Shown here piece after piece: positions 1 through 42,548 of a DNA stretch of 42,548 bases. This DNA is from Spirochaetaceae bacterium (GTDB lineage Bacteria; Spirochaetota; Spirochaetia; Treponematales; Rectinemataceae). The notes under the pieces are model-generated. The model was given only the letters and a program-made list of their open reading frames with translations. It was not told the DNA's origin and did no database searches. The stretch lies in assembly GCA_025356015.1 (NCBI GenBank), contig JANXYO010000066.1:1-42548 (forward strand), written 5' to 3'. A program made the translations under genes and the position numbers. The stretch's first letter is position 1, and every line of letters starts with the position of its first letter.

Positions 1-496
1 CGGCAGCATCACCTCCAATCCAGTCGACAAAGACACCGAGCCGAGGCCGGTGAATTTCTATGGCCTCAGCAAGGTCTACCAGGCAGATCTCGCGCGATAT
101 TTCTTCCGGAATTTCGGGCTTCCAACAGTCCTCGCGAGGACCTTCAATATCCTTGGGGAAGGGCAGTCAAAGGACCTTGCCATCGGAAGCTTCATGCGGC
201 AGATATCCGAGGCAGTCGACGGGGGAGAGATCATCGTGGGCAACCTCGGCTCGTACCGTGACTATCTCGAGATAGACCTCGTGGTCGAGGCCTACTGGAA
301 GCTCCTTCTGCGGGGCCTGCCGGGGGAGGCCTACAATGTGTGTAGCGGCAAACCTTCGTTGATGCGGGACATATTGGCCGCCCTGATTGAGGGCTCGGGG
401 AAGAGGCTTAGCATAAGGGAAGACTCCGGGCTCTTTAAGGCGGCGGACATCCCGGTGATCTATGGCGACGGTGGGAAATACCAGAGGCTTGGATAG
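1..496 (+). CDS. NAD-dependent sugar epimerase/dehydratase, C-terminal part
   Basis: This is the 3' part of a short-chain dehydrogenase/reductase that acts on nucleotide sugars. The reading frame is open from base 2 and the true start lies upstream of the window. The visible 164 residues contain the catalytic tyrosine-lysine pair (YGLSK) near the beginning. After it come a segment typical of the extended SDR family (LARTFNILG, compare R-x-F-N-x-x-G), a DYLEIDLVVEAYW stretch equivalent to the R-D-x-x-x-V-x-D motif, and YNVCSG. The Rossmann NAD-binding end is missing. The stop codon is followed directly by the ATG of the next glycosyltransferase, so the two are probably co-transcribed. The substrate cannot be told from this fragment; GDP-mannose dehydratase/reductase-like or dTDP-sugar enzymes are both possible. 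Confidence 0.85.
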   Translation, partial: GSITSNPVDKDTEPRPVNFYGLSKVYQADLARYFFRNFGLPTVLARTFNILGEGQSKDLAIGSFMRQISEAVDGGEIIVGNLGSYRDYLEIDLVVEAYWKLLLRGLPGEAYNVCSGKPSLMRDILAALIEGSGKRLSIREDSGLFKAADIPVIYGDGGKYQRLG

Positions 497-1654
497 ATGC
501 GAGTACTCATAGCGGCATCCTATTCCGACTCCATGGCCTACATCCCGGAGCTCGTCGCCGAACTTCGTAACCAGGGTCTCCAGGTGGACATCCTTGATTT
601 GGAAGCCTCATTATTCGTCGATGAGCATGGGCAGACCAAGACCCCTCCCGGAGTAGTTTCAAGGCTCCTTGCGCGTATCCCGAAGGTAAAGCGGCTCGCG
701 CGGAGCTTCCGGTACTCGAGGATGATATCGAAGCTTGGGGATTACGATGTCGCGAACATCCACTATGCCTCAAGATTCTATTCCGATGTAGCAGGCGCGC
801 TGAGAAAAAGGGCCAAGAGCCTTGTTGTCACGATCTGGGGCTCCGATTTCTTGAGGATCGCAGATGCAGATCGCCTTCGTCTGGGTCGCCTGTTCTCGTT
901 TTCAAACCTGGTCACCTTCAACAATCCCGACATCCGCGCGCGCTTCGAGGCTTTCTATGGCTCTGGCAAATATCCCACCAGGATCCTCCGCTTCGGCCTA
1001 AAAAGCCTGGACATCATCGACAGGATCGCCTCTGGGGAGGACAGGGACAGCTGCAAGAGCCGTTTTGGGATAGCACCCGGCAAGATCACAGTGGCTTGCG
1101 GCTACAATGCCAGCAAGGCGCAGCAGCACGTGAAGATGCTGAAGGACCTGAGTCGACTGCCCGCTCGGGCAAAGGAAAAGATCCATCTCATCCTGCAACT
1201 CTCCTATGGCGGCGATGCGGATTACGTTGGCGAAGTAAAGGTCGCGGCGGCAGAAGCCGGGTTGGACTTCACGGCCATCGAAAAGATAATGACACTCGAG
1301 GATGTCTGCCGCTTAAGGATCGCAAGCGATATCGCAGTCAATATCCAGTCGACAGACTCCTTCTCCGCCTCGATACAGGAGCATTGCTACTGCGGTTCCC
1401 GAATGATAGTCGGGAAGTGGCTCCCCTATGCCCTGCTTGAGGATATGGGTTACCGTTTCGACAAGGTCAGGGGCGACGGTGATATAGCTCCTGCCCTGGA
1501 GAGGATCATAGACGGCCGGGTCGCACGGCCAGAGAACCTCGAACAGTGCAAGAAGAGCCTGCATGAGCTATCATCATGGTCGGTGCTCGCGCCCGAATGG
1601 GTCACGACATTGGCCAATTCGATAGAGTCCACCAAGAACCCAGAAAAGGAATAA
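497..1654 (+). CDS. WecF-like (GT56-like) glycosyltransferase
   Basis: A 385-residue cytoplasmic glycosyltransferase of GT-B type. The N-terminal half has a conserved-looking IWGSDFLRI segment near residue 115. The second half reads VACGYNASKAQQH near residue 200, followed by HLILQLSYGG and an acidic YVGEV stretch. This order resembles E. coli WecF, the TDP-Fuc4NAc:lipid II transferase, which has IWGADLY and then VGNSGDxSNEHI followed by VPMGYP. The resemblance is recalled by eye, not computed. If correct, it fits the WecE aminotransferase encoded at 16,932, which makes dTDP-Fuc4N. It begins immediately after the epimerase stop and ends 3 bases before the next gene. An ordinary GT4-like transferase is the alternative. 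Codon use looks richer in A/T than downstream genes. Confidence 0.7.
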   Translation: MRVLIAASYSDSMAYIPELVAELRNQGLQVDILDLEASLFVDEHGQTKTPPGVVSRLLARIPKVKRLARSFRYSRMISKLGDYDVANIHYASRFYSDVAGALRKRAKSLVVTIWGSDFLRIADADRLRLGRLFSFSNLVTFNNPDIRARFEAFYGSGKYPTRILRFGLKSLDIIDRIASGEDRDSCKSRFGIAPGKITVACGYNASKAQQHVKMLKDLSRLPARAKEKIHLILQLSYGGDADYVGEVKVAAAEAGLDFTAIEKIMTLEDVCRLRIASDIAVNIQSTDSFSASIQEHCYCGSRMIVGKWLPYALLEDMGYRFDKVRGDGDIAPALERIIDGRVARPENLEQCKKSLHELSSWSVLAPEWVTTLANSIESTKNPEKE

Positions 1655-1657
1655 TCG

Positions 1658-2773
1658 GTGCGAACAGCTCTCATCGGTTGTGGCCGCATTAGCCACAAAC
1701 ATATCGAGGCCTTCCTTGCGAATACGAGGCGAATGACCCTCGTCGCCACCTGCGATGTGCTTACAGATCGCGCGAATGGGAAGGCCCTAGAATACAAAAA
1801 GTCGCTGCCCGAGTCCCCGGTGGCGGTCAATACGGACTACCGGAATATGCTCGAGGACTCGAAGCCCGACATCGTGACGATAGCCACCGAATCGGGACAT
1901 CACCCGCGCATCGCCATCGACTGTCTCGAGGCCGGTGCCCACGTCATATGCGAAAAGCCGATGGCCCTCTCCTCGAAGGACGCGAAGGCCATGGTCGATG
2001 CGGCGAAGCGGAACGGGCGCAAACTGGCCGTCTGCTTCCAGAACCGCTTCAATGCCCCCGTGCAGCGCGCAAGGAAGGCGGCCGAGGCCGGGCGCTTTGG
2101 GCGCATGCTCCATGGCATGGTCCAGGTGCGCTGGAACCGCAACGAGCACTACTACGCCGAGGCGCCCTGGCGCGGGACCTGGGCCCTGGACGGGGGCACC
2201 CTCATGAACCAGTGCACACACGGGATCGACCTCCTCCAGTGGATGATGGGGGAGGACGCGGTGCGTGTGCAGGCCTCGACGAGGCGCTTTATGCGGCCCA
2301 TCGAGGCCGAGGACTTCGGGGCCGCGATCGTGGAGTTCGCGAGCGGGGCGGTGGGGATCATTGAAGGCAGCGCCGACGTCTATCCCACTAACCTCAATGA
2401 GACCTTGAGCCTTTTCGGAGAGACAGGCAGCGTTGTGATAGGCGGCCTCGCGGTCAACAAGATAAAGACCTGGAGATTCGCCGACGCCGCTGCGGTTGGG
2501 GACAGCGAGGAGCATGTGCTCAAGCCCGACGAGAAGGATCCCCCTTCTGTCTACGGCTTCGGACACGCGGCCCTCTTTGCCGATTTCCTTGACGCCATCG
2601 AGACGGGCCGCGAGCCCCTGGTCTCTGGTGAGGCCGGCATGAAGGCCCTCGATATTATTCTCGCGATCTACCAATCCCAGAAGACCGGCATGGCCGTCGA
2701 CCTTCCCACCGACTTCTCGACCCTACAGATGGCCGAGTCGGACCTCAGCCTCCGCAAGGCGGTTCCCCGATGA
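1658..2773 (+). CDS. wbpB: Gfo/Idh/MocA oxidoreductase, probable UDP-GlcNAc-uronate 3-dehydrogenase
   Basis: A 371-residue NAD-dependent oxidoreductase. The N-terminus has the Rossmann signature GCGRISHKH at residues 7-15, and the family's EKPMALS motif near residue 99 contains the conserved lysine. A typical C-terminal substrate domain includes GGTLMNQCTHGIDLL. WbpB/WlbA enzymes oxidise C3 of UDP-GlcNAcA to a 3-keto sugar. Assignment to WbpB rests on the immediate partners: a WbpE-type aminotransferase starting inside its stop codon (ATGA overlap) and a WbpA-type dehydrogenase next. The start is a GTG three bases after the preceding stop; no better start is visible. Other Gfo/Idh substrates are possible if the neighbours were ignored. 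Confidence 0.85.
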   Translation: MRTALIGCGRISHKHIEAFLANTRRMTLVATCDVLTDRANGKALEYKKSLPESPVAVNTDYRNMLEDSKPDIVTIATESGHHPRIAIDCLEAGAHVICEKPMALSSKDAKAMVDAAKRNGRKLAVCFQNRFNAPVQRARKAAEAGRFGRMLHGMVQVRWNRNEHYYAEAPWRGTWALDGGTLMNQCTHGIDLLQWMMGEDAVRVQASTRRFMRPIEAEDFGAAIVEFASGAVGIIEGSADVYPTNLNETLSLFGETGSVVIGGLAVNKIKTWRFADAAAVGDSEEHVLKPDEKDPPSVYGFGHAALFADFLDAIETGREPLVSGEAGMKALDIILAIYQSQKTGMAVDLPTDFSTLQMAESDLSLRKAVPR

Positions 2774-3885
2774 ACGTCCCCTTCTACACCTCGACCCGGG
2801 AATACGCGCAGCTCAAGGGCGACTTCGATTCCGCGATCGGCGCCGTGCTTGAGCGCGGGGATTTTATCCTTGGCAAGGACGTGGAGGCCTTCGAGACGGA
2901 GGCGGCCGCCTATCTCGGCGCTCGCTATGCCGTGGGTGTGGCCTCGGGCACAGACGCCCTCGTCATCGCAGCTGACATACTGGGCTACCGCGACGGAGCC
3001 GAGGTCCTCACCCCCACCTTCACCTTCTTCGCCTCGACCTCCTGCGTCGCGAGGCTCGGCGGCAGGCCCGTCCTCGTGGACATGGACGAAGAGACCCTCA
3101 ACATGGACCTCGCCGACGCCGAGAGGCGTATCACGGCCAAGACTAAGGGCATCATCCCCGTCCACCTCTTTCTCCAGAGCACCCCGATGCAGGAGACGAT
3201 GGACCTCGCGAGGAGGCACGGCCTGTCCGTCCTAGAGGACGCTGCCGAGGCCTTCGGGATGGAGTCCCTCGTGGACGGCAGGTGGAGGAAGTCAGGCACG
3301 ATAGCCGACATAGGCATCTACTCTTTCTTCCCCACGAAGACCCTCGGGGCCTATGGAGACGCCGGCCTCATGACGACCAACGACGAGGAGCTTTACCGCA
3401 AGATCCGAAGCTACCGCGTCCACGGGACCACGGTGAAGTACCACCACGACCACATTGGCTACAACTCGCGGCTGGACACGATCCAGGCGGCCGTGCTCAG
3501 GGTCAAGCTCGCAAGGATCGAGGCATCGATAGCCTCGAGGAAGCGCCACGCCGAGCACTACCGCTCCCGGCTCGCGGGCGTGAGCGGCCTTAGGATGCAA
3601 GAAATCAAGGACGGCAACCGGGGCGTCTATTATGTCTTCAACGTCCTGGTACCCGACCGGGACGGCCTGGCGGCCTCGCTCAAGGAAAAGGGCATCGGGA
3701 CCTCGGTCTATTATCCCATGCCCCTGCATCTCCAAAAATGCTTCGAATACCTGGGGCACAAGAAGGGCGACTTCCCCGTCGCCGAGCGAATCTGCGGAGA
3801 GATCCTCGCCCTGCCCATGTTCCCCGAACTTACCAGCGACGAGCTGGACTATGTGTGCGACTCGATAGCATCGTACTACCTTTGA
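2770..3885 (+). CDS. wbpE: PLP-dependent DegT/DnrJ aminotransferase, WbpE-like
   Basis: A 371-residue sugar aminotransferase of the DegT/DnrJ/EryC1 family. It should transfer an amino group from glutamate to the C3 ketone made by the preceding WbpB-like enzyme, giving a UDP-3-amino-GlcNAc uronate. The PLP-binding lysine is K190 in FFPTKTLGAYGDAG, very close to the SFFPxKxLGxYGDGG signature of WbpE-type enzymes. Upstream GVASGTDAL contacts the phosphate of PLP, and VLEDAAEAFG carries the aspartate that pairs with the pyridine nitrogen. Length matches the family. It overlaps wbpB by four bases. A 66-base gap with a small GGCGA/TCGCC hairpin separates it from wbpA. Confidence 0.9.
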   Translation: MNVPFYTSTREYAQLKGDFDSAIGAVLERGDFILGKDVEAFETEAAAYLGARYAVGVASGTDALVIAADILGYRDGAEVLTPTFTFFASTSCVARLGGRPVLVDMDEETLNMDLADAERRITAKTKGIIPVHLFLQSTPMQETMDLARRHGLSVLEDAAEAFGMESLVDGRWRKSGTIADIGIYSFFPTKTLGAYGDAGLMTTNDEELYRKIRSYRVHGTTVKYHHDHIGYNSRLDTIQAAVLRVKLARIEASIASRKRHAEHYRSRLAGVSGLRMQEIKDGNRGVYYVFNVLVPDRDGLAASLKEKGIGTSVYYPMPLHLQKCFEYLGHKKGDFPVAERICGEILALPMFPELTSDELDYVCDSIASYYL

Positions 3886-3951
3886 TCGGCTACGCGGGCA
3901 AGATATAGACCTGGCGACAATATCGCCGCAGCATAGGAGTCCACCATTTCG

Positions 3952-5271
3952 ATGAGCAACTACGATTCGATCATAGCCAAGATAGAGCAGGGCAAGGTAA
4001 AGGTGGGCATCATCGGCCTCGGCTATGTCGGCCTTCCCCTCGCCGTGTCCTTCGCGAAGAAGGGAATCGCCGTCCTCGGCTTCGAGAAAAGCGAGAAGAA
4101 GGCCGAGTCGGTCAAGGCCGGGAAGAACTACATCCAGGACATAGCCGATGCCGACTTCGCCGCCGTGATCGCCGCAGGGAAGCTCGAGGCCACGACCGAC
4201 TTCTCGAGGATCGGCGAGTGCGATGCGGCGATCATCTGCGTCCCGACCCCCCTCGACAAGTTCAAGAAGCCGGACATGAGCTACATCGAGGCATCCTGCG
4301 TCGACATCGCCAGACACATGCGCCACGGCACCTTCATCAGCCTCGAGAGCACGACCTATCCGACCACGACCGAGGACTTCATGAAGCCGATCATCGAGCG
4401 CGAGTCTGGAATGAAGGAGGGCCTGGACTTCTGGCTCTGCTTCAGCCCCGAGCGGATAGACCCGGGCAACAAGCAGTACAAGACCGACAACACGCCAAAG
4501 GTCGTGGGGGGCCTGGGCGAGGAGGCGACGGCCATCGCCCTCGCCCTTTACGGCAAGGCCATAGAGCACCTGCACAGCGTGAGCAGCCCCCGTGCGGCCG
4601 AGATGGTGAAGATCCTCGAGAACACCTACCGCCTCATCAACATCTCCCTCATCAACGAGCTCGCCCTCCTCTCGGGCAAGATGGGCATCAACATCTGGGA
4701 GGTGATCGAGGCGGCCAAGACCAAGCCCTACGGCTTCCAGGCCTTCTACCCAGGCCCGGGCATCGGCGGGCACTGCATCCCCCTCGACCCCTTCTACCTC
4801 GAGTACATCGCCAAGGGCTTCAACTTCGACCTCACCATGATCAACACCGCGGGCAACATCAACAACCTCATGCCCTACCGCATGATGAACAAGATCTCCT
4901 TCGCCCTCAACCGCAGGGGCAAGGCCATGAACGGGGCCAAGCTCCTCTTCCTCGGGGTCGCCTACAAGCCCGACATCGACGACGCCCGCGAGAGCCCGGC
5001 CCTCCTTGTGATGGACGAGTGCAAGAAGAAGTTAGCTCAGGTGAGCTACCACGACCCCTACATTCCCGAAGCCCAGTCCGAGCACGGAACCCGCTATGTG
5101 GGCATAGACTTGAGCGACGAGGTGATAGAGTCCGCAGACTGCGTCATCTTTGCCACCAACCATTCCTCCTTCGATGTGGAGCGTATCGTGGCCAAGGCTG
5201 CCCTGGTCGTCGACCTTCGCAACGCCGTAAAGAGCGTCCACATCGAAGACGGCAAGGTCTTCAAGCTCTAG
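3952..5271 (+). CDS. wbpA: UDP-N-acetyl-D-glucosamine 6-dehydrogenase
   Basis: A 439-residue nucleotide-sugar dehydrogenase of the UDP-glucose/GDP-mannose dehydrogenase superfamily, oxidising C6 of UDP-GlcNAc in two steps to the uronate with 2 NAD+. The NAD-binding glycine motif GLGYVG is at residues 22-27, CVPTPLDK is present, and the catalytic cysteine is C275 in GGHCIPLDPFYL. Stretches such as TTDFS, SLESTTYP, SPERxDPGN and AYKPDIDDARESP follow P. aeruginosa WbpA closely and favour it over UDP-ManNAc dehydrogenases. With wbpB and wbpE it forms the early steps toward UDP-GlcNAc3NAc-uronate. An AGGAG lies about 12 bases upstream of the ATG. No WbpD acetyltransferase is in the window. Confidence 0.92.
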   Translation: MSNYDSIIAKIEQGKVKVGIIGLGYVGLPLAVSFAKKGIAVLGFEKSEKKAESVKAGKNYIQDIADADFAAVIAAGKLEATTDFSRIGECDAAIICVPTPLDKFKKPDMSYIEASCVDIARHMRHGTFISLESTTYPTTTEDFMKPIIERESGMKEGLDFWLCFSPERIDPGNKQYKTDNTPKVVGGLGEEATAIALALYGKAIEHLHSVSSPRAAEMVKILENTYRLINISLINELALLSGKMGINIWEVIEAAKTKPYGFQAFYPGPGIGGHCIPLDPFYLEYIAKGFNFDLTMINTAGNINNLMPYRMMNKISFALNRRGKAMNGAKLLFLGVAYKPDIDDARESPALLVMDECKKKLAQVSYHDPYIPEAQSEHGTRYVGIDLSDEVIESADCVIFATNHSSFDVERIVAKAALVVDLRNAVKSVHIEDGKVFKL

Positions 5272-5283
5272 GGGATGGAAACA

Positions 5284-6453
5284 ATGATGAAGGCTGGTCC
5301 GAGAATTGCCCATCTGAACTACGCGGACGAGCCGGGTGTCATCAGGAAGATCCGCGAGGAGGCTCGTGCCGCGGTCGACTTGAGCCTTCCCATCGATTTC
5401 TACGTCATCGACTACGGCATGCACAACGCCGACGAGGGGAACCTGCATTTCCGCGGCCGCAAGGAACCCTTCATCAAGGGCAAGCTCGGTTTCCTCACCG
5501 ACGCCCTCTTTGGGCACGTCGACCTCATCGCCGAGCTGCCCGAGCTGGCTGGCTATGATTTCTATGTCCTCAGGTTTGGCAACCTTTTCCTGAGGCAGCT
5601 GCCAACCTACCGTCGCCACGGATCGCGGATGGTCACCGAGCACCACAGCGACGAGCTCGCCGAGCTGCTGCTCAGGCCCACCTTGGGCAGGAGGTTCATG
5701 GCGGCGGTATCGAGCATAAAAAGCAGAAAGGGCCTGGCCTTGGTCGCTGGCATTGTTGGTGTCACGTCCGAGGTTCTTGCGATCGAACTCGCGAAATCGG
5801 GGCCAAAGCCGAGCCTGGTCCTGCCCAACGGTGTCTCCCTGCCGCCTGAGCCTCCTCCTCCGCGGGCCTATCGTCGGGGCGAACAGCTGCGCATCGTCTT
5901 CTCGGCCGCGGACTTCCAGGCCTGGCAGGGCCTCGACAGGCTTGTCGCGGCCCTGGCCGCCTACCGTGGCGAGACGGTCCTCCAGATCAACCTCGCAGGC
6001 AGGCTCAGCGATACGCAAGCGGCCTCCCTCGCCCAGCTAAAGGGCCTGCCCAGGATCGATATCGTCGTCCATGGCCTCATCAAGCCAGAGGCGGTACGCT
6101 CGCTTTACGAGCGTTGCCACCTCGGAGTCGCTGCCCTTGCGATTTCGCGCATCGGCATGCTCGAGGCCTGTCCTTTGAAGATGCGCGACTATGCTGCCTG
6201 GGGCCTCCCCGCGATCTACAGCTTCTCGGATCCGGACATACCCGCCGACTGGCCCTATATGATGCGTCTAGCCAGTGAACCGGCTCCAGTTGATCTGGCT
6301 GCTGTCGTGGCCTTCGTCGAAGGGCTTTACGCGAATGGTGATCCGGGGCCTGTGATCAGGGCCTTTGCGGCCGAGCGTCTGGACTGGAAGGCCAAGATGC
6401 GCAGCCTGTACGACTTCGTCGCTGGTCTTTACGCGCGAGCGGAAGGACCATGA
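5284..6453 (+). CDS. GT-B glycosyltransferase
   Basis: A roughly 389-residue glycosyltransferase with a GT-B layout. The N-terminal half contains VTEHHSDELAELL. The C-terminal half has LPNGVSLPPE followed by the glycosyltransferase-type strand LRIVFSAADFQAWQGLDRLV, then VVHGLIKPEAVRSLYERCHLGVAAL and CPLKMRDYAAWGLPAIY, which resembles the donor-binding segment of GT4 enzymes. Donor and acceptor cannot be assigned. Two ATG codons compete: the one at 5275 touches the GGGG following the wbpA stop, so the ATG at 5284, about 9 bases from AGGGG, is the better start. The stop overlaps the ATG of the next gene by four bases. Confidence 0.75.
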   Translation: MMKAGPRIAHLNYADEPGVIRKIREEARAAVDLSLPIDFYVIDYGMHNADEGNLHFRGRKEPFIKGKLGFLTDALFGHVDLIAELPELAGYDFYVLRFGNLFLRQLPTYRRHGSRMVTEHHSDELAELLLRPTLGRRFMAAVSSIKSRKGLALVAGIVGVTSEVLAIELAKSGPKPSLVLPNGVSLPPEPPPPRAYRRGEQLRIVFSAADFQAWQGLDRLVAALAAYRGETVLQINLAGRLSDTQAASLAQLKGLPRIDIVVHGLIKPEAVRSLYERCHLGVAALAISRIGMLEACPLKMRDYAAWGLPAIYSFSDPDIPADWPYMMRLASEPAPVDLAAVVAFVEGLYANGDPGPVIRAFAAERLDWKAKMRSLYDFVAGLYARAEGP

Positions 6454-8036
6454 GCGCCCGGGCCCGGCTCTTTTGCCCAACACCCCCACTTGAGCTGTGC
6501 ATCGTCCTCGGGCCCGGCGGGGCTCCCCTCTGGCTGCGCTCCCTTGCGGAGGGCCTGACCGAGGACGGCCATTCCCTGTCCTTTGTCGAGCTCGAGGCCC
6601 GGACCTCGTCGCCTTCCGTTCTCTGGGATGGATATCGCAGGATCCTGAGGCGATCGCTGGGATTCAGGCTTTACGCCCGGCTGGCGGGAATTCTCGCAGC
6701 CGCCGGGACCGACCAATTCGAAAAGCTTCGACCAGCCCCTGGAGACCCCAGCAAACCCTTCGACCTCTGTCTCGACTTCACCTTTGCCGGGAGCGGTCCA
6801 GAAGTCCTCCCTGCATCGAGGCTGGGAACAATTCGCCTCGGCGTCGAAGAGGAGGCCGAGGGCTGGCCCTTCCTCGCGGAGATGGCCAGGGGAGGGGAAG
6901 CTGTGCGCTGTCTTGCCGAGCACCTTGGTCCCTCGGGCAAGGCCCGGATTCTCGCCGAGGCCTGGGTCGGACTCCACCCCTATTCCTTGCAGGCATCTCT
7001 CGACAGGTTCGTCTCCAGGCTGGGCGACCTTGCGCGCAAGGCCATAAGGCAGGTAGGCACAGACGACGATAGCAGGGCCCTGGCCAAGCCAGGAGGACCT
7101 GTCCTGCAACGGCCTCCCTCGGGCTCCCTGCCGCGGCTATTCGGAAAATGCCTGCGGGAGTTCCGTAGGCGGGTATCGAAACGGCTACTGCGCCGTGAGC
7201 AGTGGATAATGGCCGTGGACCTCGCTCGCGAGGGAACCTGGTTCGACCTGGCAAGAGGCTCACGCCTCCTGCCTCCCAGGGACAGGATCTGGGCCGACCC
7301 CTTCCCGTTTCTCAGGGATGGGCGGACCTGGCTCTTCTTCGAGGAGCAGCTCTATGGCCAGAACGGCCACCTCTCATGTTTCGAGCTTTTCGAGGACGGA
7401 AGCCACGGTGAGGCGGTGACGATCCTCGAGCGGCCCTATCACCTCTCCTACCCCTACGTGTTCGAGGATTCAGGCGAGCTGTATATGGTGCCCGAGTCGA
7501 GCGAGAACGGAAACATCGACCTTTACCGCTGCTTGGACTTCCCCAATTCCTGGACCCTCGTCATGCCCCTCATCGAGGGGATCGAAGCTGCCGACACGAG
7601 CCTCCTGCACAGGGAGGACGGCTGGTGGCTTTTCACCGCGGCGAGCCCCGTGCGCGGCAACTCCCTGAACGACCAGCTCTATCTCTTCCATTCCCCCGTC
7701 CTTTTGTCGGGGGAGTGGCGGCCCCACCCATTGAACCCCGTGGTCGCCGACGTCAGGTCGGCCCGCGGGGCGGGGAGGATCTTCGAGCGCGACGGAAGGC
7801 TGTATCGCCCATCGCAGGACTGCGCCTCGTCCTATGGCTACTGCGTGTGCCTCAACGAGATCGTCGAGCTCTCTGATACGCGCTATCGGGAAACGCCACG
7901 GGTCACACTATCGCCAGAAGCCACGGAGGACCTCGTCGCGCTCCACACATTCAACACAATTGGAAAGATTTCCGTCATCGACGGGAAGATCATGAGAGGC
8001 AGGATGCTCGACCTGCGCGCGAAGGGGCGGCGGTGA
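6450..8036 (+). CDS. Two-domain protein: degenerate formyltransferase-like domain plus GINT1-like beta-propeller
   Basis: A 528-residue protein that I read as two domains. Residues about 1-240 begin with LELCIVLGPGGAP and include FDLCLDFTFAG and a weak LGTIRLGVEEE segment. This is reminiscent of the formyltransferase-like domain found in front of such propellers, but without its catalytic residues visible. Residues about 250-520 are the clear part: WADPFPF, WLFFEEQ, SYPYVF, YMVPESSENGNIDLYRC and WWLFTAAS. These are blade repeats of the five-bladed propeller seen at the N-terminus of plant glucosamine inositolphosphorylceramide transferase and related to GH43/GH32 folds. The role is probably glycan binding or processing. 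It overlaps both neighbours by four bases and sits among glycosyltransferases. Confidence 0.7.
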   Translation: MSARARLFCPTPPLELCIVLGPGGAPLWLRSLAEGLTEDGHSLSFVELEARTSSPSVLWDGYRRILRRSLGFRLYARLAGILAAAGTDQFEKLRPAPGDPSKPFDLCLDFTFAGSGPEVLPASRLGTIRLGVEEEAEGWPFLAEMARGGEAVRCLAEHLGPSGKARILAEAWVGLHPYSLQASLDRFVSRLGDLARKAIRQVGTDDDSRALAKPGGPVLQRPPSGSLPRLFGKCLREFRRRVSKRLLRREQWIMAVDLAREGTWFDLARGSRLLPPRDRIWADPFPFLRDGRTWLFFEEQLYGQNGHLSCFELFEDGSHGEAVTILERPYHLSYPYVFEDSGELYMVPESSENGNIDLYRCLDFPNSWTLVMPLIEGIEAADTSLLHREDGWWLFTAASPVRGNSLNDQLYLFHSPVLLSGEWRPHPLNPVVADVRSARGAGRIFERDGRLYRPSQDCASSYGYCVCLNEIVELSDTRYRETPRVTLSPEATEDLVALHTFNTIGKISVIDGKIMRGRMLDLRAKGRR

Positions 8037-9193
8037 GGATACTCGGGCTTTACCTCAACGACTTCGTGCGCACGGGGGGCCAGCGCCGCTACCTCGAGCT
8101 CCTTGAAGGCCTCGCCGCGAAGGGCCACGAGGTACTCGTCCTCATGGATGAGGATTTGGTCTACACCCCCCTGCATCTTCACGCCCTGCCCATCCGGGTC
8201 CGGGACAAGGGGCGAAGGCGCCTCCTGCCCAACTCCCTCAACTACCTCCGGGCCGTGGCCTCGTCTTTCCCGGGCCTCGAGCAGGTGATCGGGAGGATCG
8301 ACTACATCCATATCCACGGCGAGCTCCACTATCTCGCCGCGATGCACCTGAAGCGCAGGCTCGGCGCGAGGCTTTTCTTCGCCTACCGTAGCAACGCCAT
8401 CTTGAGGGACAGGATTGGGGTCGAGGCGGGCTACGTGGACCTTCTTGGCAGGCTCAAGGTCGCCATCCAGGGGCAAAAGTACCGGCTCTACGAGCGCCTG
8501 ATTGCGCGGAAGGCCGAGATCATCGCTTTCCAAAACAGCTCCGACGAGGAAGACTTCCTCTCGAGGGCCCCCGCCGGGCGGGGCAAGACCGTGATCATCC
8601 GCGGGGCCATCGACGGGCCCCGCTTCCGGAAGGAACACGAGGGGATCAACCGCGCAACGCGCGTGTGCAAGCTGGTCTACGTCGGGCTCCTCCATGAGAG
8701 CAAGGGGGTGATGTATCTCCTTGACGCCATGGCCGAGCTCCACCGAAGAGGAATCGACTCCTTGAGCCTCGATGTCCTGGGCCGGGGAGAGAGCCTTGAG
8801 GCCCGGCGCGCCTACTGCGAGGAGCGCGGGATAGGCCAGATGGTCTCCTTCTGCGGCCAGGTCGCGGATCCGTTTCCCTACCTTGCAGACGCCGATCTCA
8901 TGGTCTTCCCATCCCTCTATGACGCCTACCCCGACGTGATCCTCGAGTCCCTTTTCGTGGGGCTGCCGGTCATCGCCACAAAGGTCGGCGGCCTTGGTGA
9001 GATGCTCGCGCACGAGGAGCTCCTCGTTCCCGTCATGGACTCGGCCGCGATAGCCGACCGAGTCGAGCGCTGCGTCAGGGAACCCGCCTTCTACCAGAGG
9101 CTCCGTGCCCTCTGCGCGGAGCGCAAGGCCCACTTTGTCTTCGACTGGGCCGAGGCCTGGGAGAGGGTGATGAAGGCCGGACTCGCACCATGA
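8033..9193 (+). CDS. GT4 glycosyltransferase
   Basis: A 386-residue retaining glycosyltransferase of family GT4. The acceptor domain opens with RILGLYLNDFVRTGGQRRYLELLEGL, and the acceptor-side glycine pair (GGQ) is in the expected place. The donor domain has KLVYVGLLHESKGVMYLLDAM, VLGRGESL, DLMVFPSLYDAYPDVILES and LFVGLPVIATKVGGLGEML. The EX7E-equivalent region is present, with D and E in DAYPDVILE. The start is a GTG that overlaps the preceding stop as GTGA, and the stop overlaps the ATG of the next gene, so it is translationally coupled on both sides. The sugar transferred is unknown. Confidence 0.85.
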   Translation: MRILGLYLNDFVRTGGQRRYLELLEGLAAKGHEVLVLMDEDLVYTPLHLHALPIRVRDKGRRRLLPNSLNYLRAVASSFPGLEQVIGRIDYIHIHGELHYLAAMHLKRRLGARLFFAYRSNAILRDRIGVEAGYVDLLGRLKVAIQGQKYRLYERLIARKAEIIAFQNSSDEEDFLSRAPAGRGKTVIIRGAIDGPRFRKEHEGINRATRVCKLVYVGLLHESKGVMYLLDAMAELHRRGIDSLSLDVLGRGESLEARRAYCEERGIGQMVSFCGQVADPFPYLADADLMVFPSLYDAYPDVILESLFVGLPVIATKVGGLGEMLAHEELLVPVMDSAAIADRVERCVREPAFYQRLRALCAERKAHFVFDWAEAWERVMKAGLAP

Positions 9194-10203
9194 CACCGAG
9201 GAACGGCTATCATTCGGCAAAGCGCCTCGCCTTAGGGATCTATGCCCGCCTCCTCTTCCGTTTCCAGCTGCGCGAGAGTCGCTCCCTGCCGGAGAGGCTC
9301 GAGGACCTTGTCGACGACCTTCCCGTCCATCCGCTGGTGCCCACCTATGACGGCTCGGGCCAAGCCGTCCACCCCGATGTCTTCGAACTGCCGGGTGCCT
9401 CAGCTTCCTTTCTTCTCGCGATGACGCCGTATACCTTCACCGACGACTACCTCGAGAATCCCTCTATCTTGGCATCGAATGATGGCCTGCGCTTCCACGA
9501 GGAGGCGCAGGGGTTGAATCCCCTGGCCCCCCCGCCACCCTTCGACCACAACGACGACCCCGACCTGAGCCTCGAGGGCGGGACCTACACGATTCTCTAT
9601 CTCGAGACCCTGCGGCCAAAGAAGCAGAACCTCGTGCGCCTTCGCAGCGAGGACAGGCTCTCCTGGCGGCGTGATGTCCTCTTGAGCTACAGCCTCGAGG
9701 GTCCAAGACCGGAACCCCTCATCGTCTCCCCTGCCCAGGCCAAGGCCGGGGCCCGGGCCTTCCTCTATTATGTGAATACGAGCTCCTCCCCCTACCGCAT
9801 CGAGTATCTCGAGGCTGAGACACCCGAGGCCTGGGACAAGGCCCTGGCCCGTCTCCCCTCCTTCGACCGCTTGAGTTTCGTGCCCTGGCATCTCGACATT
9901 GTGGAGGGCGGGGAATATTTCTACATGCTCCTAACCGAGGTCTTTCCCCTCGCCGCAGGCAGGAGCTTCGACCTCCATGTCGCGAGAAGCCGTGATCTTG
10001 TGAACTGGGAGCTGGGAAGCAGGGTGTTCGCCCAGAAGCCCTTTGGCTGCAGGTCGCTCTACCGGGCCAGCGCGCTCGGGCGGGGAGGCGAGCTCTTTGT
10101 GTACTTCTCCTATGAGTCAGGCTCTGGGCAGTGGCGCATCGGCCTCGTGCGCAAGAGCCTCGAGGCCCTCTTCCCGTCCAGCCCACACGAGGGCAGGGCC
10201 TGA
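9190..10203 (+). CDS. GH43/GH32-like beta-propeller protein
   Basis: A 337-residue protein without a signal peptide. Repeating segments look like propeller blades: VHPDVFELPG, MTPYTFTDDYLENPSIL, FDHNDDPDLSLEGGTYTILYLE, LIVSPAQAK, SFVPWHLDIVEGGEYFYMLL, FDLHVARSRDLVNWELGSRVF and SLYRASALGRGGELFVYFSYE. The phrases 'D-L-V-N-W', 'HPDV' and 'E-N-P-S-I' are typical of the five-bladed GH43/GH32/GH130-type fold. Whether the catalytic acid residues are present is not clear, so it may be a glycan-binding or glycan-processing protein. It lies between two GT4 genes, overlapping the first by four bases, and it is the second propeller in this stretch. No close family name is claimed. Confidence 0.65.
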   Translation: MTPRNGYHSAKRLALGIYARLLFRFQLRESRSLPERLEDLVDDLPVHPLVPTYDGSGQAVHPDVFELPGASASFLLAMTPYTFTDDYLENPSILASNDGLRFHEEAQGLNPLAPPPPFDHNDDPDLSLEGGTYTILYLETLRPKKQNLVRLRSEDRLSWRRDVLLSYSLEGPRPEPLIVSPAQAKAGARAFLYYVNTSSSPYRIEYLEAETPEAWDKALARLPSFDRLSFVPWHLDIVEGGEYFYMLLTEVFPLAAGRSFDLHVARSRDLVNWELGSRVFAQKPFGCRSLYRASALGRGGELFVYFSYESGSGQWRIGLVRKSLEALFPSSPHEGRA

Positions 10204-10209
10204 CCTCGC

Positions 10210-11433
10210 ATGCGCGTCGCGATGATCGTCAACGGTTTCCCGGAGCTCTCCGAGAAATTCATCATAAACCAGGTGGTGGGTCTCCTCGAGGCGGGCCTCG
10301 AGGTCGACGTTTTCTCCGGTGTCGCTCCCACGGACACGAAAAAGCACTCCCTGGTGGAGCGCTACGGCCTTGAGCAGCGTACCATCAGGGTGGGGATTCC
10401 GCGTTCCACGAGGGCCCGGCTCGCCCGTCTCCCGGGCCTCGCCCTGGCCAGCCTCGCGGCCGACCCCGCGGGCAGCCTGGCGGCGATGAGTGCCCGGTAC
10501 ACGACGGCGTCGCGCAATTTCAAGAACCTCTATTTCCTAAGGGCCTTCCGGGGCCGCCACTACGACATCCTGCACTGCCAGTTCGGGCCCAATGGCCTCA
10601 TTGGCGCCTTCCTCAAGGACAGGGGTTTCGCCGAGCGCCTTGTCGTTACCTTCCACGGCTCCGACATCAACAGCTATCCGCTTCGCCACGGGGCAGGAGT
10701 CTACAGGACCCTCTACGACCGGGCCGATGCCCTGACCTCGGGCTCAGGCTTCACCCGCGCGAAGCTCATCGCCAACGGCTGCCCCGAGTCAAAGCTCGAG
10801 GTCCTTCCCGTGGGCGTCTGGATGAGCGATTTCCCGGAGGCCCCCTTCGCCGCCCGCCGGCCCTTCCGGCTCGTTTCGGTCGGGAGGCTGGCCGAGGTCA
10901 AGGGCTACCGCTACGCGATCGAGGCCTTTGCCCAGGCCAGGAAGCTCTACAGCGATGCCGAGTACCTGATTGCCGGCGCTGGCTCCGAGCGGACCGCCCT
11001 CGAGCGCCAGGCGGCCGAGCTGGGCCTCGGCTCAAGCCTGCGCTTCCTTGGCGCCCAGACCGACACCGAGGTCGCCGAACTGTATTGCAGCGCCTCGGTC
11101 TTCGTGCTCGCGAGCCTCAAGGCGGCCAATGGGGCCGAGGAGGGCCAGGGCCTTGTCCTGCAGGAAGCCCAGGCGGCCGGATTGCCGGTGGTCGCGACCC
11201 TCTCTGGGGGGATCGCCGAAGGGGTACGAGAAGGCGAAACCGGCTTTCTTGTGCCGCCGGCCGATCCGGAGTCCATGGCAAACCGGATATGTCGGCTTTT
11301 CGGCGACTCCCCGCTTCGGGAATCAATGGGAAGGTCGGGGAGGGCATTTGTATCGTCCAACTACGACCTGCCGGTGCTGACCGCCAGGCTCGTCGCGATC
11401 TACGAAAGACTCATGGAGAGAGACTCGGGCTAG
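10210..11433 (+). CDS. GT4 glycosyltransferase, WcaL/AmsK-like
   Basis: A 407-residue GT4 enzyme. The N-terminal FPELSEKFIINQVVGLLEAGLEVDVFS is characteristic of WcaL/AmsK-type colanic and amylovoran transferases. LHCQFGPNGLIGA and TFHGSDINSY follow. The donor domain has RLVSVGRLAEVKGYRYAIEAF, LIAGAGSER and EEGQGLVLQEAQAAGLPVVAT. The last contains the catalytic EX7E pattern (E-G-Q-G-L-V-L-Q-E). It is expected to act on a polyprenyl-linked oligosaccharide at the cytoplasmic face. It starts 6 bases after the propeller gene. It ends three bases from the stop of the opposite-strand GtrA gene, with no terminator hairpin between. Confidence 0.85.
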   Translation: MRVAMIVNGFPELSEKFIINQVVGLLEAGLEVDVFSGVAPTDTKKHSLVERYGLEQRTIRVGIPRSTRARLARLPGLALASLAADPAGSLAAMSARYTTASRNFKNLYFLRAFRGRHYDILHCQFGPNGLIGAFLKDRGFAERLVVTFHGSDINSYPLRHGAGVYRTLYDRADALTSGSGFTRAKLIANGCPESKLEVLPVGVWMSDFPEAPFAARRPFRLVSVGRLAEVKGYRYAIEAFAQARKLYSDAEYLIAGAGSERTALERQAAELGLGSSLRFLGAQTDTEVAELYCSASVFVLASLKAANGAEEGQGLVLQEAQAAGLPVVATLSGGIAEGVREGETGFLVPPADPESMANRICRLFGDSPLRESMGRSGRAFVSSNYDLPVLTARLVAIYERLMERDSG

Positions 11434-11436
11434 GGC

Positions 11437-11886
11437 TTACTTGAACAGGGTCATCTTACGCGCCACGAATTTCCAGACGTAGCCGATGATGGCCGAGACT
11501 ATCCTTCCCAGCATGTAGTGGAGCCCAAGGAGCCCGGTCCAGACCCAGAGGATGAGGGCGTTCAGTCCCATACCAGCGATGCCTATCGCCACAAAGATGC
11601 CAAACTCTGCCGCCTTGTTGTCCATCGATCGTTTGGCGAAGGCCCATCTGACCGACAGCAGGTAGCTGACTATCATCCCGGTTCCGTAGCTGATCGTCGC
11701 CGAGATCAGGTAATAGATGTGGACCATGTCGGTGAGGACATAGAGCAGGCCGAAGTCGAAGACGAAGGATATCGCCGACACCACGAAATAGCGGAACAGC
11801 TCGACCCCGGGATGGTTTGTCCGCTTCTTTATGAGGGTGTGCGCGAGCCTGGCGAGCCCTCTGGTTTCCTTGACCGTTTCATCCAT
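11437..11886 (-). CDS. GtrA-family membrane protein
   Basis: A 149-residue protein with four predicted membrane segments and the GtrA family signature. ELFRYFVVSAISFVFDFGLLYVLTD is TM1, followed by SATISYGTGMIVSYLLSVRWAF, which matches the N-x-x-W-x-F type loop (here SVRWAF). Then come TM3 and TM4, ending KFVARKMTLFK. GtrA proteins are thought to flip polyprenyl-phosphate-linked monosaccharides in three-component glycosylation systems. The reading frame is open further upstream, but the ATG at 11886 gives the family's normal length. It overlaps the end of the preceding minus-strand glycosyltransferase by 8 bases (ATGGATGA), so it is coupled to it. Confidence 0.88.
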   Translation of the reverse strand: MDETVKETRGLARLAHTLIKKRTNHPGVELFRYFVVSAISFVFDFGLLYVLTDMVHIYYLISATISYGTGMIVSYLLSVRWAFAKRSMDNKAAEFGIFVAIGIAGMGLNALILWVWTGLLGLHYMLGRIVSAIIGYVWKFVARKMTLFK

Positions 11887-13006
11887 TGCAGAGTTCCGTG
11901 TAGACTCCGAGGAGCTTCTCTGCGCTCTTCTTCCAGTCAAAGAGGTGGAGTCTTGCCTTGCCGCGCTCGACCAGACGGGCACGGAGCTCGGGATCCGAGA
12001 GGAGGCGGTTGAGGGCCTCTGACAGGGCGACCGAGTCTGAGGGGTCCTCGACTACGAGGGCGGCATCCCCGACGACCTCGCGCATCGCGAAGCCTGGCGT
12101 TGTCACAACGGGGCAGCCGCAGGCCATGGCCTCGACATTGGGCATGCCGAAGCCCTCTGCGAACGAGGGAAAGACGAAGACCGATGCCGCGTTCATGAGC
12201 TCGACGATGTCGCGCTCGCTCACGAATCCCGGAGTGACGAGGCGCTCGGCTATGCCCAGGGACCGGGCGCGCTCGAGAACGCTTTCGTCGTTCCAGCCTC
12301 CTCCGGCGCAGACCAAGCTGTGGGGGGCATCGTGCTCCAGCACGAGGCGTGAGAAGGCCTCGAGCAGGGTCCACGGGTTCTTCCGCTCCGACATCCTGCT
12401 CACGTGGAGGACGAAGGGTTCCTTGATGCCATAGCGCTCAGGTGCAGTGAGCTCGGCCTTGTCGAGTTCCTGGTAGGAAGGAGTCAGGCCGTTGTAGCAG
12501 ACGGTGATGTGCTCGCGAGGGTAGCGGTAGCGGGAAACGAAGAATGCGGCGCTCGTCTCCGAGACCGTCACGATGTGGTCCATGTGGCGGATGTAGGTGG
12601 GGACCACGAGGTACTCGTGGGCGAGCTCGATGCTGTTGTAGAACTGGGGCACAAGGAGCTGCTCGGCGCCGTGGACCGTGGCCATCTTCTTGCCGGGGAC
12701 TGCCCAGATCGGGGCATAGATGGTCAGCGGCGAGTAGTGGACCAGGTCGAAGCGTTCGCGGCGCAGGACGGCTGCGGAGCGCAGGGGGTTGCGTGGCACG
12801 ATCAGCTCGCGGACCCGCTTGTATATGGGATTCTCGCTCTCCCGGTAGTGGACAAAGGTGAAGTCGAAGCGTCCGGCGTTGAGGTCCAGGGTCGCGCCAA
12901 GGATTTCGTTGAGGTGGTGCCCCGAACCCGAGGTCCATCGGTCGAGGGGCTTGGTAAAGACGGCAATGCGCGGACGGCCTGCCGCAAGCGAGCCCTTGTT
13001 TGGCAT
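11879..13006 (-). CDS. GT4 glycosyltransferase
   Basis: A 375-residue GT4 enzyme on the strand opposite to the locus. Features are SGSGHHLNEIL in the acceptor domain, RFDLVHYSPL, KKMATVHGAEQLLVPQFY, HIVTVSETSAAFF, PFVLHVSRMSERKNPWTLLEAF, VFPSFAEGFGMPNVEAMACGCPVVTTP and FDWKKSAEKLL. EGFGMPNVEA supplies the EX7E catalytic pattern. It belongs to the mannosyl/rhamnosyl GT4 type with an aberrantly compact N-terminus. The open frame extends upstream, but the ATG at 13006 follows a likely promoter (see 13,014-13,043) and gives a sensible N-terminus, MPNKGSLAAGRPRIAVF. It is followed by gtrA with an 8-base overlap. Confidence 0.85.
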   Translation of the reverse strand: MPNKGSLAAGRPRIAVFTKPLDRWTSGSGHHLNEILGATLDLNAGRFDFTFVHYRESENPIYKRVRELIVPRNPLRSAAVLRRERFDLVHYSPLTIYAPIWAVPGKKMATVHGAEQLLVPQFYNSIELAHEYLVVPTYIRHMDHIVTVSETSAAFFVSRYRYPREHITVCYNGLTPSYQELDKAELTAPERYGIKEPFVLHVSRMSERKNPWTLLEAFSRLVLEHDAPHSLVCAGGGWNDESVLERARSLGIAERLVTPGFVSERDIVELMNAASVFVFPSFAEGFGMPNVEAMACGCPVVTTPGFAMREVVGDAALVVEDPSDSVALSEALNRLLSDPELRARLVERGKARLHLFDWKKSAEKLLGVYTELCNG

Positions 13007-13013
13007 GGCTCGT

Positions 13014-13043
13014 ATGATATACGGTGTCTGGCCGTGGAGGCAA
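13014..13043 (-). promoter_or_regulatory. Putative sigma-70 promoter for the minus-strand GT4-gtrA pair
   Basis: Reading the minus strand, TTGCCT (13043-13038) is followed by 18 bases and TATCAT (13019-13014). The ATG of the GT4 gene is only 7 bases beyond the -10 box, so the transcript would start at or next to the start codon. No convincing ribosome-binding site is present. The call is by eye on two hexamers (4/6 and 5/6 matches). Confidence 0.4.
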
Positions 13044-13123
13044 GCCACGGCCGAAAGCCGCGCCGCCTGGCAAATGCTACGCGCCCGGTGCCGATGGGCG
13101 CGGGAAAGGATTTCGAGAGAGCC

Positions 13124-14200
13124 ATGAGCCGGATCACCGTACTCGCCATCCACGACAGGATCGGCACCTTCCATTCCCTGAAGGCCTTCCTCTTCGCCTC
13201 TGACCAGAGGCGCTTTGTCTTCACCGATTCGCCCGAGTGGTGCCTCAAGCACGACCGCAACAAGGTCCTCATCATGGTGAGGCAATTCATCAAGCCCGAC
13301 CAGGTCGACCTCGAGCTGATGAAGCTGCTGCGGTCCAAATACGAGCGCATCGCCTTCTTCCACGACGACGCGGGCGGGGGCATCCCCCGGCTCGAGGTCC
13401 TCCCCCTGGTGGATCTCTTCTACTCCAAGGCCCTGTTCAGGGACCGCTCCCTCTATCGCCGCCAGCTCTACGGCAAGGAGCTTTACTCCGACTACTACCA
13501 CGGCAAGTACGCAGTGACCGATCAGGACGCCAAGGCAAGGGCAGTCGTGGAGGACCAGGCCCAGCTCTCCAAGCTCCGCCTCTCCTGGAACATAGGCGTG
13601 GGCGATTACCCCCGAGGCAAGCTGCGCCAGCGCGCGGGGGTCGCCGTCTCGATGGCCCTGGGTTTCAGGGCCGCGAAGCCCTTCTTTGGCAGCGGCGCCC
13701 TTCCCCGCGATCCTGTGGGGTCAAACCGCGGAACGGTGGACGTGCACGCTCGCATCCTCCTGGCGGGAAGGCCCTCGATCGCCCACCAGCGCAAGCTCAT
13801 CCTCGACCGCATCACCGGCCATCCCTCCTTCCTGATGGGCGAGACCTCGCAGGCGGCCTACAACCGGGAAGTATCGAACTCGAAGATCGTGCTCTCCCCC
13901 TTCGGCTGGGGCGAGCTCTGCCTGCGCGACTACGAGGCGGTGCTGGGGGGGGCCCTCCTCCTCAAGCCTGACATGTCCCATCTCGAGACCTGGCCCGACG
14001 TCTTTCTTCCCCACGAGACCTACGCCCCCTTCGACTGGGACGCCACCGACCTCATCGAGGTCGCCGAGCGCTATCTTGGGGACGAGGTGGCCCGGAAGCG
14101 TATCGCCGGGAGGGCCTTCGAGTGCTACCGCGACCAGCTCGGGCAGCTCGACCAGCGCTTCGAGACGGCGATCGCCGAGATCGCATCCCCAGCTTCCTGA
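13124..14200 (+). CDS. Exostosin-like glycosyltransferase family protein
   Basis: A 358-residue soluble protein. The C-terminal half carries the striking segment SNSKIVLSPFGWGELCLRDYEA near residue 255, followed by GGALLLKPDMSHLETWPD. This resembles the exostosin (GT47-like) C-terminal domain, in which S-x-F-x-x-x-P-x-G-x-G and R-x-x-E-A residues bind the nucleotide. An N-terminal FYSKALFRDRSLYRR stretch follows the first Rossmann-like half. Function is inferred from this motif only. The frame is open far upstream, where it runs antisense to the GT4 gene, so the ATG at 13124, preceded by GAGAG, is taken as the start. It is the first plus-strand gene after the inverted pair and is followed 18 bases later by the GT-C gene. 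Confidence 0.65.
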   Translation: MSRITVLAIHDRIGTFHSLKAFLFASDQRRFVFTDSPEWCLKHDRNKVLIMVRQFIKPDQVDLELMKLLRSKYERIAFFHDDAGGGIPRLEVLPLVDLFYSKALFRDRSLYRRQLYGKELYSDYYHGKYAVTDQDAKARAVVEDQAQLSKLRLSWNIGVGDYPRGKLRQRAGVAVSMALGFRAAKPFFGSGALPRDPVGSNRGTVDVHARILLAGRPSIAHQRKLILDRITGHPSFLMGETSQAAYNREVSNSKIVLSPFGWGELCLRDYEAVLGGALLLKPDMSHLETWPDVFLPHETYAPFDWDATDLIEVAERYLGDEVARKRIAGRAFECYRDQLGQLDQRFETAIAEIASPAS

Positions 14201-14218
14201 ACGAGGGGTATCCGGAGC

Positions 14219-16000
14219 ATGAGCAAGACGGCATCACTTCGCGGGGTCCTCGCCGAGGCGAGATCCGGCACAGCACCCTCCTTGCCAGATTCGGGACCCC
14301 TGCCCCGGCTCGCGATCCTGCTTTCGGTCTTGGCCCTTGTCGCGGTTCCCTTGGTCATGGCGTTTCGCGGCCTCGACATGACCGATACGGGTTTTGTCGC
14401 GGTGAACCAGCAGCTGATCTTCTCCGCCCCCTCGGCAGTATCCTTCTGGTTCCATCTCTGGCTTACCAACGTGATCGGTGGCCTGGTCTACCTCGCCTTC
14501 GGCCAGTTCGGCCTCCTACCCATGAAGCTCGCCGCTGCCCTCATCTTCTGGCTGACGGCCTGGGCCGCGATCCGTCTGTATGGCAGGTCCATGCCGCGCC
14601 ATCTGCTCTTCCTTGGTGTGGCGGCCCCCCTGGCCTTCGACTTCGCCGGCAAGATCAACATCGTCCACTACAACAACCTCTCGGCCCTGTCCCTTGCCCT
14701 CGGGGCCTGGCTCCTCGTGGAGGGCTGCTTCTCGGGCCGCCGCGGCAGGCTTTTCGCCTCGGGTTTCGTCCTGGGCCTCAATGTGCTCGTGAGGCTGCCC
14801 AACGTCGTGGGCCTTGGTCTCATAATCCTCGTCCCCATCCTCAACCTCTTGGCCGCGGGCGAGGGGCCGAGGATCAAGCTCGACGCCAGGGGCTTGCTGC
14901 TTTACCTCGCCGGAGCAATCCTTGCCCTCGCCGCGGGATTCGCCGCCATGGCCGCGCTTGGCCACCTCGGTCTCTACCTTGGTTCCCTGAAGGACCTCGC
15001 TGTCGAGACCGACGCAGATGGATCCAAATACGGCGTCCTGCGCGTCCTCCTCCGCCCTGCCCGCGCGGGTCTTTTTTCCGTCATCGCGGGATTGGCCTGT
15101 CTCCTCGCCCTCCTGGGCATATCAAGGGCCCTGGGCAGGCTGCGCCGCCCCGGCGTGGCGATGATCATTATATGCGCAGGTTCATGCCTCTTCGCTCTTG
15201 GCCTCGTGACCGGGCTCCTTGGCGACCCCATAGGCACCGAGTCCTACTGGGCCATGGCGGGCACGGGCTATCTTTGCGCCCTGGTCTCGGTCCTCCTTCT
15301 CGCCTCGAAGACCGATGCCCGGTTCAGGCTGGCCTCGGCGATGGCCGCCGCCGTCGTGATCGTGCTCAGCGTAGGCTCGGACACCGGCATCAAGGTGTCC
15401 ACCTACGCCTTCCCCCTCCTCGTGCCGGCCGTCCTGGGCCTGTTGCATCGTCTGGGCAGCTCAGAGAAGGTGACGAGCGGACGCTCGGGCCTCGCGCTTG
15501 CAGGGGCCGTCTTCCTGGGCGTCCTCATCCCCGCCTCGGCCTATGGCCTGGCGATCGGTGTCTACAGGGATAGCTCGGCCATGGTCAGCACCGTGGACCA
15601 TCCCATGCTGAGGGGCATCTTCACGAGCCCGGCGCGGGCCGCAGTCCTCGAGGAGGCCCTTCCCGTCATCTCGAGCTACGCCCCACCGGGCAGCGAGCTC
15701 CTCGCATTCGACAGCATCGGCCTTGTCCACTTCGCCACGAAGACCAGGCCCTACCTCGACAATCCCTGGCCTGCCCTCTACCTTCCAGGCCAGCTGCGGG
15801 CCATCATCGCCGCGAAGGAAGCATCCCGGGCCCTGCCCGTGGTCGTCCTTGCGAAGCGCAACGCGCGCTCCGCGACCTGGCCCGGCAATGTAGAGATCCC
15901 GGTCAGGCTGGAGAGCGTGCTTGCCCTGCTGGATCGTCACAGATATCATATTGTCTGGCAGAACGACGCCTTCGCGATCTACCTGCCCGGTAAGGAGTGA
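14219..16000 (+). CDS. Integral membrane GT-C family glycosyltransferase (first copy)
   Basis: A 593-residue polytopic membrane protein with about 10-12 hydrophobic segments. The N-terminal tail (1-30) is cytoplasmic-looking. TM1 is followed by the loop FRGLDMTDTGFVAVNQQLIF, whose acidic residues are in the position of the catalytic aspartate of GT-C enzymes such as ArnT, PMT and GT39/GT83. The C-terminal about 130 residues after the last membrane segment form a soluble domain (AAVLEEALPVISSYAPPGS...), as in ArnT-like proteins. Such enzymes use polyprenyl-phosphate sugars as donors on the periplasmic side. It sits directly before a GT2 that could make such a donor, forming one GT-C/GT2 unit. 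Exact donor and acceptor are unknown. Confidence 0.7.
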   Translation: MSKTASLRGVLAEARSGTAPSLPDSGPLPRLAILLSVLALVAVPLVMAFRGLDMTDTGFVAVNQQLIFSAPSAVSFWFHLWLTNVIGGLVYLAFGQFGLLPMKLAAALIFWLTAWAAIRLYGRSMPRHLLFLGVAAPLAFDFAGKINIVHYNNLSALSLALGAWLLVEGCFSGRRGRLFASGFVLGLNVLVRLPNVVGLGLIILVPILNLLAAGEGPRIKLDARGLLLYLAGAILALAAGFAAMAALGHLGLYLGSLKDLAVETDADGSKYGVLRVLLRPARAGLFSVIAGLACLLALLGISRALGRLRRPGVAMIIICAGSCLFALGLVTGLLGDPIGTESYWAMAGTGYLCALVSVLLLASKTDARFRLASAMAAAVVIVLSVGSDTGIKVSTYAFPLLVPAVLGLLHRLGSSEKVTSGRSGLALAGAVFLGVLIPASAYGLAIGVYRDSSAMVSTVDHPMLRGIFTSPARAAVLEEALPVISSYAPPGSELLAFDSIGLVHFATKTRPYLDNPWPALYLPGQLRAIIAAKEASRALPVVVLAKRNARSATWPGNVEIPVRLESVLALLDRHRYHIVWQNDAFAIYLPGKE

Positions 16001-16002
16001 TG

Positions 16003-16935
16003 ATGCGGCTTAGCGTCGTCGTCCCGGTATACAACAGCGAGGAGAACCTGTCTGAGCTCTCCCGCCAGCTATCCGATGCCCTCGCGGGGATCGAGCACGA
16101 GGTCCTCCTGGTGAATGACGCGAGCCCCGACCGCAGCTGGGAGCGGATACGGGAGCAGGCCGCCCTGCATCCGCGCATCGTGGGGATAAACCTGCGCAAG
16201 AACTCGGGCCAGGACAACGCGATCATGGCCGGGCTACGCGCGGCGCGGGGGGACTATGTCGTCATCATGGACGACGACCTCCAGCACTCGCCCTATGACA
16301 TCCTGAAGCTCCTCGATCGCTGCGAGACGCAGGAGGCCGATGTCTGCTTCGCCCAGTTCCCGGTGAAGAGGCAGGCCCTTTGGAAAAACCTCGGCAGCTG
16401 GCTCAACGGGAAGGTCGCCGACAAGGTGATCGGCAAGCCGGACAAGGTATACCTCTCGCCCTTCAAGCTCATAGCCGGGGATGTCGTGAAGGCCATGGTC
16501 GGGTATGACGGCCCCTTTCCCTACGTCGACGGCCTCTTGTTCACGGTCACGACCAACGTCACCCAGGTGCCGGTCGAGCATCATGCGCGCTACAGGGGCC
16601 GCAGCAACTACAGCCTCGTGCGCTCCATCAAGGTCTTCATGAAGCTGGCGACCAGCTTCTCGGTCTTCCCCCTGCGCGTGGCCTCCTTCCTGGGTTTCTG
16701 CTTCGCGGCGATCGGCTTTGGCCTGGGGCTATACTATGTCCTCGACTACTTCGCTTCAGCGCACGTCGTCGAGGGCTGGACCACCCTGGCGGTCCTGTTC
16801 CTGGTGATCGGTGGAATCATACTCTTAAGCCTGGGCATGATCGGCGAGTACCTTGGGCGGGCCTACCTGACCCTCAACAGGAGACCCCAGTACTCGATCA
16901 AGGAGATCATCCCGCGCAAGGAAGCACTAAAATGA
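16003..16935 (+). CDS. GT2 polyprenyl-phosphate glycosyltransferase, ArnC/GtrB-like
   Basis: A 310-residue GT2 enzyme with a GT-A catalytic domain and two C-terminal membrane helices. Visible are VVVPVYNSEENL at the N-terminus, LVNDASPDRSW (first aspartate), VVIMDDDLQHSP (DXD-type motif), YRGRSNYSLVRSI, and the two helices FLGFCFAAIGFGLGLYYVL and LAVLFLVIGGIILLSLGMIGEYLGR. This is the layout of ArnC and GtrB, which load a sugar onto undecaprenyl phosphate. AAGGAG at 15992-15997 favours the ATG at 16003 over ATG 16000 or GTG 15997. It follows the GT-C gene directly and overlaps wecE by four bases. Confidence 0.88.
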   Translation: MRLSVVVPVYNSEENLSELSRQLSDALAGIEHEVLLVNDASPDRSWERIREQAALHPRIVGINLRKNSGQDNAIMAGLRAARGDYVVIMDDDLQHSPYDILKLLDRCETQEADVCFAQFPVKRQALWKNLGSWLNGKVADKVIGKPDKVYLSPFKLIAGDVVKAMVGYDGPFPYVDGLLFTVTTNVTQVPVEHHARYRGRSNYSLVRSIKVFMKLATSFSVFPLRVASFLGFCFAAIGFGLGLYYVLDYFASAHVVEGWTTLAVLFLVIGGIILLSLGMIGEYLGRAYLTLNRRPQYSIKEIIPRKEALK

Positions 16936-18068
16936 TAGCGTTCAACGTGCCGCCCTTCACGGGCGACGAGCCCGCCAGGGTCGAGGAGGCGATGCGCGGC
17001 CGCAAGCTTTCTGGCGACGGCCCCTTCACCCGCAAATGCCACGAGTGGTTCGAGACCAGGCTCCCGGCCAAGAGGGCCCTGCTCACCACCTCATGCACCC
17101 ACGCCCTCGAGATGGCCGCTTTCCTCCTGGACATAAAGGAGGGGGACGAGGTCATAATGCCCTCCTTCACCTTTGTCTCGACGGCCAACGCCTTCGCCCT
17201 GCGCGGGGCCCGGATAGTCTTCGTCGACGTCGAGCCGCGCACGATGAACATGGATGCCGGCAAGGTCATCGCGGCCATGGGGCCGCGGACCAAGGCCATT
17301 GTCGTCATGCACTACGCGGGGGTCGGCTGCGACATGGACGCGATAGGCGCGGCCGCCGCCCGGCGGGGCATCCCCGTCGTCGAGGACGCGGCCCAGGCCT
17401 TCATGGCCCGCTACAAGGGAAGGATGCTGGGCACGATCGGGGTTTTCGGCTGCTACAGCTTCCACGAGACAAAGAACGTCTCCTGCGGCGAGGGGGGCCT
17501 CCTCATCGTCAACGACGAGCGGTATTTCGAGCGGGCAGAGATCGTGAGGGAGAAGGGAACCAACCGGGCAAAGTTCTTTAGGGGCATGGTGGACAAGTAC
17601 ACCTGGGTCGACTTAGGCTCCTCCTACCTCCCCTCCGAGCTCAACGCAGCCTACCTGTACTCCCAGCTCGAGAACGTCGAGAAGATCCAGGGTCACAGGA
17701 TGGCCACCTGGGACCGCTACTACGCTGGTCTGGGCGGCCTCGCCCAGGCCGGCAGGCTTGAGCTCCCCTTCATCCCCGAGGGCAGGGAGCACAACGCCCA
17801 CATGTTCTACATCAAGGCCAGGGACATAGCCGAGAGGCAGGACCTCATCGACTTCCTCAAGGCCAGGGGCATCGGCTCGGCCTTCCACTACATCCCCCTC
17901 CACAGCGCCCCCCAGGGATCAAGGAGCGGGCGCTTCCACGGGGAGGACAGGTGGACGACCCGCGAGAGCGAGAGGCTCTTGCGTCTCCCCCTTTGGTACG
18001 GCATTTCCCCCGAACAGGTCGATTCCGTGGTCGCCGCGGTGAAAGACTTCTACGGCAGGGCGGTGTGA
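16932..18068 (+). CDS. wecE: dTDP-4-amino-4,6-dideoxygalactose transaminase
   Basis: A 378-residue PLP-dependent aminotransferase converting dTDP-4-keto-6-deoxy-D-glucose to dTDP-4-amino-4,6-dideoxy-D-galactose (dTDP-Fuc4N). The sequence follows E. coli WecE (RffA) throughout: KLxGDGxFTRxCxxW, TTSCTHALEMAAFLLDI, EGDEVIMPSFTFVSTANAFxLRGA, HYAGVxCxMD, VVEDAAQ, YSFHETKNxSCGEGG, REKGTNRxxFFRG, VDKYTWxDxGSSYL and EDRxTTxESERLLRLPL. The PLP lysine is K181 in HETKN. No rmlA or rmlB genes for the precursor are in the window. It overlaps the GT2 before it (ATGA) and the GtrA gene after it (GTGA), placing it inside the two three-component glycosylation sets. It is the firmest sugar assignment in the locus. 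Confidence 0.95.
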   Translation: MIAFNVPPFTGDEPARVEEAMRGRKLSGDGPFTRKCHEWFETRLPAKRALLTTSCTHALEMAAFLLDIKEGDEVIMPSFTFVSTANAFALRGARIVFVDVEPRTMNMDAGKVIAAMGPRTKAIVVMHYAGVGCDMDAIGAAAARRGIPVVEDAAQAFMARYKGRMLGTIGVFGCYSFHETKNVSCGEGGLLIVNDERYFERAEIVREKGTNRAKFFRGMVDKYTWVDLGSSYLPSELNAAYLYSQLENVEKIQGHRMATWDRYYAGLGGLAQAGRLELPFIPEGREHNAHMFYIKARDIAERQDLIDFLKARGIGSAFHYIPLHSAPQGSRSGRFHGEDRWTTRESERLLRLPLWYGISPEQVDSVVAAVKDFYGRAV

Positions 18069-18466
18069 GCCGGCCCGCTCTCGACCTGGGGGAGATCCTT
18101 CGCTTCGGTCTGGTTGGCGGGACGAATACGGTCCTTGCCTTCGCCGTGTATTCGCTGTTCATCCATTTCGGGACGCCCTACTACCTAGCCCTCGTCTTCG
18201 ACTACCTCTTCGCCATCGTCTTCAGCCTCGTCGCGAACAAGTTCTTTACCTTTAAGACGGGCGCCCACCTGGACCTCGGGGTCTTCCTCAGGATGGCTCT
18301 TTCCTACCTCGTGATGTTTTTGGTGAACGAGGGTATGCTCGCCCTCCTCGTCGCGCGCGCGGCCATGAACGCCTATGTCGCCCAGGCCATCGCCTCGGTG
18401 CTCATCGCGGGTCTTTCCTACCTGATGCAGAAATTCCTGGTCTTCGGGAAAGGGGGGCAGGTCTGA
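18065..18466 (+). CDS. GtrA-family membrane protein (second copy)
   Basis: A 133-residue protein with four predicted membrane helices. The opening ILRFGLVGGTNTVLAFAVYSLFIHFG is the GtrA signature, and DYLFAIVFSLVANKFFTFK carries the conserved N-K-x-F-x-F loop. It ends with YLMQKFLVFGKGGQV. It is the presumed flippase for a polyprenyl-phosphate-linked sugar. Although the frame is open upstream, a GTG at 18065 that overlaps the wecE stop gives the proper family N-terminus and length. The next gene's ATG shares one base with its stop (TGATG). Its neighbours, a GT-C enzyme and a GT2, complete a Gtr-like set. Confidence 0.88.
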   Translation: MSRPALDLGEILRFGLVGGTNTVLAFAVYSLFIHFGTPYYLALVFDYLFAIVFSLVANKFFTFKTGAHLDLGVFLRMALSYLVMFLVNEGMLALLVARAAMNAYVAQAIASVLIAGLSYLMQKFLVFGKGGQV

Positions 18467-20019
18467 TGCCGATAAACGGCGATCCATCATCGCGAAGGGC
18501 CGACCGCCTCATAATCCTTGCCCTTGTCGTCTTCGCGGTGTTCTTCCGTCTGGCGACCCTCATGATGATCCACACCGGAGTGGACGAGCGGGATTATTGG
18601 TTCTCGGCGAAGGCCCTGTCCCAGGGCCTGGCCTATCCACCACTGACGCACAGGACCGTGCGTTTCGGCGTGATCGCTCCCGTCGCCGCCGCCCAGTTCC
18701 TCCTTGGCGAGGGGCCCAACGTCTACTACGTCCTGCCTGTCCTCAATGTGGCCGTCCAGGCGGGCCTCGCCTTCATGATGGGAAGACGGCTCCGCGGCAG
18801 GCTCTGCGGATTTCTCGCCTCACTGGCACTGATCTTCTTTCCCTACATGATCAGGTCGGGCTCACAGGTGAGGCCCGAGATCTTCTCCATCACCTATGTG
18901 CTGGCATCGCTGTGGTGCTTCATGGTCTATCTCGAGCGTCCGGGCACCGGCGCGAAGGCCAGCCTTCTGCCCCTCGCGGGTTCGGCCCTCTTCCTCTTCG
19001 CCGCATACGAGTCCACGGTGACGAACCTCTTTTTCGCCCCAGGCCTGGTTCTTCTCATGTTCGCGAGGAAGCGGCCCTTCCGCGAGATCCTGGTCTTCTG
19101 CGGGATCCTGCTTGCCCTCTTCCTCCTCGAGACGGGTCTCTACGCGTCCCTTAGCCGTTTCAGGTTCGGCCAGCTTCAGGTGATCGCGAGGAGCCACCTC
19201 GAGGGCAACGAGGCCCTGAAGGCCATGGGCTTCCTCGACCTCTTCAAGCGCTATCTTAGGCCCTACCTGCAGTGGTACTGGCAGATTCCCTTCTTCGCCT
19301 TCGCGCTCTCAGGCACGTACTACCTTGTCCGCAGGGGCCAGGACCAGGCCGTGATCCTCGTCTCGGCCGCGCTCAGTTTCTTTGTGCTCATGACTTTCGC
19401 GGTGAAGAGCCTCGCTCCCCTCGTCCCCGCCGAGCCCTTCATCAACCGCTATTTCTGCGCCGTGCTCGGGCCGCTGTTTCTCGTCCTCTCGGCTGCCTTT
19501 GTCGATGTCCTCTGCGTAACCGCCGGGAAGCGCGCGCGAGCGCCTGCCGGCCGCGCGACCAGGGGCGGGGCACGGGCCTATGTCCTTTCGCTGGCGATCG
19601 CGGGCCTCGCGGTCGCGGCTGGCTTCTCCTCGCCCTGGGTCCCCGCGAGGGCACGGCCCTTCGTGCACTCCCTCCTCGCTCCGGCCGATCATCCCCTTGC
19701 CCTCACCATGCGCTATCGCGCCGCGGCCGACGCAGCCTGGGCGGCAAGGGAACCGATAGTGGCAGCACAGCAGATGTCGGGAAGGGATGCCCTTGAGAGC
19801 TGCCGGCTCTACTTCCTCTCGACCAGGAACTACAGGCCCGGGAACCCGCCGCCGCAGACGGACGCCATGATAGACGGGAAGCCCTACGCCGTCCTCGGCT
19901 CGAATGCCGATCTTGGGGCGGCAAAGGTCCTTGCCGTCGTCCGTTCTCCCTTCCGCCTTCAGGAGATCACGCGCTCGTCCCTGCCCGCACTGAGCGGGGA
20001 AGCCTTTACACAAGAATGA
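18466..20019 (+). CDS. Integral membrane GT-C family glycosyltransferase (second copy)
   Basis: A 517-residue polytopic membrane protein of GT-C type (ArnT/PMT-2 like). After the first helix the loop reads MMIHTGVDERDYWFSAKALSQG, and its DE-type acidic residues match the catalytic position of ArnT. Some ten hydrophobic segments follow, and a soluble C-terminal tail begins near residue 400. It is expected to transfer a sugar from a polyprenyl phosphate to the glycan outside the cytoplasmic membrane. It is placed directly between gtrA and a GT2 with C-terminal helices, the arrangement of a three-component glycosylation system. It shows no obvious sequence identity with the other GT-C protein at 14,219 beyond general layout. 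Confidence 0.72.
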   Translation: MPINGDPSSRRADRLIILALVVFAVFFRLATLMMIHTGVDERDYWFSAKALSQGLAYPPLTHRTVRFGVIAPVAAAQFLLGEGPNVYYVLPVLNVAVQAGLAFMMGRRLRGRLCGFLASLALIFFPYMIRSGSQVRPEIFSITYVLASLWCFMVYLERPGTGAKASLLPLAGSALFLFAAYESTVTNLFFAPGLVLLMFARKRPFREILVFCGILLALFLLETGLYASLSRFRFGQLQVIARSHLEGNEALKAMGFLDLFKRYLRPYLQWYWQIPFFAFALSGTYYLVRRGQDQAVILVSAALSFFVLMTFAVKSLAPLVPAEPFINRYFCAVLGPLFLVLSAAFVDVLCVTAGKRARAPAGRATRGGARAYVLSLAIAGLAVAAGFSSPWVPARARPFVHSLLAPADHPLALTMRYRAAADAAWAAREPIVAAQQMSGRDALESCRLYFLSTRNYRPGNPPPQTDAMIDGKPYAVLGSNADLGAAKVLAVVRSPFRLQEITRSSLPALSGEAFTQE

Positions 20020-20036
20020 GGAAGCAAGGAAGTACC

Positions 20037-20984
20037 ATGAAGCTCATCATCCAGATGCCCTGCTACAACGAGGCCGGCACCCTGGCCCTCGCCCTCGCGG
20101 AGCTACCGCGCTCGGTCAAGGGCTTCGACCAGGTCGAATGGCTCATCATCGACGACGGGAGCACCGACGACACCGTCGACGTGGCAAGGCGCTCGGGTGT
20201 GAACCATGTCGTCAGCTTCAAGAAGAACCAGGGGCTCGCGCGCGGCTACATCGCGGGCCTGCGAGCCTGCCTCGAGCTCGGCGCCGACGTCATAGTCAAC
20301 ACCGATGCCGATAACCAGTACAACGCCGGCGACATCCCGGCCCTGGTCACGCCCATCCTCGAGGGCAGGGCCGACATCGTCATCGGCGCCCGACCGATCA
20401 ACACGATCGAGCATTTCTCCCTTGCGAAGAAGGGCCTGCAGAGGCTCGGATCCCTTGTGGTGCGCAAGGTGAGCGGGACCGACGTCGAGGACGCGCCTTC
20501 GGGCTTCAGGGCGGTGAGCAGGGATGCGGCCATGCGTCTCCATGTGTTCAACGACTACACCTATACCCTGGAGACGATCATACAGGCGGGACGGAAGAAC
20601 ATGGTGGTACTCTCCGTGCCGATCAGGGTGAACGAGGACCTGCGGCCCTCGAAGCTCGTGAAGAGCATACCCAACTATATCAAGAAGTCCATCTTCACGA
20701 TGCTCAGGATCTTCGTGGTCTACAAGCCATTCAAGTTCTTCATGAGCATCGGCGCCAGCGTGTTCACCCTGGGCCTGGTCGTGGGTCTGCGCTTCCTGTA
20801 CTTCCTCCTGAGCGGCCAGGGCGGCGGCCACATCCAGTCCCTGATCCTTGTCTCGATCCTCATGGGCATTGGCTTCCAGACCATGATAACCGCCTTCCTC
20901 GCCGACCAGTTCGCCGTGAACCGGACACTTCTCGAGGATATCGAGTACCGGACCTGGAAGAACCGGGAGCCCGAGGGGAAATGA
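20037..20984 (+). CDS. GT2 dolichol/polyprenyl-phosphate sugar transferase (second copy)
   Basis: A 315-residue GT2 enzyme with two C-terminal membrane helices. IIQMPCYNEAGTL opens the GT-A domain, LIIDDGSTDDTVDVA and KKNQGLARGYIAGL follow, and VIVNTDADNQYNAGDIP has the DXD-type motif. SGFRAVSRDAA and the helices FFMSIGASVFTLGLVVGLRFLYFL and SLILVSILMGIGFQTMITAFLADQF complete it. This form is typical of enzymes charging polyprenyl phosphate with a hexose or amino sugar. Two starts compete, at 20016 and 20037; AAGGAAG at 20026-20032 supports the ATG at 20037. It follows the second GT-C gene and overlaps the epimerase gene by four bases. Confidence 0.88.
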   Translation: MKLIIQMPCYNEAGTLALALAELPRSVKGFDQVEWLIIDDGSTDDTVDVARRSGVNHVVSFKKNQGLARGYIAGLRACLELGADVIVNTDADNQYNAGDIPALVTPILEGRADIVIGARPINTIEHFSLAKKGLQRLGSLVVRKVSGTDVEDAPSGFRAVSRDAAMRLHVFNDYTYTLETIIQAGRKNMVVLSVPIRVNEDLRPSKLVKSIPNYIKKSIFTMLRIFVVYKPFKFFMSIGASVFTLGLVVGLRFLYFLLSGQGGGHIQSLILVSILMGIGFQTMITAFLADQFAVNRTLLEDIEYRTWKNREPEGK

Positions 20985-22045
20985 AGCACCTAGTCACCGG
21001 CGCAGCCGGGTTCATCGGTTCCCACCTGGCGAGGCGCCTGCTAGAGCGGGGGGACGAGGTCCTGGGCCTCGACTCGATCAACGACTACTACGACCCCGCC
21101 TTGAAGTTCGCCCGCCTCGCCACCCTTGGCTTTGGTGGCGAGGCCGCTGAGCAGGGCCGCGTTGTGCGATCCAGCTCGCAGCCGAAGCTTTGCTTCGTCC
21201 GCGCCTCCCTCGAGGACCGCGGCGCCATGGAGGCCGTCTTCGCAGCGCATTCCTTCGACAGGGTATGCAACCTCGCGGCCCAGGCTGGGGTGCGCTACAG
21301 CATCGACAATCCCCGCGCCTACATCGAGTCGAACATCACGGGCTTCCTGAACGTCCTTGAGTGCTGCAGGGCGGCGAAGACGGCCCACCTTGTCTACGCA
21401 TCCTCGTCCTCGGTCTACGGCCTCGAGGTCTCGAGGCCCTTCTCGAACCACGGTCCCGTCGACCACCCGGTGAGCCTGTACGCGGCGACCAAGCGCTCCA
21501 ACGAGCTCATGGCCCACACCTACAGCCACCTGTACGCCCTGCCGACGACCGGCCTGCGCTTCTTCACGGTCTACGGGCCCTGGGGGAGACCCGACATGGC
21601 CTACTTCAAGTTCGCCAGCGCGATCCTCGAGGGCCGGGCCATCGATGTCTACAACAAGGGCGACATGCTCCGGGATTTTACCTACATCGACGACATCGTC
21701 GATGGCGTGGTGCGGGTGATCGACCGGGTGCCCCAGCCCAACCCGACCTGGGACGCCGCCCAGCCCGATCCCGCGAGCTCGAGCGCGCCTTTCAAGGTCT
21801 ACAACATTGGCAACCACCGGGCCGTGCGGCTCGCCGACTTCATAGCGACCCTCGAGCGGGTCCTCGGTGCCGAGGCTGTGAAGAACTACCTGCCCATGCA
21901 GCCGGGTGACGTCTACGCGACGGAGGCCGATGTGTCCGACCTCATGGCCGATTTTGGCTGGTGTCCGAGCACCGAGATCGCCGAAGGCCTCGGCCGCTTC
22001 GCCGCCTGGTTCAAGACCTGGCAGGCCGCCAGCGGCGGGAATTAG
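20981..22045 (+). CDS. UDP-glucuronate 4-epimerase family protein
   Basis: A 354-residue extended SDR enzyme. The NAD motif is GAAGFIG at residues 7-13. SINDYYDPALK near residue 32 is the hallmark of the CapI/LspL UDP-glucuronate 4-epimerases. The catalytic residues are Y167 and K171 (YAATK), with SSSSVYG upstream, and RDFTYIDDIVDG and the QPGDV loop are present. The product should be UDP-galacturonic acid, a donor for one of the transferases nearby. An unusual insertion (GFGGEAAEQGRVVRSSS, residues about 50-66) lies after the ARLATL segment. It overlaps the GT2 before it by four bases. After it, 43 bases separate it from the TagF-like gene, the first clear gap in this run. Confidence 0.87.
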   Translation: MKHLVTGAAGFIGSHLARRLLERGDEVLGLDSINDYYDPALKFARLATLGFGGEAAEQGRVVRSSSQPKLCFVRASLEDRGAMEAVFAAHSFDRVCNLAAQAGVRYSIDNPRAYIESNITGFLNVLECCRAAKTAHLVYASSSSVYGLEVSRPFSNHGPVDHPVSLYAATKRSNELMAHTYSHLYALPTTGLRFFTVYGPWGRPDMAYFKFASAILEGRAIDVYNKGDMLRDFTYIDDIVDGVVRVIDRVPQPNPTWDAAQPDPASSSAPFKVYNIGNHRAVRLADFIATLERVLGAEAVKNYLPMQPGDVYATEADVSDLMADFGWCPSTEIAEGLGRFAAWFKTWQAASGGN

Positions 22046-22088
22046 GGCCGCCCGGTAGTCCTCATCGCCTTCAAAAGGAGCCTGGCCC

Positions 22089-23354
22089 GTGTACTATCTC
22101 TTCCTGCTGCTGTTCCTTTTCAGGCCGGTGAACGTCCACGCCTATCTCGACCCCGGGACGGGGAGCCTTCTGCTCTATGCCCTCGTGGGCATCGCGACGA
22201 CGATCGTCTTCGCCGTTAGGAACGCCTGGTACTCCTTGAGGACCAAGCTGGCCTTCGGCAAGGGCCTGGCAGTCTCCAAGGGCCTCCCCGACATAGTGTT
22301 CCACTCCGAGGGGGGCAAGTACTGGCAGACCTTCGAGCCCGTCATCGCGGCCCTGTCGAGGCGCGGCGTCGCATGCGGCTATGTGACCCCTGATCCCAAG
22401 GACCCTGCCTTCGCCCTGGGGTCTCCGGCCTTCCAGGTGAAACATCCCGGGAGCGAGCTGCTGACGATCGCCTTCATGAACTCCTTGAGCGCGGCCATGG
22501 TCGTCTCGACGACCCCCCACCTCGATGTCTACCAGCTGCGGCGCTCGAAGAAGGTCGCCCACTATAGCCACCTCTTCCACTCCCCCACAGACATCGCCTT
22601 CAACGAGAAATATGCCTTCGACTACTACGACTCCCTGCTGACCGTCGGCGCCTACCAGGAGGCCAGCGTCCGCCAGCTCGAGACGCGCCGCCGTCTCCCC
22701 GCCAAGGCCCTGTATCCCACCGGCTGCCCCTATTACGATGTGATGCTCGAGGAGCTGCGCGCCCTGCCCAGGGATGGCGGGCCTCCCGCGGTGCTCTACG
22801 CTCCCACCTGGGGACAGCGGAGCTCGGTTCTCAAGTTCGGGTCGAGGATCATCGACGTCCTTGCGGCCGCCTCGATGCGCGTGATCTTTAGGCCCCACCC
22901 GCAGTTCTACATCTCGCACGCCGAGCTCTTCAGGAAGATCGAGCGGAACCTCGTCTCGAAGGGTCTCGTGGAGATAGACAGGAAGCGCAGCGGGGTCGGG
23001 AGCATGCTCGCCTCGGACATCATGATCACCGACCTCTCGGGGATCCTCTTCGACTACGCTTTCCTGCTCGAGAGGCCGGTCATCCTCGCGAACTGGGAGG
23101 CCGACGTGGGCGGGCACGAGGGCGAGGACATGACGGGCGAGCTCTGGGACATCGCGACGAGCAAGCGCCTCGCCACCTGCATCGACGATGCCTCCATAGA
23201 GGGACTCCCTTCTGTCGTCAGGAGGTCCCGGGAATCAAGCCGGACCAACTCCGAGCTCATCAAGGGAATCCGGGACGGAAGCATCTACAATTTCGGGACG
23301 GCCGGCGAGGCCGCTGCAACGAACATAATGGCGATCCTCGAGGGCATCAGATGA
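22089..23354 (+). CDS. TagF/TagB-like CDP-glycerol glycerophosphotransferase
   Basis: A 421-residue protein. An N-terminal hydrophobic segment (residues 1-12) precedes the motif AYLDPGTGSLLLYALVG, a second membrane helix, and a GT-B domain of the CDP-glycerol glycerophosphotransferase family. Diagnostic C-terminal features are VLYAPTWGQ, VIFRPHPQ, MLASDIMITDLSGILFDYAFLLERPVI and the tail. The HP and D-L-S-G-I-x-F-D-Y elements bind CDP-glycerol in TagF. HYSHLFHSPTD holds another conserved histidine. It should polymerise or attach glycerol-phosphate or another polyol-phosphate. The GTG start at 22089 lies nine bases after AAAAGGAG. It overlaps the YidC-phosphotransferase fusion gene by four bases. 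Such enzymes are well known from Gram-positive teichoic acids and are less usual here. Confidence 0.87.
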   Translation: MYYLFLLLFLFRPVNVHAYLDPGTGSLLLYALVGIATTIVFAVRNAWYSLRTKLAFGKGLAVSKGLPDIVFHSEGGKYWQTFEPVIAALSRRGVACGYVTPDPKDPAFALGSPAFQVKHPGSELLTIAFMNSLSAAMVVSTTPHLDVYQLRRSKKVAHYSHLFHSPTDIAFNEKYAFDYYDSLLTVGAYQEASVRQLETRRRLPAKALYPTGCPYYDVMLEELRALPRDGGPPAVLYAPTWGQRSSVLKFGSRIIDVLAAASMRVIFRPHPQFYISHAELFRKIERNLVSKGLVEIDRKRSGVGSMLASDIMITDLSGILFDYAFLLERPVILANWEADVGGHEGEDMTGELWDIATSKRLATCIDDASIEGLPSVVRRSRESSRTNSELIKGIRDGSIYNFGTAGEAAATNIMAILEGIR

Positions 23355-26242
23355 CTCTGCTCTACGACATCTTCATCCTGCCCCTGGAGACCCTGTTCTC
23401 CCTCGTCTTCGGGATCTTCTACCGTCTCTCGGGCAGATACGGTTTCTCCATAATCCTCTTGAGCCTGTTCTTCACCGCCCTCACGACTCCCATCTATTTT
23501 CTGGCAGAGAAGTGGAAGAAAAAGGAGTTCGCCTTCCAGGCGAGGATGGCCGCCGAGCTGGCGAGCGTGAAGAAGCACTACTCGGGGCAGAAGCGATTCT
23601 ACCTCGTCAAGAACGTCCACCGCCTCCATGGCTATAGGCCGATCTACGCCCTCCGGTCCTCGGTGGGCATCCTGGTGCAGATCCCCTTCTTCTTCGCCGC
23701 CTACCATTTTCTCTCCACCTACGGCGCCTTCTCGGGAGTGGCCTTCCTCGCCCTCCGAGACCTCGGAAAGCCCGATGGCCTCCTGGGCGGGGTCAACCTC
23801 CTGCCCTTCGTCATGACAGCCATCAACCTCTCATCATCCCTGTACTATACAAAGGGGGCGACCAGGTCTGAGCTGCTCCAGCTCTTCGGCCTCGCGGCCT
23901 TCTTCCTCGTCGTCCTGTACGCGAGCCCATCTGCCCTCCTCCTGTACTGGACGATGAACAACCTCCTCTCCCTGCTCAAGAACGTGACAGTCTCCCTGCT
24001 GCGGCCCAGACCCGAGGGGGAGGAAGCCCCGAGCTCAGGCCTGCCGCGCATGGGCGACCTTGTCCGCTCTGCCTTGAGCCGCGAGTCCCTCTGGTTCTGG
24101 TCCCTCCTGTTCTTCTCCTGCCTCGTCGCAGCCCAGACCTGGTGGCTGTCCGCCCATCGCTCCACCTTCAAGTACTGCATCGTGGCGGGCTTCGCGGCGG
24201 GGGCCCTGGCCACGGCCCTCCTCGTCGCAAACGCCATCTTCTCGAAGGCCCGGGGCAGTTTCACCATGCGCCGTCTCGCTCCGATCGCGACCCTGTGGAT
24301 GGTCTATGCCGTCGTACTTTACGTGCTCTTCTTCGACAGGAAGCAAAGCGTCTACATATCGAATCCCAACATCAAGCTCCTCTCTGTCCTCCTGGGCGAG
24401 TGCATCGCCTTTCTCTCCGTCTCGAGGCTTCTGGGGCCGCACCGCGTGGACAGCGATGTCCCCGACCAGGGCTGGGCGGCCTTCGCCTCTCTGCTCGCCC
24501 TCTACACTGCCCAGGTCTTCGTCTTCTCCCCGTCGATCATCTTCTCCTCCTCCCCTGGTGACATAGGCATGAGCCTCGCGGGCTTCGTGCTGGCCAACCT
24601 GCCCTACGCACTTGGCTTCGGCGCCCTCTGCTCCCTCCTGTATCGGCTGGGAGGGCAGGGCCTGCGGCGCCTCCTGAACATCGGCCTCCTTTCGGCCATC
24701 CTGCTCTCCCTGCTCTACAGCATCCTGCTCAGGACGGACGTGGGGAGCCTCGACGAATTTTTCCTGCAGAAGGCCTATGTCCTCGACTACATTCCTGCCG
24801 CAAGCTACCTGCTCGACGCCCTCGTGCTCACGGCGACCGTGGCCCTTGCACGTTACATGCTCCCGAGGCTCAAGGGCCTCCTGCCGGCGATATGTCTGGT
24901 CACCATGATGGTCTTCGGACTAAGGACCTACGTGGAGATATCCTCCCTCCCGGCGGCTGCCCCCACGGTGACAGAAGCGGGTGGAAGCAGCCTGCCCCCC
25001 GACTCAAGCCTCGTCCACGGCTTCTCGAAGACCAGGAGAAATGTCGTTTTCTTCATCGCCGACATGTTCAACGGGAACTATCTGGGCAGGATCCTCAAGG
25101 AATCGCCCGAGTACGCGACCCGTCTCGGGGGCTTCTCCTGGTACGCCGACACCCTGTCGCTCTCCTCTGTGACCGCCACTTCCCTGTCGGGCCTGCTCGG
25201 AGGCCTGAAATATGGCCCCGAGCAACTCAACAGCCAGGACGGCACAGGAACCGAGAAGATCCTCAAGGCTGGCAGGGAGTTCTTCACGGCCTTCGCCGCC
25301 CAAGGCTACCGTGTCGCCATCGTGAACCCGGTCTATCTCGAGGACCTCAAGCTGCCCGGCGTGGCCGTCGACCAGAACTCGCAGTACGTACCGTACTGGA
25401 ACAAGGAGAAGAACAAGAAGAGGGAGGTCGCCTCGGTCAGGAAGAACGCCCTCCCCATCATGGTCTCGCTTTTCCAGTCCCTTCCCACCATGCTGAAGAA
25501 CCGCCTCTATGACGACGGGAGCTGGATCATCTACCGCAAATCTGTCCAGTTCGACTACATCCGCAACAAGACGATCCGCAACCTCGCCCACCTCGATCTC
25601 CTAAGCGAGATCTCGAAGGCGGTCGCAGAGGGCCCGGGCCTCATGCTCTACATCCACAACGAGCTCGCCCACGAGCCCTATGGCATCGACGCAAAGGGCG
25701 AGATCATCGACGGGACCTTCCCCGACGATGAGACCCAGAGCTTCGTCGACAAGAAGGGCGCCTATTATTCGGCCAGGAAGACGGTCGCCGAGCTCGCCTC
25801 ATGGTTCGACTGGATGAGGCGCGAGGGCGTCTACGACAACACCATGATCGTAGTCCTCTCCGACCACGGAAACCCCTACCAGGACAACGACCTGCCGGGT
25901 CTGCCACCGCGCTACGACAGCCCGCAGAACAGGCAGCACAGCTCCTTCGCGGTTCCCCTCCTCCTGGTGAAGGATTTCGGGGCACGCGGGGAGCTCAAGG
26001 TGGACGAGCGTCTCACGAGCAACGCGGACGGCGTCGCGATGATCGCCGCCTCGGCCGGCCTCGCCGGGGACTTCGGAGCCGATCCGCGAAAGTTGGCTCC
26101 GGGAGTCGAGCGCAGCCTGAGCTTCAGCGACATCACGACCGACTGGTCGGAGTTCCTCAGGAACAAGAGCGCGAGCTTCTTCACCTTCGAGGTGACCGGC
26201 TCGATACACGAGAAGAACGCATGGAAGGTGGAAGGCCAATGA
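23351..26242 (+). CDS. YidC-like domain fused to LtaS/EptA-like alkaline-phosphatase superfamily transferase
   Basis: A 963-residue membrane protein. Residues about 1-220 are a YidC/Oxa1-like insertase domain: RYGFSIILLSLFFTALTTP, a positively charged region, SVGILVQIPFFFAAYHFLS, and SALLLYWTMNNLLSLLKN. The position aligning with E. coli YidC R366 is T42. Residues about 250-535 hold some nine more hydrophobic segments. Residues about 565-930 form an outside-facing alkaline-phosphatase superfamily domain: NVVFFIADMFNGNYLG (metal aspartate D571), SSVTATSLSGLL (candidate nucleophile T608 or T610, as in EptA/LtaS rather than the sulfatase cysteine), VVLSDHGNPY (D838, H839) and RQHSSFAVPLL (H863). 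A phosphoglycerol or phosphoethanolamine transferase is the likely activity. It overlaps both neighbours by four bases, and both are polyol-phosphate/CDP-alcohol enzymes. Confidence 0.85.
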   Translation: MTLLYDIFILPLETLFSLVFGIFYRLSGRYGFSIILLSLFFTALTTPIYFLAEKWKKKEFAFQARMAAELASVKKHYSGQKRFYLVKNVHRLHGYRPIYALRSSVGILVQIPFFFAAYHFLSTYGAFSGVAFLALRDLGKPDGLLGGVNLLPFVMTAINLSSSLYYTKGATRSELLQLFGLAAFFLVVLYASPSALLLYWTMNNLLSLLKNVTVSLLRPRPEGEEAPSSGLPRMGDLVRSALSRESLWFWSLLFFSCLVAAQTWWLSAHRSTFKYCIVAGFAAGALATALLVANAIFSKARGSFTMRRLAPIATLWMVYAVVLYVLFFDRKQSVYISNPNIKLLSVLLGECIAFLSVSRLLGPHRVDSDVPDQGWAAFASLLALYTAQVFVFSPSIIFSSSPGDIGMSLAGFVLANLPYALGFGALCSLLYRLGGQGLRRLLNIGLLSAILLSLLYSILLRTDVGSLDEFFLQKAYVLDYIPAASYLLDALVLTATVALARYMLPRLKGLLPAICLVTMMVFGLRTYVEISSLPAAAPTVTEAGGSSLPPDSSLVHGFSKTRRNVVFFIADMFNGNYLGRILKESPEYATRLGGFSWYADTLSLSSVTATSLSGLLGGLKYGPEQLNSQDGTGTEKILKAGREFFTAFAAQGYRVAIVNPVYLEDLKLPGVAVDQNSQYVPYWNKEKNKKREVASVRKNALPIMVSLFQSLPTMLKNRLYDDGSWIIYRKSVQFDYIRNKTIRNLAHLDLLSEISKAVAEGPGLMLYIHNELAHEPYGIDAKGEIIDGTFPDDETQSFVDKKGAYYSARKTVAELASWFDWMRREGVYDNTMIVVLSDHGNPYQDNDLPGLPPRYDSPQNRQHSSFAVPLLLVKDFGARGELKVDERLTSNADGVAMIAASAGLAGDFGADPRKLAPGVERSLSFSDITTDWSEFLRNKSASFFTFEVTGSIHEKNAWKVEGQ

Positions 26243-26991
26243 AATCCCAGCTACGCCGCGACTACAGCTTCGCCGAGGTGCGCTCCTCGTTGCCAAAATC
26301 GAAGAACAGCTCAGACTCTCCCTGGACCCAGTTCGTCCTGCGGCCCATCTCCATGCCCACGGCCTGGGTTTGCCTTCGCCTGGGCATCGGGGCCAATGCG
26401 GTGACCTATGCCGGGGCCGTCTTCTGCCTCATCGGGGCTATCCTCCTTGTCGTCGGCCTGCCATGGGCGGTCTGGGCCGGCTTCGCCTGCTTCTTCGTCT
26501 TCGGGGTCCTTGACTGCGCAGACGGCAACGTGGCGAGGACCCTCAAGAAGGGGAGCATCTGGGGCGAGTGGGTCGACGCCATGGGCGGCTACGTGGCCTA
26601 CACGACCCTCCTCCTCGGATCGGGCGTCCTCGCCGAGTCGGTCTCCCACGGGGCATTTCCTGGGCTTCAGGGCATTGCCCTGCCATGGGCCGGGGGCTGG
26701 GCGGCGGTAGGCGGGCTGGCCGCCGCGTCGAATGTCTTCATGCGTCTGCTCTACCAGGGCTTTCGGGCGGTGAAGCCAGACCCGGGCAAGACCGAGGTGG
26801 GCCAGGAGAAGCAGTTCAGCGAGAACATTGGCATCACCGGGGCCCTCCTGCCCCTGCTCGCCATAGGCTATGCGACCGGCTTCATCGCCTGGGTCATCCT
26901 GGCCTATGCCCTCGTCTACGGGGGAGGGGCCTTCCTCGTGAGCCTCAAGCTCATCCGCCGGGTCGAGGGGGAGATCGGGAGCGCGAGGTGA
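26239..26991 (+). CDS. CDP-alcohol phosphatidyltransferase family protein
   Basis: A 250-residue membrane protein with five to six helices. The CDP-alcohol phosphotransferase motif is visible as DCADGNVAR-x8-GEWVDAMGGY (about residues 92-118). The D-x2-D-G-x2-A-R and G-x3-D parts are intact, but the fourth aspartate, four residues after the third, is glycine. The family condenses a CDP-activated alcohol with another alcohol. Here the partner could be a polyol, lipid or glycan, since the gene follows TagF-like and LtaS-like genes. The missing fourth aspartate, proposed catalytic base in the family, is notable. The ATG at 26239 overlaps the fusion gene's stop, and its own stop overlaps the GTG of the next gene. 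Confidence 0.8.
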   Translation: MKSQLRRDYSFAEVRSSLPKSKNSSDSPWTQFVLRPISMPTAWVCLRLGIGANAVTYAGAVFCLIGAILLVVGLPWAVWAGFACFFVFGVLDCADGNVARTLKKGSIWGEWVDAMGGYVAYTTLLLGSGVLAESVSHGAFPGLQGIALPWAGGWAAVGGLAAASNVFMRLLYQGFRAVKPDPGKTEVGQEKQFSENIGITGALLPLLAIGYATGFIAWVILAYALVYGGGAFLVSLKLIRRVEGEIGSAR

Positions 26992-28124
26992 TCCGCGTCC
27001 TCGACGTCATCACCACGCCCCAGGGCGGTCGCAGGCTCCTCACCCACCGCGTCGCCGAGATAGACCGGGATCCGGAGTTCGAGGACTTCCTCGTCTGCCC
27101 GGCCGAGGACTATTTCACCAGGGCCTTCGCCGAGCTCGGGATAAAGCACATCCCGCTCGAGATGGGGCGCGAGATAGAGGCCAGGGCGGTCCCCGGCGAG
27201 CTGCGTTCGATGCTCCGCCTACTTCGCGAGCACAAGCCCGACATTGTCCATTCCCACACCTCGAAAGCCGGAGCGATAGCACGCATCGCGTGCTGGATCC
27301 ACAACCGGAGGGCGAGGACCCGGACGATCTCCATCTACCAGGTCCATTCCTTTGGCTTCAACGGCTTTTCGGGTCTCAAGCGCGCGGTCTATCTGGGCCT
27401 CGAGGTCTTCCTGTCGGGCCTAACCGACATTGTCCTCTTCCAGAACGCCCTCGAGCTCGCCCAGGCCAAGAGCCATGGCATGGGCAGGCGAGCCCGCCTT
27501 CGGTACATCGGCAACGGCATTAACTTCGCCGATTTCAAGCCCCCGGCCGGGCCCAGGCCCAGGCCCGCTTCCTGGAAGCTCGTCTGCGTGGCCCGGGTAG
27601 AGGCGAAGAAGAACCACAGGATGCTCATTCGGGCCGTCGAGCTCCTGCGCGGACGCTACGGCCACAGCGAGCTCGAGCTGTTCTGCGTCGGCGAGGTGAA
27701 CGATCGGTCAGCGCTTGAGGAGGCCGCGCGGCTCGGCCTGGAGGGCGCGGTACACTTCACAGGGGTGAAGACGAAGGATGAGGTGGCCGGCTACCTTTCC
27801 TCGTGCCAGGTCTCCGTCCTCTCCTCCGTGGCGGAGGGCCTGCCCCGCGGGCTCATGGAATCGATGCTCTTCGGCCTGCCCTGCGTCGCTACCGATGTCC
27901 CGGGCTCAAGCGAGGTGGTGGCAGACGGGGAGGACGGCTTCCTCGTCCCCCTTGGCGACCACGAGGCGATGGCCGAGCGCATCGATCGCCTCATCCGAGA
28001 GGATGGCCTTTATGAGCGCCTGTCCCGGCAGGCCATGGACAAGGCACGCTCAAGGTTCGACGAGGACCGCGTGATAGGCGAACTCAAGGGGATCTACCGG
28101 GAAGCCGTGCGGGGAAGATCCTAG
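26988..28124 (+). CDS. GT4 glycosyltransferase
   Basis: A 378-residue GT4 enzyme. It begins IRVLDVITTPQGGRRLLTHRVAEID, and KPDIVHSHTSKAGAIARIA is a typical GT4 acceptor-side segment. The donor domain has LVCVARVEAKKNHRMLIRAVELL, LFCVGEVNDR and VSVLSSVAEGLPRGLMESMLFGLPCVATDVPGSSEVV. EGLPRGLME matches the EX7E catalytic pattern. It resembles the second-step transferases of undecaprenyl-linked repeat units that often lie beside WbaP genes. The frame is open upstream; the GTG at 26988 overlapping the CDP-alcohol transferase stop is the likely start. Donor unknown. Confidence 0.85.
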   Translation: MIRVLDVITTPQGGRRLLTHRVAEIDRDPEFEDFLVCPAEDYFTRAFAELGIKHIPLEMGREIEARAVPGELRSMLRLLREHKPDIVHSHTSKAGAIARIACWIHNRRARTRTISIYQVHSFGFNGFSGLKRAVYLGLEVFLSGLTDIVLFQNALELAQAKSHGMGRRARLRYIGNGINFADFKPPAGPRPRPASWKLVCVARVEAKKNHRMLIRAVELLRGRYGHSELELFCVGEVNDRSALEEAARLGLEGAVHFTGVKTKDEVAGYLSSCQVSVLSSVAEGLPRGLMESMLFGLPCVATDVPGSSEVVADGEDGFLVPLGDHEAMAERIDRLIREDGLYERLSRQAMDKARSRFDEDRVIGELKGIYREAVRGRS

Positions 28125-28170
28125 TGGCGGTCTTGCGGGAAGGGTGCGACGCGTGGATACTGGAGCGCAT

Positions 28171-29613
28171 ATGATCCTCGACGACTTTGACTCCTGGTAC
28201 CGTGGCCGCTACGGCCTGACGAGTTCGGCCATGACCACCTTCTCCTTCATCCTCGCCGACCTCTTCGCGGCGATGGCAAGCTTTGGCATAGGCTTCTTCA
28301 TCATCAACCTCTACGATAACCACGCTATCAATTTCAGGTCCTTCATACAGTACTGGCCATACCTTCCGGGCTTCATATTCCTGTTCTGGATGACCCACCT
28401 CTATCCGGGCCTGAGCATGGCTCCCGCCGAGGAGATGCGGCGCTTTTCCACGGGATCCTTCCTGGCCCACGCTGGCCTGATCCTTTCCCTGTACGTCCAG
28501 CACTCGAACAAGGGCTCGGTCTCCTTCGCCTTCGCCACGAGCTTCCTCGTGAGCATGGTCGCGTTCCCGACCTGCCGGGCGATCGCGCGGGATTCCCTGA
28601 GCAGAATGAAGTGGTGGGGAATCCCGGCCGTGGTCTTCGGAGCCGGAGACATGGGCCGTGAGGTCGTGGACAGCCTTCTCGACGAACGCAGGCTCGGCTA
28701 CGCTCCGGTGGCGATGCTCGATGACGACCCCGCACTCCAGGGTGAGTACCGGGGGGTGCCCATACTCTGCGGCACCGACCTAGGCACCGAATTGGTGAGG
28801 CGGTACCACATACGCATGGCCATCGTCGCGATGCCAAGCGTGGAACGCTCGAAGGTCGCGTCGATTGTCGAGCACAGCGTCCTTTGCTTCAGGTACTACA
28901 TCCTCATCCCCGACCTCCTGGGCCTCATGAACATCTGGATGACCGTGAGGGACTTTAGCGGCCTTCTGGGCCTCGGCTCGAGCCAGCGCCTCCTCATGCC
29001 ATGGAACCTAATGGTCAAGCGTGCCCTGGACCTCGTGTTCACGGTCCTTGGCGGACTGGCGATTTCGCCGATCATCCTCCTGATCGCCATCCTCATACGG
29101 CTCGATTCCCGCGGACCGGCCTTCTACGGCCACACCCGCCTGGGCAAGAACGGCAAGCCCTTCAAGGCCTGGAAATTCCGCTCGATGGTCAAGGATGCCG
29201 AGACGAAGCTCAAGGCCCAGCTCGCCGCCGATCCCGTCCTGCGGGCCGAGTGGGAAAGCAACTTCAAGATCAAGCACGATCCCCGGATAACCCGCGTGGG
29301 CAGGCTCCTGAGGCGCACGAGTCTCGACGAGCTTCCCCAGATCTGGAACGTGATCCGCGGGGAGATGAGTCTTGTGGGTCCGCGCCCTATCGTGGCTGCC
29401 GAGGTTCCCCTGTACGGCGCCTTGTACGAGCGCTTCTCGAGCATGATGCCGGGCATGACCGGCCTCTGGCAGGTATCGGGGAGGTCGGATACGAACTACG
29501 AGGAGCGCGTGGCCTTCGACCGCTTCTACAACGAGAGCTGGTCGGTCTGGCTGGACCTCCACATACTCTTCCGCACCTTCCAGGTGGTCTTCCGTGGCAA
29601 GGGCGCCTATTAG
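28171..29613 (+). CDS. wbaP: Undecaprenyl-phosphate sugar phosphotransferase, WbaP-like
   Basis: The initiating enzyme of a polyprenyl-linked glycan, moving a sugar-1-phosphate from a nucleotide sugar to undecaprenyl phosphate. About 480 residues. The N-terminal half has four membrane helices, then a CoA-binding-like Rossmann domain (IPAVVFGAGDMGREVV), as in WbaP. The C-terminal bacterial sugar transferase domain starts with KRALDLVFTVLGGLAISPIILLIAILIRLDSRGPAFYGHTRLG and contains FKAWKFRSM, RxTSLDELPQIWNVIRGEMSLVGPRPIV and PGMTGLWQVSGRSD. All three domains of the WbaP/WcaJ class are present. The start is uncertain: GTG 28144, GTG 28153 and ATG 28171 are all in frame, and GGAG five bases before 28171 favours the last. 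It overlaps the next gene by 20 bases. Confidence 0.92.
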   Translation: MILDDFDSWYRGRYGLTSSAMTTFSFILADLFAAMASFGIGFFIINLYDNHAINFRSFIQYWPYLPGFIFLFWMTHLYPGLSMAPAEEMRRFSTGSFLAHAGLILSLYVQHSNKGSVSFAFATSFLVSMVAFPTCRAIARDSLSRMKWWGIPAVVFGAGDMGREVVDSLLDERRLGYAPVAMLDDDPALQGEYRGVPILCGTDLGTELVRRYHIRMAIVAMPSVERSKVASIVEHSVLCFRYYILIPDLLGLMNIWMTVRDFSGLLGLGSSQRLLMPWNLMVKRALDLVFTVLGGLAISPIILLIAILIRLDSRGPAFYGHTRLGKNGKPFKAWKFRSMVKDAETKLKAQLAADPVLRAEWESNFKIKHDPRITRVGRLLRRTSLDELPQIWNVIRGEMSLVGPRPIVAAEVPLYGALYERFSSMMPGMTGLWQVSGRSDTNYEERVAFDRFYNESWSVWLDLHILFRTFQVVFRGKGAY

Positions 29614-30391
29614 GCCCGTCTCTTTCGCGGCCCTCCTCGCCTGTCTTTGCCTCGTGGCGGCCCCTGCCCAGCAACGGGCTCTTTCCTCGCTTTATCCCGG
29701 CTTCGCCCAGGCCATTCCCGCAGGGGCCGCGAGCGCCGGAGGAATATCCGACTCTGGTTCCAGCCCCGGCGAACTCGGCCTCCTTCCCGCGGGGGAGGTG
29801 GGAGCTGCCCTGCTCAAGGCCCTCGAGGGGCGCCGCTACAGTTTCCTCGGCGAGACCTTGAGCATCCTGCCCAGGAAGGTCATCCAGAGCCCGGCACTTA
29901 GGGACAAGCTCGCCCTCTACAACGCCATCAGCCAGGTCCGCAGCCTGTCTGGCATCACCTACCGTTCGAGCTCCCAGGGGCAGAGGGTGCTGTTTGACGA
30001 GGTGACTCGGGTTGCCGATGCCAGCGGCGGACGGATCCTTCCAGATACGACCGAGGCAGACCTCGCCACGCGTAGCGGTTTTTTTGTGCGTCTCAAGGAC
30101 GCGAATTTCGGGACCTCCTACTACCGCATGGACTTCGACACCTCCTTTCCCGGCATCCTCATGGCCATGTCCAATGCGAGGCCGCTCCAGGCATTCATGA
30201 TGACCGTCCTGGGCGAGGGCGAGATGTTCTCGTACTTCTATATCGAGCCGACCCAGGGTGGCCTGGTCATCTATTCCCTGAGCGGAGCCAAGGTAGAGGG
30301 CTTCGCCGCCCGGCAGGTCGACCTGCCCTCGGCCCTGCGAAAGCGCGCAACGGCCCTGAAGGCATGGCTCATCGACCGCATGGAAGGCTAG
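29594..30391 (+). CDS. Secreted protein of unknown function
   Basis: A 265-residue protein with a typical signal peptide, ARAPIRPVSFAALLACLCLVAAPAQ, probably cut around residue 26. The mature part has no motif I recognise. It contains LGLLPAGEVGAALLKALEGRRYSF, LRDKLALYNAISQVRSLSGITY and, near the end, FSYFYIEPTQGGLVIYSLSG, which suggests a compact mixed alpha/beta domain. It likely acts in the periplasm. The GTG start, preceded by AGGTGG, lies inside the end of the wbaP frame. Its position between wbaP and an outer-membrane barrel suggests a role in the envelope, but no function is claimed. Confidence 0.75.
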   Translation: MARAPIRPVSFAALLACLCLVAAPAQQRALSSLYPGFAQAIPAGAASAGGISDSGSSPGELGLLPAGEVGAALLKALEGRRYSFLGETLSILPRKVIQSPALRDKLALYNAISQVRSLSGITYRSSSQGQRVLFDEVTRVADASGGRILPDTTEADLATRSGFFVRLKDANFGTSYYRMDFDTSFPGILMAMSNARPLQAFMMTVLGEGEMFSYFYIEPTQGGLVIYSLSGAKVEGFAARQVDLPSALRKRATALKAWLIDRMEG

Positions 30392-30412
30392 AGGCCGATG
30401 GCCGCCCCTTTA

Positions 30413-30418
30413 TATACT
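30413..30418 (+). promoter_or_regulatory. Possible -10 element for the outer-membrane protein gene
   Basis: TATACT matches TATAAT at five of six positions and lies in a short T/A-rich stretch that stands out in GC-rich sequence. It is 27 bases before the GTG of the next gene, leaving room for a normal leader with AGGAG. No good -35 element is seen, so this is weak. Confidence 0.3.
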
Positions 30419-30445
30419 CGTGCCAATACCTGCCAGGAGATCGAC

Positions 30446-31972
30446 GTGAAGCGACAACCATTGGGGACGATAGTCCTCGCAGCCTGCCTCGTACTTGCAT
30501 CCGCTACTGGCGGCTTCGCACAGGAGGCCGCTCCGGCTCCCGACTCGGGCGGAACGGTGCTGAACCTTGGCATGGCCGGTGGCTACCGGCTCGGGGAGGA
30601 GGACTCCTACGCAAACGGTCCGGTGGTCAGACCCTCCATCGGCTTCGACTACAGCTCGGAATATTTCGAGCTCTTCGCCGACCTGGCTGTCGAGAGCAGC
30701 AAGAAGTACGGGCCCGCGAAGGCAAATGTCCCCGGCGGCAATTTCGCCAACCTGTGGTTCGATATGGTCCGAGGTGGTCTTCGGACCCACCTTGGCCCCT
30801 TCATGCTCGAGGCCGGGCGCTTCCCTCACTACGACGTCATCGACTCGCCCTATTCGCTTTTCGAGAACTCGAAGGGCAACTCGAGCCTGCTCTTGACCCT
30901 CCGCTACGAGGGCGACTTCTTCTTTTTCCAGAGCCGCTGGTTATCGCTGAACTACATGGGCGGGATGGCGACCCCGGCCTGGAGCACGGCCAATGGCCAG
31001 GCGACAGACGGCTTTCCCGACCGGGGCGCCAACATCCGCGTCTACGGCTTCAAGCTGGGAGACCAGATGCGCTTCGGCTTCCAGGACGCCGCGGTCTACA
31101 CGGGGCGCAACTTCGACCTGGAATACTTCCTCAACCCCATCCCCGCCTACTTTGTCCAATACGCCAAGACAAACCTCGGACGGCCCTGGGCCACCGGCTG
31201 GAACGAGAAGTACAACGTGGGCATGTTCTGGGACTGGACGAGGCCCGACGGCCTTTCGCTCAACGCCCAGCTCATGGTCGCCGATTTCAACGTCAAGGCG
31301 ATCGCCCCGAGCACGACCTCGAATCCCTGGAAGCTCGCGTGGACCCTGGGCGGGCGCAAGGAGACCTCAATTGGAAGCTTTGGCCTCTACAATGCGGGGG
31401 CGACGCGCTACATCTATGAGCCGATCACGATGGGTTCGGCCAAAGAGATGCACGTGGTGGCCTATGGCTACACCTACTACCCCGACACCCGTTTCGACTG
31501 GTCAAACCAGGGAAATGGCGACTACCAGGCGATAGCGATCGAGGACAACGCCATAGGCTACAAGTATGGCGAGAACAACCTCGCCTTCCAGGGCGATTGG
31601 ATGGATAGGCTCTTCGGCCTCGATCTCTATGCAGGCCTCGAGCTCAGGATCGCGGGCTCGAACAGCCCGGCCAACCCTTGGGGAAACCTGGCATCCCATC
31701 CCTATGGCACGAAGATGCTCAACGAATCGGTGCTCGAGAAGCGCATCCTTGCCACCTTCTCCGTGGGCAAGCAGATTGGCGACTGGAGGCTCAGCGGGAC
31801 TGTGACCGGAGGCGTGGCCCTCGATGCCCTGGGCCTCGCTGCCCCCGCACCGAGCTCAGATCCCGACCCGCTCTGGACCCAGCCTCTGTGGATCTACCGG
31901 CCCCAGGAAGGGGTCAACAAGCTCATCCTGAAGCTGATGTTCGCCGCCACCTATTCATGGAAAATCCGCTGA
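30446..31972 (+). CDS. Outer-membrane beta-barrel protein candidate
   Basis: A 508-residue exported protein. The signal peptide KRQPLGTIVLAACLVLASATGGFAQ ends at an A-x-A-like site. The mature protein alternates short amphipathic strands rich in aromatic residues and glycines: GFDYSSEYFELFADLAVESS, LMVADFNVKAIA, MHVVAYGYTYYPDTRFDW and, at the end, LILKLMFAATYSWKIR. The C-terminal strand pattern with terminal aromatic is typical of barrel insertion. It may be a porin or a surface-glycan attachment protein; Wzi-like is a guess. An in-frame upstream ATG exists at 30398, but GGAG at 30435-30438 and the signal peptide support the GTG at 30446. It is followed closely by the SRPBCC gene. Confidence 0.7.
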   Translation: MKRQPLGTIVLAACLVLASATGGFAQEAAPAPDSGGTVLNLGMAGGYRLGEEDSYANGPVVRPSIGFDYSSEYFELFADLAVESSKKYGPAKANVPGGNFANLWFDMVRGGLRTHLGPFMLEAGRFPHYDVIDSPYSLFENSKGNSSLLLTLRYEGDFFFFQSRWLSLNYMGGMATPAWSTANGQATDGFPDRGANIRVYGFKLGDQMRFGFQDAAVYTGRNFDLEYFLNPIPAYFVQYAKTNLGRPWATGWNEKYNVGMFWDWTRPDGLSLNAQLMVADFNVKAIAPSTTSNPWKLAWTLGGRKETSIGSFGLYNAGATRYIYEPITMGSAKEMHVVAYGYTYYPDTRFDWSNQGNGDYQAIAIEDNAIGYKYGENNLAFQGDWMDRLFGLDLYAGLELRIAGSNSPANPWGNLASHPYGTKMLNESVLEKRILATFSVGKQIGDWRLSGTVTGGVALDALGLAAPAPSSDPDPLWTQPLWIYRPQEGVNKLILKLMFAATYSWKIR

Positions 31973-31977
31973 GAGCG

Positions 31978-32637
31978 ATGAGGACTGGCCTCGCGGCCGC
32001 GGCCCTCGCCGCGGCCCTGTTCATCGCCCCGGCATCCTGGGCGGCGGGAGAGGCTGCTGGCGGGCTCATGTCCATGGCCGCAGGCGCCGAGCCCGCCGCC
32101 CTCCTGGGGCAGCCAAGGCGCATCTCCCTCGCTGTCCAGTATGACCGCAAGGAGGGGATGAGCTGGATCGTCCTTCGCGGCGACTACCACAGCGTGCTCC
32201 ACGCTCCCTTCGCCGCGGTGAGGGAGGTCATCCTCGCCTACGAGGACTATCCGCGGAGATTCTCCAACATAAGCTCGGTCGCCGCCGACAGGTCGGGACC
32301 TGGCCCGATGAGGATACGGCAAAGGAGCGTCGTCAGGGTCCTGGGAATCGAGTTTCCCAGCGAGTACACCCTTGAGATACGAGAGGAGAGCGGAGCCGGC
32401 AGGGCTGTCCTCACCTGGCGCTCGATAGCCGACGACGGCTCGGTGCGCGACATAAGCGGCGGCTGGTACATCGAGCCCGTCCGGGTCGGTTCCGAGGACT
32501 GCACCTACGTCCGCTACTCCGTGTCGTCCTCGGTGCGGGCGCGCTACCCCCTGCAAAGGGAGATCATGTCGGCCTTCGCGGACAGGGGATTCTTCTCTGT
32601 CCTGCACCAGCTCGAGCAGGCCGTGGCGGCGAGGTGA
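31978..32637 (+). CDS. Periplasmic START/SRPBCC-like protein
   Basis: A 219-residue protein with a signal peptide (RTGLAAAALAAALFIAPASWA). The mature region matches a START/polyketide-cyclase fold: HSVLHAPFAAVREVILAYEDYPRRFSNISSV, VVRVLGIEFPSEYTLEIREES, RAVLTWRSIADDGSVRDISGGWYIEP and the C-terminal helix SAFADRGFFSVLHQLEQAV. Such proteins bind lipids or other hydrophobic ligands in a cavity. An alternative ATG at 31957 lies inside the preceding gene; 31978 is used because GAGAG precedes it, though weakly. It follows the barrel gene by a few bases, so they are probably one transcript. It ends six bases from the stop of the convergent GT4 gene. Confidence 0.65.
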   Translation: MRTGLAAAALAAALFIAPASWAAGEAAGGLMSMAAGAEPAALLGQPRRISLAVQYDRKEGMSWIVLRGDYHSVLHAPFAAVREVILAYEDYPRRFSNISSVAADRSGPGPMRIRQRSVVRVLGIEFPSEYTLEIREESGAGRAVLTWRSIADDGSVRDISGGWYIEPVRVGSEDCTYVRYSVSSSVRARYPLQREIMSAFADRGFFSVLHQLEQAVAAR

Positions 32638-32643
32638 GGGATC

Positions 32644-33870
32644 CTAGCCCGCCCGGGAAGGCCTGTGCAGTGAGCGCCTCGCGTTCCGGCGCCTTCTGTT
32701 CTTGACGAATCCGGCGAACAGGGAGAGCAGGGTCTCGCTCGTTGTCTCGATGCTGTAGCGCTTCGACCAGGCGACGGCCTCGGCCGACTTGGAGCTGCGA
32801 AGGCCCTCGTCCCCGAGCAGGCGGAGCACGGCCGCCGTGAACTCCCCGAGGTCGTCCGGAACCATGAAACCGCCGTTGTCGCCCTCCATGACATCCCGCG
32901 TGCCCATCTCGCCGATGGCGACAACCGGTGTCCCCGTGGCCATGGCCTCTATGGTGCAAAGGCCAAGGGTCTCGGTCTTCGAGGGGAAAACGAAGATCTC
33001 GGAGAGGGCGTAGATGATGGGAAGGTCGTCATGGGGCACATAGCCCATGAAGGCCGTCCTTTGCGAGAGATTCCGCTCCGACGCGTGGGTCTCGAAGATG
33101 GCCCGGTGGGGGCCGTCCCCCGCGACGAGCAGGGCGACATCGTCCCTCTGCTCGAGCACCCGCTCGAGCATGGGCAGGAGGAAGTCCACGCCCTTTTCCT
33201 CGGTGACCCGGCCCGCGAACAAGAGGAGCCGCTTTCCTTTCAGATGCGGGAAGCGCGCGTCGATGAGCGAGCGGTAGGCGGCGACGTCCTCCCTGCGCTG
33301 GGGAGAGAACATGAGGGGCACCCCCGTCGGCACCACATGGAAGGGCTTCCTCACCCCGTAGGAAAGCAGGACCCGTTCCATGGACCGAGATGGCGTCACC
33401 ACGCAGTCGGCTGTGTCGTATATCGTGCGCATGATGAAGCGGGCAGTAGCCTGGAGGGCTTCCTTCTGGACCTGGGGGACGTAATAGCCGATGTAGTGCT
33501 CGAAGTCGGTGTGGGCGCAGCAGATGAAGGGCAGGCGGCGGCTGCGGGCGTAGATCCGCCCCGCGATCTGCAGGGTGAACTCCGTCTGGACGTAGATCAG
33601 GTCGGGCCTGAAGCGGCCCAGGGCGCGGAAGACCGCCGGGAAGGCATCGAGGCGGACTAGCCTGTCCTCGGAGGAGATCATCGATGCCATGGAAGGAAAA
33701 CGCAGCACGCCGGGCGTTTTCTCGTCCCTCTCCATCGCGTCGGGATATTCGGGGCAGATGACGATGCTCGCGTGTCCGCGGCGCTCGAACTCGTCCCGGT
33801 AGGTCTGGACCGAGACGGTGACACCGTTTACGCGGGGCCAGTAGCTGTCTGTCAGGAAGGCTATCCTCAC
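32644..33870 (-). CDS. GT4 glycosyltransferase, diacylglycerol/phosphatidylinositol type
   Basis: A 408-residue GT4 enzyme. VRIAFLTDSYWPRVNGVTVSVQTYRDEFERRGH is the opening shared by diacylglycerol glucosyltransferases and PimB-like mannosyltransferases. Next come ICPEYPDAM, YVQTEFTLQIAGRIYA, PFICCAHTDFEHYIGYY, VVTPSRSMERVLLSYGV, VVPTGVPL, LLLFAGRVTEEKGVDFLLPML, LVAGDGPH and VFPSKTETLGLCTIEAMATGTPVVA. The last contains the EX7E motif. The product may be a glycolipid of the membrane. The frame is open further upstream, but the GTG at 33870 with AAAGGGGA before it fits best. A TATAAT-type promoter lies 28 bases upstream, and the gene diverges from the barrel gene at 33,950. Confidence 0.82.
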   Translation of the reverse strand: MRIAFLTDSYWPRVNGVTVSVQTYRDEFERRGHASIVICPEYPDAMERDEKTPGVLRFPSMASMISSEDRLVRLDAFPAVFRALGRFRPDLIYVQTEFTLQIAGRIYARSRRLPFICCAHTDFEHYIGYYVPQVQKEALQATARFIMRTIYDTADCVVTPSRSMERVLLSYGVRKPFHVVPTGVPLMFSPQRREDVAAYRSLIDARFPHLKGKRLLLFAGRVTEEKGVDFLLPMLERVLEQRDDVALLVAGDGPHRAIFETHASERNLSQRTAFMGYVPHDDLPIIYALSEIFVFPSKTETLGLCTIEAMATGTPVVAIGEMGTRDVMEGDNGGFMVPDDLGEFTAAVLRLLGDEGLRSSKSAEAVAWSKRYSIETTSETLLSLFAGFVKNRRRRNARRSLHRPSRAG

Positions 33871-33872
33871 GC

Positions 33873-33902
33873 TTGCGTGTCCCCTTTCGCGAGCGATATT
33901 AT
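33873..33902 (+). promoter_or_regulatory. Possible promoter for the second outer-membrane barrel gene
   Basis: On the plus strand TTGCGT (33873-33878), 18 bases, then TATTAT (33897-33902) lie 47 bases before the ATG at 33950. The -10 shares bases with the opposite-strand TATAAT at 33898-33903, so the two divergent genes may compete for polymerase. Only partial hexamer matches support it. Confidence 0.25.
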
Positions 33903-33925
33903 ACCGCGCCGGAGTTCGAACACAA
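33898..33925 (-). promoter_or_regulatory. Putative promoter for the minus-strand GT4 gene
   Basis: On the minus strand a perfect TATAAT at 33903-33898 is preceded by 16 bases and TTGTGT at 33925-33920. The distance from the -10 box to the GTG start at 33870 is 27 bases, enough for a leader that contains the AAAGGGGA ribosome-binding site. A perfect TATAAT is uncommon by chance in such GC-rich sequence. Confidence 0.5.
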
Positions 33926-33949
33926 TGACCCGGCACTTCGGGAGAATCC

Positions 33950-35455
33950 ATGCGATCTCAAAAAAGGCCCAAAAGGCGAATCCTTGGCTGCGCCATTGTC
34001 CTTGGCCTCTTGTGTGTGGCCGCCCTTGCCGCCCAGGAGCCAGGGCTCAGCGAGGGCCCCGAGGGCTCCGGACTCGTCGTGAGGACGAGCCTCGACATTT
34101 GCCTTGAATACCGCTACCGGAGCATCGAAGTTCTCGCCGAGCCCTACCAGCTCAAGAACGGCATCGATTTCCGAAGGGACTGGCTGGACAGGCCGGCGCT
34201 CGGAGTCCTCCGCCTTGACCTCGGGAGTCTCGCCGGTCTGACCCTGGGGCTGACCATCCAGGCAAAGGCCGAGTTCAATCCTGACCTCGACGGGGGCTAC
34301 TTCGCAGCCACCAATTTCCTGCCCCTCCTCGCCGAGGAACAGGATTTTCTTTCCCGGGGGGTCCTCGCCTGGACGAGTCCCTATCTGGACTTGTCCATCG
34401 GAAGGGACAAGGTGGCATACGGCGACGATGTGCGAGGCAGCATCATGCCCGGCTCGGGCCTGCCCTACCTCGATGCCTTCAAGGGCGAGGCCAGGCTCGG
34501 GCCCGTGAAGCTGGACTGGATGGTCGCGAGCCTTGATTCCAAGCAGTCGTGGGAGGCGAGGACCTCGGGTCCGGCCTATGACGTGGATCCGAATTCGGGT
34601 GTAGTCGGGACAAATATCTTTGGCTTCGAGAACAGCAACACGCCCACAGCCATCTACGAGATGTTCCACCGGATATCCTGGGACTTCGGTACCTTGAGGC
34701 TCGAGCTGGCAGAGAATTACATCATCGCTCGGCCCTCCAACAGGCTCCTGGTGACCGACCTGCTTCCTCTGTCGATCTGGCACAACGCGAACGAGGTGCC
34801 GAACAACGACACCCTGTACATCAACGCGACCTGGAAGCCGACCAATGATCTCAAGCTCGCCTTCCAGGGCGGCTTTGACGACATAAACGGGGAGCTGCTC
34901 GGGATCCCGGACTCGGGCAATACGATACCCGCGGCGGTGCTCGGCCTTAGCTGGGCGAGGGATACGAAGGCCGGCGCATTCGGCCTGTATTCGGAAGTGG
35001 GCTACACCCACTATCTCTGGGGCAACTTCAGCGCGGGCGGTCAGGTGATGATCCGCTACGACGATCCCCTGGCCAGGGCCATCTATCGCCTTGACCTCGA
35101 CAACGGGGCCGGTCTCATTCCCCTGACAAGCCCCTATGGTCCCGGTGCCCTCTGGCTCCTGTTCTCCTGCGGCATCGACCTGGGCTCATCGGGGCTGGCC
35201 CTTGGGACAGAGCTTCTCGTTCTTGGCAAGAACACCGAGGCCAACCTCATTGGCACGCCCTATGACAAGACTGTCGGGTCCGCGCCCTGGGAGATGTTCG
35301 CCTCACTAAAGCTGCCGGTACGGTACCGCCATCGCAGCTTCGACCTGGGCCTGGCGCCCGATATCTGCTTTAGGAACCGCAAGCTCTGGCTCGAGGCCTC
35401 CCTTAGCCTGAGCTACCATTTCCGCGGCTCGTCGACCCTGGACAGCCGACCCTAG
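33950..35455 (+). CDS. Outer-membrane beta-barrel protein candidate
   Basis: A 501-residue exported protein. Its signal peptide begins with a very basic n-region (RSQKRPKRR), followed by a hydrophobic core and cleavage near ALAAQ. The mature part shows repeated strand-turn-strand patterns: ICLEYRYRSIEVL, LGLTIQAKAEFN, AFGLYSEVGYTHYLW, GGQVMIRYDD, and a C-terminal LWLEASLSLSYHFRGS. It is unrelated in obvious motifs to the barrel at 30,446 but has the same size and fold class. GGGAGAAT precedes the ATG. It ends 25 bases before a strong terminator, so it closes its transcript. Function unknown; a porin or capsule-linked barrel is possible. Confidence 0.68.
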   Translation: MRSQKRPKRRILGCAIVLGLLCVAALAAQEPGLSEGPEGSGLVVRTSLDICLEYRYRSIEVLAEPYQLKNGIDFRRDWLDRPALGVLRLDLGSLAGLTLGLTIQAKAEFNPDLDGGYFAATNFLPLLAEEQDFLSRGVLAWTSPYLDLSIGRDKVAYGDDVRGSIMPGSGLPYLDAFKGEARLGPVKLDWMVASLDSKQSWEARTSGPAYDVDPNSGVVGTNIFGFENSNTPTAIYEMFHRISWDFGTLRLELAENYIIARPSNRLLVTDLLPLSIWHNANEVPNNDTLYINATWKPTNDLKLAFQGGFDDINGELLGIPDSGNTIPAAVLGLSWARDTKAGAFGLYSEVGYTHYLWGNFSAGGQVMIRYDDPLARAIYRLDLDNGAGLIPLTSPYGPGALWLLFSCGIDLGSSGLALGTELLVLGKNTEANLIGTPYDKTVGSAPWEMFASLKLPVRYRHRSFDLGLAPDICFRNRKLWLEASLSLSYHFRGSSTLDSRP

Positions 35456-35480
35456 CCGAGTTCGCGGGACCAGCATAAGA

Positions 35481-35509
35481 ACCCCGGGAGCAAAACCCGG
35501 GGTTTTTTT
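35481..35509 (+). terminator. Intrinsic (rho-independent) terminator
   Basis: An eight-base perfect stem, ACCCCGGG (35481-35488) with CCCGGGGT (35496-35503), a seven-base loop AGCAAAA and a run of seven T (35503-35509). It lies 25 bases after the stop of the barrel gene at 35455 and is the clearest terminator in the window. Confidence 0.92.
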
Positions 35510-35587
35510 GTGCCCTGAAGCTGTCCTACGGGCACAAATCCCAGGCCGAGGGCAGGCTCGAGGTCCTGGAGGCCCACTCATCGCCGG

Positions 35588-35616
35588 TTGACACCGAGGC
35601 CCCCAGACTCCACTAT
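35588..35616 (+). promoter_or_regulatory. Putative promoter of the TPR protein gene
   Basis: A perfect TTGACA (35588-35593), exactly 17 bases, and CACTAT (35611-35616), which keeps the important A2, A5 and T6 of the -10 box. The ATG at 35624 is only seven bases further, and no ribosome-binding site is seen, so the transcript may be leaderless. Confidence 0.45.
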
Positions 35617-35623
35617 TTGCTGT

Positions 35624-37009
35624 ATGCAAAGCGTCTTGCCCATTGCGGTTGCGGTAGTCATCCTGCTCGCATTCGCCCTCCTCCTCATCGTCTTCACCTC
35701 TGCCAGGAAGACCCAGAACGGGGGCCGCGGCAAGAAGTTCAAGACCCGAGACAGGGCGCAGATCCTCAAGGAGGCCAACAGGAAGCTGGCCTCGAACCCC
35801 AAGGACCTCGATGCCCTCACCTCCCTTGGCGACCTTGCCTGGGAGGAGAAGGACTGGGAGCGGGCCCTCAAGAACTACGAGGCCCTCGCGGAGGCCGGTG
35901 CAGGCAACACCGACGTTGACGAATTCATGGCCAACTCGCGCTACGGCATCGCCGCGCTCCGCTTAAACCGCTTCGAGGAGGGATACAAAGGACTCATCGT
36001 CGCGCGCACCATCAAGCAGGACGACTTCGAGGTCAACTTCAACCTTGGATTCCTCGAGTTCCAGAGGAAGGCCTACGAGAAGGCTGCGACCCTCCTCCGC
36101 CAGGCCATCCAGGTGAATCCCGAGCACGCGCCCTCCCTGCGCTATCTTGGTCACGCCAACTTCAAGGTCAAGAACTACAAGGATGCGCTCTCGATGCTCC
36201 GCAGGGCCATCGACCTCGAGCCCGACGACAAGGAGTCCCTTTTCGCCGCCGGGGAGTGCTACTACGAGCTGGGCAACCTGGACCAGGCCCTCAAGATCTT
36301 CACCCATCTCCGCGCCGACCCCCAGCTTGGACCGTCTGCGGCCCTTTTCGCGGGCACGGTGCACTTAAACCAGAAGCTGTTCGACAGGGCCATCGCCGAT
36401 TTCGAGATCGGCCTGCGGCACCAGAACACGCGCATCGAGACCGTGGTCGAGCTCAAATACCGGCTATCGGCCGCCTACCTGAAGACCCAGGACATCGGCA
36501 AGGCCGTCGCCCTCCTCAACGACGTGCAGAGCCTTTATCCTAATTATAAGGATGTTCCCGCCCTCCTGGGGAAGTACAAGGAGCTCAATTCCAACCGCAA
36601 CCTCCAGACCTTCCTCCTGGGCTCGACGAGCGACTTCGTCACCCTCTGCCGCAAGATCAGCCTCATGTTCTTCCCCAAGGCCAAGGTGAAGATCACCGAC
36701 ATTTCCGTCCAGGGCAACGACTGGGCCGACGTGCTCGCCGAGGTGGAGACCACGAAATGGTCGGACCTGATCCTTTTCAGGTTCATACGCTCCCAGGGCA
36801 ACGTGGGAGAGCTCGCCGTGCGCGACTTCCACGCCCGCGTCAAGGACCTTAAGGCGGGCAAGGGCTACTGCATCACCGCCGGCGCCTTCAGCGACGAGGC
36901 CAAGCGCTTCGTCGAGGCCAGGCTCATCGACCTCATAGAGAAGGACACCCTCATGGGCCTCCTCAACACGATCGATTCGAGGGCGAAGGGACTCCTGGCT
37001 GAAAGCTGA
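35624..37009 (+). CDS. TPR protein with N-terminal membrane anchor and Mrr-like C-terminal domain
   Basis: A 461-residue protein. Residues 4-26 form one membrane helix (VLPIAVAVVILLAFALLLIVF), followed by a basic linker. From about residue 45 to 330 there are some seven TPR-type repeats, for example ALTSLGDLAWEEKDWERALKNYEAL and SLRYLGHANFKVKNYKDALSMLRRAI. The C-terminal about 130 residues contain WADVLAEVETTKWSDLILFRFIRSQGNVGELAVRDFHARVKDLKAGKGYCITAGAFSDEAKRFVEARLIDLIEKDTL. This resembles the Mrr/restriction-endonuclease-like fold, though catalytic D-E-K residues are not clear. It is probably a cell-envelope scaffold. The start at 35624 follows a promoter with no leader. It ends six bases from the convergent rsmG. 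Confidence 0.78.
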   Translation: MQSVLPIAVAVVILLAFALLLIVFTSARKTQNGGRGKKFKTRDRAQILKEANRKLASNPKDLDALTSLGDLAWEEKDWERALKNYEALAEAGAGNTDVDEFMANSRYGIAALRLNRFEEGYKGLIVARTIKQDDFEVNFNLGFLEFQRKAYEKAATLLRQAIQVNPEHAPSLRYLGHANFKVKNYKDALSMLRRAIDLEPDDKESLFAAGECYYELGNLDQALKIFTHLRADPQLGPSAALFAGTVHLNQKLFDRAIADFEIGLRHQNTRIETVVELKYRLSAAYLKTQDIGKAVALLNDVQSLYPNYKDVPALLGKYKELNSNRNLQTFLLGSTSDFVTLCRKISLMFFPKAKVKITDISVQGNDWADVLAEVETTKWSDLILFRFIRSQGNVGELAVRDFHARVKDLKAGKGYCITAGAFSDEAKRFVEARLIDLIEKDTLMGLLNTIDSRAKGLLAES

Positions 37010-37015
37010 AAGGTC

Positions 37016-37705
37016 CTATGCCGGGGCGAGCACGACCACGCAACGCTCATCGGCTAGGAAGGGAACCTCGACAGGCAGTATCCGCGCCGAGGAGTAGAGG
37101 CCCTCGATTTCCGGAAGCTCGGCCTCGGCCTTTTCGCGCTTCCCCTTGTAGGCGAATACCACCCCATCGCTCTCGCACAACGCGAAGACAGTCCGGAAGA
37201 GCTTTCTCTCGAAGGGGCGGAAAGCCCTGAAGGTCACAAGGTCGTAGCTGCCGGGAGCTCTCTCCACCTCGGACTCGATGACCTCGGCGTTGTCCAGGCC
37301 CAGGAGGGCTTTCTGACTCTCGAGGAAGCGGATTCGCTTGCCCATGCGGTCGACGAGGGCGACATCCACATCGGGAAGGGCGAGGGCCAGAGGGATCCCG
37401 GGAAGGCCAGCCCCCGTTCCGAGGTCGGCGAGCCTTGGCCGCGGGACCGAAAGGCCGTAGCCGGGAGCGGCCGAGCGCCTTGCGGCGATACTGGCAAGCT
37501 CGGCCTTGATGAGGCCGAGGGGGGCGAGGCTGTCGAGGATGTGCTTGATGATGAGCTCGTCGCCCGATGCCCCCACGAGGCCGTAGGCTGGATTCCAGGC
37601 CTCGATCTCGGCGATGTAGCGGGAGAGGCCTTCGAACAGATAGCCCTCGGGCGGCATGCGAAGGGCCTCGAGGCCGCGTCGCAGGAGATCTGTGTTCACC
37701 GGCAC
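37016..37705 (-). CDS. rsmG: 16S rRNA (guanine-N7) methyltransferase RsmG (GidB)
   Basis: A 229-residue S-adenosylmethionine-dependent methyltransferase that methylates the N7 of the guanine at position 527 of 16S rRNA (E. coli numbering). Conserved parts are IIKHILDSLAPL, RLADLGTGAGLPGIPLALALPDVDVALVDRMGKRIRFLE (the SAM-binding glycine motif) and YDLVTFRAFRPFERKL. Three GTG codons (37711, 37705, 37699) compete for the start, and AGG eight bases before 37705 favours that one. The frame extends farther upstream inside flgJ but is not needed. It is the last gene of the flgF-flgG-flgJ run, 26 bases after flgJ. A pairing with flagellar genes is unusual for rsmG, which is often near parA/mnmG in other bacteria. 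Confidence 0.92.
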   Translation of the reverse strand: MPVNTDLLRRGLEALRMPPEGYLFEGLSRYIAEIEAWNPAYGLVGASGDELIIKHILDSLAPLGLIKAELASIAARRSAAPGYGLSVPRPRLADLGTGAGLPGIPLALALPDVDVALVDRMGKRIRFLESQKALLGLDNAEVIESEVERAPGSYDLVTFRAFRPFERKLFRTVFALCESDGVVFAYKGKREKAEAELPEIEGLYSSARILPVEVPFLADERCVVVLAPA

Positions 37706-37731
37706 CGCCACGGCCTGTCGCAGCCTTCGCT

Positions 37732-38076
37732 CTAGGCGAGCTTCGAGAGCTGTTTGTAGAGCTGGTCGGCGACGCCGAGGCCGGCGCTCTTGGCTATCGT
37801 CTGGGAGTAGTTGTCGTCGAGCATATCCTGGAAGATGTCCTCGGCCCAGCCACCCGAGACGAGGCCGGACTTGTCGATGGATGAGCGCATCTCCTTGACC
37901 ATCATCTTGACGAAGATGGACTCGAAGTCCCGGCACTGGGCATAAAGGGGGCTGTTCTTGTCGATCTTCGACCCGTCGGCGACCCGGGCCCCCGTCCCTT
38001 GCACCTGGGCCTTGCCCGAGGGGGGGACGATGGGCTTGTTGCGGATGTAGAAGTCGCCGAGGTCTGTGACGTTCAT
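37732..38076 (-). CDS. flgJ: FlgJ-like rod-binding protein (N-terminal domain only)
   Basis: A 114-residue protein matching the rod-binding domain of flagellar FlgJ: CRDFESIFVKMMVKEMRSSI is the typical core and GGWAEDIFQDMLDDNYSQTIAKSAGLGVADQLYKQL the second helix pair. In enteric bacteria FlgJ also carries a C-terminal muramidase; here it is absent, as is usual in spirochetes and alphaproteobacteria. It acts as the cap for rod assembly in the periplasm. It lies nine bases after flgG and 26 before rsmG, in the same direction, so it is likely in that operon. Confidence 0.88.
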   Translation of the reverse strand: MNVTDLGDFYIRNKPIVPPSGKAQVQGTGARVADGSKIDKNSPLYAQCRDFESIFVKMMVKEMRSSIDKSGLVSGGWAEDIFQDMLDDNYSQTIAKSAGLGVADQLYKQLSKLA

Positions 38077-38085
38077 GCCTCACTC

Positions 38086-38880
38086 CTAGCGCTTGAGGTT
38101 TGTCGCAGTGCCGAGCATGTTGTCGCTCGTCTGGATGGCCTTGGAATTGAACTCGTAGGCGCGTTGCGCGACGATCATGTTGACCATTTCGCGCACGACA
38201 GAGACGTTCGACATCTCGAGGAACTTGTGGATGGTCTTGCCCATGCCGTCGAAGCCGGGGCGTCCCGCGATGGGGTCCCCTGAGGCGTTGGAGACCTTGA
38301 AGAGGTTCTCTCCGATGCTCGACAGGCCCACGGGGTTGGGGAAGCGGTAGAGCTCAAGCTGCCCGACCTGGATGGGGTCGTCCTGGCCGGGCACCTTCAC
38401 GGTGACGCGGCCGTCCTGGGCTATCGAGAGGGTGTCGGGGATGAAGCCCTGGGGCAGGACGAGCTCGGGCATGAGCTTGTATCCGTCGGAGGTCACGAAC
38501 TGGCCGTTCGAGTCGATCTTGAAGGAACCGTCGCGGGTATAGGCGTAGGTGCCGTCGTAGGTCATCGTGCGGAAGAAGCCGTCGCCCTGGATCGCGATGT
38601 CCGAGTTGTTCTCGGTGTTCTGCAGGGCGCCCTGGAGGAACTGGCGCTGGGTCGCGGCGAGCTTCACGCCCGAGCCCATCTGTATGGGGGAGGGGACGAC
38701 GGTGTCCTCGGTGGCCGGGGTTCCCGCGATCCGCACCGTCTGGTAGATGAGGTCCTCGAAATCGGCCCTGACCTTCTTGAAGCCTGGGGTGTTCACGTTC
38801 GCGAGGTTGTTCGAGATCGTATCTATGCTCGCCTGCTGGCCGATCATGCCGCTCGCGGCGGTCCAAAGGCTACGGACCAT
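38086..38880 (-). CDS. flgG: Flagellar distal rod protein FlgG
   Basis: A 264-residue rod protein of the flagellar basal body. It begins with VRSLWTAASGMIGQQ and the family signature NNLANVNTPGFKK. AIQGDGFFRT and YTRDGSFKIDSNGQFVTSDGY follow, and the C-terminus has VSVVREMVNMIVAQRAYEFNSKAIQTSDNMLGTATNLKR, the conserved coiled region. Length and both ends are normal for FlgG. It starts with ATG 17 bases after the flgF stop and precedes flgJ, matching spirochete-type order. Confidence 0.96.
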   Translation of the reverse strand: MVRSLWTAASGMIGQQASIDTISNNLANVNTPGFKKVRADFEDLIYQTVRIAGTPATEDTVVPSPIQMGSGVKLAATQRQFLQGALQNTENNSDIAIQGDGFFRTMTYDGTYAYTRDGSFKIDSNGQFVTSDGYKLMPELVLPQGFIPDTLSIAQDGRVTVKVPGQDDPIQVGQLELYRFPNPVGLSSIGENLFKVSNASGDPIAGRPGFDGMGKTIHKFLEMSNVSVVREMVNMIVAQRAYEFNSKAIQTSDNMLGTATNLKR

Positions 38881-38897
38881 ATTCTACTCCCCGCGCG

Positions 38898-39746
38898 CTA
38901 GATGCGTGCGACTTCGTTGATGAGCTTGCCGAGCATTGCGTCCTCGGACTGGATCGTCTTCTGGTTTGCCTCGTAGGCGCGGTTGACCTCGATCATCCGC
39001 ACCATCTCGAGGACGGGATTCACGTTCGAGGCCTCGGCAAAGCCCTGGACGACCTTTGGCCTCGAGCCGGCTGCCATGAGCCTCGCGTCGCCCGAGTCCT
39101 CGGTGGAGGCGTAGAGGCTGCCGCCCTGCTTGGCGAGAAAGCGCGGCTTTGAGAAGTCGACGACCTTGAGGGCGTCGAGCTTCTGCAGGCGGTCCCAGGT
39201 GTTTTCGTCCTTCGAGACGAGGCGGAAGGGATCGTCCTGGAAGGTCTTGTTTATGAAGATGTTCCCACTCGCGTCGATGGTGAAGTTGTTTTCCTTGATC
39301 TTGATGGGGCCGTTCTCGCCGAGGACCGGGTAGCCGTCCTTGGTCTCGAGGTAGCCTTCCTTGCCCAGGACAAAGGAGCCGTTGCGCGTGTATCGCTCGC
39401 CGTAGGGGGTCTGGATGGCGATGAAGCCGGAGCCGTCTAGGGCGACGTCGAAGTCGTTCTGGGTCTCCTTGAGGGCGCCTTGCTCGAATTCGGTGAACAG
39501 CTCGTTGTTCTCGACCCCGGTCCCGACCTTGCCTATCACCGGCGAGACGTCGCTCGAGCCGAAGGGATTTCCCATGGCCCCGTCGTCGTCCATGCGCCGC
39601 AGCAGGAGCTGGGCGAAGGCCTTGTGGACGGCCACGTCGCGCTTGTAGCCGTCGGTGTCGACGTTGGCGAGGTTGTTGGCGATGGCATCGAGCCTCACCT
39701 GCTGGGCGGACATGCCGCTTGCACCCGTATACAGACCGCGAATCAC
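38898..39746 (-). CDS. flgF: Flagellar proximal rod protein FlgF
   Basis: A 282-residue rod protein of the FlgF/FlgG family. IRGLYTGASGMSAQQVRLDAIANNLANVDTDGYKRD is the N-terminal signature, and the internal DGSGFIAIQTPYGERYTRNGSF and the C-terminal VLEMVRMIEVNRAYEANQKTIQSEDAMLGKLINEVARI follow the family. In spirochetes the gene before flgG is usually called flgF or flgG1. The GTG start at 39746 follows AAAAAAGG. A sigma-28-like promoter and a near-perfect 24-bp palindrome lie in its leader, and it heads the flgF-flgG-flgJ-rsmG run. Confidence 0.93.
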   Translation of the reverse strand: MIRGLYTGASGMSAQQVRLDAIANNLANVDTDGYKRDVAVHKAFAQLLLRRMDDDGAMGNPFGSSDVSPVIGKVGTGVENNELFTEFEQGALKETQNDFDVALDGSGFIAIQTPYGERYTRNGSFVLGKEGYLETKDGYPVLGENGPIKIKENNFTIDASGNIFINKTFQDDPFRLVSKDENTWDRLQKLDALKVVDFSKPRFLAKQGGSLYASTEDSGDARLMAAGSRPKVVQGFAEASNVNPVLEMVRMIEVNRAYEANQKTIQSEDAMLGKLINEVARI

Positions 39747-39756
39747 GCCTTTTTTC

Positions 39757-39780
39757 CCCCGGGGCCGGCCGGTCCCGGGG
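39757..39780 (-). repeat. 24-bp near-perfect palindrome in the flgF leader
   Basis: The plus strand reads CCCCGGGGCCGG followed by CCGGTCCCGGGG, which is self-complementary over all 24 bases except one mirrored pair (a G-T wobble in RNA). It lies 10 bases upstream of the flgF GTG and next to the AAAAAAGG ribosome-binding site. There is no T-run after it in either direction, so it is not a terminator. An operator for a dimeric protein or an RNA hairpin that limits ribosome access are both possible. Confidence 0.7.
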
Positions 39781-39814
39781 CATCCGCTCCGGTTCTGATC
39801 CTGCCCATGTATCG

Positions 39815-39843
39815 ATGATCGGTATGCGGGGGGGAGGAGTTTA
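39815..39843 (-). promoter_or_regulatory. Putative sigma-28 (FliA-type) flagellar promoter
   Basis: On the minus strand TAAA (39843-39840), 16 bases, then ACCGATCA (39822-39815). The enteric consensus is TAAA-N15-GCCGATAA, so the -10 matches in six of eight bases with one extra spacer base. It lies directly after the stop of the hypothetical gene and 68 bases before flgF, its expected target. Confidence 0.55.
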
Positions 39844-39846
39844 CCT

Positions 39847-40329
39847 CTAGATGGTCACGAGTTTTCCTGTATCGAGCTCCTTGAGGAAGATCCGGTCATA
39901 GCGGCCCGAGGAGCGGACCGAGCCTGAGCCCGGGGAATAGGTCTCGCTGAAGAAGAACATGAGGTCGCTCATGTCGGCCGCGGACTCGCAGTTGGTCCAG
40001 CGGTGATAGATCCTGTCCTGCCACCTCACCAGTATGGAAAGGCGGAAGGGATCCTTCTCGAGGACGGGATCGCAGCGCTCCCTGAGCATCGAACGCAGGC
40101 CCCCGTACCAGGAACGCTGGAGACAGAAAAGGTTGAGCTTGCCCTTCTCGTCCATGTAGTAGAGCTCGGCGATGCCGCCGATGGCAGGGACACGGGTCAC
40201 GATGTCGTATTTGTCGGCCTTGGCGAAGGGAGACCAGCGGATGGTATAGAAGACCTCGTCCGCGATGACCTTGCGGTCGACAGCGTATTCCACGCCATCG
40301 AGGATAGCACGGGCGCGAAAATGGCTCAA
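39847..40329 (-). CDS. Hypothetical protein
   Basis: A protein of up to 160 residues, with no signal peptide or membrane helix and no motif I recognise. Features are AILDGVEYAVDRKVIADEVFYTIRWSPFAKADKYDIVTRVPAIGGIAELYYMDEKGKLNLFCLQRSWYGGLRSMLRERCD near the start and a C-terminal FLKELDTGKLVTI. The strand-rich beginning and compact length suggest a small globular cytoplasmic domain. The start is uncertain: TTG at 40329 is the longest choice and has AGG eight bases upstream; an internal GTG at 40293 is possible. It is upstream of and in the same direction as flgF, with only four bases between its stop and the flagellar promoter, so it may be linked to motility. Confidence 0.7.
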   Translation of the reverse strand: MSHFRARAILDGVEYAVDRKVIADEVFYTIRWSPFAKADKYDIVTRVPAIGGIAELYYMDEKGKLNLFCLQRSWYGGLRSMLRERCDPVLEKDPFRLSILVRWQDRIYHRWTNCESAADMSDLMFFFSETYSPGSGSVRSSGRYDRIFLKELDTGKLVTI

Positions 40330-40347
40330 TGCGCCAGCCTTCGGCCC

Positions 40348-40395
40348 CCGCTGTCAATCCCGTTCTGCGTAGGGCCAAGCCACGATTGACAGTGG
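40348..40395. repeat. Imperfect inverted repeat with TTGACA in both arms
   Basis: CCGCTGTCAAT (40348-40358) and ATTGACAGTGG (40385-40395) are inverted copies with 10 of 11 bases matching, 26 bases apart, in the divergent gap between the hypothetical gene and pyrG. Each arm contains a TTGACA on opposite strands. The right one is the -35 of the likely pyrG promoter; the left faces the hypothetical gene but has no good -10. This could be two back-to-back -35 boxes or an operator pair. Confidence 0.55.
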
Positions 40396-40414
40396 CAGGG
40401 GCGATGGGGATACT
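40386..40414 (+). promoter_or_regulatory. Putative sigma-70 promoter of pyrG
   Basis: A perfect TTGACA (40386-40391), exactly 17 bases and GATACT (40409-40414, four of six). The pyrG ATG is eight bases after the -10 box, and no ribosome-binding site precedes it, so the mRNA would be leaderless or nearly so. No pyrimidine-sensing leader is seen. Confidence 0.6.
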
Positions 40415-40422
40415 AAAAACCC

Positions 40423-42048
40423 ATGAAGAAGCTTATCTTCGTGACGGGTGGCGTGTGCTCTTCCCTCGGGAAGGGCGTTGCAGCCTCCTCGATCGGCGCT
40501 CTCATGGAGGCACGGGGACTCTCCGTGCGTATGGTCAAGATCGACCCCTACCTGAACGTGGATGCGGGGACGATGTCCCCCTACCAGCACGGCGAAGTCT
40601 ACGTCACCGACGACGGTGCCGAAACCGACCTCGATCTCGGCAACTACGGACGCTACACCAATTCCCCTCTCTCCAAGGCCAACTCGATCACGACGGGCCA
40701 GGTCTACCAGGCGGTGATCAACAAGGAAAGGGAGGGCCGCTTCCTGGGCAGGACGGTCCAGGTCATCCCCCACATCACCGACGAGATCAAGAACCGCGTC
40801 CTGGCCCCCGGCAAGGATCCCGAGGTCGACATCACGATCATCGAGATCGGCGGCACGGTCGGAGACATGGAGTCAATCCCCTTCCTCGAGGCGGCAAGGC
40901 AGCTCATCAACGAGATGGGCAGGCAGAACGCGATCTCGGTCCATGTGACCCTGGTCCCGGCCGTCTCGGGCGGGGAGCTCAAGACCAAGCCGACACAGCA
41001 CGCGGTCAAGGAACTCCAGGAGGTCGGGATACAGCCCGATGTCCTCATTTGCCGCGGCACCCAGCCCCTCGAGGAGGGGCTGAAGCGCAAGATCGCCGGT
41101 TTCACCAATGTCGAGTACGAGGCTGTGGTCTCGGCCCATGACGTGAAGACCACCATCTACGAGATCCCCCTGCTCTTCCACGAGCAGGGCCTCGACACCT
41201 TCCTCCTCAAGAAGATGGGCATCGAGAGCCGCCACGCCGACCTTAGGCCCTGGGTCGAGGTGGTGAGGAAGTTCCAGGAACCCAAGTCCCACATCAGGAT
41301 CGGCGTGGTAGGCAAGTACATGGACCTCCATGACGCCTACAAATCGGTCTGGGAGGCCCTCTACCATGGCGGGATCGCCAACGAGGCCGCCGTCGAGATC
41401 GTGAAGATCGACTCGGGCCGCCTCGAGGTCGACACGGCCGACATGAAGGAGATCTTCGCCGATGTCGACGGGATCCTTGTGCCGGGCGGCTACGGCCAGA
41501 GGGGCTCGGGCGGCATGGTCAAGGCCGCGCGCTACGCGCGCGAGAACAAGGTGCCCTATTTCGGCATCTGTCTTGGCCTCCAGATCATGGTCATCGAGAC
41601 TGCCCGGAATGTTGTTGGCTGGGCCGACGCGGATTCCACCGAGTTCAATCCGGACAGCGCCCACGCCGTGGTGAGCCTTCTCGAGGACCAGGTGGACGTG
41701 AAGACCTACGGCGGCACCCAGCGCCTGGGCAAGTCGGAGTCGCGGCTCAAGGAAGGCAGCCTCATCCGCAAGCTCTATGGCACCGAATCCATCTGGGAGC
41801 GCCACCGCCACCGCTATGAGGTATCCAACTCCTACCGGGCCGATCTTGAGAAGGCCGGCCTGAGGATCTCGGGCCTCACCCCCGACGACAGCCTCGTCGA
41901 GGCCGTCGAGTGGCCAGACCATCCCTGGGGCATTGGCGTGCAGTGCCATCCCGAGTTCAAGTCGAGGCCGACCCATCCCGCCCCGCTCTTCAAGAGCTTC
42001 ATCGGCGCGTGCATCTCAAGCGGCCGCGGCGCGAGGCATGGGAAGTAG
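40423..42048 (+). CDS. pyrG: CTP synthase
   Basis: A 541-residue enzyme that makes CTP from UTP, ATP and glutamine in the cytoplasm. The N-terminal synthase domain has KLIFVTGGVCSSLGKGVAASSIGALMEARG, KIDPYLNVDAGTMSPYQHGEVYVTDDGAETDLDLGNYGRY and IIEIGGTVGDMESIPFLEAARQ, all near-universal for PyrG. The C-terminal class I glutamine amidotransferase domain has GGYGQRGSGGMVKAARYARE, the nucleophile cysteine in PYFGICLGLQIMVIE, and the histidine-glutamate pair in GVQCHPEFKSRPTHPAPLFKSFI. Length is normal. The CTP it makes would feed the CDP-activated steps of the glycan region. Its last 11 bases overlap the lptC-like start, so the two are coupled. Confidence 0.98.
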   Translation: MKKLIFVTGGVCSSLGKGVAASSIGALMEARGLSVRMVKIDPYLNVDAGTMSPYQHGEVYVTDDGAETDLDLGNYGRYTNSPLSKANSITTGQVYQAVINKEREGRFLGRTVQVIPHITDEIKNRVLAPGKDPEVDITIIEIGGTVGDMESIPFLEAARQLINEMGRQNAISVHVTLVPAVSGGELKTKPTQHAVKELQEVGIQPDVLICRGTQPLEEGLKRKIAGFTNVEYEAVVSAHDVKTTIYEIPLLFHEQGLDTFLLKKMGIESRHADLRPWVEVVRKFQEPKSHIRIGVVGKYMDLHDAYKSVWEALYHGGIANEAAVEIVKIDSGRLEVDTADMKEIFADVDGILVPGGYGQRGSGGMVKAARYARENKVPYFGICLGLQIMVIETARNVVGWADADSTEFNPDSAHAVVSLLEDQVDVKTYGGTQRLGKSESRLKEGSLIRKLYGTESIWERHRHRYEVSNSYRADLEKAGLRISGLTPDDSLVEAVEWPDHPWGIGVQCHPEFKSRPTHPAPLFKSFIGACISSGRGARHGK

Positions 42049-42548
42049 TAAGCCCGGGCCTGCCGTGGCGATCGCCGCTATGGCGATCGCCGCCGCGGCG
42101 GCCTGGACCCTTTCATCCTGCAGCCTCGACTACGGAACATCCGGCCCCAAGGCCGAGGCCTTGCCCACGGCGAGCTTTGTCGACTATTCGCACACCCTCG
42201 TCCTCCGCGGCTCGCGAAACCTTGAACTCCACGCGGCCAGGGCAGATGCCTACGATACGGAAAAGAAGGTGAATCTCTTCGACCTGAGCTTCTCCGAGTA
42301 CGACCCAGACACAGGCGAGCTCGTCTCCAGGGGCACGGCCGACCGGGGCGTCTTTTTCACCGAAAGCGAGGATGCCGAGTTCTCGGGCTCGGTGCGCCTC
42401 GAATCCAAGCGCCAGGATGTCGTGCTCGAGGGCGAGTACGTCCACTGGGACTCGAAGGCGAAGCGCCTCGAGGGCCGCCTCGACCGCACGGTCTCGGTGA
42501 CCAGGGGGGACGGCTCAAGCATAAGCGGGGCGGGCTTCGAGGCGAACG
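42038..42548 (+). CDS. lptC: LptC-like lipoprotein, partial (runs off the window)
   Basis: The open frame from the ATG at 42038 has no stop before the window end, so about 170 residues are visible. It starts GSSKPGPAVAIAAMAIAAAAAWTLSSC: a signal peptide with a lipobox (LSSC) near residue 27. After that, SFVDYSHTLVLRGSRNLELHAARADAYDTEKKVNLFDLSFSEYD and LVSRGTADRGVFFTESEDAEFSGSVRLES repeat the strand pattern of LptC/OstA-family proteins, which carry lipopolysaccharide from the inner membrane to LptA in the periplasm. Assignment is by pattern and typical residues (RGxAxxGxFxxxxxxxxFxGxVxL). It overlaps pyrG by 11 bases. It implies an LPS-type or similar export bridge in this organism. Confidence 0.75.
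   Translation, partial: MGSSKPGPAVAIAAMAIAAAAAWTLSSCSLDYGTSGPKAEALPTASFVDYSHTLVLRGSRNLELHAARADAYDTEKKVNLFDLSFSEYDPDTGELVSRGTADRGVFFTESEDAEFSGSVRLESKRQDVVLEGEYVHWDSKAKRLEGRLDRTVSVTRGDGSSISGAGFEAN

Follow-up and report, generated by a model that had tools for sequence, protein, structure and literature searches.

Surface phosphonates and amino-alcohol phosphates can change the encounters of bacteria with immune systems, phages and antibiotics. In the relevant sections of PMC6697681, the phosphonate tailoring steps that follow PEP mutase are called enigmatic, and the clusters that carry PntC are named as holding LicD-like transferases and glycosyltransferases. Here, we describe a pair of genes in a spirochaete glycan cluster, one coding for a TagF-like phosphotransferase and the other for a fusion of a YidC-like membrane domain to an LtaS/EptA-type phosphotransferase. 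All parts of the pair fall into known families or superfamilies; what appears new, as judged from the open-access literature, is the fusion itself, its obligate TagF-like partner and the tie to phosphonate or amino-alcohol activation. A literature search, covering open-access papers, found no description of the YidC-sulfatase/LtaS fusion or of the TagF-like/fusion pair. An earlier note on this DNA had proposed a conserved and undescribed phospho-group-transfer system of TagF-type and LtaS-type enzymes within a glycan locus, and the analysis bears this out.

Results

The window, that is, the whole stretch of 42,548 nucleotides that was analysed, is the entire length of one contig (C147) of a spirochaete assembly, its phylum being judged from its relatives, of 4.17 Mb in 150 contigs, which is 99.4% complete. 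The genes for the TagF-like protein, the fusion and a CDP-alcohol transferase (Table 1) are flanked by a surface-glycan cluster with glycosyltransferases, sugar aminotransferases, a UGD-type nucleotide-sugar dehydrogenase, epimerases, a GtrA-like protein and a WbaP-type initiator. All three are on the + strand, both junctions are overlaps of 4 nt, and the four Pfam domains expected in them all score above the curated cut-offs (4/4), confirming that these are three overlapping genes of the families claimed in the earlier note.

Table 1. Position and character of the genes and domains discussed in the text
Feature	Coordinates	Strand	Basis or remarks
Sugar epimerase, NAD-dependent, from the resident cluster; borders the inserted pair upstream	20981..22045	+	Profile and synteny
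TagF-like CDP-alcohol phosphotransferase, GT-B, 421 aa, GTG start	22089..23354	+	PF04464, AlphaFold, alignments
YidC-like/multi-TM/LtaS-EptA-type phosphotransferase fusion, 963 aa	23351..26242	+	PF02096 and PF00884 above cut-off
YidC-like membrane domain of the fusion, aa 1-222	23351..24016	+	Thr42 (codon 23474-23476) in place of the groove basic residue
Linker domain of the fusion, aa 223-550	24017..25000	+	Poorly conserved; 9 predicted TM helices
Alkaline-phosphatase-superfamily catalytic domain of the fusion, aa 551-963	25001..26242	+	D571, T608, H774, D838, H839, K874
CDP-alcohol phosphatidyltransferase-like protein, 250 aa; adjoins the pair, core glycan-cluster gene	26239..26991	+	PF01066, alignment, distribution, context
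GT4 glycosyltransferase	26988..28124	+	Directly after the CDP-alcohol transferase, likewise in G001 and G016

The TagF-like protein matches PF04464 with E=2.9e-13 and 50 bits (cut-off 22.1), the match being partial (151-298 of 367). Its motifs are RPHPQ (aa 268-272) and DLSG (aa 315-318), of which R268, P269, H270, P271 and S317 are invariant in the alignment; an N-terminal membrane helix and a nearly invariant Y(I/L)DPGTGS motif are typical of the group. The AlphaFold model (pLDDT 89.8) has a GT-B fold, and the nearest solved structures by profile search of the PDB are Cps3D, TarL and TagF, with the RPHP and SDxS regions in common. TagF and TarL superpose on the model over ~345 residues with Z about 20, a score no better than that of other GT-B proteins. 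The top 50 Foldseek matches of the model do not include TagF, which a second structure aligner did list.

In the fusion protein, PF02096 (YidC/60KD_IMP) is matched over aa 30-213 (E=6e-17, 62.5 bits; cut-off 35) and PF00884 (Sulfatase) over aa 764-903 (E=3e-6, above the cut-off). The fusion is no assembly artefact, because 143 full-length fusion proteins, counting that of the window, were gathered from this and other genomes. In the AlphaFold model (pLDDT 84.7, pTM 0.73), the best structural matches of the catalytic domain are PbgA, LtaP, LtaS and EptC at Z 19-22, and Foldseek likewise places it in the alkaline-phosphatase superfamily. N564, D571, T608, D838, H839 and K874 are identical in 143/143 fusions; the catalytic roles of T608, D571, D838 and H839 were assigned by sequence and position, and T608 stands at the start of a helix in the model. 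In all 143 proteins, the nucleophile position is occupied by Thr and never by the Cys or Ser of sulfatases, and the Cys/Ser-x-Pro-x-Arg formylglycine motif is missing. If the topology of YidC (N-terminus outside, C-terminus inside) is kept, the nine additional helices would bring the catalytic domain to the outside.

What is unusual in the system is the YidC-like domain: its groove has lost the basic residue, yet no other part of the fusion is so well conserved. At the position of that residue the 143 aligned fusions have Asn (80), Thr (41) or Ser (20), with two gaps, and never Lys or Arg; nine of nine true YidCs of related genomes keep the Lys or Arg. Despite the loss, the domain may retain residual insertase activity. 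It also has new, highly conserved residues (S38, Y95, D142, N159, W200, N203 and K210). The genome codes for a separate, normal YidC on contig C106, and a YidC/Oxa1-type insertase domain appears to have been recruited into an enzyme. Mean pairwise identity among the fusions falls from 52% in the YidC-like domain to 35% in the catalytic domain and 23% in the linker, and a constant donor used with varying acceptors would fit such a conserved front end and variable catalytic end. The distances of the TagF-like proteins correlate best with those of the YidC-like domain (r 0.87), with a partial correlation of 0.50 vs 0.32 for the catalytic domain; these values are descriptive only. One locus (L146) has the YidC-like part as a gene of its own adjoining the TagF-like gene, and a neighbouring gene codes for a 594-aa protein whose end resembles that of the divergent fusion of locus L126. 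A swap of the catalytic domain in these two loci was considered and rejected: the C-terminal part of the L126 protein matches PF00884 and is a divergent version. Split copies of the fusion are also seen in T. putidum.

The distribution of the genes was examined in 99 genomes, our own and 98 relatives, many of them incomplete. The fusion, called at E < 1e-30 (ordinary YidC scores far worse), is present in 37/99; the TagF-like gene is found in all 37 of these and in one of the remaining 62, a genome that is 67% complete. The co-occurrence has a Fisher P of 2e-26 overall and of 1e-18 within the three families in which the pair is common; shared ancestry confounds these values, and the occurrence of both gene orders and of several phyla lessens the confounding. 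In addition, a scan of genome contigs returned at least 561 relatives of the fusion, of which the best 75 loci, partly on MAG contigs and with genes called by our own script, were analysed. The hosts of these best 75 loci are Treponema and other spirochaetes, Lachnospiraceae, Oscillospiraceae and other Clostridia, as well as Verrucomicrobiota, Myxococcota, Photobacterium, Neptunomonas, Parasutterella and Rhodospirillaceae, and an adjacent pair, in either order, is carried by at least five phyla (Spirochaetota, Clostridia, Verrucomicrobiota, Myxococcota and Pseudomonadota). Culturable, non-pathogenic bacteria with the pair include Photobacterium sp. Ph5 and Neptunomonas qingdaonensis. Within the best 75 of the at least 561 loci, 54 of the 70 fusion loci have a TagF-like gene adjoining the fusion with no foreign gene between; several of the 16 non-adjacent ones are short contigs. 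Among 72 adjacent pairs, the TagF-like gene comes first in 38 and the fusion in 34, and the genes overlap in 45. That adjacency has been re-formed in both orders argues for functional coupling and against a single inherited arrangement. Moreover, in 29 loci several fusion genes outnumber the TagF-like genes, in one example by four to one. The unit is the gene pair (22089-26242), which is probably mobile, not the trio.

The third gene, whose mechanical ORF (25801-26991) was shortened to the ATG start at 26239, codes for a protein that matches PF01066 above the cut-off (E=3e-7). The motif DxxDGxxAR...GxxxDxxxD is incomplete, the last (fourth) Asp being Gly117 here and Gly in 13/13 homologues, with the other motif residues kept. 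The gene is present in 13/99 genomes, three of which are without the pair, and its usual context is between two glycosyltransferase genes of a glycan cluster. In two relatives, G001 and G016, the backbone of the window (genes at 13034, 26239, 26988, 20981, 18466, 20016, 28171 and 29798) is kept, and the same two glycosyltransferase genes enclose that of the CDP-alcohol transferase, but the pair is missing there; in the window, the pair has the epimerase gene on its upstream side and the CDP-alcohol transferase gene on its downstream side. Because this backbone exists without the pair, the pair looks like a module inserted into it, and the third gene like a member of the resident cluster. On distribution and synteny, the trio, the cassette of the earlier note, was rejected as a unit; the TagF-like/fusion pair stands as one (37/37), and the CDP-alcohol transferase is no part of it. 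Independent occurrence in relatives, which the same note had named as an observation that would speak against its proposal, is found for the third gene and not for the pair.

Several kinds of putative donor gene accompany the pair. A PEP mutase fused to a cytidylyltransferase is encoded in 17/37 pair genomes vs 2/62 others, and a bifunctional LicC-like cytidylyltransferase/CobD-like PLP enzyme in 14/37 vs 3/62; either donor route is found in 30/37 pair genomes vs 5/62 others (Fisher P=1e-13), and both together in one genome only. The nucleotide and substrate specificities of the NTP transferases are those suggested by homology. The PEP-mutase/cytidylyltransferase gene adjoins the TagF-like gene in one genome (G065), and in a Verrucomicrobium (L134) the TagF-like gene is followed by the fusion, next by a PEP mutase/NTP transferase gene and then by an NTP transferase/AEP transaminase gene, with the PEP mutase and AEP transaminase models above cut-off. 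Genes of PntC-AEPT-like, Ppd (phosphonopyruvate-decarboxylase-like) and PEP-mutase-like proteins lie beside the YidC-like and TagF-like genes of L146. In a Photobacterium (L139; fusion, then TagF-like) and a Parasutterella (L137), the genomes of which have no PEP mutase, the pair is preceded by genes of a PhnS2/PhnT2/PhnU2-type AEP importer. Of these calls, PhnS2 of the Photobacterium is above the cut-off and all others are below; the PhnS2 matches in relatives are below it in all but one, and the sub-cut-off ones are probably related ABC binding proteins. No donor genes were identified in most of the Clostridial loci.

The gene of the LicC-like/CobD-like enzyme directly adjoins the pair in four loci (L032, L033, L077 and L089), and the PDB matches of its two halves are LicC, T. 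denticola PntC-AEPT and threonine-phosphate decarboxylase. Its identification as a PntC-AEPT was rejected, since the PLP half is of class I/II and CobD-like, not of class V; the CobD-like nature of this half points, therefore, to a route like that of phosphoserine/phosphothreonine decarboxylases. In locus L114, the nearest relative of the window's fusion in the tree among the matches listed, genes for an aminotransferase and a LicC-like protein (best PDB match, LicC) lie directly behind the fusion, and orthologues of both, 64% and 66% identical, respectively, are found in our own genome on contig C6, where the LicC-like gene is cut by the contig end. A profile search found no PEP mutase in this genome; a PEP-mutase phosphonate route was rejected there, and the donor is thus not home-made AEP. 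The search for TagD, suggested in the earlier note, gave no match in this genome, and 33/37 pair genomes are without a TagD above the cut-off; it is above the cut-off in 4/99 genomes, all four of them pair genomes, and these few species may use CDP-glycerol. Supply of CDP-glycerol through TagD was rejected here, the three CTP_transf_like genes looking, by length only, like housekeeping CoaD, NadD and RibF. Because the neighbours of the pair are CMP-activation genes and TagD is absent here, the best guess at the transferred group is an amino-alkyl phosphonate or phosphate.

Discussion

On balance, we lean towards a role of the two-gene module in decorating a surface glycan or glycolipid: a small phospho- or phosphono-group, activated by CMP, would be charged onto a carrier, cross the membrane and then be transferred. 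The group is most likely an amino-alkyl one, that is, 2-aminoethylphosphonate (AEP), phosphoethanolamine or a similar amino-alcohol phosphate; in simpler terms, sugars of the cell surface probably receive from the module small phosphate or phosphonate groups that carry an amine. A PntC/LicC-like cytidylyltransferase, whose gene adjoins the pair in relatives and lies on contig C6 in this genome, would make the CMP-linked donor. At the cytosolic face, the membrane-anchored TagF-like protein, as judged from its fold and motifs, could take the group off CMP and load it onto a membrane lipid or a lipid-linked acceptor. The charged lipid may then cross the membrane, or be handed over, by way of the YidC-like domain and its groove devoid of a basic residue. 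YidC and other Oxa1-family proteins scramble lipids along the same groove, in vitro and in simulation (PMC10491306), which makes the membrane-crossing step plausible. Finally, Thr608 of the extracytoplasmic catalytic domain, one of the conserved residues, would take the group and pass it to the glycan, and one TagF-like charger could serve several acceptor-specific fusion paralogues. In the most explicit form of this scheme, the TagF-like protein charges a lipid with AEP, phosphoethanolamine or a similar group and the YidC-derived groove is a dedicated scramblase that feeds its own phosphotransferase; we offer this make-flip-transfer machine tentatively, as possible rather than probable.

Other readings of the pair have to be considered. 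Synthesis of teichoic-acid-like chains, with the TagF-like protein polymerising glycerol or ribitol phosphate from CDP-glycerol or CDP-ribitol and the LtaS-like domain extending or attaching the product, would agree with the PF04464 match, with TarL, TagF and Cps3D as the nearest structures by profile, with the LtaS-like catalytic fold of the fusion and with the TagD found in four pair genomes. We consider it quite unlikely, however: TagD is missing here and in most pair genomes, the linked activation genes are LicC/PntC-like and come with PLP enzymes, and the TagF-like protein is short with a partial PF04464 match. The polyol phosphate proposed in the earlier note fares poorly on these grounds, the linked genes pointing to amino-alkyl donors. 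It is also conceivable, if unlikely, that two independent modifications meet on one glycan, the TagF-like protein acting in the cytosol on a lipid-linked glycan and the fusion adding phosphoethanolamine or phosphoglycerol from bulk phospholipid on the outside. Both proteins plausibly act on one glycan, and PG or PE is the direct donor of the known LtaS and EptA enzymes, but the near-absolute co-occurrence, the adjacency in both orders and the presence of several fusions per TagF-like protein fit a shared donor better, and this reading leaves the YidC-like domain without a role.

A role for that domain as an insertase or chaperone for its own 9-TM domain or for the N-terminal helix of the TagF-like protein, with no part in catalysis or lipid transfer, is as doubtful as the synthesis of teichoic-acid-like chains. 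The PF02096 score above cut-off, the conserved membrane helix of the TagF-like protein and its closer distance correlation with the YidC-like than with the catalytic domain would all be explained in this way; against it are the groove position, never Lys or Arg in the fusions, and the new conserved residues of the domain, and we know of no LtaS- or EptA-type enzyme that needs an insertase-type helper. Lastly, we think it very unlikely that the trio forms a single pathway in this genome, with the CDP-alcohol transferase making the phospholipid donor of the fusion. The 4-nt overlap of the two genes and a weak enrichment of the CDP-alcohol transferase with the pair (10/37 vs 3/62, P=0.004) suggest such a link; conversely, 27/37 pair genomes are without this transferase, G001 and G016 keep it between the same glycosyltransferase genes with no pair at that place, and the fourth Asp of its motif is Gly in every homologue.

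For treponemes, gut and rumen Clostridia and marine Proteobacteria, the two proteins are concrete candidates for the enzymes that complete the decoration of the surface with phosphonates. The apparent recruitment of a YidC/Oxa1 domain also bears on the proposal of lipid-moving Oxa1-type folds (PMC10491306). Should the make-flip-transfer machine prove true, an insertase would have been turned into a lipid-donor translocator that is spread over five phyla or more, and the transferase arm that surface phosphonate tailoring has lacked would be at hand.

Comparison with known systems

With the Pnt and Lic pathways the pair shares the linked activation enzymes, PntC and LicC (PMC6697681, in the sections on these pathways). 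The described clusters differ in that they are presented with LicD-like transferases or glycosyltransferases, the same sections making no mention of the pair (PMC6697681); a PntC/LicC-type cytidylyltransferase together with a PLP enzyme is found here in the genes of contig C6. Like TagF, TarL and Cps3D, the TagF-like protein has a GT-B fold and RPHP and SDxS regions that align with theirs; unlike them, it is about 420 aa long, has an N-terminal membrane helix with the DPGTGS motif and an obligate fusion partner, and usually occurs where TagD is absent. The fusion resembles LtaS, EptA/MCR and PbgA in its fold, in its invariant set of Thr, Asp and Asp-His and in that an odd number of additional predicted TM helices precedes the catalytic domain. 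In place of the five-TM N-terminal domain of LtaS and EptA, however, it has the YidC-like domain and nine predicted TM helices, and it differs from all three in its tandem paralogues and its pairing with the TagF-like protein. Finally, the YidC-like domain agrees with YidC/Oxa1 in the PF02096 match, an EH1-like helix and the core helices, and YidC structures are its best PDB matches, whereas the replacement of the groove Lys or Arg by Asn, Thr or Ser, the phosphotransferase fused to it and the separate, normal YidC of the genome set it apart.

Variants of the fusion and neighbouring genes

The conserved basic position of the groove is occupied by Lys, rather than Arg, in seven of the nine true YidC proteins of spirochaetes found in the related genomes (L189-L197). 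In two variants of the YidC-phosphotransferase fusion (L126 and L146) the catalytic domain is very divergent; at L146 the modules are separate genes, coding for a YidC-like domain, a TagF-like protein and a 594-aa protein, and are adjoined by genes for PEP mutase, Ppd and PntC-AEPT. Several copies are split or broken in the Treponema putidum series, which looks like expansion accompanied by gene decay or, possibly, variation. Another 704-aa gene, besides that of L087, lies near the TagF-like gene of L090 (12148).

Coordinates of the features discussed
Locus	Position	Feature
Window, glycan cluster	6450-8036	Protein with GINT1_N (PF24793; glucosamine inositolphosphorylceramide transferase N-terminal domain)
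Window	26239-26991	CDP-alcohol transferase-like, 250 aa, PF01066
L035 (T. putidum, G077)	1-19901	YidC-like, catalytic-domain and TagF-like genes in series
L040	14071-14949	Homologue of the window GINT1_N gene
L087 (G076)	11446-13557	704-aa DUF4015 protein (putative glycosyl hydrolase), after the pair, behind its TagF-like gene
L126	4566-8341	Fusion variant
L146	5733-9847	Variant, three genes
L198 (source genome, C19)	9388-11953	LicC-like transferase, class I/II PLP enzyme and LicD-family gene
L199 (source genome, C84)	14440-15549	CDP-alcohol transferase family, 369 aa, PF01066

CDP-alcohol transferases and a second candidate decoration system

The source genome carries a second CDP-alcohol transferase family gene (L199), with another NTP transferase less than 6 kb away. 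The gene group of L198 is a candidate second, unlinked system for amino-alcohol phosphate decoration.

In the subfamily to which the CDP-alcohol transferase of the window belongs (the window protein and 12 homologues, alignment A2), DxxDGxxAR and GxxxD are retained, and the last Asp of the motif is replaced by Gly in all 13 members. This Asp is the catalytic base in known CDP-alcohol transferases; the chemistry of the subfamily may be altered.
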